A DNA stretch of 47,925 nucleotides. Source: Desulfobacterales bacterium. GTDB lineage: Bacteria; Desulfobacterota; Desulfobacteria; Desulfobacterales; JASJAZ01. This document shows positions 1 to 47,925 of the stretch, piece by piece. The notes beneath the pieces were generated by a model, which saw only the letters and a list, made by a program, of their open reading frames with translations, was not told the DNA's origin and ran no database searches. The stretch is taken from positions 1-47,925 of the forward strand of contig JASJAZ010000026.1 in assembly GCA_030066785.1 (NCBI GenBank). The letters are read 5' to 3'. How positions within the stretch are numbered: the stretch's first letter is position 1; each line of letters begins with the position of its first letter. A program made the position numbers and the translations under genes.

Positions 1-3000
1 CGTGCCGCCGTCCCAGGCGGCGTTGCCAGCCACGGCAAGGCCCTTGTTGGTGACCGCGACATTGCCCATCACGCCAAAGGCCTTGGCTTCTGCGTCAATC
101 GTGGCTGAGTTGTCGATGAAATCGTCGGCATGGCCGGATGCGATTCCGTTGGCGGTGGCTTCGGATTCCGAGCGACCGATAGTGAGTGCCAGACCCTTGT
201 TCTCTCCGGCCGAGACGCCGACGTTGGCCTGTGCCGTGCCGGAAAGAGAGGAAACGCTAATGTCGCCGCTGTTGAAGATCGTGTCCGCACCATCGGCTGT
301 GACTCCGTCCGTCGATGAAACAACGTCCACCGTGACGCCAAAGCTGTCAAAGTCGATGTTCGAGGCAACCGTCAGCGAATCGTCCTGGCTCGAGCCGGAA
401 GTTGTGATGCCAACCGCATCTGAGGTCGCCTTGGTGCCGGCGTCAAGGAATCCCGAGTTGGCGACAGCTGTGCCCTCGGTCGTGACGGCGACGTTAGCCG
501 TCGTGGCAAAAGCCAACGTGCCGATATCCGGGTCAAAAACGGAGTCGATAATAGTGTCGATATCAGGGTCGGTATGAGTGTCGATATCTGTGTCGATATG
601 CTCGTCTTTAATGTAAGTGTTGATATCGTTGAGAAAAGTTTCGAAGTCAGTGGCAATTGTCTTGCCAACATCGATAGTGGCGGTGTTGTCAACGAAATCC
701 GCACCGCCGCCCGTGTTAATACCAGTGGCCTCGGCTTTAGCTGTCGTGTTGGCCTGGGCCTGGGCGCTGCCCTTGACAGAAACCGGCACGGCAGCAAGTC
801 CGCTCTCGGCGATTACCCTAGTCTCGATCGAACCGGAACTGACGACGGTATCGTCGCCGGACGCTGCCGACGAAGACTTTTCGAAGGCCGCGGTGATGCC
901 GCTGTCATCGATGTTCAGCGAGAAATCGACCAGAGCATTGTTACCACCGCCATCGGTCGAGATGCCTGTTGCAGTGGCCTCGGCCGTGGTTTCTCCTTCG
1001 ACCTTGGCCTGTGCTTTGCTGCCATCGCTCGACTTCACGCCGACACTGGCGGCGATGGCATTGGAAAACGATGTTGCGCGGGAGATGACGTCGCCGTTGC
1101 TGGTAACGCCGTCGTTGCCGCCTCCGGTTTCGATTACTGTTGCCTGGCTGGTAGCCTGGGCGTTGACATCGACACTGGCTGCGCCATCGATTGCGACTGA
1201 AGCCGCACCGACACCGCTGTTAGACAACGCGTTGGCCTCGACTTCACCTTCGCTGGTGACCGTGTCGTCGCCACCGGCCGCAACGGTTTCGTGGCGGAAG
1301 CTGGCGGCCAAGCCGCTGGCATCAATCGTGAAGTCAACGTCGGTGACGACGTCCTTGCCGGTGTTGGCGGCAATGCCAGTGGCCTCGGCTTCGGCCGCTG
1401 CGGCCGCTTTCACCGAGACCTTTGGTTTGGTTTTTTCGTCGGTGTTCTGCCCGAAACTGACGCCGAGCGAACCGGCATTAGACGCTGCCGTCGCAGCAAG
1501 ACCGCCACTACTATCTATGACATCGATGCCGCCGCCGGCATCGATGCCTGTGGCGTTCGACTTGGCCGTGGACTTGACGTCAGCTTCAGCTGCGCCGTCG
1601 ATTTTGATGTCGACACCCAGCGCGCCGCTCGTCGAGAAAGCGCTCGCGTCAATGCCGCCCGTATTGATTATTTCATCGTCGCCGATGGAGGCTGTTTCCT
1701 GAGCGTCCAGCGTGAAGTTTAAGTTTAGTCCACTTGGGTCGATGGTCAAGGTGCTGTCGACTTGGCGAGACGCACTATCATCATCTGAGGCGATTCCGGT
1801 TGCGCTGGCTTCAGCTGTTGCCTTTGTATCAAGTTTGACTTTAGACTTCTTCTTGACCTCACCGTTTTGACCAAATCTAACTCCTAACGCACCGGCTTTA
1901 CCCCAAGCGCCGGCCTTAAGATCGCCTCCGGTCGTGATCGTGTCATCACCGCCGCCGCTTGCTACGGCCTCAGCCATTCCCTTGGCAATCGACTGAACGT
2001 TGACATCGCTCGCACCGTCGATGTTGACGGCCACACCGACCGCCCCGCTGACAGCAACAGCTGCGGTATTAATATTTGCGCTTCCGCTCACTGTGTCATT
2101 ACCGTCATCGGAGGACGATGCATAACCAACAGTCGCCGTCAACCGCTGCTCATCGATAAGCAAGCCGACCGCCATTGAGGTGTTCTTGTCAGTGCCCGCG
2201 GTACTGACGCCACGGGCAGTCGCTTCGGCTGTGGATTTTGCCTCTGCTTTGGCCTTGTCGCCGCCTTGCGCAACGGTTACCGCCAGTGCCGCCGCGTCGG
2301 CATTGGCTGTAGAAATGATCACGCCGTCTGCCGTTACCGTATCCGCGCCGCCACCAGTGAGTATACCGCCGGTTGTCGCTTTGGCCTCGGAATTTGCCTT
2401 TGACGATGCGTCGCCCTCGGTACCAACCCGGATATCACCGGCGCCAGCCGCGCTGCCGGCAATTGCCGTCGCGGTCAACTGCCCCGACTGCGAAACCGTA
2501 TCGTCGCCGGCCACCGAACTTTGGTCGCTCACGACATTCACGGCGAGGCCGTCTTGATTAAAATCAACAGTGTGGCTTTTCCTTGTCTGGTGTCCACTGC
2601 CCTCGGAATTGATGCCCACCGCAGTCGAAGCGGCCTCAGCGTTGGCCACACTGTTACCTTTGACTTTGAGAGGCTTTACCGGATCAGGCGGATTGTCATT
2701 GTTGTCGTTATTATTGTCGTTGTCCGACTCCGGTTTTGACACGGAAACGCTAACGGCCAATGCCTCGGCACCCGATATGGATAGCGCATCAATGGTCTGC
2801 GTGCTCTCGATGGTGTCGTTGCCACCGCCGGTATAGATCCCCGTGGCCTCTGTCTCGGCTGCAGATGTGGCATTGGAGTCGATCGAGCCCTCGGCCTGGA
2901 TCGATATAGATGCCGACAAGGTGGCGGAATTGGCAAACGACTGAGCACTGATAGGGCCCTTGCTGGTCACCTCGTCGTTGCCCGCTAGCGTGGAGCGTTC

Positions 3001-5565
3001 GCTTCCATAGTTAAACAACAAACCCTCGCGCGTGATTGAGAGCGCCAGCTCGTCACTGGAAAGATGATCGTCATCTTCCGTATCGATACCCGTGGCGGTT
3101 GACTTGGCCGTCGCTTTTGTCTCGGTTTTGATCTCACTGTTATCTAGCACGAACGGATTCTCGGCGGGCGGATTATCCTGATTATCATCAGTGCCGGTGC
3201 CATTCCCACCATTGGTTCTCGACTTTTCTTTCTTCTGACTGACCGTCAGCCCCACTGCCAGTGCACCCGCTTCGGTTACCGCCAGAGTGCTGACAGCTTT
3301 CTCACTAGTTACTTTGTCAGACCCGCCGCCGGTCGTGACACCGGTTGATTCGGCGGTTGCAGTTGCGTTCGCCTTCGATTCCACTGACCCGGTCGCATTG
3401 ATGGAGATGCCGACGTTTGCCGAATTAGCCAAAGCAGTGCCGCTGGAAGTGATCGTTCCGCGGCTGATAACCGTGTCATCGCCGCCCTGTGATTCATTGC
3501 TGCGGGACCCGGTCAATGACAGCCCGTCTTTGTCGATATACAGCGTGCCTGAAGTCGATTTCTTGTGACCCGAACCCTCTGCGTCAATGCCCGTCGCTTC
3601 AGCCTTTGCTGTAACGCCTGCATCCGTTTTGCTATTTAGCTTGTTGCGCTCGTCTTTGGACTGCTGGTTAGAATCTTCATCCGTGGTGGAAACATTGCCG
3701 CTGCCGCTATCAGTATTGGTACCATCGCCGCCGGGTGGCGGGTCCTGGGTCTGACTGTCGTCCTCATTGAGCGCGACACTGATACTCGCGCTCATTGCAC
3801 TAGCATTGGCATCAGCCGTAGCCTCAATGGCACCCTCACTCGTTACGGTGTCATTGCCCAGACCGGTGTAGATACCCGTGGCGCTGGATGAGGACTCTGA
3901 CTTGGTTTCCGTTTCAGCGGATCCGCTGCTGGAGATTTCGATGGCCACGTCTTTGTCTGAGCTGGCCGAACTCGCAGTCGCGCTTATGCCGGCATTACTC
4001 GTTACCTCGTCGTCACCGGCCAGCGCTTCTTCCGTGCGCTCGAATTCGATGCGCAGATTGCTTTCGGTAATCTCCGCGGAACCCCTGTCGGTTTTCGTGT
4101 GTCCGTCGCTCTCGGCATCGATTCCGACCGCTTTGGCCTCTGCCGTGGCATTGGCACTGCTGGACGGCTTACTATCTTCCTCGTCATCTTCCTTCTTGTC
4201 CGGATCGCCGTTGCTGCCGGAACCGGAGTCCGAACCATCGCCAGATGTGTCTTTTTCTTGATTGCCAACCGCGATATTCACACTGACTGCCCCCGCGTCG
4301 GCCACGGCGTCACTTGTTATGACGCCGTTGGTAGTCACGTTATCGCTGCCACCGCCGGTCGATACGCCCGTACTTTCGGCTTTTGCCGCTGCATTAGCGC
4401 TGGTTTTAGCCGAACCGGTCACCTCGGCCGAAACGCCCAGACCGGCTGCGCCAGCATTCGCATCGGCGATTGCATCGATCGTTGAATTACTGGTGACCGT
4501 ATCATCGGTTGCGGTCGTGGAAACTGTTTTCTCGTAGGTAACCTTCAGGCCATCCAGGCCGAAGGGACTGGCATCTTCGGAACTGTCTTCCTCGCCCTCG
4601 GCCCCGGCCTCGATGCCGGTCGCTGTGGCAGTAGCCTTGGCATCCGCTGAGAATTCGATCTGGGTTTTCTTGTCGGGGGATCCGGCGACGACTCCCACAG
4701 TCAAAGCGCCTGCCGTTGCGTCCGACGCTGCGGTCACGGCCTGGTTGGCGAAAATTGTGTCCTTGTCCTCGCCGGTGTCAATACCCGCACTGGTTGCTTC
4801 GCTAGTCGAACCGACATCGATCTTCATTGATTCGGTGACGGTTGCTTCGAGACCAAAGTCGCCCGCCCCCGTCAGTGACCCGGCAGTGGCATCAATCGTT
4901 GAATTGGTGGTGATCGTGTCTTCACCATCATCGCCACTGATGCCTGTTGCATTTGATTTCTGGGTGATGGAGACGTCCAGCTTTTTCTGATCGTCCTGCT
5001 GGTCATCATCATTAACTGTCAGCATTGCACCGTAGGCACCGGTGCCACTTGCATCAGCATCGACTTCAGTATTCGTGGTAACCGTATCATCACCGTCACC
5101 AGCCGAAACCGTTTTGCTTTTGGCGATCGCTTCGGTCTTTTTTGGGTCCTGGATAATTAAAGCACTGGCAATGGCGTTTGAGCTCAAGGTCGCGCCCAAT
5201 TCAGCTGTAATCTCGTCATTTCCATCTAAACTATCGACGCCGGTGGCCGATGCTTCTATTTTTTCACCGGAATCTGTCGCAATATTTGCTATGGCATTCA
5301 GGAAATCACCGGAAGGGATGGTAATGATATCCGGTCCGCTGGTCCCAGATAAAGCCGTATCCTCAACTTGATCGTCGGCGTATACCGGTGGTGCGTTAAA
5401 AAACACACCGGCCGTGCCGGCCACCATTCCCAAGATGCCGAGTACAATGAAGCAAGATGCATAGATTTCGAATTTTTTTCTCAATTCTAATGGACATCTG
5501 TTTATACTTTGCAGAAATGAATTTAAATGCCGAAAGGCCCTTGTTCCTCTTTCTGCAATCAGCAT
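1..5565 (-). CDS. Giant repetitive exported surface protein, N-terminal part (partial, runs off left edge)
   Basis: Reading the minus strand from ATG at 5565 gives an open frame of 1855 codons to base 1 with no stop found in the stretches I translated. The start follows GGAGG-AATT, which beats the ATG 15 bases upstream that has no ribosome site. Residues 1-35 are a long basic leader, about 36-56 a hydrophobic core (FIVLGILGMVAGTAGVFF), and a likely signal-peptidase site is VYA-DD near residue 63. The rest is Ala/Thr/Ser/Gly/Asp-rich and built from repeats of the type GGGxDTVTSxGxIxAxA, then alternating small residues, then TAxAxATGI. Several units are separated by acidic Asn/Asp/Pro linkers. 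Such sequences suggest a calcium-binding or beta-solenoid adhesin-like surface protein, but no known family is firmly recognised and the C-terminus, which would show the secretion route, is outside the window. Confidence 0.85.
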   Translation of the reverse strand, partial: MLIAERGTRAFRHLNSFLQSINRCPLELRKKFEIYASCFIVLGILGMVAGTAGVFFNAPPVYADDQVEDTALSGTSGPDIITIPSGDFLNAIANIATDSGEKIEASATGVDSLDGNDEITAELGATLSSNAIASALIIQDPKKTEAIAKSKTVSAGDGDDTVTTNTEVDADASGTGAYGAMLTVNDDDQQDDQKKLDVSITQKSNATGISGDDGEDTITTNSTIDATAGSLTGAGDFGLEATVTESMKIDVGSTSEATSAGIDTGEDKDTIFANQAVTAASDATAGALTVGVVAGSPDKKTQIEFSADAKATATATGIEAGAEGEEDSSEDASPFGLDGLKVTYEKTVSTTATDDTVTSNSTIDAIADANAGAAGLGVSAEVTGSAKTSANAAAKAESTGVSTGGGSDNVTTNGVITSDAVADAGAVSVNIAVGNQEKDTSGDGSDSGSGSNGDPDKKEDDEEDSKPSSSANATAEAKAVGIDAESDGHTKTDRGSAEITESNLRIEFERTEEALAGDDEVTSNAGISATASSASSDKDVAIEISSSGSAETETKSESSSSATGIYTGLGNDTVTSEGAIEATADANASAMSASISVALNEDDSQTQDPPPGGDGTNTDSGSGNVSTTDEDSNQQSKDERNKLNSKTDAGVTAKAEATGIDAEGSGHKKSTSGTLYIDKDGLSLTGSRSNESQGGDDTVISRGTITSSGTALANSANVGISINATGSVESKANATATAESTGVTTGGGSDKVTSEKAVSTLAVTEAGALAVGLTVSQKKEKSRTNGGNGTGTDDNQDNPPAENPFVLDNSEIKTETKATAKSTATGIDTEDDDHLSSDELALSITREGLLFNYGSERSTLAGNDEVTSKGPISAQSFANSATLSASISIQAEGSIDSNATSAAETEATGIYTGGGNDTIESTQTIDALSISGAEALAVSVSVSKPESDNDNNNDNNDNPPDPVKPLKVKGNSVANAEAASTAVGINSEGSGHQTRKSHTVDFNQDGLAVNVVSDQSSVAGDDTVSQSGQLTATAIAGSAAGAGDIRVGTEGDASSKANSEAKATTGGILTGGGADTVTADGVIISTANADAAALAVTVAQGGDKAKAEAKSTAEATARGVSTAGTDKNTSMAVGLLIDEQRLTATVGYASSSDDGNDTVSGSANINTAAVAVSGAVGVAVNIDGASDVNVQSIAKGMAEAVASGGGDDTITTGGDLKAGAWGKAGALGVRFGQNGEVKKKSKVKLDTKATAEASATGIASDDDSASRQVDSTLTIDPSGLNLNFTLDAQETASIGDDEIINTGGIDASAFSTSGALGVDIKIDGAAEADVKSTAKSNATGIDAGGGIDVIDSSGGLAATAASNAGSLGVSFGQNTDEKTKPKVSVKAAAAAEAEATGIAANTGKDVVTDVDFTIDASGLAASFRHETVAAGGDDTVTSEGEVEANALSNSGVGAASVAIDGAASVDVNAQATSQATVIETGGGNDGVTSNGDVISRATSFSNAIAASVGVKSSDGSKAQAKVEGETTAEATATGISTDGGGNNALVDFSLNIDDSGITAAFEKSSSAASGDDTVVSSGSIETRVIAESGLAAVPVSVKGSAQAQANTTAKAEATGINTGGGADFVDNTATIDVGKTIATDFETFLNDINTYIKDEHIDTDIDTHTDPDIDTIIDSVFDPDIGTLAFATTANVAVTTEGTAVANSGFLDAGTKATSDAVGITTSGSSQDDSLTVASNIDFDSFGVTVDVVSSTDGVTADGADTIFNSGDISVSSLSGTAQANVGVSAGENKGLALTIGRSESEATANGIASGHADDFIDNSATIDAEAKAFGVMGNVAVTNKGLAVAGNAAWDGGT
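120..5100 (-). repeat. Protein-level tandem superrepeat within the giant surface gene
   Basis: The (G)xDTVTS-like motif recurs at roughly 5090, 4930, 4770, 4510, 4360, 4020, 3860, 3485, 3335, 2980, 2830, 2505, 2360, 2115, 1960, 1690, 1540, 1275, 1125, 860, 700, 295 and 135. Spacings alternate between about 150 bases and a longer interval, giving a superrepeat of about 415 bases (near 140 residues) from 2500 to 700. It is longer toward the N-terminus, where acidic linkers are inserted. Within each superrepeat one motif copy is GGGxD and the other GDD. The repeats are diverged at DNA level, so this is old protein periodicity rather than a recent DNA duplication. Confidence 0.75.
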
Positions 5566-6426
5566 AATTCCTCCAATCATGTCTTAAAGCACATCTCTGT
5601 TGAACGAATATCTTCCATTTCAAAATCAAATTGCATTCCAAGAAATTTTAAAAGAGAGTGTCCGTATTGATGTAGATATGCGGTGATATACTTTTGGACG
5701 GATAATAGATTTAAAAGCAATCTGACAAACGATCTGATTGCTCTGGATAGACACGCAATGAAGAGGTGCAAAGTGGTAAAGCAGGGAAAGAAATCCAGGA
5801 AAAGGCGGTACACACAAGCATAGAAAAAATGCTTCATCAATCACCCCCATCTCTCTGTTAGCCCCGAAAGAAAACTGGTATCGTACTTTCTTGACCCCAA
5901 TACCAAGCAGTTTAAAATGCCGCGTAAATTTTATCTTCGGGTTGAAATGCTGGCGATATAACTGCTGAGCTAAATATCTCCTCAGCATGTGTCGGTGATG
6001 TTTTTAAGTTAATGAAGGATACCGCTAAAAAAGTTATAGTTACCTACGATTTTTTTTAAAGAAAATCAAGCAAAAAACATGCACGTTTGTAAATTTTTTT
6101 AATAATTCTGATTATTACAGATAGATACGAATATCTCTAAACAGCCGTATGGAAAAAAGGGTCTTTTATTTGTGAAAAAAATTACCAATACGGCCTGCAC
6201 AAAATCCGCAAGGGCGGGTAGCTGGGTATTCATACTGAGCTTATAATAGACCAAATACGATAAATTGCCGGTTCCTGAAAAACGAAGATTAAAACATTGG
6301 CAAATTGAAAAACATGTCTAAATTTGCTACCTGATGAATCAGTTTATGATTTGATAAGCTGCATTCATTATATATTGGAAGAGCTTGCAGCGTTTTCGCA
6401 GTTACCCATTTTATAAGATCCAAGCA
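5566..6426. other. AT-rich intergenic region between divergent genes
   Basis: This stretch of about 860 bases separates the minus-strand surface gene from the plus-strand PAS-PP2C gene and must hold both promoters. It becomes AT-rich from about 6000. A 120-residue minus-strand ORF (5626-5988) has no recognisable domain and lies where the leader of the surface gene is expected. I see no clear terminator, operator or RNA gene. Confidence 0.5.
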
Positions 6427-7641
6427 ATGAACAATAATAGGAACCATAACCGTCCTGAATTTGCGCAGCTCAAATATACCGACTCGCTGGCAAAAACGGT
6501 TTTAAATTCGCTTTCAGCCCATATAGCAATTCTGGACCAAAATGGCGTAATTCTTGAAACCAACGTAGCCTGGAAAAACTTCGCGGCAAAAAATCAAATG
6601 ATAGGACGAAACGATTCCATTGGCGTGAACTATCTACAGTTGTGCGATGCGACCGTCGGCAAAGAGGCTGAAGATGCCCATAAAGTCGCTGCCGGTATCC
6701 GATCGGTCATCAAGGGGGAAACAAAGGAATTTCTATATGATTATCCCTGCCACGGGCCGGATGGTCGGCATTTTTTTTATTTAAGAAGTATTCGAGTGGC
6801 CGAGAAAGAACCCATTCGAGTGGTGGTGAGCCATGAAGACATTACTATATTGAAATTGGCCGAAGAAGCTTTGCGTAAAAGAGAAAGGGAAAGAGATCAA
6901 CTGCGTCATTCGCTTGAACTGGCCAGAGAGATTCAGCAAAAACTTCTGCCTAAAAAAAATCCCGGGATTGCCAGGCTTGATGTCACCGGCAAAAGTATTT
7001 ATTGTGATGAAACTGGCGGGGATTATTATGATTTTATAGATATCAAAGATAATAACGGTCAAAATTTAGGTGTGGTTGTGGCTGATGTTGTCGGACATGG
7101 CATATCCTCAGCCCTGATCATGGCGAGTGTGCGCTCTGCGCTCCGCCAGCGCCTTGCCATGCCGGGATCTATTTCACAAATAATTTCGGATGTAAATCGC
7201 CGGATGGCAGAAGACCTTGCTGATTCCGGACAATTCGTCACTTTATTTTATTTGGTTGTGGAGCCGGACAAGCCAGTTCTTAAATGGGTGCGCGCCGGGC
7301 ACGAACCGGCCATCCTGTACGATCCGGAGGCGGGTGATTTTCTTAAGCTCCAGGGGATCGGCATGGCGCTCGGTGTCGATAAAAAATTTCAGTACGAAGA
7401 ATATCGGCAAGGAAATTTTTCAAGGGGAAGTATTGTTGTGCTTGCCACTGATGGCGTCTGGGAAGCCCGCAACGAAAATGGCCGGATGTTTGGCCGAACG
7501 GCCGTTTATGATATCATTCGCGATAACTCGGCGGCCAGTGCGGATGAAATTATGGAAGCCATTTTCAGTGAGATTAAAAAATTTTTAAAGATATCAAAGC
7601 CCGAAGACGATCTGACACTTGTCGTTATAAAAATCCTTTAA
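6427..7641 (+). CDS. PAS domain-containing RsbU-type PP2C serine/threonine phosphatase
   Basis: A 404-residue protein from ATG 6427; the ORF track starts at an upstream TTG (6385) with no good ribosome site, so the ATG is preferred though its own site is weak. Residues about 15-135 form a PAS sensor domain (SAHIAILDQNGVILETN near its start). A short coiled coil, EEALRKRERERDQLRHSLELAREIQQKLLP, is the standard linker of this class. The C-terminal half is a SpoIIE/RsbU PP2C domain with metal-binding motifs GGDYYDF, VADVVGHG, LATDGVWE and the terminal DDLTLVV. Family members dephosphorylate STAS anti-anti-sigma factors in partner-switching pathways. No STAS or anti-sigma kinase partner is adjacent. 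The protein appears soluble, with no membrane segment. Confidence 0.9.
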   Translation: MNNNRNHNRPEFAQLKYTDSLAKTVLNSLSAHIAILDQNGVILETNVAWKNFAAKNQMIGRNDSIGVNYLQLCDATVGKEAEDAHKVAAGIRSVIKGETKEFLYDYPCHGPDGRHFFYLRSIRVAEKEPIRVVVSHEDITILKLAEEALRKRERERDQLRHSLELAREIQQKLLPKKNPGIARLDVTGKSIYCDETGGDYYDFIDIKDNNGQNLGVVVADVVGHGISSALIMASVRSALRQRLAMPGSISQIISDVNRRMAEDLADSGQFVTLFYLVVEPDKPVLKWVRAGHEPAILYDPEAGDFLKLQGIGMALGVDKKFQYEEYRQGNFSRGSIVVLATDGVWEARNENGRMFGRTAVYDIIRDNSAASADEIMEAIFSEIKKFLKISKPEDDLTLVVIKIL

Positions 7642-7751
7642 TCCGTGTTTTTGGGCCAGCGGTTATGCGGCATGTTTCGCTGAACATCGGGTTTAATGAT
7701 TTGAAAGAATAGTGGGGATCAGCGCCACCGGTTTTTGAAAGGAAAGATAGT

Positions 7752-8066
7752 ATGTCTTTTTCCGAGATGGGATTCAACCGTTTTAGAGCGGGCGAAACGG
7801 TAGCATTAATACTGGCGTCGAGCACGCAACATGAAATCGGGCTTTTTAGTGTCGCCCGAATCAATGCGCCGAAGAAACCTTTTCCTCGATATTACGAAAA
7901 AGAGGAAATGAATCTCGAGACAGCCGCGGCCAAATCATGGGCATCACAACAATACCGCCTCAAGTATAAGCCCACGGCCCACGCCCGTGGCACTTATCTG
8001 AATCAATCCATATTAGCCCTGGCATTCATTCATTGGTATACATGCATGATCCTCTGCTATTTTTGA
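7752..8066 (+). CDS. Small hypothetical protein (weak)
   Basis: A 104-residue frame starting MSFSEMGFNRFRAGETVALILASS, with a plausible ribosome site (GAAAGGAAAG) 6 bases before the ATG. The first half has a protein-like composition; the end is hydrophobic and overlaps the convergent kinase-like gene by 41 bases. I recognise no domain. It could be a real short gene following the phosphatase or an accidental frame in a 384-base gap. Confidence 0.3.
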   Translation: MSFSEMGFNRFRAGETVALILASSTQHEIGLFSVARINAPKKPFPRYYEKEEMNLETAAAKSWASQQYRLKYKPTAHARGTYLNQSILALAFIHWYTCMILCYF

Positions 8067-8937
8067 AGGCAGGAAAGAAAACATCAAAAGCAGTGCCGGC
8101 ACCGACAATACTTTTCACTTCTATGCTAGCGCCTAAACACTTAACAATGCCATAAACCTCGGAAAGGCCCAATCCTCTGCCTGTTTTCTCCTCTTTGGTG
8201 CTGTAAAAAGGATGAAAGATCCGGTCCAGATTACATTCGGAAATACCGGTGCCGGTATCTTCTACCGATAGTCTAACAAAAGATGATGGCTTTCTTGACT
8301 GCGACAATGTTTGTTGGACTTTGTCGTTTATACCAGCAGTTAAATTAATCCGGATGCTGTGACCACAGCTTTGCATGGCTTCAACAGCATTTTTGCATAG
8401 ATGCCGTAATAATTTTTCAATGAGGATGGGGTCTGATGAAATCAAGGGTAACTGGTTTGGGGCATGAATCTCGACAGCGATATGCTTCGGAAGATCTTTA
8501 GTAAACCGGCCAATAAATTCTTTGACCACGTCATATAACTGAACCGGTCTATTTTCGGATGTATACATTCCACAAAAAAGATTCAACTTTCTGACAAGAC
8601 ATTGAATACGAAGGACAGAACTTTTCATTTTTTCAAATTCTAACGACGATGGGCTAAATTGGGAGATGCGCCCGGTTCGATCGGCGCAATTGTTGCGCAA
8701 GCCGGAGAGAATATTGGTTAGCTGCAGACTGATTGCCTTCGACATTGACTGCAGCTCATCAATTTGCGAATCGCCATTTGTTGAATCTAAACCTACCCCC
8801 CATTTTAAAACCCCCGGGTCCTTTGCGGACATCTCCATTACATTACTTTTTGTGTTTCTTGATGCTGAACAATATGCCGTATCGGTTGATCGTTGATATG
8901 CAACAGGCTGGGAGGGCTTATTTATTAGTTTTACCAA
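8026..8937 (-). CDS. Histidine-kinase-like protein lacking the phospho-acceptor histidine
   Basis: A 303-residue soluble protein whose C-terminal half is a clear GHKL ATPase domain of the NtrB-like kinases: N-box LCKNAVEAMQ, G1 VEDTGTGIS, F-box IFHPFYSTKE, G2 GRGLGLSEVYGIV. The helix that normally reads LAHDFNNIL is here SLQLTNILSGL: the ending is conserved, but the His and following Asp are Leu and Gln. The protein therefore probably binds ATP without autophosphorylating in the usual way. It has no receiver domain, no membrane segment and no adjacent response regulator. The annotated start is TTG at 8937; a very strong ribosome site lies about 50 bases upstream (see 8989-9000), so the true start may be further upstream with a non-ATG codon. 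Confidence 0.8.
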   Translation of the reverse strand: MVKLINKPSQPVAYQRSTDTAYCSASRNTKSNVMEMSAKDPGVLKWGVGLDSTNGDSQIDELQSMSKAISLQLTNILSGLRNNCADRTGRISQFSPSSLEFEKMKSSVLRIQCLVRKLNLFCGMYTSENRPVQLYDVVKEFIGRFTKDLPKHIAVEIHAPNQLPLISSDPILIEKLLRHLCKNAVEAMQSCGHSIRINLTAGINDKVQQTLSQSRKPSSFVRLSVEDTGTGISECNLDRIFHPFYSTKEEKTGRGLGLSEVYGIVKCLGASIEVKSIVGAGTAFDVFFPAFKNSRGSCMYTNE

Positions 8938-8988
8938 GGCTTCGATTGCACCTCTTGTTCGATTTTGTCTCGACAGAACAGAAATAGT

Positions 8989-9000
8989 TCACCTCCTTTT
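8989..9000 (-). promoter_or_regulatory. Strong Shine-Dalgarno with no ATG/GTG/TTG behind it
   Basis: On the minus strand the sequence AAAAGGAGGTGA is followed by ACT and then ATT in the frame of the kinase-like gene, 6 bases from AGGAGG. The frame stays open from there into the gene (TISVLSRQNRTRGAIEALVKL). Either an ATT codon (8985-8983), or less likely the CTG at 8976-8974, is used as start, or the TTG at 8937 is used and this site is unused. Confidence 0.45.
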
Positions 9001-9057
9001 CTCATATGTTACTGCTTGAAAAAATCAGATAGTTTTTGGGAAGCTTTGTAATTAAAA

Positions 9058-9128
9058 GGAGAATTCCTCTGAGAACCTAAAATTCCGACTTTTTTTGGCT
9101 TGGACAGGATGCTGCAGAGGAATTCTCC
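9058..9128. repeat. 14-bp perfect inverted repeat with 43-base spacer
   Basis: GGAGAATTCCTCTG (9058-9071) and its exact reverse complement CAGAGGAATTCTCC (9115-9128) flank a 43-base spacer that includes a run of seven T. It lies upstream of the kinase-like gene and just before a short ORF. It could be a large RNA hairpin, a protein-binding dyad or the ends of a small relic element. Confidence 0.6.
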
Positions 9129-9142
9129 CCGACAGGAGGTTA

Positions 9143-9256
9143 ATGACGGCGCAGGTCAGGTGCAGGCTCTGCTTGGTGAAATGGTATGGTTATCAGCCGC
9201 TTCCGGTGATTAATTGCGCACAACAACGAACCAGAAGCGAAGCGCCGTACAAGTAG
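9143..9256 (+). CDS. Possible 37-residue basic peptide
   Basis: ATG 9143 follows CAGGAGG-TTA, a strong but tightly spaced ribosome site, and opens a 37-codon frame (MTAQVRCRLCLVKWYGYQ...) ending in TAG. It starts 15 bases after the 14-bp inverted repeat. The peptide is basic, with three Cys, and matches nothing I know. It is too short for the ORF track. The ribosome site is its main support. Confidence 0.25.
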   Translation: MTAQVRCRLCLVKWYGYQPLPVINCAQQRTRSEAPYK

Positions 9257-9462
9257 TTTTAACTACAATTATTGTGCCATTTGGGCAATATGAAGATAAC
9301 CATCTGATATGATATAATAATAGCTTAATCCGACAATTAAGAGCAAAAACAAAATAATGAGCATATAATTCCCCATTTTATAATAATTACCATTTATATA
9401 TATGATATCAATAAGTTATATATTGTAGAAAAATTACCCGATTATCGGCAAATATCGCCTTA
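9257..9462. other. AT-rich intergenic region downstream of the sigma-54 activator
   Basis: Contains the small palindrome GTAGTT-TT-AACTAC (9253-9266). It also holds the second arm GATAACCAT (9295-9303) of a 9-base inverted repeat whose first arm is ATGGTTATC at 9186-9194. The rest, to the stop of the activator gene, is very AT-rich. I see no gene. Confidence 0.4.
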
Positions 9463-10863
9463 TTACGGTGCGCGTAACAGTCCAAAGCGCTTCATTTTGT
9501 TAAACAGTGTTTTTCGATCGATACCCAAACTTAGGGATGTTTTCCCCCGATGCCACCTGTTAAAGGAAAGGGCTTCTGAAACAAGCTGCTTTTCAAAAGT
9601 CTCCATCTGGGCTTGCAGCGGCATCCCAGGTTCATAAGAATTTTTGATGTGATTAGGATCGGAAATAAACGGTATACGCATACCGGCACCACCTAATTCG
9701 AGTTGGTTGACTGCACAGTATCGTATAATAACGTTTTGCAGCTCACGCACGTTGCCGGGCCAATCATAATCGAGCATTTTTGCGATCATTTCATCAGATA
9801 GCGGGGTAATATTTTTTTTGGCACCATGCAGATGCAAGAAATGATCAATGAGTAGCGGCAAATCCTCTTTGCGGTCTCTCAAGGGGGGCAAATGAATCGG
9901 AAGGATATGAATGCGGTAATAAAAATCCTCTCGCATCTTATGCTGCTCGATAAGGTCCAATAGATTTCGATTGGTCGCCGCAATGATACGAAAGTTTGAT
10001 TTTCTGAGCTTAGTATCACCTACCGGCGTATAACCGCTGCCTTCAATCACCCGCAGCAATTTGGTCTGCATTGGCAGGCTGATCTCGCCGATTTCGTCTA
10101 AAAAAAGAGAACCCCCATCCGCATACTCAATGTAACCACGCCTCTCTTCAATGGCGCCTGAAAAGGCACCTCTGCGATGTCCGAAAAATTCACTTTCGAT
10201 AAGGTTCTCCGCAATAGCACCACAATGCACCGGCACAAATCTTTTCAAACGCCGGTCGCTGAGGTCATGGATGGCGCTGGCAACAAGTTCTTTACCGGTC
10301 CCCGGTTCACCATATATAATGACTGCTGCATCGGTAGCAGCCGCATTCAGAATTTGTTCATAGATGGTTTGCATTGGCACGCTTTTACCCACGATATTGC
10401 CAAATTTATTACGATGTTTGATGTTGGATCGAAGCAGGAGGTTTTCTTTGCGCAACTTTTCGGCATTTTCGCGCAGATGAATTTCAGACAATTTTTTTTC
10501 ATGAATATCGGTTATCATCGAAAGATGGGCAATCGGAACGCTATCTCTGAAAACCGGTGTATTAACACTTAGATACCACCGCTGATCCCGAGGATCCTGA
10601 ATATCAAAGGCTATATTTTTGCCCTCGAGAACTGAATCTTTAACGCAAAAGGTGCAGGGAGCATCACGCCCATGCAATGCCTTATAACAAGTCTCTTTGC
10701 CAATATCGTGCCCACGTCGTTTGATCAGCTTGGCGTTGATATACTCAATTTTGTAATCGTTTGAACTCACATATATGAGCCCCTCAAATGCTTCGATGAT
10801 GCTCTTTAGTAGCGCCCCGCTTTTCCATGCGCGCTCTATTTTCGGCGTGTCATTTTTCTGCAT
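9463..10863 (-). CDS. Sigma-54-dependent transcriptional activator with Cys-containing PAS domain
   Basis: A 466-residue bacterial enhancer-binding protein. Residues about 17-135 are a PAS domain with a cluster ETCYKALHGRDAPCTFC, three Cys that could sense redox state or carry a cofactor. A short coiled coil follows, then the AAA+ domain: Walker A GEPGTGKE, sigma-54 contact loop GAFSGA (Ser in place of the usual Thr of GAFTGA), Walker B GGSLFLDEIGE, sensor AATNRNL, and DYDWPGNVREL. A Fis-type helix-turn-helix ends the protein (SLGIDRKTLFNKMKRFGL). It is divergent from the hydrogenase/Hdr operon. The 352-base gap between them holds a sigma-54 promoter and repeated half-sites, so it is the likely activator of that operon. 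Confidence 0.93.
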   Translation of the reverse strand: MQKNDTPKIERAWKSGALLKSIIEAFEGLIYVSSNDYKIEYINAKLIKRRGHDIGKETCYKALHGRDAPCTFCVKDSVLEGKNIAFDIQDPRDQRWYLSVNTPVFRDSVPIAHLSMITDIHEKKLSEIHLRENAEKLRKENLLLRSNIKHRNKFGNIVGKSVPMQTIYEQILNAAATDAAVIIYGEPGTGKELVASAIHDLSDRRLKRFVPVHCGAIAENLIESEFFGHRRGAFSGAIEERRGYIEYADGGSLFLDEIGEISLPMQTKLLRVIEGSGYTPVGDTKLRKSNFRIIAATNRNLLDLIEQHKMREDFYYRIHILPIHLPPLRDRKEDLPLLIDHFLHLHGAKKNITPLSDEMIAKMLDYDWPGNVRELQNVIIRYCAVNQLELGGAGMRIPFISDPNHIKNSYEPGMPLQAQMETFEKQLVSEALSFNRWHRGKTSLSLGIDRKTLFNKMKRFGLLRAP

Positions 10864-10967
10864 TGCTTCTCGGTTTCCTTCCCCAATTTTTTAAATGTCC
10901 GACCGTAATTTATGCGGCACAACGATATTTTTATAACATTTCTCTTAACCTGACAAGAAATAATAAG

Positions 10968-10999
10968 GCAAATATTGCCCAATATTTGCAATTATTTGC
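10968..10999. promoter_or_regulatory. Candidate upstream activating sequence: dyad plus third half-site
   Basis: GCAAATATTG-CC-CAATATTTGC (10968-10989) is a perfect 10-bp dyad. It is followed directly by AATTATTTGC (10990-10999), which repeats the ATTTGC half one helical turn (10 bases) further on. It lies about 170 bases upstream of the sigma-54 promoter, a normal distance for enhancer-binding-protein sites, and about 105 bases upstream of the activator gene's own start. Confidence 0.65.
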
Positions 11000-11055
11000 A
11001 TTAAAAATTTTATGTAATTTATTCAATTAGTTATGATGAAATTATAATATATTGA

Positions 11056-11065
11056 GCAAATAATT
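11056..11065. promoter_or_regulatory. Fourth GCAAATA half-site
   Basis: GCAAATAATT is the exact reverse complement of the half-site at 10990-10999 and lies about 90 bases upstream of the sigma-54 promoter. Together with the dyad it gives four copies of GCAAATA(A/T)T in the activator-hydrogenase intergenic region. Confidence 0.55.
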
Positions 11066-11146
11066 CCCTATATACATACAGATGATGCATATCAAAAAAA
11101 CCTAAATATTCAATTGTATCAGTACAATATAGCAATAATAGTCTAA

Positions 11147-11162
11147 TGGCATGTGCATTGCT
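11147..11162 (+). promoter_or_regulatory. Sigma-54 (-24/-12) promoter of the hydrogenase/Hdr operon
   Basis: TGGCATGTGCATTGCT matches the consensus TGGCAC-N5-TTGCW with one change (C to T at position 6). The GG and GC doublets are separated by exactly 10 bases. Transcription would begin near 11173, about 43 bases before the ATG of the maturation protease gene. Confidence 0.75.
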
Positions 11163-11215
11163 ATATGTAATCTCAATTGCCCAATTCGCACAACCAATTT
11201 TGAAAGGAAACCATC

Positions 11216-11929
11216 ATGCTGCGAGCGATCTATCAAAAGCAAAGATTGATTTTTGGTTGTGGCAACCCCCTCTTTGGTGACGATGGCTTCGGTCCTGAGG
11301 TGATTCGGCTACTTGAAAGCGTTTATTATCTGCCGAAGGATGCTGCCTGTTTGGATGTGGGTACGGCTATCCGCGACTTTCTCATCGATATCCTGCTTTT
11401 GGAGCATCAGCCATCCCAAATCATTATCATCGATGCGATGGACCTCCCTGATCTCGTTCCCGGGGAAATCAGGGAAATTAACGTCAAGGACATTCAACCT
11501 GCGAAAATCAGCGACTATTCCCTACACCAGTTCCCGACCGCTAATATGCTGAAGGAAATCTGCTTACACACCGCTATTGACGTTCGCATACTGGTTGCCC
11601 GGCCTGCGGAAATACCCACAAAAGTCAAACCCGGGCTTTCTTCTTCTCTCACGGCCACGGTACCCGAAATGTGTGAGCGCATCATTGAAATCCTTAAGAC
11701 CCCGGCGGTCGAGCCACGACAGCCGCAAAGCAATTCGATCGTCATCCGCGTCGGTCAGTTAGCCAACAAACTGGGGGTGCACCGCAATACGATTACCAAT
11801 TGGATTCGAGATGGCAGGATCAAGGCCCAACCGACCGTTGGACGCAAATATACCATTAAAAAAGCCGAATTTAAAAGATTTTGTCGCCAATCCGGTGTCG
11901 CCGAACACGTTGTACAGGAGTTTATCTGA
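11216..11929 (+). CDS. Hydrogenase maturation protease fused to a C-terminal helix-turn-helix domain
   Basis: A 237-residue protein with ribosome site GAAAGGA before ATG 11216. Residues about 8-160 are an M52 (HycI/HyaD/FrcD-like) endopeptidase: FGCGNPLFGDDGFGPEVIRLLE, LDVGTA, IIIDAMDL, HQFPTANML, and VKPGLSSSLTATVPEMCERIIEIL. Such enzymes remove the C-terminal tail of the [NiFe] large subunit after metal insertion. Residues about 175-237 form a MerR/excisionase-type HTH (RVGQLANKLGVHRNTITNWIRDGRIKAQPTVGRKYTI...EFKRFCRQ). This combination in one chain is unusual and suggests that maturation state feeds back on transcription, though the HTH could also act as a protein-binding module. It is first in the operon, 81 bases before hdrA. 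Confidence 0.88.
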   Translation: MLRAIYQKQRLIFGCGNPLFGDDGFGPEVIRLLESVYYLPKDAACLDVGTAIRDFLIDILLLEHQPSQIIIIDAMDLPDLVPGEIREINVKDIQPAKISDYSLHQFPTANMLKEICLHTAIDVRILVARPAEIPTKVKPGLSSSLTATVPEMCERIIEILKTPAVEPRQPQSNSIVIRVGQLANKLGVHRNTITNWIRDGRIKAQPTVGRKYTIKKAEFKRFCRQSGVAEHVVQEFI

Positions 11930-12010
11930 AACCGAGAAACTCAAGCCAGCTATTGTTCAACCGGTGTCTTTTTGAAGTAAACCCATACATTAACATGAAA
12001 GAAGGTGCAT

Positions 12011-15000
12011 ATGTCTATTGAAGCTATCGGATCTGTGATGGTGGTCGGCGGAGGTATCGCCGGCATCCAGGCCACTCTGGATTTAGCCGAATCAGGCTAT
12101 TTTGTATACATGGTCGAAAAGAGTGCTGGTATCGGCGGCGTCATGGCCCAATTGGACAAAACCTATCCCACCAACGACTGTGCCATGTGAATTATTTCGC
12201 CGAAACTGGTCGAGGTCGGCCGGCACTTAAACGTTGATTTGCTCACCTTTTCAGAAATCGTGGAAGTTTCTGGAGAAGCGGGCAATTTCACCATCAAAAT
12301 CAAGCAAAGCCCGCGTTATATCGATATGGACAAGTGTATTGCCTGTGGGCTCTGTGCAGAAAAATGCCCCAAGAAAGTCGATGACGAATTCAATATGGAG
12401 ATTAACAAGCGCAAGGCGGCCTACATCAAGTACGGTCAGGCGGTTCCGCTGAAGTATGCCATCGACGGTGAACAGTGCATCTACTTAACCCGCGGCAAGT
12501 GCCGGGCCTGTGAGAAGTTTTGTCCCACCGGCGCTATTAATTTTGACGATAAGACACAGATCATGTCCCTCAATGTCGGCGCGGTGATCATGGCACCCGG
12601 CTACAAGCCATTTGATCCGACCCCGCTTGACTTTTACGGAAACGGCCAGATCGCCGACGTGGTCACCAGCCTGGAATACGAACGCCTTTTGTCAGCCAGC
12701 GGCCCCTGCATGGGACACCTTAAGCGCCCTTCGAATAATCGCGAACCGAAAAAAATCGCTTGGCTGCAATGCGTTGGTTCCCGCAGCACCAACCGTTGCG
12801 CTAACTCTTATTGTTCCAGTGTTTGCTGCATGTATGCTATCAAACAAGCACTGGTGACTGCTGAACACTTGACCGGCGACGGATTGCAACAAACCATCTT
12901 TTTTATGGATATTCGCACTCCCGGTAAGGAATTTGAAAAATATTATGTTGATGCCAAAGAAAAGGGCGTCCGCTTTGTAAGGGCCCGGCCCCATTCCATC
13001 GAAGCCGGCCGAAACGGCTCAGGTGTTAGGTTGCAGTACACAACTGAAAGCGGTGCAATGGTTGTGGAAGACTTCGACATGACCATCCTTTCAGTCGGAC
13101 TGGAGATCCCACCGGAATCAAAGCAGCTGGCGGAAATCTTCGATATTGAACTCGATCCTTTTGGCTTTGCCAAAACCGATTATTTTGCGCCCGTCCGGAG
13201 CAACCAACCTGGCGTTTTTGTTACCGGTGCCTTCCAGAGCCCCAAGGCCATTCCACGTTCGGTCACAGAGGCCTCCTCGGCCGCGGCCGAAGCCGCCAAT
13301 CTGCTGAACCAGGCGCGAGGCACCTTGACCCGTGAAAAAACGTATCCGCCGGAAAAGGACATTGCAGCTGAGCATCCCCGAATTGGGGTATTCGTTTGTT
13401 CCTGCGGCATCAACATCGCCGGTGTGGTTGAGGTGGATGCAGTGGCTGAATACGCGCGCTCCTTGCCCAACGTTGAGCTGGTCGAAAACAATTTATTCAC
13501 CTGTTCCGCCGATACCCAGGATTTGATTAACAAAAAAATCCAAGAACATCAGCTCAACCGCATCGTCATTGCCGCCTGCACACCGCGAACCCATGAACCG
13601 CTGTTCCAGGAAACACTAAAAGAGGCTGGTTTGAACGCTTATCTCGTCGAGATGGCCAATATCCGCAACCAAAATTCGTGGGTCCACCAGAAGACACCGG
13701 AAAAAGCCACTGAAAAGGCCAAAAATCAAGTACGCATGGCCGTAGCCAAAGCGTCATTGGTGGTTCCGCTGCAATCGCTCAGTGTTGCGGTCACCCAGAA
13801 AGCCTTGGTCATCGGCGGCGGAATGGCTGGAATGACAGCCGCCCTGACACTGGCGGATCAAAGCTATGAGACGGTCTTGTTGGAAAAAGCGGAGCGTTTG
13901 GGCGGCAATGCCTGGCAACTGAATGAGACCGGCAACGGCCAGCCGATTCGTCCAATGTTAGAGGATTTGATCAAACGGGTGCAATCCAACCAGCGTATTA
14001 AAGTGCATACAAAAGCAAAATTGCTCTCGGCCATGGGATCGGTGGGCAATTTTGTCAGCAAAATTGAAGTCGACGGAAAAACCCGGGCGGTCAATTACGG
14101 GGTAGCTGTGTTGGCCACCGGCGGGAAAGAATCTCAACCGGAGGAATATTTGTACGGACAAGATCCACGGGTGAAGACCCATCTGGAATTTGATGCCGCC
14201 TTGCGGGAAAGATCGGACGAAATCGCTGCGGCCGGCAGTGTCGTGTTCATCCAATGTGTCGGGTCGCGGGAAGAACACCGGCTGTATTGCAGCCGGATCT
14301 GCTGCAGCCACACAATGAAGAGCGCCATCAAACTTAAAGAACTTAAACCGGATATGGATGTGGTGGTCCTTTACCGTGATATTCGGACCTATGGTAAACG
14401 CGAGGATTTATACAAGCAAGCTCGCGAACTTGGTGTACTTTTCATTCGCTTCGATTTGCAAAGTAAACCCCAGGTTCACATAAAAGATGACGACCTGCAA
14501 CTGACTGCATTCGATCCGATTCTGCAGCGTCCCGTCAGCATTACACCTGATTACCTGGTGCTAGCCGCCGCTGTAGAGCCGTCGACCGATCAGCACCTTG
14601 TCGAATTGTTCAAGTGTGGGCAGAACGAAGAAGGTTTTTTAAACGAGGCCCATCCGAAACTGCGACCAGTAGACATGTCGGTGGACGGTCTATTCGTCGC
14701 TGGACTTTGCAACTTCCCCAAACCGATCGACGAATCGATTGCACAGGCCAAGGCGGCGGCTGCCAGGGCCGGGGTGCTATTAGCGCGTGAGGAAATGCAG
14801 CTGGACGCCATTAAATCCTATGTCACGGAAAAATGCGACGGCTGCGCTCTCTGCTTGGATGTGTGTCCCTACCGCGCCATAAAGCTGGAACAATACCAGC
14901 AAGACAACGGCACAAATCACCAGCGCGTCAAAACGGATCCGGCGCTATGCAAGGGCTGCGGGCTTTGTGCGGCCACCTGTCCCAAGGAAGGCGTGCATGT

Positions 15001-15076
15001 CCACGGTTTTACCCTGGAACAATTAAAATCACAGGTGCACGCAGCTATGGCACCGTTGGATTCCGCGGTTCCGTAA
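12011..15076 (+). CDS. hdrA: HdrA-like electron-bifurcating flavoprotein, selenocysteine-containing (Sec60)
   Basis: Read through the in-frame TGA at 12188-12190, the gene encodes 1021 residues; the ORF track splits it into 12005-12190 and 12239-15076. The start is ATG 12011 after GAAGG. The recoded site reads [22 protein letters not shown], where HdrA proteins have Cys. Order: N-terminal FAD/NAD fold ([11 protein letters not shown]), a [4Fe-4S] motif [12 protein letters not shown] near residue 109, CRACEKFCP near 165, and CVGSR...CCMYAIK. A second FAD fold ([13 protein letters not shown] near 601) and a second CVGSREE...CCSHTMK follow. Two C-terminal ferredoxin motifs close the protein ([24 protein letters not shown] near 980-994). 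It is the long, duplicated form of HdrA. In the Mvh-Hdr complex HdrA's flavin splits electrons between ferredoxin and a disulfide acceptor. The five following genes share the strand. Confidence 0.93.
12199..12220 (+). promoter_or_regulatory. SECIS-like hairpin after the hdrA UGA
   Basis: GCCGA-AA-CT-GGTCG-AG-G-TCGGC: a 5-bp lower stem, a small internal loop, 2 bp, then apical loop GGUCG. The loop starts 18 bases after the UGA and resembles the AGGUCU apical loop of E. coli fdhF at about the same distance. Bacterial SelB reads such hairpins inside the coding sequence. Confidence 0.65.
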
Positions 15077-15118
15077 ACTGAATTCATACATTAACGATCA
15101 TTTCAAAGGAGAAGCAAC

Positions 15119-15568
15119 ATGGCAGAACAGTTTGAACCAAGGATCATCGGATTCCTCTGCAACTGGTGCGCTTATGCAGGTGGCGATCTGGCCGGGGTTT
15201 CACGCTTGCAGTATCCCACCAATATGCGGGCCGTGCGGGTGATGTGCTCCGGCATGGTCCATCCGGACCTGGTCGTGGAAGCCTTGAACAGGGGTGCCGA
15301 CGGCGTCATCATCATGGGCTGACACATCGGTGAATGTCATTACCTGGAGGGTAATCACAAAGCGTTATCCCGCGCTGAGGCGATCAGATTGGTGATTGAG
15401 GATATTGGTATCGATCCGCAAAGATTTGCCATTGAGTGGGTATCTTCGGCTGAGGCGTCCCGTTTTGCAGAAGTTGTCACCCGATTTACTGAAGACATCC
15501 GTGCTCTGGGACCGAATCCATTGCCCGATTTAGCTTCAAATCCATTGGAAACCGCGGCGATTAACTAG
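15119..15568 (+). CDS. mvhD: MvhD-like hydrogenase iron-sulfur (delta) subunit, selenocysteine-containing (Sec68)
   Basis: The 149-residue protein is obtained by reading TGA 15320-15322 as selenocysteine; the ORF track stops there at 67 residues and lists no continuation. Around it the sequence is GADGVIIMG-U-HIGECHYLEGNHKA, where the family has GCHxGDCHY. Other expected Cys are present: GFLCNWCAYAGGDLAG and RVMCSGMV. The reading continues in frame to TAG at 15566. MvhD carries an iron-sulfur cluster that links the [NiFe] hydrogenase MvhAG to HdrA. The ribosome site is AAAGGAGAAGCAAC, 42 bases after hdrA. Confidence 0.93.
15335..15359 (+). promoter_or_regulatory. SECIS-like hairpin after the mvhD UGA
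   Basis: ATTACC-TGGAG-GGTAAT is a perfect 6-bp stem with a 5-base loop. It is extended by TGT/ACA below a C-C mismatch. The first loop G is 24 bases after the UGA. Confidence 0.65.
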
Positions 15569-15590
15569 ACTTACTGATAAAGGAGCGAAC

Positions 15591-16910
15591 ATGTCTGAGA
15601 CAGCAGTCAAAATCGGTGGCAACAAACAAAGCCTTTTCATCAATGAGGTGAAAGCACTTCTGCCCGATGGCGGAAACCTCAACCTGTGTTTGACTTGCGG
15701 AGCCTGCTCTTCTGGCTGTCCGGCCACGGGTTTAGAAGGTATGGATCCGCGCAAATTTTTACGCATGGCCGCCATGGGATTGGATGATGAAATAACCAGT
15801 ACACCATGGGTGTGGATGTGCAGTATGTGTACGCGCTGTGTGTATGTTTGCCCGATGAAAATCAATATTCCGCAGCTGGTCTTTTATACCCGTCAGTCAT
15901 GGCCGCGTGAAGAGCGGCCCAAAGGCATTTTGGGCTCCTGCGATATGGCGTTGCGCAACGATACCTGCAGCGCCATGGGCACTACCGAGGAAGACTTTCA
16001 GTTTGTGGTTGAAGACGTGCTGGAAGAATACCGAGAAGCCCAACCCGAATTTACCGCGATGCAGGCGCCGGTAAATAAAAAAGGAGCGCATTATTTTTTA
16101 AACCAGAATTCCAGAGAACCGGTGACCGAGCCGGACGAGATGGTGCCGCTATGGAAAATTATGCATCAGGGCGGCGCTGACTGGACTTATGGCACCAAGG
16201 GCTGGGCAGCAGAAAACTACTGCATGTTTCTGGCAGATGATGAAAAATGGGAGCATATAGTGCGTACCAAAGTCAAGGCGGTGGAGGATTTGGGTTGTAA
16301 CGTCTGGCTTAACACGGAGTGAGGCCACGAACTATTTGCCGTCCGGTTCGGATTGGAAAAATTTAACATTGAGGCCAACTTCGAAATTCAAAGTATCATT
16401 CAACTGTATGCTCAATGGATCAGAGAGGGCAAACTGAAACCCAGCCTGGAATGGAACAAGGATCGCAAGATCAAGTTTACGGTCCAGGATCCCTGTCAGC
16501 TGGTGCGTAAAAGTTTCGGTGATCCGGTGGCCGAAGAGCTACGCTTCGTCGTTAAGGCGGTAGTGGGGGAAGAGAATTTTATTGAGATGTATCCCAACAA
16601 AAGCAACAATTACTGTTGCGGTGGCGGCGGCGGGTTTTTGCAGTCCGGCCATACCGAAGCCCGGCGGGAATACGGCAGGCTCAAAGCGGAGCAAATTTTA
16701 ACCACAGGCGCTAGCTATTGCATTACTCCGTGCCACAATTGCCACGCGCAGATCCACGATTTGAGCGATATTCGTGAGCATGCCTGGGACACGGTACATC
16801 TGTGGACCTTGCTGTGTTTGTCATTGGGAGTGTTAGGACCGAATGAACGGGCCTACTTAGGAGACGATCTAAAAGACGTCCTGGTTTTTCATCCGGAAAC
16901 TGAAATGTAG
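15591..16910 (+). CDS. HdrD/HmcF-like CCG-domain iron-sulfur protein, selenocysteine-containing (Sec244)
   Basis: Reading through TGA 16320-16322 joins two ORF-track entries (15591-16322 and 16353-16910) into 439 residues. The N-terminus has two ferredoxin motifs, CLTCGACSSGCP and CSMCTRCVYVCP. The C-terminal half has the CCG architecture: first module ending NVWLNTE-U-GHELF, where relatives have ECGH; second module DPCQL...NNYCCGGGGGF...CITPCHNCHAQ, intact for a noncubane cluster. The arrangement matches HdrC and HdrB fused in one chain (HdrD, DsrK, HmcF, GlpC relatives), so this is the probable site that reduces the disulfide-type acceptor. No separate hdrB or hdrC is present, which fits. 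The true acceptor (a heterodisulfide, DsrC or another thiol carrier) cannot be read from sequence. Its start lies 22 bases after mvhD. Confidence 0.88.
16339..16356 (+). promoter_or_regulatory. SECIS-like hairpin after the CCG-gene UGA (weaker)
   Basis: CC-G-TCCG-GTT-CGGA-TT-GG can pair as TCCG/CGGA, one G-U pair with a bulged U, then CC/GG, with loop GUU. The loop G lies 24 bases after the UGA, the same distance as in mvhD and the large-subunit gene. Confidence 0.45.
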
Positions 16911-16989
16911 CCAATGGCTTCAGTAAATACTGGCATTGAAGCGCAATCACCCAGACCGATCGCTTTAGTGTCGCGACTGAGGAGGCGAT

Positions 16990-18108
16990 ATGAAAACCTT
17001 TTTCGATTTAATTCAAGAAGTCCAAAAGCCCGGGCTTTGCCATCGCTGTGGCGGTTGCGTAACGTTTTGCACGGCGATCAACTATGGCGCTCTACAACTG
17101 GACGATGACGGCAAGCCCATATATGGCGATATCGATAAGTGTATTGAGTGTGGATTGTGTCACGCCATCTGCCCGGAGATAGATGAACTTGAAGAAGAGA
17201 CTAAAAGCCGGTCGGCCTGGAGTGAACCCATGGGACGGGTGCTTGAAACCACAGTTGCGCGTGCCCGAGAGCAAAGCATTCGTGCGCGAGCCACCGACGG
17301 TGGTGTGGTCACCGCTTTGCTGCTACATCTGTTTGATCGCGGGCGTATCGACGGGGCCATTGTGGCCAAGCAGGTTGGCCCGTTTCAACGACGTCCCTTT
17401 CTGGCAACAACCCGTGAAGATATCATCGCCTCCGCCGGTTTCTTCTTTGACACCTCTCACGGAATGAAAAACTTCAGTGACCTGTATATGACCTATTCGT
17501 CGATTGAGGAGTTTGACCCCATGGTAAAAGAGGGACTCAACCGTGTGGCCCTGGTCGGCACGCCTTGTCAGATCAAATCGGTGCGCCGTATGCAGGTGCT
17601 CGGGTTAGTGCCCTCCGATTCGATTCGGTTTTGCTTGGGGCTCTTCTGTTCCGGAAATTTTATCTTCGGTACAGCTGAACGCCAAAAGCTATCAGCACTG
17701 GGCGAATTTGATTGGGAAGACGTTAGCAAGGTTAATATCAAAGAAGGTTTGAAGATCCATCTGGGTAACAAGATTGTCAAAACAATTGATCTGAAGAAAA
17801 TGGAATCCTTGCGGCGCTATGCTTGCCGCTTTTGTCCAGATTATTCCGCCGAATTTGCCGATGTCTCCTTTGGAGGTATAGGCGCTGACGAAGGCTGGAC
17901 AACGGTTATTGCGCGAACGCCGCAGGGGCGGGCGGCTTTTGCCGATGCCACTGGCGCCGGTGTGCTGGAGCATTTGAGCCATGAGAAAAACCCTCAATTT
18001 GCCCGAAATGCTCTGCATAAAGTCCAGACCTGGTCAGACCGCAAAAAGGAAAGCGCTGAGGTTTTGCGCCGGGAATTGAAACCAAGATCAGTGCGAATCA
18101 AAAATTAA
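16990..18108 (+). CDS. FrhB/FdhB-family iron-sulfur flavoprotein
   Basis: A 372-residue member of the coenzyme F420 hydrogenase/dehydrogenase beta-subunit family. The start follows GAGGAGG. Two ferredoxin motifs come first (CHRCGGCVTFC at residues 17-27; CIECGLCHAICP about 49-60). Family signatures follow: RATDGGVVTALLLHL, LVGTPCQIKSVRRMQ, and C-terminal CRFCPDYSAEFADVSFGGIGADEGW. Family members bind FAD and [4Fe-4S] clusters and exchange electrons with F420, ferredoxin or other partners. Between the HdrD-like gene and the hydrogenase subunits it is probably an extra redox module of the same complex; F420 use in this organism is not implied. An ORF at 16914-17108 overlapping its start is a shadow. 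Confidence 0.9.
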   Translation: MKTFFDLIQEVQKPGLCHRCGGCVTFCTAINYGALQLDDDGKPIYGDIDKCIECGLCHAICPEIDELEEETKSRSAWSEPMGRVLETTVARAREQSIRARATDGGVVTALLLHLFDRGRIDGAIVAKQVGPFQRRPFLATTREDIIASAGFFFDTSHGMKNFSDLYMTYSSIEEFDPMVKEGLNRVALVGTPCQIKSVRRMQVLGLVPSDSIRFCLGLFCSGNFIFGTAERQKLSALGEFDWEDVSKVNIKEGLKIHLGNKIVKTIDLKKMESLRRYACRFCPDYSAEFADVSFGGIGADEGWTTVIARTPQGRAAFADATGAGVLEHLSHEKNPQFARNALHKVQTWSDRKKESAEVLRRELKPRSVRIKN

Positions 18109-18158
18109 TGTCTAAACTGCATCGACCAAACCGTGATGCACTACAGGAGTGATAAGCC

Positions 18159-19085
18159 ATGCCAGTAAAAGTTGCAAGTGAATGGTTAAATTCATGTTCG
18201 GGGTGTGAAATCTCCATCATCGACATGGGGGAAAGGTTGCTGGATGTCCTCAAGGTGGCAGAATTTGTTCATATTCCAGCATTGATGGATCAAAAATACT
18301 TCGGGCAGTTAGGCGACGGCCAGCATATCAACATCCCAGAGGCCGATGTAGGCATTATCAGTGGTGGTATTCGCAACGAGGAGCATCTCGAAGTGGCAGA
18401 AGAGATGCGACGCAAATGCAAACTCATCATTGCCTTGGGCACCTGCGCCACCCATGGTGGCATCCCGGCGCTGTCCAACAGCTATACCCCGGAAGAAATT
18501 TTAGAACGATACTACTCTACCGAAACCACTGATAAACCGCAGACCTATCCCTCGGAGGATATCCCGCCCCTGCTGGATAGTTGTTATGCCCTCGATGAAA
18601 AAATCAACGTCGATATCTATGTTCCTGGTTGTCCGCCTCACTCGGATCATGTCTTCAATTCCCTGGTGGCGCTGGTGGAAGGCAAACAACCACAACTGCC
18701 TGAAAAAAGCGTATGCGACACCTGTCCAACTCAACGCGAGGGCAAGGGAGATTTGAAGCAGATGCAGCGTTTTTTACAGCCGCCGCAATACGGCGCACCG
18801 GACGAGCCCTTGGATCAAATGCGCTGCCTGCTGGAACAAGGACTGATGTGCATGGGTCCCGTTACCCGTGCCGGCTGCGGGGGTGACAATATTCATCCTC
18901 GTTGCATTTCGGCCCGGGTGCCGTGTCGCGGTTGCTACGGCCCGGTCAAACATGATGGCAATCAGTTAATGGATATGCTCAATGCGCTGGCATCCAACGG
19001 CATCGACGTCAAAACGCTGCCCGAGCGGCGTTCGCTGCTACGGTTTTCCGGCGCCCATGGAATGCTACGCGCAACCACCAAATGA
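18159..19085 (+). CDS. mvhG: [NiFe] hydrogenase small subunit (MvhG-like)
   Basis: A 308-residue small subunit of the cytoplasmic group 3 type, lacking a Tat signal. Proximal-cluster ligands are visible in SEWLNSCSGCE (C13, C16), ALGTCATHGG and YVPGCPPHSD. The C-terminal part has further Cys (AGCGG, RVPCRGCYG) for additional clusters. It passes electrons from the active site in MvhA to MvhD. The start follows CAGGAGTGATAAGCC, 50 bases after the frhB-like gene, and the large subunit follows after 16 bases. Confidence 0.93.
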   Translation: MPVKVASEWLNSCSGCEISIIDMGERLLDVLKVAEFVHIPALMDQKYFGQLGDGQHINIPEADVGIISGGIRNEEHLEVAEEMRRKCKLIIALGTCATHGGIPALSNSYTPEEILERYYSTETTDKPQTYPSEDIPPLLDSCYALDEKINVDIYVPGCPPHSDHVFNSLVALVEGKQPQLPEKSVCDTCPTQREGKGDLKQMQRFLQPPQYGAPDEPLDQMRCLLEQGLMCMGPVTRAGCGGDNIHPRCISARVPCRGCYGPVKHDGNQLMDMLNALASNGIDVKTLPERRSLLRFSGAHGMLRATTK

Positions 19086-19101
19086 AAGGAGATCATAGCG
19101 T

Positions 19102-20565
19102 ATGTCGCAAGTTATCAATATACAGCCGATTACTCGAATTGAAGGGCATGCCTCCATCGGCATTCAACTGGATGACGACGGCAATGTGCGCGATGCCAAA
19201 TTGAATGTAATGTCCCTGCGGGGATTTGAAAAATTCGTCGAAGGCAAACCCGCCGAGGAACTGCCGCGGATTGTCAGTCGTATTTGCGGTATTTGCCCTT
19301 GGATGCACCACTTAGCATCCAATAAAGCGGTGGATGGATGCTTTGGTGTGACGCCGACCGCCACCGGTCACAAATTACGGGAATTGATGCAAACTATCGC
19401 TCATGCTGAAGACAAGCTTTTGCATTTTTTCTTTCTAGCGGCTGCCGATTTCGTGATTGGACCAGACAGCGATTACGCCGTGCGTAACGTGATCGGTATC
19501 GCCAAGGCCAATCCGGATTTAGCCAAACAGGTCGTGAAAACCCGCCAGATGGCAAAGATGATCCTTGATAAATTCTCAAGCAAAACCATTCATCCTGTTG
19601 CTGGGGTACCGGGTGGCTTTGCCAAACCAATGCTGGAGGAAGAACGCAAAGACATCTTGGCTAAAATGCATCAAATACTTGATTTTGCCTTGTTTACTAT
19701 CGATTTTGCCAAAAAAGACGTGTTTCCCAAATACATCGATGTGATTCAGAACCTGGGGATCATTAACACCGGTTTTATCGGCACCGTAGATGATAACGGG
19801 GCGTTAAATCTGTATGATGGCAGTATTCGTCTCATGAAAGCAGACGGTTCTTTTGCAAGCTTTAAAGCACATGACTATGCCGATTATATAGGTGAACAGG
19901 TTGTTCCTTTTTCCTACGGAAAATTTCCATATGCCCGCTGCTGGGACGAGGGCTTTTCCATGGATTTGGATCAGCCCAAAGGTATCTACCGTGCCAACAC
20001 ACTGGCCCGCATCAATGTGGCAGATAAAATGGCGACACCCCGGGCTCAGGCGGAGCTGGAAGAATTCCGAGCGCAGTTTGGCCGTCCAGCTCAGGCCACC
20101 CTTTTATACCATTATGCCCGACTGATCGAAGAGGTGTATGCCTGTGAGCGCGCTATCGAGATTCTGGAAGATTCAGAGATCACAAACCCCGATGTACGCG
20201 CAAAAGTTGAACCTAAGGCCGGCCGCGGCGTGGGTTGTGTTGAGGCCCCCAGGGGGACCCTGATTCACGATTATTCCACCGATGAAAATGGTCTGATTAC
20301 CCGCGCCAATATGATTGTGGGTACCACCCATAATTTGGGACCCATGAACATGAGTGTCAACCAGGCTGCCCGAACCCTTATCAAGGATGGACATGTAAAC
20401 GAAGGGATACTCAACCAGATTGAGATGGCCGTACGCGCCTATGATCCGTGAATTTCCTGTGCAACCCATCGCCTGGATGGCGGTGATGGCATATCAATCA
20501 CGATTACAGATGCTGAAAACCAGATTATCCGCAGATGGCCTAATACCGAGAACGGTAAAGCCTAA
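19102..20565 (+). CDS. mvhA: [NiFeSe] hydrogenase large subunit (MvhA/Vhu-like), selenocysteine at active site (Sec450)
   Basis: The ORF track ends at TGA 20449-20451, but the frame continues to TAA 20563, giving 487 residues. The N-terminal motif RICGICPWMHH (C62, C65) supplies two active-site ligands. The C-terminal motif is AYDP-U-ISCATH, where ordinary enzymes have DPCxxCxxH, so one nickel ligand is selenocysteine. The remaining 31 residues after His456 (RLDGGDGISI...) form the tail normally cut off by a maturation protease such as the one at the head of this operon. Taken at face value the track's version would lack two of four metal ligands and could not work. It is the last gene of the operon. 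Vhu hydrogenases of methanogens carry the same substitution. Confidence 0.95.
20467..20488 (+). promoter_or_regulatory. SECIS-like hairpin after the hydrogenase UGA
   Basis: CATC-GCC-TGGAT-GGC-GGT-GATG pairs as 3 bp, a 3-base bulge, then 4 bp, with loop UGGAU. The loop is nearly the same as that in mvhD (UGGAG), and its first G is likewise 24 bases after the UGA. Confidence 0.6.
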
Positions 20566-21026
20566 CTTCTCAGTTCTAAAAAAGGAGAATTTTACTTATT
20601 GAATATAGTGTCCATATAAAACTGGTATTGCTTCGGATCGCTGGAGTTTGACTGGCTAATAAAATACACTAACCAGACCAACTTCAAAAATTAAATACAA
20701 CATTTCTATAACGGTTGAGATTGGGCAATGTGTCATAAATGCAATGCTTTCGGGTGAATATTTTACCGATGAGGCCAAATGCGATCAGGCCATTGCGTGC
20801 CAGCACAAACGACCCAGCGATCTGAAGCAACAATACCTGATACCGTAGCGGTATGGGGGGAGCTTTAAATGCCGCCATAATCTTATTTTAACGTCATCTT
20901 TGCGGAAAGCTCGATTGCAATCTGCGTTGCCAAATCCCGTTAGGCGCGCATCCAAATTATGGGTAGATTCTCCAATAACTTCATGGAAGTTACAGACCTA
21001 TTGTAAGAGACCATGACGGAGGCATT
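20566..21026. other. Intergenic region after the hydrogenase operon
   Basis: No convincing gene. AAAAAGGAG at 20579-20587 looks like a ribosome site, but the only frame behind it ends after a few codons. A 64-residue minus-strand ORF (20684-20878) is hydrophobic with no signature. I did not find a clear intrinsic terminator for the operon. Confidence 0.4.
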
Positions 21027-21878
21027 ATGAAAAAAAATCATCTGGAAAATATCATGAATCCGCATGTTGTCAGTGTCAAGCCGTCTACCCCCGTTTCAAA
21101 TACGATTCGCATCATGCGAAAAAATGGTATCAGCAGTATTCTCATCGTAGACGATACAAAACCCATTGGCATCTTTACCGAACGAGACATTGTACGTTCA
21201 GCTACCCAGGGCAAGCCCAAGTTTGAAGTTGAAATACACACGTTAATGACATCACCGGTCATCACGGTTAAGCAGGACATCGATATGTATGATGCTTACC
21301 AGCACTTGATCATTAATGATATCCATCACCTTGTTGTCGTTGACGATGATGACCGGGCCGTGGGCATGCTTACGCCAACCGATCTCATAACGCATATGGA
21401 AGAGGGCTTTTTCGATCAAGATATAAAGGCCCTCCGCGCGATGCATGCGGCTATGTTTTTGATTACAGAAAAAATCACGGTGATGCGGGCAATACAGCAT
21501 ATGGTCCATAAATCCCAAAGTTGCCTTGTCGTTGCAAAAAAAAACAAACCGGTCGGATTTATCACTGAGCGTGAGATTGCCCGCTTGCTTCTGAAACGGA
21601 CACATGTCTTAAAGCAACCCGTTCAAGCAATAATGAGTACGTTGGTTCCTACCGTTGCCTGGGACGCAACGTCTCAGGAAGTGGCAAGAATTATGCGAAC
21701 GCAGCGAGTCCGACAAGTGGTGGTCCTTGATACCAGGGGTGAAATCCTTGGATTATTAGACCAGTCCGATCTCATCAAAGGGCTTGAAAACAAAAAGGTA
21801 GAGATTTTGAAAAGCATTATTATTAAACAGGCCCACGAGATTCAAGGACTTAAAAGACGAATCATGCAAACCGCCTAA
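21027..21878 (+). CDS. Four-CBS-domain regulatory protein
   Basis: A 283-residue soluble protein made of two CBS pairs: about residues 8-62 (IMNPHVVSVKPSTPVSNTIRIMRKNGISSILIVD), 68-130 (LMTSPVITVKQDIDMYDAYQHLIINDIHHLVVVD), 148-198, and 204-262 (IMSTLVPTVAWDATSQEVARIMRTQRVRQVVVLD). A short charged helix follows. The recurring GIFTERDIVR, GMLTPTDLI, GFITEREIA and GLLDQSDLI strings mark the four domains. CBS pairs bind adenine nucleotides and act as energy sensors. No effector domain is attached, so it probably acts on a partner. The ribosome site GGAGG is 5 bases from the ATG. It is separated from the hydrogenase operon by 461 bases. Confidence 0.93.
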   Translation: MKKNHLENIMNPHVVSVKPSTPVSNTIRIMRKNGISSILIVDDTKPIGIFTERDIVRSATQGKPKFEVEIHTLMTSPVITVKQDIDMYDAYQHLIINDIHHLVVVDDDDRAVGMLTPTDLITHMEEGFFDQDIKALRAMHAAMFLITEKITVMRAIQHMVHKSQSCLVVAKKNKPVGFITEREIARLLLKRTHVLKQPVQAIMSTLVPTVAWDATSQEVARIMRTQRVRQVVVLDTRGEILGLLDQSDLIKGLENKKVEILKSIIIKQAHEIQGLKRRIMQTA

Positions 21879-22332
21879 CACATTGATAAAGCAATATATT
21901 TTTGGCTTCCTGATTTCAAAGCATCACATGCATTTTCGCGTAGTGGCATTATGGGTGGGAAATAAATGAAGCATTGAATTTACTTGATAAGAGCTAAACC
22001 ATTAGGGTATGTGGGTTGATGGCATATTGAATGGCGGGAAAATAGACGCAAACAAACACTGACTCTTTAAAACCGCAAGCTTTTGGTCATACAACTTAAC
22101 GGTAATAGTTGTTGTTCAAGTCTAAAAATTCGAGAAGTATTATTTTGCTGATTTTTCCTGAGGATCGAGTTTTATTTAAACGTATAGCGATCCTCAGCGG
22201 TGTTGATCAAATTTTTTCTAATGGTTGTATCCTTGACCGTAAAGCTGAATGGCACTTAAATTTGGGGTGATGAGAAAACTGCTCAAAACTTTGCACAACT
22301 AAAGACAGAAATCCAATATCGATATCTCGCCA
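21879..22332. other. Intergenic region between convergent genes
   Basis: About 450 bases, moderately AT-rich, between the CBS gene and the glycine-zipper lipoprotein gene, which point toward each other. No ORF with coding features and no unambiguous terminator stem were found. Confidence 0.4.
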
Positions 22333-22770
22333 TTAGTATTCACCCGTCAGTTTTTCGCCCTCACAAATCTCTTCCACCCTTTCACTGACAAGATATCCCT
22401 TGTCCCATTCGCGTTTGGTCACTTTGCGGCATTTGGTGTGTTGATCTTTTGGTCCTGGAATCGCTTCGATGGCATAGTTCTCTTTATGATCATAGTAGAC
22501 CAGCCGTTTATTGGTTAAAGCGGCTTCACGCATAATTTGGTGCTGCTGGTCAACCGCATTTCCCACAATCGCACCCAGTAAGGTTCCCACTCCTGCTCCG
22601 ATAAGGGTAGCTTCGGCATCCCGGCCGATAAGCGATCCTGAAAAAGCACCGATGCCTGCTCCAATGGCTGCTCCGCGCTGGGTGTTATAATAATGAGAAT
22701 GCCGGCTGGCACATGAAATCAGCAATACGAGGGCAATGATTATAAACACGCTACTTTTAAATAGTTTCAT
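22333..22770 (-). CDS. Glycine-zipper outer-membrane lipoprotein
   Basis: A 145-residue protein with a lipoprotein signal (IIIALVLLISC-AS; lipobox Cys20). A glycine-zipper segment follows, RGAAIGAGIGAFSGSLIGRDAEATLIGAGVGTLLGAIVGNAVD, typical of 17-kDa antigen/YMGG-like proteins. The C-terminal 65 residues are charged with Cys pairs (KCRKV, EEICEGE). Such zippers pack into or through membranes. The start is supported by AAGGGGGAGCGACAG before ATG. It is the last gene of the minus-strand caspase region, 119 bases after the caspase-propeller gene, and may be its final member or an independent unit. Confidence 0.85.
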   Translation of the reverse strand: MKLFKSSVFIIIALVLLISCASRHSHYYNTQRGAAIGAGIGAFSGSLIGRDAEATLIGAGVGTLLGAIVGNAVDQQHQIMREAALTNKRLVYYDHKENYAIEAIPGPKDQHTKCRKVTKREWDKGYLVSERVEEICEGEKLTGEY

Positions 22771-22889
22771 CTGTCGCTCCCCCTTTTCAAGTTAATTAAA
22801 CGCCCACAACTGTTGACCTGACTGGTTTGATTTTTTGCTTACTTCAGACGTTTGATTGAGGAAATGGTTTACTTTGAACGGCAGGCAAT

Positions 22890-25346
22890 TTAATAATTGT
22901 AGACCAAAATGTTGTCACTCAATACCATGAAGGGATAATGCACCATCTCTGGTCGACGAAGATCAATAACGGCAAACCCCTTCCGTTTTTGCCATCCTTC
23001 CGAAAGCGAAACACTTTTTATCAGTCTGGATAAATCCTGTGAATATATCTGAAATTTCATATTTGAATAGAACACTTTGCTTTTTCGATACGCGGCGGCA
23101 AGCGGATTCTGATTCCCCAAAAGGGTTTCATAAGAATACACCAACACCTCTTTATCACCATCGCCATTATAGTCGTGGGCACCCACGACTCTGAATTCCT
23201 GGTTAGAAGGTGAACTATTCATTTGTTTTTTCTGTACTACCTGCAAACTTTTATTCAATTTATACAAATTCATTTTACGATCAGTCGCGTAAATTCTTTT
23301 GCGGCGGAGAGAGGCGACTGATAACACCGCATTCATATACGATTTAAATGGAGTCATCTTGCCATCAATAGTGTCAATACTTTTGGGGCGGAAAGGGGTC
23401 GCCGATGATATCGCCATGCTTAATATCGAATTTGCCGTATCAAGCTGCTGGTCGATTTTGCCAGACCGCTTAATTTTATAAATCCCGCCTTCATCTTTTC
23501 GCAACTTAGAGGACGTGAATTTATAGGCGTACACATGGCGCCGATCACCATGCGCGGAATTGTCCAGCCGCACACGAATACCCGTGTAATATTCACCCAT
23601 CGCCTTCACCCAATTGGTTTTACCGTCGTTGGTAACACTGATGAGATATGCTTTTCTGTCATGGGTTTGGTTGTGTAGCGCCTGATTACCGTCGGCTGAA
23701 CTGTAGGTGCCGATGATGATATCGGGACGTCCGCCCTTGTTCTCCCATATGACGATGTTTAGGGGCTTGGGGCCAATAAGATAGCGCCACAGTTCGCTGG
23801 CGTGTTGGTCATATACTATAATGCCACGCGAATTCGGGGCATGGTCGGCAGTTGTGACAGCTATAATTTCCTTGCGGCCGTCCAGGTCTAGGTCAGCCAG
23901 ACCGGCTATTTTCCCATCACCATCCGGTTTGCCCTGCTGGTAGTGTTTTATTGTTCTGACATGATGCCACAGCTCTTGTCCGTAGCTGCTTAAAAGCAGT
24001 AGATGAATGCTGCTATCATCCATCCCTGACAAAGCAATGGCTGGCCGTGACTGCCAGCTGTCAATCAGGTCAAGCGTGACCGGATAACTAAATTCTCTTT
24101 TCCATAGAACCGATCCGTCGGCTCTAAATACATAAAGCGTGTGACCGGAAGCGGTAACAAATTCTTCCTTGCCATCCATATCCAAATCATAGGCCATCGA
24201 ATTCGAATAATCGCCGACATTCCGATTGGCTACAGTTAGCCTGGCAAACGGTTCGCGCTGGTGTATCACCGGTGTAGTAGATTCAATTAGAATCGGTAAG
24301 ACGTGGTTGGCCGGCAGGCTAATCTTTTGAAGATACAGGGTTTGTCCACCTTTTTTGACCATAATAGTCGTGGGGCCGGCAACAGCCGGTAGCCGATGCC
24401 GGCCGATTTTTAGCCGATGTCCGATTTCAGTGTTGCCGGACCACACATCAATTTCATTAACCCTTGTGTCGATCAAAATGGTGGCGTGATCCTTATGGGT
24501 CGGACTATGATAGAAAATCATATCGCCGTTGCCCTCGATGTAGCCAAACTGAGGGGTCTGCCGGCTAAAAGACTGTTGCGTGATGCTTGGGCGCAAGGTG
24601 GCATAAATTTCGGTGGCGGTGATGTGGCCATCGGAATTGATGTCCGCTGCGCCGTTTAGTGCGGCCAGCAGATGATCGGTAAACAAACCGTGGCCTTGAG
24701 ACTCTATGGCCTGCTCCGATCGGCTGCCGGCGGTTAAAATTTGAATACTTCTGGTTTGCATCATTTTGTTGATATAAACGGCGTCTTGCTTCGGATGCCG
24801 TTTGATGGCGCGGGTCAAACCGAGTCCTGAATAGCACGAGTCAAAGGCGAGCAGAATATGTTTAGACTTAAATTGCTTAATCGTGTGATTCAACCGATCC
24901 ATGGGCAGCATGGTGCCCTCCCAGTCATATGTATCTGCATCGGAAGGCACCAGATAGCCGCGCTCCCGCCCTCCAGGTAAATCCTCCGTCTGTCCGTGAC
25001 CGGCAAAATAGAATACAAACCTGGCGTTCGCATCAACCGATTGGCCAATCACCCTCAATTGATCCATAATGTTTTGCCGTGTGGCTTTTTGGTTGGTGAG
25101 CGTGATTACTTGAAAGTTTTTTTGCTTCAAAACAGTAGCCATCTCAGCCGCATCCTTGGCCGCATACTCCAAATTCGGCCAATGGGTATATTGATCAATG
25201 CCAACCACCAGAGCATATGACGATGAGTAACCTGTTTTAAATACCGCTGCTGGTAGGGTTTTTGGCCCAACAACCCAGATGGTAACTAAAACGGTCAGTA
25301 ACCGCAGCAATAATAGTCCTTTTGATAGGGCATCACATCGTATCAT
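22890..25346 (-). CDS. Secreted caspase-like (C14) protein with C-terminal FG-GAP/VCBS-like repeats
   Basis: An 818-residue protein with an N-terminal hydrophobic signal or anchor (about 10-35). The caspase fold spans about 42-290: SYALVVGIDQY, catalytic His in FVFYFAGHG (H117) and catalytic Cys in LLAFDSCYSG (C171). An EF-hand-like loop DINSDGHITATEI follows. The remaining 500 residues contain FG-GAP-type calcium loops (DLDMDGKEEFV, DLDLDGRKEII, DYNGDGDKEVLV) that suggest a beta-propeller. The dyad is intact, so it is a plausible active protease. The catalytic part would sit outside the cytoplasm, unlike classical metacaspases. Its ATG overlaps the stop of the upstream caspase gene (ATGA), showing translational coupling. 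The propeller may provide substrate or cell-surface binding. Confidence 0.88.
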   Translation of the reverse strand: MIRCDALSKGLLLLRLLTVLVTIWVVGPKTLPAAVFKTGYSSSYALVVGIDQYTHWPNLEYAAKDAAEMATVLKQKNFQVITLTNQKATRQNIMDQLRVIGQSVDANARFVFYFAGHGQTEDLPGGRERGYLVPSDADTYDWEGTMLPMDRLNHTIKQFKSKHILLAFDSCYSGLGLTRAIKRHPKQDAVYINKMMQTRSIQILTAGSRSEQAIESQGHGLFTDHLLAALNGAADINSDGHITATEIYATLRPSITQQSFSRQTPQFGYIEGNGDMIFYHSPTHKDHATILIDTRVNEIDVWSGNTEIGHRLKIGRHRLPAVAGPTTIMVKKGGQTLYLQKISLPANHVLPILIESTTPVIHQREPFARLTVANRNVGDYSNSMAYDLDMDGKEEFVTASGHTLYVFRADGSVLWKREFSYPVTLDLIDSWQSRPAIALSGMDDSSIHLLLLSSYGQELWHHVRTIKHYQQGKPDGDGKIAGLADLDLDGRKEIIAVTTADHAPNSRGIIVYDQHASELWRYLIGPKPLNIVIWENKGGRPDIIIGTYSSADGNQALHNQTHDRKAYLISVTNDGKTNWVKAMGEYYTGIRVRLDNSAHGDRRHVYAYKFTSSKLRKDEGGIYKIKRSGKIDQQLDTANSILSMAISSATPFRPKSIDTIDGKMTPFKSYMNAVLSVASLRRKRIYATDRKMNLYKLNKSLQVVQKKQMNSSPSNQEFRVVGAHDYNGDGDKEVLVYSYETLLGNQNPLAAAYRKSKVFYSNMKFQIYSQDLSRLIKSVSLSEGWQKRKGFAVIDLRRPEMVHYPFMVLSDNILVYNY

Positions 25347-27079
25347 TGTCTGCTCATATGTAGTTGTGGATAGCTGATAAGTTTTAGTGCAGCTTGGGCG
25401 GCATCTAAGCGTGTCGCGTACTGTATCGATTTTATCCCGTAGACCCCGACCAACTGTTCCAGCTCGCTGAACAATACCGATCCCGGATGAATATCTTCTT
25501 TGCCCACAAACAATTCAAGTGTTGGCGGTTTGTTGGCAAATGCAAACAATTTCACGGTCTCCGTTCCAAAAGGCCAGTGAACCCTGAATCTATCTGGAAG
25601 AATTCGCTTTTCACCCGGTATCAATAGCTTCAACTCAGATGGATCAGATGGATACAAAACATGCACGGCCCCGGCCGGATCAACATCGATTAGAAGCATA
25701 TAGGCCGGTTTTTCGGTGCTGATTTCAAACCCAAGAGTTTCATCTTCACTGATAATGCTTTTTTGGTATGAGCCGCTGAGCTCGATTGCAACGTTAAATT
25801 GCTGATGCGGATAGGCTAGATTTACCAGTGGTTGGATACGCAGATGTCGCCTTATGCGATCCACCACCTGGTGGATATCGCTGGATGTAAAGCGGCAAAG
25901 CGGATGCATGTTTGGCAGGGCCAGAACAACCGCGTCGCCATCTTTGGCCAGGATAAGATCCGGTTCAGCACTGACGATTTCAACACCACCAATCTGTGAT
26001 ATGTGCCTTTTTAAAAGGGATAATCGTTTTTCGATCCGAACTCGTAAAGTCGGCCTTGTTGCGATCAGCTTTCGGCTATCAGTAGCCAGCCCCTGTCCCG
26101 AACGTACAAAAAAGGCTCTAGCGTGCAGATTTTTGGCGTTTCCGCCTTGCTTGGGCAGCGCCTGGGGTGTTTGTTTGAACCGCTTTTGAACAATTGACCT
26201 GATGGCGGTATACATCTCCATCTGGCTCCAGGCACCGTCATTATTGGTGTCAATTTGCACCTGGCCGTCCAAAACTCTTAACAGCGAGTCCGTCAGGGCA
26301 CCATGCGGTTTCCCATCGATGGTCGGATACAGATAGAGCAGGTCGCGTTGAATGTCTCTGGCAATTTCGTTTTCCGATGAAGCCGAAATGTAAAATATGT
26401 TTTGATACGGATACGGTTCGTTGCGAATTATATTTTCTTCAAAGCTTCCGATGGATCGTTCTTCTTCAAAGACGCTCTTTGAATCCAACCTAATATGGCG
26501 GCTGAGATTTAACGGCTGGTTCGCACCGACTGATCGAACAGTGTTACCTGAAAAACAGGTATCAAACACCATCAGGACCTGCCGATCGCGGTCAAGCTGT
26601 TCAAGCATGGGGCGCAGATCGCGCTTGCCAACAATCAATTGTGACATCAACACCTCAATGGATTGGTTGGCATCCATGTTAAAATCTGCGGGCACCAGCG
26701 CTCCCGACGTATGCGGCAGAGGCAGCGCCATCAGATCATCTCGCCGGCTGGTCCCATGACCACTAAAGTATATGAAAATACGATCACCCGGCTGGGAACG
26801 GTGCGCCAGTTGCTGAATTTCACCAAGAATTCGGGACTTGGCCGCTTCCTGGTTGATGAGTACCCGAATGTTTTCGTGCTTGAAATCATATTTGGATGCC
26901 AGCACAGTCTTCAGCGCAGCCACATCATGGGGGGGGCCTTCCAACGTCCGGGTTTTGTATTGGCCGATACCGATCAAAAGAGCATGGTTGGCAGCGTTTA
27001 CATTGGGAGCGACCAGGCCGGCCATTGAAAGGATCAGTACCCCAATCGCTGCGGTTATTTTAAGATTGCATATCATCAT
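25343..27079 (-). CDS. Secreted caspase-like (C14) protein with DUF4384-like C-terminal domain
   Basis: A 578-residue protein with a cleavable signal (ITAAIGVLILSMAGLVAPNVNA-A). The caspase domain spans residues about 31-300: HALLIGIGQY, His dyad member in IFIYFSGHG (H108), Cys in LMVFDTCFSGN (C175), EF-hand-like DTNNDGAWSQMEM. The C-terminal part (about 420-540) resembles DUF4384: YMLLIDVDPAGAVHVLYPSDP...ETVKLFAFANKP. The next gene overlaps by four bases. It is a paralogue of the caspase at 28330-29769. The upstream gap of about 310 bases holds an inverted-repeat element. Confidence 0.9.
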   Translation of the reverse strand: MMICNLKITAAIGVLILSMAGLVAPNVNAANHALLIGIGQYKTRTLEGPPHDVAALKTVLASKYDFKHENIRVLINQEAAKSRILGEIQQLAHRSQPGDRIFIYFSGHGTSRRDDLMALPLPHTSGALVPADFNMDANQSIEVLMSQLIVGKRDLRPMLEQLDRDRQVLMVFDTCFSGNTVRSVGANQPLNLSRHIRLDSKSVFEEERSIGSFEENIIRNEPYPYQNIFYISASSENEIARDIQRDLLYLYPTIDGKPHGALTDSLLRVLDGQVQIDTNNDGAWSQMEMYTAIRSIVQKRFKQTPQALPKQGGNAKNLHARAFFVRSGQGLATDSRKLIATRPTLRVRIEKRLSLLKRHISQIGGVEIVSAEPDLILAKDGDAVVLALPNMHPLCRFTSSDIHQVVDRIRRHLRIQPLVNLAYPHQQFNVAIELSGSYQKSIISEDETLGFEISTEKPAYMLLIDVDPAGAVHVLYPSDPSELKLLIPGEKRILPDRFRVHWPFGTETVKLFAFANKPPTLELFVGKEDIHPGSVLFSELEQLVGVYGIKSIQYATRLDAAQAALKLISYPQLHMSRQ

Positions 27080-27250
27080 TGCTCGATTACTAACTCAGAA
27101 CCTATTTCCAAACTGCATCTAACACCCAATAGCGACTTTATTAGCCTCTCCTTAAAATGCTCACATAACTCTTATGTCTGCTTTGCTTTTACTTCGGCCT
27201 GTGCCCTGCTCTTGGCCGCGATCCAACATTTCTGCGATGGGTTCGAGTCT

Positions 27251-27389
27251 AAAGCGTATCTCAAAAAATAGATTAGGGTTCCTGGCAAGGCGTGAAGCGG
27301 CGAGAAAGCGGAGCATACACGTAGTATGTGAGCATTTTGAGCCGGTTTACAACACCGCCAGGGGCACTTAGATTTTTTTGCGATGCGTT
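27251..27389. repeat. Palindromic MITE/REP-like element of about 140 bases
   Basis: The outer arms AAAGCGTATCTCAAAAAATAGATT (27251 on) and the reverse complement of the right end (AAAACGCATCGCAAAAAAATC) are imperfect inverted repeats. Inner arms CTGGC and GCCAG flank a centre with the hairpin CATAC-ACGTA-GTATG (27315-27329). The element fills the gap between two genes of the caspase region and ends at the stop codon of the TPR-OmpA gene. It resembles non-coding palindromic repeats dispersed in genomes of this group, but copy number cannot be seen here. Confidence 0.6.
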
Positions 27390-28256
27390 TTAATGTGAAA
27401 TTAGGGTAATCTTCACTCTCCTATTCAACATATGATCGGTTTCATCGTCGCCGTCGTAAAGCAATTGCGTTTCGCCGCGCCCGGTTGCCGTCAGTTTTCC
27501 GATCAGGGCGGGAAACCGTCGCTCCAATTCTGTCTTCACGGTATTGGCCCGCTCTTCTGATAGAATCTGGTTATACGTTCTTGAACCGCGTTTGTCCGTG
27601 TGGCCGACAAGCATAAAAGAAGCTTGCTGCAATTTTGTTCGTGATAACGCCCGACCCAACTCATTAACCTGCCGGCTTCCAGTAGCATTCAAAATCGATT
27701 GATTAAAATCAAAATGCACCGGCAGATTCACGGTGGGACGCACCGTGAATCTGCCGTCTTTGCTTGTGCTGAGTCCTGCATCTAAAAAAGCGGCAATGTC
27801 GGCGGCGGCCATAACCGTTCGAAAAGATTTAGTACGTGCATTTTTAAGCGCAGCCTCCAGCCAGTCCGGGGGCGGTACCGGATGAAATTGGCAGGCCAGC
27901 TCCAACACACGTAATGCTTGAGGCAGTTGACCAGTTTCCAAAAGAATCTCGCCTTGGCGGCCAAGCGCCAGTGCCTCAAATTGGATGGATCCAGCCACGG
28001 ATCTGGCCTGCGAAAAGGCATAAACGGCCTGGTCTAATTGATCTTGCTTATGATACAGCCGACCCAGCATGTACCAGGCATTGAAATTCGGACAGGCCAG
28101 CGTCGAGCGTTGCAGCCATTCAATGCTCTGTAGCGGATCACCGACCGACTTCGCCCGCTGATAATAGTCAGCACCCCGCCGGCAATCCATTGCCGACAAA
28201 AGGCCCCACCATAGGGCGACTATCGTTAGTACAACGGGAAAAACCAAGCGTTTCAT
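27390..28256 (-). CDS. TPR-OmpA peptidoglycan-binding envelope protein
   Basis: The best start is ATG 28256 (MKRLVFPVVLTIVALWW...), preceded by GAGAGG; the longer ORF-track start adds 75 residues without signal character. The protein has 288 residues: signal/anchor 1-25; TPR-like helices about 30-140 (AWYMLGRLYHKQDQLDQAVYAFSQA, ALGRQGEILLETGQLPQALRVLELA); and a C-terminal OmpA domain about 175-288 (VHFDFNQSILNATGSRQVNELGRAL, VGHTDKRGSRTYNQILSEERANTVKTEL, GRGETQLL, NRRVKI). The ND/R residues that grip diaminopimelate in peptidoglycan are in the usual places. It probably anchors the caspase machinery to the cell wall. It lies between two caspase genes. Confidence 0.9.
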   Translation of the reverse strand: MKRLVFPVVLTIVALWWGLLSAMDCRRGADYYQRAKSVGDPLQSIEWLQRSTLACPNFNAWYMLGRLYHKQDQLDQAVYAFSQARSVAGSIQFEALALGRQGEILLETGQLPQALRVLELACQFHPVPPPDWLEAALKNARTKSFRTVMAAADIAAFLDAGLSTSKDGRFTVRPTVNLPVHFDFNQSILNATGSRQVNELGRALSRTKLQQASFMLVGHTDKRGSRTYNQILSEERANTVKTELERRFPALIGKLTATGRGETQLLYDGDDETDHMLNRRVKITLISH

Positions 28257-28329
28257 GTAACCTCTCCCCAGAAATTTCCCAAATGCAAGCAATCCGTCCA
28301 TCCCTGCGCAAGCATCGACCTTTTTAAAA

Positions 28330-29769
28330 TCACTGGCAGTGTCCTTCATTCCGTATGCGGGTCGTGATGCTGCCGGCGGCCAGTTCGTCCTGGTTTTGAC
28401 GCAGGACCAGTGATCGCGTTGATTTCGGCGACAGCGTCGCCAACACATCCGTCTGTGTTCTGAAACCGTTTTCAAATGCATTAATGGGTGACTGGGATAG
28501 AATTGCGGTGATAAAATTGGCTCCTGGTTTGCCGTCGGTCATCAACTCAAAACCCATATGGCCGTCAGGTATGGTCATTCTGCCCCGATTGACACGGCTG
28601 CTGGGATGATATTGATTCGGAAACAAAACCGTGGCCCGATCATCCGCGTTAATGCTGATGATGTTCAAATATCCCGACTCCGGAATCCAAAGAGAAATTT
28701 CCAGTGCATCACCGATTTCAAAACAGTTTTTGTTCAATTTGATCCACACGGTTTCGTTGCTTTTATTTACCAGAGTTTCCATTTCCCGGCGCACAAAACC
28801 AGGGCTTGCCCCAGACGGCACCAATTGCAGAGGGTGGCGCTGCAGGTCAAGATTACCGGCTATCTGTGGATGAAATGCCATCGCATCGGCTTGAATCTGT
28901 TCGCGGATAAATACGGTTGTTTGGCGCTTCAATTCTTGGGGCGTAATATTGGCGCCGGCCATGGCTGCAGATCTGACAACCTGCCGCAAACCAAGCGTAA
29001 ATATGCTGCCCTGCGCCGTGGTCACCGTTTTTTCATCATCGCGGCAGGCCGTAATGGCCACATAATGATGGTTGGCTTCTTGCGAGGTATGTGGTTCCAT
29101 CACATCGAAACTGCCGCGATCACTAGCGGCCTCAATATAGGGTGAATAGGACAAATACTTGACCTGAGCGTTGTCTACCGAAAAGGATCGGGCCGTTAAA
29201 TGAAGGCTTCGCGTGGCGCTGCCACTATGGCAGGCATCTAAAATGACCAAGATGTTGCGGCTTCTCATCCTTGCCAGCATGGCGTTAAAGTCGTCATCCA
29301 CTAAGACGCCGGTCAGCGTCTGGTGCTGTCCTTGTTGATGAAGCGCGACATCATGCAACAGCAAGACCTCATCAAACTCATCTTTTTCATCCTTGCTTGC
29401 ATCGGGAACCTGGGAGCCATGCCCACTGAAATAGAACAACACGCGGTCTTGCGGGCCGACGCCCTCGATCAGCCAGTTCTCAACTGCCGATACAACATTG
29501 CTGGTCGACGCAGATTCATGCGCCAACACCTTGATGGCCTGACGCTTAAATCCCAATATCTGGGCGAATTCCGTCATCATCTGTATATCTAAATCAACCC
29601 CGTTCAGCTTTTCATCAAATTTTGCATAGCGACCGACACCGATTAACAACGCCCGGTCCTCACTACGGGCGCTGGTGACCATAGCCAAGTATATGACCAT
29701 CAGGCACAGGAGAAACCAAATGAGCCTTCCTTTTTGTTTTTTGTTTTTGGTCACGGCGTCCCTGCGCAT
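28330..29769 (-). CDS. Secreted caspase-like (C14) protein with DUF4384-like C-terminal domain
   Basis: A 479-residue protein with an N-terminal membrane/signal segment (LIWFLLCLMVIYLAMVTSARS). The caspase domain has RALLIGVGRY, His in VLFYFSGHG (H117) and Cys in ILVILDACHSG (C180), the DACHSG form typical of bacterial orthocaspases. A DEFDEVLLLHD acidic strand near 130-140 may bind calcium. The C-terminal domain (about 340-440) resembles DUF4384: LEISLWIPESGYLNIISINADDRATVLFPNQYHPSS. It lacks the EF-hand-like loop seen in the other two. It is 73 bases upstream of the TPR-OmpA gene and 125 bases after the lytic transglycosylase gene. Confidence 0.9.
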   Translation of the reverse strand: MRRDAVTKNKKQKGRLIWFLLCLMVIYLAMVTSARSEDRALLIGVGRYAKFDEKLNGVDLDIQMMTEFAQILGFKRQAIKVLAHESASTSNVVSAVENWLIEGVGPQDRVLFYFSGHGSQVPDASKDEKDEFDEVLLLHDVALHQQGQHQTLTGVLVDDDFNAMLARMRSRNILVILDACHSGSATRSLHLTARSFSVDNAQVKYLSYSPYIEAASDRGSFDVMEPHTSQEANHHYVAITACRDDEKTVTTAQGSIFTLGLRQVVRSAAMAGANITPQELKRQTTVFIREQIQADAMAFHPQIAGNLDLQRHPLQLVPSGASPGFVRREMETLVNKSNETVWIKLNKNCFEIGDALEISLWIPESGYLNIISINADDRATVLFPNQYHPSSRVNRGRMTIPDGHMGFELMTDGKPGANFITAILSQSPINAFENGFRTQTDVLATLSPKSTRSLVLRQNQDELAAGSITTRIRNEGHCQ

Positions 29770-29894
29770 TCATTTACGTAAACGACAAACACGTGTAGCA
29801 TGCATTAACCATTTACCATGCAGATGATTCGGCCTTCAAGCTTTATCAAACTCTGCTAGCGTAAGACGAATCTAAACCCAAAAAAGTTTACACA

Positions 29895-30713
29895 TTATTT
29901 TAACCTCAGACCCAGACGTCTAAGTTTTATTTTGCTGATTTTCAGAGATTGTTTGTCTGTGTAACGCAATACGACTTGATAACGGCGCGCGCCTTGGCGG
30001 TACCATTCAATATTCAAATCAGGCGCCTGTTTTCGAAGATGTTCGTAAAACCCGGCGGCGCGAAAGGGGCTTGAAAAAGTTATGATGGGGATCCGTTTTT
30101 GCCGAATATAAGATGACGGTTTATTGGCGGCAGCGGATCCGTTTGAGACCGCGGTGCCGTGCATCAGTTTTCCCAAATGATGATAGATATAGCCGCTATA
30201 CCATTTAGCGCCCGCGGGGATATCACCGGATCTTAAAGCATTATCGATACGATTGGGCCCATAGTTGTAAGCCGCCAACGCCAGATGCAGGTTTTGATGA
30301 TAATGATCCAGCAGTTCTCTGAGATATTTGGCACCGGCGCGAATATTGGTGCACGGATCATACAAAACCGACAAACGATAAAGACCAAGATGTTTGGCCG
30401 TCTCCGGCCATAGAATTTGCATCAGACCATGGCAGTTGCGATCCGATTTGGCATTGGGATTAAAGCCGGATTCTCCGCGCGCAACCGCCAAAATGAGAGA
30501 CAAAGGCAGATCATGCTCCTGGGCGGCGGATTTAAAACAGCGCTTAAACGGAAAAGGCTTCGTCGGGTTTTTATGGGCATCCACTGTCAGATAATGTTTC
30601 CAAGCCGCCTCAAGGTCCGCTGTATGGTTCCTAACAGCACTAATAGCAGATTGTCCATCACCCAACAGAAAAAAGCATATGATGAGTTTGACATAACTCC
30701 AGGACGATTTCAT
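29895..30713 (-). CDS. Lytic transglycosylase (SLT family)
   Basis: The start chosen is ATG 30713, giving a signal peptide (MKSSWSYVKLIICFFLLGDGQSAISA) and 272 residues; the ORF track's GTG start at 30776 overlaps the upstream gene. The SLT domain spans residues about 60-180: catalytic Glu in VARGESGFNPNAKSDRNCHGLMQI, then LYDPCTNIRAGAKYLRELL and LALAAYNYGPNRI. The enzyme cleaves glycan strands of peptidoglycan in the periplasm. The C-terminal 75 residues are basic and may bind a partner. Genes of this type often open the wall for envelope-spanning machines. Here it sits between an envelope lipoprotein gene and a caspase gene. Confidence 0.9.
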   Translation of the reverse strand: MKSSWSYVKLIICFFLLGDGQSAISAVRNHTADLEAAWKHYLTVDAHKNPTKPFPFKRCFKSAAQEHDLPLSLILAVARGESGFNPNAKSDRNCHGLMQILWPETAKHLGLYRLSVLYDPCTNIRAGAKYLRELLDHYHQNLHLALAAYNYGPNRIDNALRSGDIPAGAKWYSGYIYHHLGKLMHGTAVSNGSAAANKPSSYIRQKRIPIITFSSPFRAAGFYEHLRKQAPDLNIEWYRQGARRYQVVLRYTDKQSLKISKIKLRRLGLRLK

Positions 30714-30741
30714 TGGTGCGAGGCTCTCTTTCGGTGAAGTT

Positions 30742-32346
30742 CTACAAAGGCCGATCGTGCCAGAAGGTAAATTCACGCCACTGAACCTTGGTAGGATATT
30801 GTATTTCGATATTTTTTAGGTACTGTTGCCATCGATTGATACGGTCATAAGATGGCCAATTGCCTGAAACGGAAAGCTTTTCGGGAAAGCTCCTGCCGGG
30901 CCGACACAGTCCTTGCAGTCTGCTCAGTTGATATCTAAACCGGTTCGCCACATCCGGTGCAGTAATCGCAACGGCATAAAGGCGTTCCATGCCTGGTGCG
31001 CCGCCAAGTTCCAGAACGTGCTTCCCAGAGTCAATCAGTGGTGGAAACTGAAACAGTTTTCCGGACGGAAGCACAGGCGCGATCATTCGAAAATCCTGAC
31101 AACTAGACGGGAATAAGCGTGTCAACTCCCCGCTGGCATCCTGACCCACCAGAAAAAGATAAGCCGGAAATGAAAGGCGTATTTCAACGGCTAAACAACT
31201 CCCGGTAGCAAGGCGCTCATGGGCGTTGAGGCGACGTATCCCAACCTGCCACGGACGATCGGTGGCGCACAGCTTTGGGTTGGCGGGGGTGATTATATTA
31301 AATGCCGAGATTAATGCAGGAAAACGGGCAATCGCTTGAGAAATTTCAGGGGATTGCTGCAATGGGTTTTGATGGATGCCGGTCGCTACCTGTTGTTTTT
31401 CAGATTCAAGCCAAACATAGGCTTCGGTTTCCGCACCGGGTAGATACTTTTTTTCACGGCGGTCTAAAGCCGACAGCCAAATTTGATACATGTTTTGATG
31501 AATGGGATGGATTGCTGCGGTCACGGCAACATTGGCCTGGCTGGGATCGTCGGTCACCGCTACTTCGCGGAAGCGGGCCAGGTATTTGCCCACAAGCTTT
31601 AGGGTTGTTTTGAAAAAGTCCGGCGATGGGGCGGAAGTGTTTTCCACATGTACCACCAGTTCATCCGCATCGCCTTGCTGTAAAAGACAACTCAGATTGT
31701 GCGCCAAATAGATCGCCACCAAGTCCGGTTGCTGATCGGAAAACGGCAGCGGCCGCAATCCGCGCAAATACTCATCCGGATGCTCGCGTTTTAAGGCTGT
31801 CAATAGTTTGGTTGTCGGCTGGCCTTGCCATGATCGTCCAAATCCGGACACCCATTTATGTTCGGCAAGGTTCAGGGCTCGCACCCTAACTGTAAGATGT
31901 TGCTCAAAATTCGTCAGTCGGCAATCGATTCCAATATAATAATGAATGCTACGGCGATCGCCGCACGAGATGCTTGCCAGGCTCTGATGATGTTTATGAG
32001 GCCGGGTAGCCGGTCGCCAATGAAGATCAAGGCCGGGCTCTTTGATGAGTGCATCAACAATCCTTGACCGGATATGCTCCGTTAATTCATCAATGTGAGG
32101 TTGGACATTATCATTTCGCATGCGAACCAGTAAAATCGGCTGCCCTTTAAAACGCGGGTGTTGACCAAATTGCTGTATCAGGTATGGAATGAGGTCATTT
32201 TCCAGCCAGTTGGTGAGCGAGCGTTCATCGATTTTATGCGGGTCCTTACGTTTAACATTATTTCCGGCACAGGCGGATAAATTTGCTAACCACACAAATA
32301 TCGCTGCCAGCATCAACATTACTCTTACGCGGCTTGCCATCTTCAA
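30742..32346 (-). CDS. Lipoprotein with DUF4384-like C-terminal domain
   Basis: A 534-residue protein with lipobox LANLSAC-A. The TTG at 32346 is suitably spaced from GAGAGG and overlaps the upstream stop; ATG 32340 is the alternative and differs by two residues. The N-terminal half (about 45-300) has the look of periplasmic LpoB/FlgO-like or CsgG-like assembly proteins (ILLVRMRNDNVQPHIDELTEHIRSRIVDALI; VAVTDDPSQANVAVTAAI), which I treat as weak. The C-terminal part resembles DUF4384 (EIRLSFPAYLFLVGQDASGELTRLFPSS), the same accessory domain as in two of the caspases. This shared domain is good evidence that the genes work together. Confidence 0.75.
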   Translation of the reverse strand: MKMASRVRVMLMLAAIFVWLANLSACAGNNVKRKDPHKIDERSLTNWLENDLIPYLIQQFGQHPRFKGQPILLVRMRNDNVQPHIDELTEHIRSRIVDALIKEPGLDLHWRPATRPHKHHQSLASISCGDRRSIHYYIGIDCRLTNFEQHLTVRVRALNLAEHKWVSGFGRSWQGQPTTKLLTALKREHPDEYLRGLRPLPFSDQQPDLVAIYLAHNLSCLLQQGDADELVVHVENTSAPSPDFFKTTLKLVGKYLARFREVAVTDDPSQANVAVTAAIHPIHQNMYQIWLSALDRREKKYLPGAETEAYVWLESEKQQVATGIHQNPLQQSPEISQAIARFPALISAFNIITPANPKLCATDRPWQVGIRRLNAHERLATGSCLAVEIRLSFPAYLFLVGQDASGELTRLFPSSCQDFRMIAPVLPSGKLFQFPPLIDSGKHVLELGGAPGMERLYAVAITAPDVANRFRYQLSRLQGLCRPGRSFPEKLSVSGNWPSYDRINRWQQYLKNIEIQYPTKVQWREFTFWHDRPL

Positions 32347-33344
32347 TTTAATGTCACCTCTCCACTTGATGTGATAATCAGTTCCCCACCGTCACGATTC
32401 TTGACGAGCCGGCTGATGGCCGCCGTGGTTTGATTGGGCAACGTCACCCCCCAGGTGATTTTTTCACGGCCAAAAGCAGCTACTTGTCTGTTAAAATTTT
32501 CAGCATAAACCGCGGGGACGGTGGTTGCTTCCATCTCGTAAATTTTGGCCGGCACTTTCGTGGCAACATAAAAAAGCCTTCCATTGACTATTTTTAACTT
32601 CCAGGCTTTTTGGCCAGCAAGGACCAAAAATTGTACCTTTCTCTGAGCGATCAGTGTTTCCAGGGCCTTGTCTGAGTCAAACCGAAGCGTGAAACCCTTC
32701 TTGACAGGTTTTGGCGGCACCGGAGCCGGCGGTTTTTGCTCCGGAATTGGTTTTTGGGTTGGGATGGTTCGGTTTAATTTTGCTGTGGCTTGATCAAAAG
32801 TTGTCTGGATTTTTTTATAATTTTCTTTTTCGTTTTCTATCTGAGCCTGCAAGTCCGATCGGATACGTCGCTTCTCGGTTATATCTTTGACCAGCCTGGC
32901 TAGCACCGCTTCCCGCGCATTGATTTCCTCACGGGCATCCTTTAAAGATTGCGCAACCGCAGCCAGTTCCTTGCGCGCCATTGACAGGCGCGCTATGGTC
33001 TTCTGTTTGATGGCGGTTGCATCTGCGGCTTCGACTTGCGATTGCTTTATGGCGGCAGTTGTTGCCACCAACTGAGACTGGGTTTTGGCGAGTTTGTCTT
33101 TAAGGGCCGCAATTGTTTTTTGCAAAGCTGCCGCCTCGGCTTTCAAATTTGAAGGTTCCGCAATCGTAGGGGGCGCATCCGGCGGAGACATTGGCAAAGC
33201 CTTGACCAAGGCAAATATCGCCATTAGACACAAACACAGGATGGCAAAAAACCGCATGACATCGGTTTGCAGCATTTCAACATCATTCGACAGCGACGGG
33301 CTGCGTTGCAAAGCAAATGGCGGTAAATATAGCAGCGGATTCAT
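32343..33344 (-). CDS. Single-pass membrane coiled-coil protein, partner of the TolQ-like subunit
   Basis: A 333-residue protein: one membrane segment near residues 31-50 (FFAILCLCLMAIFALVKALP), then a long coiled coil about 65-200 (AALQKTIAALKDKLAKTQSQLVATTAAIKQ...). A Pro/Lys-rich hinge (PTQKPIPEQKPPAPVPPKPVKK) and a C-terminal alpha/beta domain of about 115 residues end the protein. The topology, a short cytoplasmic N-terminus and one helix beside a TolQ-like gene, resembles ExbD/TolR/MotB partners. The preceding SNDVEMLQTDVMRF includes acidic residues, but the family assignment is inferred from layout. The C-terminus has no OmpA domain. The ribosome site AGGAAG is well placed. Confidence 0.65.
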   Translation of the reverse strand: MNPLLYLPPFALQRSPSLSNDVEMLQTDVMRFFAILCLCLMAIFALVKALPMSPPDAPPTIAEPSNLKAEAAALQKTIAALKDKLAKTQSQLVATTAAIKQSQVEAADATAIKQKTIARLSMARKELAAVAQSLKDAREEINAREAVLARLVKDITEKRRIRSDLQAQIENEKENYKKIQTTFDQATAKLNRTIPTQKPIPEQKPPAPVPPKPVKKGFTLRFDSDKALETLIAQRKVQFLVLAGQKAWKLKIVNGRLFYVATKVPAKIYEMEATTVPAVYAENFNRQVAAFGREKITWGVTLPNQTTAAISRLVKNRDGGELIITSSGEVTLN

Positions 33345-33373
33345 TAACGTCTTCCTAAAACAAGGATAATCCC

Positions 33374-34048
33374 TCAGGAATGATCCAGCGGTTTTTGAAT
33401 GGCACCTGCTACCAGCTGAGCGAGACGCGTATCGATGGATCGCAACGTCGATTGGACGGCATCGGTCTGCTGCGCGGCTAACCGATGGTAGTAGGCTTTC
33501 ACTTGCCTACCCACGGTCAATGATTTAACCAGCCGCAACAGGTAGCCGCCAACCGCTCCAAATATGGTAGTGGAAAGCGCCAGTAATATGCCGCCGTCAA
33601 CCAGGCGCTGTAAGATCGAAAAAGCACCCAGTTTAGCCGCCGATTGGGCATTCAAATCACCAAGCCCTTCCAGTAAGGCTCCGCGCATGCCAACGGCGGT
33701 CCAGATGACGCCGATACCGAAAAACAGATTAATCCAAATATCGACCAGGTGATCCATCTGGGCAATTTTCTCCACGGATGCATGCGGACGGCGCAGCAAC
33801 CTTTTTAGGCGCCAAAGTGACCCGATATATAATAATATGGTTACGCCAAACGGGATTACCGACAGCCGTAAGTTTGCATACGTCCACGCCAGTATGCGCT
33901 GTACATTGGGCACATCCAAAACGGATATGGCGACAACCTCCGACATATTCAAAATGTACAGCAGTACGGTTGCAATGAGAAGCACGCCCAGGGCACCGGT
34001 GATAAATCCAGCTGAAAAAACAGTTGCAGAGTAAGATTTGGTTTGCAT
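33374..34048 (-). CDS. TolQ/ExbB/MotA-like membrane protein
   Basis: A 224-residue protein with about four membrane helices (near 10-33, 62-80, 108-125, 150-172). The last pair carries LVDGGILLALSTTIFGAVGGYLLRLVKSL, resembling the conserved helix of MotA/TolQ/ExbB proton-channel subunits, followed by a long cytoplasmic amphipathic tail. The ribosome site AGGAAG is 6 bases from the ATG. The gap to the coiled-coil gene is 29 bases. Such subunits form pentamers around a dimer of the single-helix partner and turn ion flow into motion across the envelope. The call rests on topology and the helix pattern, not on strong identity. Confidence 0.65.
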   Translation of the reverse strand: MQTKSYSATVFSAGFITGALGVLLIATVLLYILNMSEVVAISVLDVPNVQRILAWTYANLRLSVIPFGVTILLYIGSLWRLKRLLRRPHASVEKIAQMDHLVDIWINLFFGIGVIWTAVGMRGALLEGLGDLNAQSAAKLGAFSILQRLVDGGILLALSTTIFGAVGGYLLRLVKSLTVGRQVKAYYHRLAAQQTDAVQSTLRSIDTRLAQLVAGAIQKPLDHS

Positions 34049-34063
34049 GTAGCGCTTCCTGTA

Positions 34064-34633
34064 TCACTTGTTGCGGCAGGCCGTGCAGGTAGCATCCAGC
34101 AACAGGAGAATCGAATTGTATTGATCAGCAGCCGCATAATAGGCCTGCTTGTCCTGGCAAGCGCGCATTAGTCCTTCTTCTTTTTGACCAAGCTCTTTTT
34201 GCAGCTCTACCTCAAGATCCCTTTTGGCTATGTCAGAGCAGGAGGAACAGACATTAAAGTCATCCGGCAGCGACATGAATGTGGTGTTGAAGTAGCGATT
34301 GTAGTAGCTACGGGCCTGAATTTTATCGATAATGCCCTCATCATTGGCCCACATTAGAAAGTCACTAAACCGGCGCCGGTTTTCAATAGCGGGATCGCGT
34401 TTGGCAACGTCGATGAGGCGCTCGAAGTAGCCTTCAAACATCTGCTCGCATTCTAAACGGCTGAGATCGGCGCGCGAATGCGCTAAAGCCTCTTCAAGAT
34501 TCACGCCTGACGGCAATGTGCAGGATGGTTTGAGGTATTGCTGGTTTGTACAGGCCAGCATCATTACAGCTACGATACAGCTGATCATAATTTCTTTATA
34601 GCCGGCACTAATTTTTTTAGATAATTTCATCAT
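34064..34633 (-). CDS. Cys-rich lipoprotein of unknown function
   Basis: A 189-residue protein with lipobox VMMLAC-T. The mature part is helical with Cys pairs CSSC (near 130) and CTAC near the C-terminus (DATCTACRNK), plus isolated Cys that could form disulfides or bind metal. I recognise no family. GGAGG precedes the ATG pair. It is 15 bases upstream of the TolQ-like gene, so it is probably co-transcribed and may be a periplasmic cap or sensor for that pair. Confidence 0.7.
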   Translation of the reverse strand: MMKLSKKISAGYKEIMISCIVAVMMLACTNQQYLKPSCTLPSGVNLEEALAHSRADLSRLECEQMFEGYFERLIDVAKRDPAIENRRRFSDFLMWANDEGIIDKIQARSYYNRYFNTTFMSLPDDFNVCSSCSDIAKRDLEVELQKELGQKEEGLMRACQDKQAYYAAADQYNSILLLLDATCTACRNK

Positions 34634-34670
34634 GATGGATTACCTCCATTCGAATTCTGGTGGATTGCCG

Positions 34671-35519
34671 TTACATGCCCAGGGGACTTTGATAGGCTGA
34701 TTCTATGTTACTCCTGGGAGGATCCGGTATACCCTCCATTTCGTCAGTCTCGCCAAATATGATTGTTTTTACCCGGCCAACCATTTCAAACATTTCAGGC
34801 GTAATAATGCCGTATATCTGGTCAAGGTCAATCATGAGCTTGGCGCGACTAATTTCGTCACGTGTCAAAGCGATCAGGTCTTTCACCTCCTGCGTATCGA
34901 GGTATATCTCGGAGGCCACGGCAGCAAGGGAACCTCCCGATCCTGTTCTGGGCGCGGTGGCCACCAGCCGGTAGTATTGCCTAAACTTTTCACTCAATCT
35001 TCCAGGCCGGCGTTTATAGCGTGCCGGTTCAGAAGGTTTCAGGGGTGTTTTCTTAAGCAGTTTTTGCAAACCCCGCGGTGTCGTCTTGTGTCCCAATTCT
35101 TTACGAATTCGTCGCTCAAGACTTGTATTCGTTGCACGAACAGAATCCTCCATGCCCGGTAAGCGCGAATCCATTATGTTTAACATTTCCAAATAAGTTT
35201 GGCTCAATTGCTCGGTAATTTCGCGGCAGCCGGCTTCAGATTCAGCGCCCTCACATTTACTGGCGATGTATAATTCTTCCTGCTGGTTCAAGCGCTCAAT
35301 CACACTCTGAAGATCAGCCTCCATGGCTCGGGCAGTTTCGCTGGTATGTTTGATACTTTCAACCACCGTGGTTGGAAACAATCTCAGTGTTGGCGATGTT
35401 TTGGCTGACACCGCTGTTTGCCATCCGGCAAGAAGAATAACCGACAGGACGACAGACCGGCAAAATAGATTTAGTGGCCTTGGACCGCGCACACTTCCGA
35501 TAATTTTCAATATCAGCAT
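34671..35519 (-). CDS. Exported alpha-helical protein of unknown function
   Basis: A 282-residue protein with signal peptide (SVVLSVILLAGWQTAVSA-K). The mature part is mainly helical: ETARAMEADLQSVIERLNQQEELYIASKCEG, a basic centre (RRIRKELGHKTTPRGLQKLLKK, YKRRPGRL), and an acidic C-terminus. A single Cys pair (C..C in KCEGAESEAGC) may form a disulfide. No family recognised. It has the best ribosome site of the region, GGAGGAGGTAACAT before ATG. After a 395-base gap from the anti-sigma gene it is the likely first structural gene of a second transcript controlled by the sigma factor. Confidence 0.72.
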   Translation of the reverse strand: MLILKIIGSVRGPRPLNLFCRSVVLSVILLAGWQTAVSAKTSPTLRLFPTTVVESIKHTSETARAMEADLQSVIERLNQQEELYIASKCEGAESEAGCREITEQLSQTYLEMLNIMDSRLPGMEDSVRATNTSLERRIRKELGHKTTPRGLQKLLKKTPLKPSEPARYKRRPGRLSEKFRQYYRLVATAPRTGSGGSLAAVASEIYLDTQEVKDLIALTRDEISRAKLMIDLDQIYGIITPEMFEMVGRVKTIIFGETDEMEGIPDPPRSNIESAYQSPLGM

Positions 35520-35914
35520 ATGTTACCTCCTCCTCAAATTTTGCCCCATTATCCTCAAAACTATTTGGGCGCTCTATTCGTTTAATTCAAATATGCAAAG
35601 AATTCATATCTGTTTGAATGGCACCAGCCTTGGCTGTCATTTTTCCTGATCAATTTAATCTGCTGGAAAAAGCCTTCTGCATCTCTAATAGACGGACAAA
35701 TCACCCAAGCGGTTCAATTTTTATTGGCTGTTCGTTTATCGATTCTGTGGTGCTGGGGGGCTTTGACGTTTCAAAGTTGCATTAGGTTACAACTTTTACT
35801 TTGGAGAAGATTTATTTGAAGCAATTGTTCGGTGGAATTGATGTTCGATGGGAAAGGCCATGTTACCAGCATGATAATCGACCCAATTGACCGTTATCTA
35901 AATGGCGCAGGCAG
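35520..35914. other. Intergenic region inside the caspase region, probable promoter of the structural genes
   Basis: This 395-base gap lies between the sigma/anti-sigma pair and the run of structural genes, all on the minus strand. It should hold the promoter recognised by the local sigma factor. I could not single out -35/-10 boxes with confidence. No ORF has coding character. Confidence 0.4.
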
Positions 35915-36502
35915 CTACTTGGCCGCTTTTACTTCTAAATAGGCCACATTATCTTCGATGCGGATATGCAAAATTTCTTGAGGCCCAAATAGACTTTTCA
36001 CCTGATAATAGGGTCTGGTAAGAACCACGCGATCAAAAGATTTTAACCGGTAACCCTTTTTTTGCAAAACGGAAAGCAGCCGTTTAATCCGTTTGACATT
36101 TTGCCATTGCAGGCGGCTATCTTCCAGCAGGATGTCCTTTAATTCCTGGTCCAAGGCGAGTTTGGCCGTTGCCGCCAAAGATGGTGCAGTCTGGAATTTA
36201 TAGACTAGCTGAGCGCCGAAGAAAAAAATGAGTAACATCGAGGCAGCCAGGGCGTAAACAGATTTCTTCTGGTACCAGGGAATCGGGGCTGGTTTATCTG
36301 AAGTTTCCGCTGGCACGTCTTGCATGGTTTCCTGAAGGATCTCATAACAGCGGCTACAACGATTGATGTGACGAAGCAAGCGTTTCCGTTCGTCACCTTC
36401 AATCGATCCTTCAACCAGCCGCGCCAGATTCTCTATATCAGCATGGGGTTCGGATTCGACTGAATCGGTCGGCTTTAATGTTTTATGCAACCATTTGCCC
36501 AT
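35915..36502 (-). CDS. Membrane anti-sigma factor with zinc-finger (ZAS) domain
   Basis: A 195-residue protein. Residues about 20-65 are a cytoplasmic zinc-binding anti-sigma domain (LARLVEGSIEGDERKRLLRHINRCSRCYEIL; H-x3-C-x2-C). One membrane helix follows (KKSVYALAASMLLIFFFGAQLVY), then a periplasmic domain of about 85 residues with a helical stretch and a beta C-terminus. The layout is that of RseA/RsiW-like anti-sigma proteins that release their sigma factor on an envelope signal. It lies 29 bases after the sigma gene, supporting the pairing. Confidence 0.88.
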   Translation of the reverse strand: MGKWLHKTLKPTDSVESEPHADIENLARLVEGSIEGDERKRLLRHINRCSRCYEILQETMQDVPAETSDKPAPIPWYQKKSVYALAASMLLIFFFGAQLVYKFQTAPSLAATAKLALDQELKDILLEDSRLQWQNVKRIKRLLSVLQKKGYRLKSFDRVVLTRPYYQVKSLFGPQEILHIRIEDNVAYLEVKAAK

Positions 36503-36531
36503 ATTTGCCTCTACTTGGTTAGACGGACACT

Positions 36532-37296
36532 TTACGCTTCGCGAATGCCCTCTGCTAGTAATTGCTCTCGAAATCGGATCAAAAGTCTTTTCAGCCGGCG
36601 CCTGGCAGAGGATGCGGATAACCCGATAACAGTTGCAGCCGCCTTAACCGACTGCTCTGATCCATAAACCAATCTTATCAATAGCTGATCTTCTTCCGAC
36701 AGTTTAGTGGTTGTCGCTTTTATGATCGTGAGCGCCTTGATGCGTCTTTGATGGTCAAGTTTTCCAAGCAAGGCTTCAAGCGGATTGGCATCAAAACGAT
36801 TAGCGTTTTCCATGGGATTGGCAACATCTTCATTTAGCGCTTCATAGCTGGGATTTTCGCGACAGGGTGCTTCGCGAATGGGAACAATCTTTTCTAAATA
36901 CCGTTCGTAAGGTTCTTCAAATAAACCTTCCACCTGCAAAAAATCATACGCATCATCAAAAGAAAATTTTTGCCAACAAACCAGACGATAGACTGCTTCC
37001 GCCCAAGGCCCCAGCTTGGCCACACCAGCCGGTATGCGCCGGCGGCCGTAAATTTTGCGTCTAAAATCGACAATGAGTGAATTAATCAGGGAGTAAAGGT
37101 AGGTGGTTAGCTTGCTCTTGCCCTTGTATGCACGTAACCGCTTAAAGTTATCGGCCTTCAAGCAGTCGAGTATAAAAACATAGCTTTCGTTTTGGTCATT
37201 TTCATTGGAGAAATGCCGCTTGCAGACCGCTTCAATCTTTTCGAGGATTTCTTTTGAAGCGAGAATTTTCTCCGGTTCTATTAAATTGCCAACCAC
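36532..37296 (-). CDS. ECF-like sigma-70 family RNA polymerase sigma factor
   Basis: A 254-residue protein starting at GTG. The region 2-like part, residues about 35-85 (VFILDCLKADNFKRLRAYKGKSKLTTYLYSLINSLIVDFRRK), binds core polymerase and the -10 element. The region 4-like part, about 200-250 (LSEEDQLLIRLVYGSEQSVKAAATVIGLSASSARRRLKRLLIRFREQL), contains the helix-turn-helix for -35. The linker between them is about 110 residues, longer than in typical ECF factors, and includes Cys-containing segments that could be regulatory. No region 1 or 3 is present. With the anti-sigma gene next to it, it most likely drives the downstream caspase/envelope genes. Confidence 0.88.
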   Translation of the reverse strand: MVGNLIEPEKILASKEILEKIEAVCKRHFSNENDQNESYVFILDCLKADNFKRLRAYKGKSKLTTYLYSLINSLIVDFRRKIYGRRRIPAGVAKLGPWAEAVYRLVCWQKFSFDDAYDFLQVEGLFEEPYERYLEKIVPIREAPCRENPSYEALNEDVANPMENANRFDANPLEALLGKLDHQRRIKALTIIKATTTKLSEEDQLLIRLVYGSEQSVKAAATVIGLSASSARRRLKRLLIRFREQLLAEGIREA

Positions 37297-37425
37297 TGGT
37301 TAAATTTCCAATATTAATTTTAAGCCTATGGGTTTCCATAATCCAATGAAACCGTCGTGCGAGGTTTTTTAAAGCCAAGTGCAACCGCACTTATAAGCGA
37401 ATGATTTACCTTCGATCTTATCAAA

Positions 37426-37460
37426 AGAAATGATGAAGCGAGGCGTGCTTCACCATTTCT
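37426..37460 (-). terminator. Terminator of the rbs operon
   Basis: AGAAATGATGAAGC-GAGGCGT-GCTTCACCATTTCT forms a 14-position stem with one A-C mismatch. On the minus strand it is followed by TTTT. It lies 24 bases after the rbsB stop codon and separates the ribose operon from the sigma-factor gene. Confidence 0.7.
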
Positions 37461-37483
37461 CTATACGCGCCATTTAGATTTAT

Positions 37484-38455
37484 TTACAAATCACCGGCTG
37501 TTACGGTTTTAACCGGCACTGGGAAGGATTGCGCATTCTTTAATTTGGAATAAAGCAACGGACTGATGGTGTTAAGACGCCCGGAACCAACGCCTAGCTG
37601 TCCCATCAGCGCGGGTTGTTGTGCAATGGTGGCATCCATGGTGCCTTTACGGATTTGCTCCAGGGCCTGATCGATGGAATCAAATCCCACAACGATGATG
37701 CGCCCACCATTTGGTCGCTTGGCCTTGGCCTGTTGAATAGCTTGAATAGCGCCCAGAGCCATGGAATCATTGGCAGCAACCACCGCATCGATTTTCCCGG
37801 GATTGGCCTGCATAATGTTTTGCATGACCTGCAGCCCCTTGGCCTGATCAAAACCGGCTTCCTGGCTGGATAAGATTTTGATGCCAGGTGCCACTTTTTT
37901 TAATTCGTCTTCAAAGCCCGCCTTGCGGTCAATGGCCGCCGAAGCACCCGGGATGCCTTCAAGCTCGACCACATTGCCTTTCCCACCCAGTGCTTTAGCC
38001 AGGAAGCGGGCCTGGAGTCGGCCGCCAAATACATTGTCGGAGGCGATCTGTGCGATGACCTTGGCGCCCGTGCTGACATCAATGCCCCTGTCAATGGCAA
38101 ATACCGGAATACCGGCTTTATTTGCTTTCTTAACCACTGTCGCAATGCCGGCGCTGTCTGTGGGATTTATTAAGAGGGCATCTACTTTTTTCTGGATCAT
38201 ATCTTCAATATCAGAAATCTGCTTATCTAGACGATTTTGAGCATCGGTTACAATTAGATCAACCTTCAACAGTTTGGCTTCCTTCTCAGCTCCATCTTTG
38301 ACGGTCACAAAAAATGGGTTGTTTAACGTTGAAAGGGACAAACCAAATTTCATGGCCTTGCCAGCGGCCATGGCGGAAGTCAAGACCAGAGGAGCGGCTA
38401 AAATGGCAATGGCCGCTAAGAAAATGACCAAACGCTTCATTGAAAATGCTTTCAT
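37484..38455 (-). CDS. rbsB: Ribose-type sugar ABC transporter substrate-binding protein
   Basis: Starting at ATG 38455 (GGAGG 5 bases upstream) the protein has 323 residues, with signal peptide MKAFSMKRLVIFLAAIAILAAPLVLTSAMA-A. The ORF-track start adds 15 non-signal residues. It is a Peripla_BP_4/RbsB fold: KFGLSLSTLNNPFFVTVKDGAEKEAK, DMIQKKVDALLINPTDSAG, PVFAIDRGI, IDAVVAANDSMALGAIQAI, VGFDSIDQALEQIRKGTMDATIAQQP. It binds the sugar (ribose, by operon content) in the periplasm and delivers it to RbsC. It is the last gene of rbsKDACB, with a terminator behind it. Confidence 0.93.
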   Translation of the reverse strand: MKAFSMKRLVIFLAAIAILAAPLVLTSAMAAGKAMKFGLSLSTLNNPFFVTVKDGAEKEAKLLKVDLIVTDAQNRLDKQISDIEDMIQKKVDALLINPTDSAGIATVVKKANKAGIPVFAIDRGIDVSTGAKVIAQIASDNVFGGRLQARFLAKALGGKGNVVELEGIPGASAAIDRKAGFEDELKKVAPGIKILSSQEAGFDQAKGLQVMQNIMQANPGKIDAVVAANDSMALGAIQAIQQAKAKRPNGGRIIVVGFDSIDQALEQIRKGTMDATIAQQPALMGQLGVGSGRLNTISPLLYSKLKNAQSFPVPVKTVTAGDL

Positions 38456-38524
38456 TTGTTCCTCCTTTTCTCTGATATTAGTTGATGTAACAATCCACAA
38501 ATGTGGTCGTCTCTTTCCTCTACC

Positions 38525-39484
38525 TCACCTCCTTCCCCGCAATATTCGTTCAACAAGCAAAGCAGCCAGAATAATGGATCCTTTGGCGATTTGTTGCCAG
38601 TAAGCCTGGACCTCCAGCAGATTGAGGCCGTTGGAAATCAATTGCAATATAAAGGCACCAACCAGTGTTTTGGCAACCGTTCCACGTCCTCCGTAAAGAC
38701 TTGCACCACCCAGCACAACTGCAGCGATCACATCGAGTTCCCAACCCACTGCTGCCGTGGGCTGGGCTGAATCCAGGCGTGCGGTCAGCATAATGCCGGC
38801 CAGGCCGGAAAAAGCGCCTGCAAGGGCAAAGATCCCGATTTTAATCCTGCGGTAGTTTACCCCCGCCAGTTCAACGGCCTCCTTATTGGCGCCGATAGCA
38901 TAAATATAGCGTCCCAGCTGGGTTTTACATAGAAAAAGCCACGCCAACAAATATAGGCTCAACATAATGACGATTGGCAACGGCACCGGTCCAAGATGCC
39001 CCCAGCTTATTTTTCCAAAGGCATCACCAAACCCGAAAATGGGACGTCCCCCCGTGTAGAGCAGCACCAATCCGCGTCCGATCGATAATGCACCCAGGGT
39101 CACAATAAAGGAAGGAATGCCACCCCAAACCACAAACAGTCCGTTTACAAGACCGGCAACAATTCCAATAAGCATTCCGGTTGTAATCGAAAACGCAAGC
39201 CACAAACCCATGGGCCATTCACTCGGCAAAGCATGAATCAAGCCTGCTGTAATAGCACCGGCCAGGGCCGCTACGGAACCCACCGATAAATCGATTTCAC
39301 CCATAAGGATAACCATGGTCATACCAATGGCCACCACGGCGATCATTGCAACCTGGGATCCGATATTCAAAAGATTCGAGACTGTAAAAAAATAGGGACT
39401 CATCTGGGACAGGATCAAGAGCAGGAGGGCAAACACCACATATAGACCGTAATCCAGGGCCCATGTTCGCCAGTGATTAGGCAT
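38525..39484 (-). CDS. rbsC: Ribose-type sugar ABC transporter permease
   Basis: A 319-residue inner-membrane protein of the RbsC/BPD_transp_2 family with eight or more hydrophobic helices. Family strings include VAMIAVVAIGMTMVILMGEIDLSVGSVAALAGAI, GLVNGLFVVWGGIPSFIVTLGALSIGRGLVLLYTGG, YAIGANKEAVELAGVNYRRIKI and VVLGGASLYGGRGTVAKTLVGAFILQLISNGLNLL. It overlaps the ATPase gene by 8 bases. It forms the channel for the sugar bound by RbsB. Confidence 0.93.
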   Translation of the reverse strand: MPNHWRTWALDYGLYVVFALLLLILSQMSPYFFTVSNLLNIGSQVAMIAVVAIGMTMVILMGEIDLSVGSVAALAGAITAGLIHALPSEWPMGLWLAFSITTGMLIGIVAGLVNGLFVVWGGIPSFIVTLGALSIGRGLVLLYTGGRPIFGFGDAFGKISWGHLGPVPLPIVIMLSLYLLAWLFLCKTQLGRYIYAIGANKEAVELAGVNYRRIKIGIFALAGAFSGLAGIMLTARLDSAQPTAAVGWELDVIAAVVLGGASLYGGRGTVAKTLVGAFILQLISNGLNLLEVQAYWQQIAKGSIILAALLVERILRGRR

Positions 39485-40262
39485 GCGTCTTCTTTTCCTC
39501 TATCTTTCCAACCATATAATTGACAACCAAATCTATCGACGCTTCTTCTTTGACTAAATCCGCCACTTTACGCCCTTTGCGCAGCACAACGATACGATCG
39601 GCGACCTCAAATACCTCTTGCAGGACATGACTAATGAAAACCAATCCGATATTGTGTTCGCGTAAGTTGTGCACTAGCTCCAAAACGTGCCCGACCTCCA
39701 TGACTGCCAACGCAGCTGTGGGTTCATCTAAGATGATTAATTTGGGTTCGGTTAGGATCGCGCGACTAATAGCAACGCTTTGCCGCTGCCCCCCGGAGAG
39801 CAGTCCGACTTCGGCCTGTAAAGATTCCAATGATATTCCCAGACGCTGTAATATATTTTCAGCTTCCCGGGCCATTTGTGATTTGTCCAGCACACGCAAG
39901 GGGCCAAAGCCAAATTTGACAATCTCGCGCCCTAAAAAGATGTTACCCGGCACATCCAAGGTGTCCACCAGGGCCAGATCCTGATAGACTGTTTCAATGC
40001 CAAGATCTTTGGATGATCGGGGGTTGCGAATCTGAACCGATTGGCCTTCAAAAAGGATCTCGCCCTGGTCCGGCAAATAGGCTCCGGAAAGAATTTTGAT
40101 GAGGGTAGACTTGCCGGCGCCGTTGTCACCGACTAGACCGATGACTTCGCCCGGACGAATGGTGAGATTTACCTGGTCTAGCGCCACAACGCCGCCGAAG
40201 CGTTTGCTGATACCGCGTATTTCCGCCAGGGGTGCTGATGGTATTTGATCACTGGTTTTCAA
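39477..40262 (-). CDS. rbsA: Ribose-type sugar ABC transporter ATP-binding protein (single ATPase domain)
   Basis: A 261-residue ABC ATPase: Walker A GLVGDNGAGKSTLIK, Q-loop ETVYQDLALVDTL, signature LLSGGQRQSVAISRAI, Walker B LIILDEPTAAL, switch His in LVFISHVLQEV. Classical RbsA has two ATPase halves and about 500 residues; this is the half-length form seen in FrcA-like systems and would act as a dimer. It overlaps rbsD by four bases (ATGA) and rbsC by eight. Confidence 0.92.
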   Translation of the reverse strand: MKTSDQIPSAPLAEIRGISKRFGGVVALDQVNLTIRPGEVIGLVGDNGAGKSTLIKILSGAYLPDQGEILFEGQSVQIRNPRSSKDLGIETVYQDLALVDTLDVPGNIFLGREIVKFGFGPLRVLDKSQMAREAENILQRLGISLESLQAEVGLLSGGQRQSVAISRAILTEPKLIILDEPTAALAVMEVGHVLELVHNLREHNIGLVFISHVLQEVFEVADRIVVLRKGRKVADLVKEEASIDLVVNYMVGKIEEKKTHA

Positions 40263-40654
40263 AATGCTACGCCACTTTCCAAAATAACATTGGCATAAGG
40301 GGTGGCCTCTCCGGTGCGAATAACAGCCTTTGCTTGCTTCATTTTGGCTTTAAAGGTCTCATGAGATATCTTTTCAATTGGAACGTCACTAAATAGCTTT
40401 TCTAAAAAACCAAAAGTTTCCGCATTATGTTCGACAATTTCCTCGGCAATAATAATTTTTTGTACCACCAATTCATCTGCAATGGCGGCGACCACCGGCG
40501 CAAAGGGCGGTAGCCCCTTCACGACCGCCAGATCCACACGCTCAACACCATCGGGAATGGGCAGACCGCAATCGCCAACCACCACCGTATCGGTATGCCC
40601 CAGCGATGCCAAAATCCTGCTGATCGGCAGGTTTAAAACACCATTTTTTTTCAT
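40259..40654 (-). CDS. rbsD: D-ribose pyranase
   Basis: A 131-residue RbsD: MKKNGVLNLPISRILASLGHTDTVVVGDCGLPIPDGVERVDLAVVKGLPPF, with the conserved catalytic His (H20) in the SLGHTD segment and the C-terminal FKAKMKQAKAVIRTGEATPYANVILESGV. It converts beta-pyranose to beta-furanose ribose, the form used by ribokinase. Length matches the family. It is translationally coupled to the ATPase gene. Confidence 0.95.
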   Translation of the reverse strand: MKKNGVLNLPISRILASLGHTDTVVVGDCGLPIPDGVERVDLAVVKGLPPFAPVVAAIADELVVQKIIIAEEIVEHNAETFGFLEKLFSDVPIEKISHETFKAKMKQAKAVIRTGEATPYANVILESGVAF

Positions 40655-40665
40655 GATCTCTCCTG

Positions 40666-41610
40666 TTATTTGTTCGGGTTCCGGGCATTCAAAAAATCAT
40701 CCAGTTCCTTACGCCAAGGCATGGATTGCTGCGCCCCCGGTCGCGTCACACACAGGGCACCGGCGGCATTGGCCATGCCGATAGCTTCTGGCAACGATTT
40801 GTTTTGCGCCAGCGCTACAGCCAACGTACCATTAAAAGCATCGCCGGCCGCGGTACTATCCACCGGACGGACCTCAAAACCGGGAAAATGCTGGAATCGG
40901 TGGCCATCATCAAGGAAAGCGCCCCGGCTGCCGGCTTTGCATAAGACGGCCCGGGTACCGGACTTCTCAATGAGATCGCGGCATGCTTTCTGGATACCAT
41001 CTATATCAACAGTTGATATCGCGGTAAGAGTCTGAAGCTCATGTTCGTTGGGTGTTATGAGCCATAAACGCCGGGTTGGAAGTTGCTCCAGCGGTTTAGC
41101 CGGAGCCGGGTCTAGAATCACCTTAGGCGATTCTGGTGGTAGTTTTTCGAGCAGGTAACGCATGGAATCCATGGGTATTTCCAGTTGCAACAGCAGCCAT
41201 GCATAATCTTTCAATTTTGGTAAAACGGCTTCAATATACTCTCTGTCAACACGCCCATTAGCCCCTGCCACAAGGGCAATCGAATTCTCCCCATTCGTAT
41301 CCACCCAAATATGCGCCATACCTGTGAAGGTATCCGTACAATGCTGTAAATCGTTGTAATTCACATTGCTTTCTTTCAGAGATTGCAGCAGTTTCGATGC
41401 ATATATGTCTTTGCCAACGGCCCCATACATTGAAACCGAAGCATCCAGTCGTCCGCAGGCAACGGCCTGGTTGGCGCCTTTGCCGCCGGAAAATTGCGCA
41501 AATGATTTTCCTACTACGGTTTCGCCGGGATTCGGATAGCGGTTCATCTGGACAACTAAATCCACATTCAAACTGCCCAAGACGGCAATGGATTTAACCG
41601 AGCCTCCCAT
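40666..41610 (-). CDS. rbsK: Ribokinase
   Basis: ATG 41610 is preceded by AGGAG at 4 bases and gives 314 residues; the ORF-track start (41637) adds nine residues with no ribosome site. It is a PfkB family sugar kinase: VLGSLNVDLVVQMNRYPNPGETVVGKSFAQFSGGKGANQAVACGRL, substrate and ATP regions LDPAPAKPL and WLITPNEHEL, and the anion-hole/catalytic Asp motif VDSTAAGDAFNGTLAVAL. It phosphorylates ribose to ribose 5-phosphate. It is the first gene of rbsKDACB, with an unusual terminator-like hairpin in its leader. Confidence 0.95.
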   Translation of the reverse strand: MGGSVKSIAVLGSLNVDLVVQMNRYPNPGETVVGKSFAQFSGGKGANQAVACGRLDASVSMYGAVGKDIYASKLLQSLKESNVNYNDLQHCTDTFTGMAHIWVDTNGENSIALVAGANGRVDREYIEAVLPKLKDYAWLLLQLEIPMDSMRYLLEKLPPESPKVILDPAPAKPLEQLPTRRLWLITPNEHELQTLTAISTVDIDGIQKACRDLIEKSGTRAVLCKAGSRGAFLDDGHRFQHFPGFEVRPVDSTAAGDAFNGTLAVALAQNKSLPEAIGMANAAGALCVTRPGAQQSMPWRKELDDFLNARNPNK

Positions 41611-41639
41611 ACAAACTCCTTTTTTGATGCGATTCAACC

Positions 41640-41669
41640 AAAAAACCCGCTCTCAACATGAGAAGCGGG
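41640..41669 (-). terminator. Intrinsic-terminator-like hairpin in the rbs leader (candidate attenuator)
   Basis: On the minus strand CCCGCT-T-CTCA-TGT-TGAG-AGCGGG forms a 10-bp stem with one bulged base and a three-base loop, followed by TTTTTTGG. It ends about 30 bases before the rbsK ATG and about 15 bases before its ribosome site. It either ends an upstream minus-strand transcript or controls read-through into rbs. The leader just upstream carries the direct repeat AGAGGATC twice (41717-41724 and 41693-41700, minus strand). Confidence 0.65.
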
Positions 41670-42216
41670 CTTCAAAACATTACACCATTTTTGATCCTCT
41701 GATGGATTAAAACGAAGATCCTCTGGTCCCGATTTGGGGTTTCTATCATGGGGTTTTTATTACCAATATAACCCAATGAAAGTCAAGAAAATGCCTTCCT
41801 GTTTAGAGGCAAAAGGTTTTGTGATTAAACCTATGGATGGAAAGAACAGAAAAGCAGCAAGGTATGCTGATGCGATTTGCAGCTTACTGCGATAATGGAT
41901 TTATAGCCGATGATCCGCACTTTCCAGAATTCATGTATGGCATTGGCTAATTTCAACCTGCTCCACTTCTAAAGCTGGAGAATTCACTAGCCCAGGTGGG
42001 GAACGATGCCATGCTATGGTTTCTGTGGTTTATCAGAGGGTTGTCGAACGATATCATAACCGTAGCAGTAAGCCTTGATCGCCTCGTCTGCCGATGTAAC
42101 GATCTTCATGGCACCACCAGCTGTAATTAATCTTCTCTACTTATCATTGCTTACAGGGGATAAGTTGCTAGATTGGCCGATAGCAATATGGTGACTGTCT
42201 TCGACGGCTCATATAA
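41670..42216. other. Intergenic region upstream of the rbs operon
   Basis: About 550 bases between the transporter-Usp gene and rbsK. On the minus strand a short frame near 42110-42018 reads MKIVTSADEAIKAYCYGYDIVRQPSDK and then stops; it could be a gene relic but is too short to call. The rbs promoter should lie here; I could not pick it out with confidence. Confidence 0.4.
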
Positions 42217-44478
42217 TCAATCCTTTGAGCGCACCATTAACACCGACACCGATGCGTGATTGGCAACCTTGTCGGGGATAGAGCCGAAAAGCCACTGGTG
42301 CACAGCCCATTCTTCCGACGCCCCGATAATAATGAGGTCGAAATCGGCGGAGATGTTGATGATGCCCTGACTGATGTCGGTGTCGATAACGGCGACGATT
42401 TCAGCGGTGACACCCACTTCTTTCAAAGTGTCGCGTACAAATTCTTCGCCAAAGTTTTGAAGAAATCGCTGGTTTGCGGTATCAAAGGCAGATATAGCTT
42501 CGGAATACTCCCGGCCAACCTTAACCGTCATGGCCGTTATCGAGGCCCCCCATTGCGCAGCCAGCTGTTGAGCGACCCTCAGCCCCAGCTTAGTGTGCGG
42601 GCCGCCACCGACAGGTACAAGAATCCGTTCAACCTCGCTTAAACCATTATCCTTCAGTACCAGGATATTGCGGTCCGGAACTTTGGCCACGCCTGCCACA
42701 TTGGTGCCTCGCAGACGGGAACCGCGAACATCGCCCCGCCATCCCATAAGAATGATGTCTGTATGTTCGATATCAGCAATATTTAATAGGGCCGATGGTA
42801 CGCTGTGGGCCACCAAGGCATCGGCGCGGGCACGAACTCCTTGTTCGGAGGCGTGCCTGGATGCAACATCCAGGAGTGTTTCCTGCTCACGGCGCATCTG
42901 CTCGAATTCCATACGGCCGGCCTCAAGAGGCGTCTGCCTTGGAAGACTCACAACGTGAGCCAGATGCAGACGAGCATCTCTGGCCTTGGCCAGCGCCGTG
43001 CCTACACGGAGCAGCGCTCCTTCCGTGGCAGGATTGGAAAGGGGCAAAAGGATCACAGGAAAGGCGTACCTCCGGGCCGCCGCATAATCTTCCGCCTTGG
43101 CCACGAGCGGCCTGATAACTTTTTTCTGCAACAGCTCATTGGATACGCCCACAAGTTGCGTGTGTTCGCGTAAAAAAAAGACATACCAGATCAAAGTGCC
43201 GGCAATGATGCCCAATCCGATCAGGATCGTTGGCCGGCTTGTGATGCCCATCACAAACAGGCAGCCCAGCAATCCCAGAATGGGTACCGCCGGGTACAGC
43301 GGGGTCTTAAAGCTGGGCTTGTACCAGTCCAATTCCGCGTGGCGCATGACCATGCAAGCCAGAGAGATGAACGCATAGAGCAATAGGCTTAGAAATGCGC
43401 CCACCTCTGCAATCAATTCAAGATGGGAGCCTAAAATCAACAGTAGGAACATGGCCAATCCACCGGTTACGAAAATGGAGCGGTACGGCGTTCTGAATCG
43501 GGGGTGGATTTCATTGAACCAATCGGGCATAAGGCGATCCCGTCCCATGGCGAAGCTGATTCGTGAGGCCGCCATAATGCTGGCATTGGCCGATGAAACC
43601 GTAGCGAATATGCCACCGAGCAAAATAAGATAGTAGCCCGCCTTTCCCATCAGCATGCGGGCCATTTCCATGAGGATAGTCTCGGTGGCCATATTGGGAT
43701 CGTCGTAGCGAAGCAATCCGACAACGCAGAATTCTACCAGACAGTATACCACGGTCACAACGACTACCGAACCGACCACCGCAATCGGCAGATTGCGGTC
43801 CGGGTTTTTTATCTCCTCTGAAACCGCGGCAATTTCAGCAAAACCCATAAATGTTACAAACAAAACAGGTGTCACCACCAAAAACCCCGAAACACCAATC
43901 TCGGGAGGTATCAAAGGGCGCAGGTTCTCCACATCAACTTCGATCACGGCTCGCACGAAAAAAACAGAGAGGGCAATGAGAAGCCCTGCGACAATCACGT
44001 TCTGGGTTCCCCCCGTCTCTTTGGCGCCGATGAAATTGAGCCCTGTGAGCAAACCCGTCATAATCAATGCCAGCCACACGTGTGATACGGAGAAGACATC
44101 CGCTACATAGTATCCGAAACCGATCATATAGAAGGCCGAGGCAAATATAAGGCTCAGCCACAAACACCCTCCCATTACTGTACCCATCATGGGACCAAAG
44201 GCCCTCACAATGAACAGGTAGCCGCCCCCGGATAAAGGCATGCCGGTGGACAACTCGGACATGCAGAACGCAATTAAGACCGCCACCAGGCCGCAGAGGG
44301 CAAACGCGAGCACCACGATAGGTCCAGCCTTGGCTGCGGCAATCCCTGGCAGCACAAAAATCCCTGCGCAGACCATTGTACCGATGCCAATCGACATTGC
44401 GGCCCCGAGCCCAAGCTCACGCACCAGTTCTGTACCGGTGTCGTCGCCCGAAATATGTCCTTTTAGGTTTTTATCCAT
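42217..44478 (-). CDS. APC-family amino acid permease fused to two universal stress (Usp) domains
   Basis: A 753-residue protein. Residues about 20-445 are an APC-superfamily transporter with roughly 12 helices: GLGAAMSIGIGTMVCAGIFVLPGIAAAKAGP (first broken helix) and FMGFAEIAAVSEEIKNPDRNLPIAVVGS. Two C-terminal cytoplasmic UspA-like domains follow, about 470-610 (FPVILLPLSNPATEGALLRVGTALAKARDARLHLAHVV...DIILMGWRGDVRGSRLRGTNV) and 615-753 (RILVPVGGGPHTKLGLRVAQQLA...LIIIGASEEWAVHQWLFGSIPDKVANHASVSVLMV). The G-x2-G-x9-G(S/T) nucleotide-binding motif is only partly visible in each. The Usp domains probably gate or sense for the transporter. The substrate is unknown. It is monocistronic, with no related genes beside it. 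Confidence 0.92.
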   Translation of the reverse strand: MDKNLKGHISGDDTGTELVRELGLGAAMSIGIGTMVCAGIFVLPGIAAAKAGPIVVLAFALCGLVAVLIAFCMSELSTGMPLSGGGYLFIVRAFGPMMGTVMGGCLWLSLIFASAFYMIGFGYYVADVFSVSHVWLALIMTGLLTGLNFIGAKETGGTQNVIVAGLLIALSVFFVRAVIEVDVENLRPLIPPEIGVSGFLVVTPVLFVTFMGFAEIAAVSEEIKNPDRNLPIAVVGSVVVVTVVYCLVEFCVVGLLRYDDPNMATETILMEMARMLMGKAGYYLILLGGIFATVSSANASIMAASRISFAMGRDRLMPDWFNEIHPRFRTPYRSIFVTGGLAMFLLLILGSHLELIAEVGAFLSLLLYAFISLACMVMRHAELDWYKPSFKTPLYPAVPILGLLGCLFVMGITSRPTILIGLGIIAGTLIWYVFFLREHTQLVGVSNELLQKKVIRPLVAKAEDYAAARRYAFPVILLPLSNPATEGALLRVGTALAKARDARLHLAHVVSLPRQTPLEAGRMEFEQMRREQETLLDVASRHASEQGVRARADALVAHSVPSALLNIADIEHTDIILMGWRGDVRGSRLRGTNVAGVAKVPDRNILVLKDNGLSEVERILVPVGGGPHTKLGLRVAQQLAAQWGASITAMTVKVGREYSEAISAFDTANQRFLQNFGEEFVRDTLKEVGVTAEIVAVIDTDISQGIINISADFDLIIIGASEEWAVHQWLFGSIPDKVANHASVSVLMVRSKD

Positions 44479-44997
44479 TTTTCAATTACCTCCCCGTTCC
44501 AAAAAGAGGCTGAGGGTTGTCAGGTCTGCCCACCACTGAATCACCAAATAGGATAAAAAATGACAAAGCCAAAGAAGATTCGTGAGTCTGTGAAAATTTT
44601 AAACCCATGGATACCTATATTGTCCTTGAGCCACGGTGCTTTCAAGGATACGCACTGTATCGGTTACATTGCAGGATTCAAATCAGAAGTCCGGATAGTC
44701 CAAGTAGGGATGGAGAAGCAAGATACTACAGGAAGGGTGATAGTTCAAGCTTCGGCAACCTGCCGGACGGTAGGGGCCAAATAATGTTGCCAATAGTCCT
44801 CGGTTAATATCACCATTGTACAACAGAACACTGCTTACCATATTACGGTCAGTAAAAACTGCATATTACATACACAAGTCCATAATAATAGGAAAATTAG
44901 CATTCGTTACGTATAGCGTGCCTGAAGCGAAAATTTGGAAAGTATAGCGTTTAAGTATTTAAACGATCGAAAAACTGTGCAAGACCAAGCTGATACC
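44479..44997. other. Intergenic region with no convincing gene
   Basis: About 520 bases. Two overlapping plus-strand ORFs of 66-74 residues (44560-44784, 44607-44807) lack ribosome sites and recognisable motifs. The right part, from about 44810, is AT-rich. The promoter of the APC-Usp gene should lie at the left end. Confidence 0.4.
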
Positions 44998-45033
44998 AAA
45001 ACCCCGCTTTTTATTATAAAAGCGGGGTTTTTT
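44998..45033 (-). terminator. Bidirectional-looking intrinsic terminator
   Basis: AAAACCCCGCTTTT-TATT-ATAAAAGCGGGGTTTTTT is a strong GC stem with A and T tracts on either side. It lies 19 bases after the stop of the minus-strand HMA-SurA-like gene, and could also stop plus-strand transcription. Confidence 0.85.
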
Positions 45034-45051
45034 CATGCCAGTATTTTAAAA

Positions 45052-46119
45052 TTAGGATGAGACTTTACAGGAAGAACCGCAGCCCCCGCCGCCTGATTGA
45101 TTTTGGATCAGGCGCTCGATCTGCCTGTCGTAAATGGTCACCTTTGACAAAGCCTGGGCGTTTTGAAACCAATCCGTATACTGTTTCTGTTTATCGTAAT
45201 CACTGGCTGCACCACTGAGAATCTGTTCTTCTATGTAATGACGAAGCAGCACACGATTTTCGAATTTTTTCATAAAGTAATCAAACGGATATCCGTTTTC
45301 GTCTAATGAGGCTTTAAATCTTTCAAGACTGATATTTTTTTGCCTGATAAAATTATCGAACTCCTGTTCAAGCAACTTCGGATCGATCTTATAACCGACC
45401 CGTTGAACTTCTTGCATCTGAATGCCTTCGTTGATCAATCGCGATGCAACCTGGGCCTTTAAACTGTCCAACACGTTTTTGCCACGCTCATCTAAAAAAA
45501 CATTTGGTCCATATGCCTTTTGATACCGATTCTTGGAAAACGCGACCTCGGTATCAAAATCTGCGCGTGAGATATCCCAGCCACCAACAGATGCGATATA
45601 AACCTTGGCGCGTTGGGTTGCAACGGCCTCTTCTTTTCTAAGCTGCTCAGCCGTTACGATTTGGTTGACAGATGCCGGATATCCGCTGGCTGTTATTGAT
45701 GATGCCAAGCGTTGGACATCTTTAATTTTTCGGTTATCATAATAAATCTCGGTAATACCGCCGGTAATATTGACGATGATGTCCTGGATGCCCTCATAGG
45801 CGGCCAGGCTTGATTTGATAGTGGCAATACACCCCGAACAGGACATGCCCTCAACGTTAAGAACAACTTTGGCGGTGTTGGCGTTAAACTCGACGGGTAC
45901 GGCTGAATCGTCAGCTCCCCGAGCAACATTCTGGTTTCTATCTATTGGTTTATCAACCGTATTGATTGATGGTTGCGGGTAAGTTTGGGTTGCTGCCAGA
46001 CGTGTTTTTTTATCTTCACTCGATTTATATGCGTATGATAGCGCCACCGTCGCAATTAATGTAATGAGCAAAACAATAACAACGGTTTTATTCGATTCGA
46101 TCCATTTGATTAATTTCAT
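45052..46119 (-). CDS. Membrane-anchored HMA-domain protein fused to a SurA-like chaperone domain
   Basis: A 355-residue protein. Residues about 12-30 form one membrane helix (VVIVLLITLIATVALSYAY), placing the rest in the periplasm. Residues about 85-155 are a heavy-metal-associated domain with metal motif GMSCSGC. Residues about 165-330 resemble the N-terminal domain of SurA/PpiD-type chaperones (YIASVGGWDISRADFDTEVAFSKNRYQKAYG...VLDSLKAQVASRLINEGIQMQEVQRVGYKIDPKLLEQEFDNFIRQ). No rotamase domain is seen. The tail GGGGCGSSCKVSS could be a second metal site. It may hand a soft metal ion to client proteins. It is followed by a strong terminator, with a Cys/Met-rich exported protein upstream. 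Confidence 0.82.
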   Translation of the reverse strand: MKLIKWIESNKTVVIVLLITLIATVALSYAYKSSEDKKTRLAATQTYPQPSINTVDKPIDRNQNVARGADDSAVPVEFNANTAKVVLNVEGMSCSGCIATIKSSLAAYEGIQDIIVNITGGITEIYYDNRKIKDVQRLASSITASGYPASVNQIVTAEQLRKEEAVATQRAKVYIASVGGWDISRADFDTEVAFSKNRYQKAYGPNVFLDERGKNVLDSLKAQVASRLINEGIQMQEVQRVGYKIDPKLLEQEFDNFIRQKNISLERFKASLDENGYPFDYFMKKFENRVLLRHYIEEQILSGAASDYDKQKQYTDWFQNAQALSKVTIYDRQIERLIQNQSGGGGCGSSCKVSS

Positions 46120-46232
46120 TTGGTAAAACCTCCACTTTAAAAGTAAGTCATCATACTAAACTGATAGGGGTTCGCCTGTTGGTGAATAAGCGTATATCAG
46201 ACAATAAAATTTTAAACAGGCAATTGGTGGCT

Positions 46233-46649
46233 TCAAATGATCAGGGAGAGATTTTCGATATACAATGGGATTTGACGCCATTCCAGCGGTGTGCGCAACA
46301 GATACAGCTGCTCGGATAACGCAATGTGATCGTCGGACTCGGCAACGGCGTTTATCGTTCCCAAAAACGAGGGGTAAAAACTGGTTTGAAAGGTTAAGGT
46401 ATTAGCGGTATTTGCATCCTGCAAAGGATTTTTCATCAGATCGCAAAATATATCAAAACAGTTTCCGCAGCACCCTTGTGCAGGGAAAGCAAATTTTAGC
46501 AAGCCGTCGCAATGGTCCATATCCATTGGGCTGCCGGCGTCCATTGATAGTTGACAGTGTCCGGCAGAAACAGCGGCACCGGTGGCTACGTTTAGCATTA
46601 AAAGGCATGCAAGGCTGATAACTGATATTTTGCGTATGTATCGATTCAT
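46233..46649 (-). CDS. Small Cys/Met/His-rich exported protein, possible metal binder
   Basis: Start chosen at ATG 46649 (MNRYIRKISVISLACLLMLNVATGAAVSA-G), giving 138 residues with a signal peptide; the ORF-track start adds 37 residues without signal features. ATG 46673 is another option and no start has a strong ribosome site. The mature N-terminus, GHCQLSMDAGSPMDMDHCDGLLKFAFPAQGCCGNCFDIFCDLM, is dense in Cys, Met and His, as in periplasmic copper or other soft-metal proteins. No family recognised. It lies 113 bases upstream of the HMA-SurA-like gene on the same strand, consistent with a metal-handling pair. Confidence 0.65.
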   Translation of the reverse strand: MNRYIRKISVISLACLLMLNVATGAAVSAGHCQLSMDAGSPMDMDHCDGLLKFAFPAQGCCGNCFDIFCDLMKNPLQDANTANTLTFQTSFYPSFLGTINAVAESDDHIALSEQLYLLRTPLEWRQIPLYIENLSLII

Positions 46650-46949
46650 AGGCGTAGCTTTATCTGATCCCATCGATCGTGGATCATACAAAATCCGACT
46701 AAAATAGTCAAGATTAAGGTAATTCTGATAGTCTGAACATAACACTCTGGAATCATACAATATAATGAACTTTTCGTACCAATAATGTCTCTGCCAACGA
46801 AAGCTAATAACCGAAGAATGCGCCGGATATTAATATGCTATGAGGATTGGAACAGCCGTGACGGGAAACTGTAAACGAGATTCCACGCAATATCTGGCTG
46901 ATAAGTTTTTATCTGAAACACTTATGATGGGAAACCGGCCATCAACCCC
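46650..46949. other. Intergenic region between the metal-protein gene and the acyl-CoA synthetase
   Basis: About 300 bases holding the presumed promoter of the small Cys-rich gene (AT-rich near 46690-46790). I see no gene and no clear terminator. Confidence 0.4.
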
Positions 46950-47924
46950 TTATTCCGTGTCCTTTTCACGCAATACGCGCTTTAATATTTTGCCGGTGGC
47001 ACTTTTGGGTAATTCTTTCACAAAATTTACGGTAGTTGGAACCTTATAATTGGCCAGGTTATCTTTGCAGAAGGACATGATATCTTCCGCTGTGGCTGAT
47101 GCATTTTCTTTCAGCACCACCGCGGCCTTGACATTTTCACCTTTTTCAGGATGCGGCACCCCATAGACGGCAAGCTCTTTGATAGCCGGGTGGGTATATA
47201 GAAATTGCTCGATCTCGGCCGGCCAGATTTTGAAACCAGCCACATTGATCATATCCTTTACCCGGTCCACGATAAAAACAAATCCCTCGTCGTCCATATA
47301 CCCCGTGTCACCGGAGTGAAGCCATCCACCGCGCAGGGCTTCTTCAGTTTCGTTGGGGCGGTTCCAATACCCGCTCATGACGCCGGGGCCCTTTATACAG
47401 ATTTCGCCCCATTTGCCTAAAGGGACTTCATTTCCGTCTTCGTCAAGAATCTTCATTTGAAAGTTTTCCACCGCGGTTCCCACGCTCCCGAATTTATGCC
47501 TGAAATCATGATTGTAACAGGCAAACGGCGAACATTCGGTGAGTCCGTAGCCTTCAAATACCGGCCGCCCGAATCGTTCAGTCCACTGGGCAGAGATTTC
47601 CCGGGGCATGGTGGATGCTGCGGAAAATTCGTAGCGGATGGACGATAGATCGAACTTGGCAAGATCCATGTTCAATAAGGCAATGTAAATGGCAGGCACC
47701 GCAAAAAACATCGTGACATGATCGCGCCCAAATGAATCAAGCACCATATCCGGTACAAAGCGACGGTACATCACAAGGGTGGCACAGGCTGTAAAGGCGC
47801 TGTTCATGATAAAATTCTGCGCGAAAACATGAAAAAGGGGCAAAAACAGCGGCATGCGGTCATCTAATGTATAGCCGGCATGGTGTACCGTTGTCCAAGC
47901 GTTTGAAACCACATTGCCATGGGT
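46950..47924 (-). CDS. AMP-forming acyl-CoA synthetase, C-terminal part (partial, runs off right edge)
   Basis: The frame is open to the right edge and reads THGNVVSNAW at its first residues, continuing the family's P-loop region (TSGTTGxPKGxxLTH), which lies just outside. Within the window: the Tyr-Gly-Leu-Thr-Glu adenylation motif VFEGYGLTECSPF, the hinge Asp and adenylate-binding GWLHSGDTGYMDDEGFVFIVDRVKDMINVAGFKIWPAEIE, and the catalytic Lys in PKSATGKILKRVLRE. It activates a fatty or other carboxylic acid to its CoA thioester. The GTG start in the ORF track is internal. The exact substrate cannot be set from sequence. Confidence 0.93.
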   Translation of the reverse strand, partial: THGNVVSNAWTTVHHAGYTLDDRMPLFLPLFHVFAQNFIMNSAFTACATLVMYRRFVPDMVLDSFGRDHVTMFFAVPAIYIALLNMDLAKFDLSSIRYEFSAASTMPREISAQWTERFGRPVFEGYGLTECSPFACYNHDFRHKFGSVGTAVENFQMKILDEDGNEVPLGKWGEICIKGPGVMSGYWNRPNETEEALRGGWLHSGDTGYMDDEGFVFIVDRVKDMINVAGFKIWPAEIEQFLYTHPAIKELAVYGVPHPEKGENVKAAVVLKENASATAEDIMSFCKDNLANYKVPTTVNFVKELPKSATGKILKRVLREKDTE

Positions 47925-47925
47925 A

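Follow-up and report, generated by a model that had tools for sequence, protein, structure and literature searches.

A hydrogenase maturation protease joined to an HTH_17 domain is a derived variant within a family of HTH–Hdr fusions that share a predicted operator in Desulfobacterota

The Hdr/Mvh electron-bifurcation operon in the window (the whole stretch of 47,925 nucleotides that was analysed, from a Desulfobacterales bacterium) begins with a gene in which an M52 hydrogenase maturation protease is fused to a winged helix–turn–helix (HTH) domain. This protein is a derived variant within a family of HTH–Hdr fusions sharing a predicted operator: about 50 further loci in Desulfobacterota carry this HTH in frame at the N-terminus of the gene that follows (HdrA or HdrCB), and its presence co-occurs with tandem 9 bp direct repeats (TTGCACAAn) upstream of the operon's first gene. 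Very probably the HTH binds DNA and acts in autoregulation. We consider it probable, too, that Hdr/Mvh operons in this phylum are under an autogenous regulator whose DNA-binding half is this HTH, which shares a polypeptide with an operon enzyme (HdrA, HdrCB or, in the window, M52) at the head of the operon. To our knowledge, little is known of the regulation of flavin-based bifurcating Hdr–hydrogenase complexes in sulfate reducers, and an enzyme-fused regulator with a defined operator makes it testable in cultured strains. The coordinates of the features are given in Table 1.

Table 1. Genes, domains and predicted control sites in the window.
Feature	Position	Strand	Details
M52 protease–HTH_17 fusion gene	11216..11929	+	237 aa; first gene of the operon
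HTH_17 winged-helix domain	11738..11926	+	Recognition helix GVHRNTITNWI
HdrA-like selenoprotein	12011..15076	+	Sec TGA 12188-12190; in the HTH frame, with three stops between
MvhD-like selenoprotein (presumed)	15119..15568	+	One in-frame TGA
HdrCB-like selenoprotein	15591..16910	+	Fer4 + CCG domains; TGA 16320-16322
FrhB/FdhB-like subunit	16990..18108	+	PF04432 7.5e-37
MvhG-like small subunit	18159..19085	+	Oxidored_q6 3.4e-32
MvhA-like [NiFeSe] hydrogenase large subunit	19102..20565	+	NiFeSe_Hases 3.3e-34; Sec 20449-20451
Predicted operator, 9 bp direct repeat ATTGCCCAATTCGCACAACCAA	11176..11197	+	Score 13.7, second-best + strand match in the window
Second predicted operator AAGGCAAATATTGCCCAATATT	10965..10986	+	Score 15.5, best + strand match in the window
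Third predicted operator ATTGCCCAAATGGCACAATAAT	9268..9289	-	Score 17.7, best - strand match in the window
Sigma-54 type -24/-12 promoter-like element TGGCATGTGCATTGCT	11147..11162	+	Exact match to TGGCAYRNNNNTTGCW
Sigma-54 dependent activator (AAA+, Fis-type HTH_8)	9463..10863	-	Sigma54_activat 3e-61; divergent from the operon

The fusion protein consists of a protease part (residues 1–161), a linker (162–173) and a winged HTH (174–236). In profile searches residues 11–159 were matched as a hydrogenase maturation protease (TIGR00072, 5.8e-31, 107.4 bits, cutoff 47.5), and the M52 part also matched Pfam HycI (6.1e-16; PF01750, 58.9 bits, cutoff 23). A match to FrhD (TIGR00130) was found at 4e-28 but under the equivalog cutoff, and the nearest maturase kind is FrhD/HycI-type. 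Asp23, Asp73 and His104 fall on the kept metal-ligand positions of HybD/HycI and are invariant in the alignment; for this comparison the ligands were taken to be Glu16, Asp62 and His93 in HybD, and Asp, Asp and His in HycI. Sequence, fold and metal ligands of residues 1–161 are shared with HybD, HycI and FrhD, whereas the C-terminal HTH extension belongs to the window protein. An AlphaFold2 model calculated with a 23-row alignment contains two confident domains (mean pLDDT 91.5), and the confidence drops in the linker, around residues 161–170. Foldseek matched the first part of the model to HybD and HycI.

Residues 178–223 match HTH_17 (PF12728, 4.6e-10, 40 bits, cutoff 27) and the excisionase profile TIGR01764 (6e-10), and the score of the HTH against the BldC subfamily proper (NF033787) is 12.5 bits, below the cutoff of 77. 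The fold resembles those of BldC (Streptomyces) and of HTH_17/excisionase regulators such as RdfS; the closest solved DNA complexes are those of BldC, 6amk and 6ama, to which Foldseek matched the HTH with a probability of 1.00 (TM by target 0.71 and 0.66, respectively; E about 0.03). A search across the phylum located the HTH in 27 of 297 genomes, with one copy in each.

The sequence-only reading had proposed that a protease is joined to a DNA-binding domain, and this is borne out by domain profiles that both score above their cutoffs within one intact frame. It had also raised the prospect of a fusion unique to this DNA or produced by a frameshift. Neither is the case, because the identical in-frame junction recurs in two sister MAGs (locus L033 of genome G113, 61% identity; locus L005 of G072, 60%), and a sequencing frameshift or artefact was rejected on the same ground. 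Loci L006/L035 and L034, which appear to be fusions at first sight, were rejected owing to a stop between M52 and HTH. There is no in-frame start codon between the two domains of the window ORF, so that a separate HTH product from an internal start was rejected for the window. The M52–HTH fusion is a rare form, present in three genomes of a single clade (support 100/96 in the M52 tree), which is placed among HTH–HdrA loci. The search for the M52 + HTH_17 architecture therefore upheld its recurrence, in the two sisters, but not the protease as the usual carrier of the HTH.

The HTH partner varies with lineage, being HdrA in Desulfobacterales-type loci and HdrCB in Desulfobulbales-type and other loci, and is usually a selenoprotein; in relatives of the same order M52 and HTH are adjacent yet separate. 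The 32 HTH–HdrA linkers are free of in-frame stops, whereas their other two frames hold 39 and 40; the 20 HTH–HdrCB linkers are likewise free of them, against 28 and 51. In Desulfosediminicola flagellatus, an isolate with a complete genome, HTH_17 and Fer4/CCG were found by Pfam in one protein. Desulfocicer vacuolatum DSM 3385 (L085), L093 and L104 are without a start codon directly before the HdrA domain, and a separate HdrA is thus unlikely in those loci. Most HTH–HdrA genes retain a Shine–Dalgarno-like stretch and an ATG at the HdrA start; because these are kept, two products are likely in such loci, where an HTH-free HdrA may be made as well. The HTH is retained with Cys or Ser Hdr partners (L104/L130, L136, L137, L139–L141 and L096), and Sec is therefore not required for the fusion. 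In most loci the HTH and the Sec UGA lie in one frame, at a distance of ~146 codons (HdrA type) or ~305 codons (HdrCB type). Because the HTH frame continues into a Sec codon, automatic annotation probably stops at the TGA and yields a short HTH protein, a possible reason why the HTH–Hdr fusion was overlooked. A literature search that reached few subscription journals found no description of M52–HTH or HTH–Hdr fusions.

L033 and L005 read continuously from M52 through the HTH into HdrA, as far as the Sec TGA. The window has M52 and HTH in a single frame, which stops at 11927, 11978 and 11996 sever before HdrA. The window HTH would have passed from HdrA to the protease, probably via a stage with all three in one frame; since the tree groups the window with L033 and L005 among HTH–HdrA loci, the HTH was probably first joined to M52 too and later cut from HdrA. 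Such a shift between neighbouring enzymes, with the triple-fused form in sisters, makes a clear case of domain relocation.

The position of the gene at the head of the operon that it would control and the presence of a Sec-containing hydrogenase alongside, both part of the sequence-only reading, were confirmed. The HdrA, MvhD, HdrCB and MvhA genes each have a single in-frame TGA at the position expected for Sec; the ORF at 15119–15568 is taken to be MvhD-like from its position and general family knowledge. The MvhA-like subunit reads DPUISCATHRL at the Sec codon and runs on for about 30 further residues past DPUISCATH, with a C-terminal extension beyond the expected cleavage His, and judging from sequence it is the likely substrate of the M52 domain.

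Upstream regions were compared in a non-redundant set of 55 HTH+ and 27 HTH− loci from which near copies had been removed; many rows are mutually related MAGs, and the locus counts are not fully independent. The tandem repeats precede the first gene of HTH+ operons, with TTGCACAA half-sites recurring every 9 bp on one strand, and HTH− operons are mostly without them. TGCACA was found upstream of 43/55 HTH+ loci versus 0/27 HTH− loci, and 9 bp repeats upstream of 38/55 versus 0/27 (mean of 0.2 in shuffles). The spacing of half-site pairs peaks exactly at 9, 18, 27 and 36 nt (45, 14, 5 and 4, respectively). The operator motif was described by a 22 bp matrix, with the window excluded from training and each HTH+ locus left out in turn. 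Left-out scores were at least 11.9 in 50 of the 54 HTH+ loci, and 53 of the 54 scored above the HTH− maximum of 2.8 (27 loci). A second search gave an expected-strand site in 22 of 23 HTH–Hdr loci (scores of 13.8–25.7), an independent count of 18/19 once L130, L131, L132 and L143 are set aside as duplicates or near copies of training genomes. In nine HTH–Hdr loci of this search no M52 was found directly upstream, and the site precedes HTH–Hdr itself. For the first 80-odd loci, 91 matches scoring at least 13 fall in M52 upstream regions and eight elsewhere in 723 kb. Expected-strand scores are poor in L074, L056 and L135, the first two of which carry strong sites on the opposite strand. In L153 and L154 a related HTH_17 domain is attached to a response-regulator receiver domain, and the 9 bp repeats are absent upstream; the motif search found no operator upstream of these two paralogues.

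Some HTH-less M52 loci also carry the operator. This is the case for L015 and L105, and both genomes have HTH–Hdr elsewhere. In L098 (G436) HTH–HdrCB is divergent from an HTH-less M52 gene, and the shared gap holds one predicted operator per direction. These three loci count in favour of a possible action in trans of HTH–Hdr on HTH-less M52 loci. No site was found upstream of M52 in ten genomes with HTH-less loci that lack such an HTH altogether; in the genomes of L064, L088 and L089, which have HTH–Hdr elsewhere, the HTH-less M52 locus likewise has none.

In the window, the two best + strand matches of the 48 kb both fall in the 352 bp gap before the fusion gene (10864–11215), which had been put forward as the candidate binding region. 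Shuffles of the gap reached the score of the 11176 or 10965 site in 1/500. Both differ from the consensus (TTGCCCAAT, TCGCACAAC), and the window scores are under the median of the HTH+ set; the 10965 site may continue through two further TTTGCA units as far as about 11003. The 9268 site lies between the sigma-54 activator gene, which it follows, and a kinase-like ORF (8026–8937), which it precedes. A whole-genome search, using a pattern composed with the window site in view, gave fewer than two mismatches only at 11176 and 9272, and its 18 two-mismatch matches are only twice those of the reversed-pattern control (nine). A wider regulon in this genome was rejected, as no further site has fewer than two mismatches. 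The sigma-54-like element was matched in 0/100 shuffles of the upstream region, and the 11176–11197 site starts just downstream of the transcription start predicted from it. About ten HTH+ loci, as well as L071, have an orthologue of the activator (53–59% identity) immediately before M52. Sigma-54 control as a general rule was rejected, since activator and element occur in a subset of loci only.

Each BldC protomer binds a 9 bp site, and the sites are arranged as direct repeats on which head-to-tail multimers form (PMC5859096). Because fold, 9 bp period and variable number of units agree with BldC, several HTH domains may occupy neighbouring repeats in head-to-tail order; the BldC mode (9 bp direct repeats in variable number; PMC5859096) fits the 9/18/27/36 spacing of the operator. 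BldC itself is a free 68-residue protein that regulates development, whereas the HTH described here is part of an enzyme subunit or protease and its sites are found at its own operon.

Binding at the predicted operator would repress the operon. Repression is favoured because the site lies just after the predicted start in the window and the repeat includes the start codon in Desulfobulbales. Both positions argue against an activator, with HTH multimers at the promoter recruiting polymerase or aiding the sigma-54 activator, which we regard as rather unlikely; what would suit it is the upstream site at 10965, together with sites that in some loci lie as far as about 180 bp ahead of the first gene. 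The least certain step is the signal, which the attached enzyme part would supply. Occupancy or assembly is favoured because HdrA, HdrCB and M52 share only binding by other parts of the hydrogenase complex. Subunits built into the hydrogenase–Hdr complex, for example, would no longer gather on DNA, and nor, alternatively, would protease occupied by immature large subunit, so that an accumulation of free parts would hold the operon back. Direction and signal of regulation are both guesses.

That the protease part senses the Ni-loaded large subunit (or the Sec supply) and the HTH relays this to transcription, M52–HTH being the functional unit, appears improbable. The intact catalytic residues of M52, the extended Sec large subunit in the same operon and the predicted operator upstream of M52–HTH are in keeping with it, but the fusion occurs in only three genomes of one clade, M52 is separate from an Hdr-borne HTH in about 50 loci and nine HTH–Hdr loci have no M52 directly upstream. 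Since the protease is not the usual HTH carrier, protease sensing did not hold as a general mechanism. Of the coupling of maturation to transcription claimed in the sequence-only reading, the link to transcription is well supported by the operator association; the assignment of the HTH to the protease does not extend beyond the rare form. Sensing of Ni or Sec may occur; the Cys and Ser partners argue against a strict need for Sec and weaken a general Sec-sensing role.

A broader proposal, in which an HTH with exchangeable partners (HdrA, HdrCB or protease) reports assembly or maturation of the bifurcating [NiFeSe] complex to its own promoter, and in Hdr-fused forms selenium shortage leads to a short repressor that ends at the Sec codon, is doubtful as a whole. 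A selenium switch by itself, in which the UGA without Sec insertion would end a short repressing HTH (HTH, linker and about 55 HdrA residues) and selenium would allow the full enzyme, is very unlikely: it draws on the common frame of HTH and Sec UGA in most loci, but the HTH is kept with Cys or Ser partners, and three ordinary stops between HTH and HdrA mean that it cannot work in the window. We give hardly any credence to the HTH being a relic or a protein–protein module, with the repeats belonging to another regulator, for although some of the loci are also accompanied by a sigma-54 activator gene, L071 has activator and sigma-54-like element with neither HTH nor repeats, HTH and repeats occur in many loci that lack the activator, the recognition-helix residues HRNT and NWI are invariant across the HTH alignment and the repeat period equals that of BldC.

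Enzyme-repressors are known in PutA and BirA, pathway enzymes that bear a DNA-binding domain and regulate their own operon. The HTH fusions resemble them in that an operon enzyme carries the DNA-binding domain, self-control here being predicted from operator co-occurrence; they differ in folds and enzymes, and here the partner varies by lineage (HdrA, HdrCB or M52). HdrR of Methanosarcina barkeri is likewise an HTH regulator that binds the hdrBCA promoter, but it is a separate archaeal protein described as an activator (PMC11218639). The mvhA2DG–hdrA1 cluster of Desulfobacterium autotrophicum is the same kind of Sec-rich Hdr–Mvh cluster, and the text describing it makes no mention of a helix–turn–helix (PMC2702500).

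A 26 nt direct repeat (85%) at 9351–9376 and 11046–11071 flanks the sigma-54 activator gene; together with the inverted operator copies at 9272 and 11176 it may record a rearrangement. In relatives the activator lies upstream and in the same direction. A perfect 14 nt inverted repeat (GGAGAATTCCTCTG / CAGAGGAATTCTCC, 43 nt loop) was observed at 9058–9128, before the kinase-like ORF. Elsewhere in the window, a run of minus-strand genes at 22890–29769 was read by eye to contain caspase-like motifs (SGHG...DxCxSG), one of these genes having an OmpA-like C-terminus.
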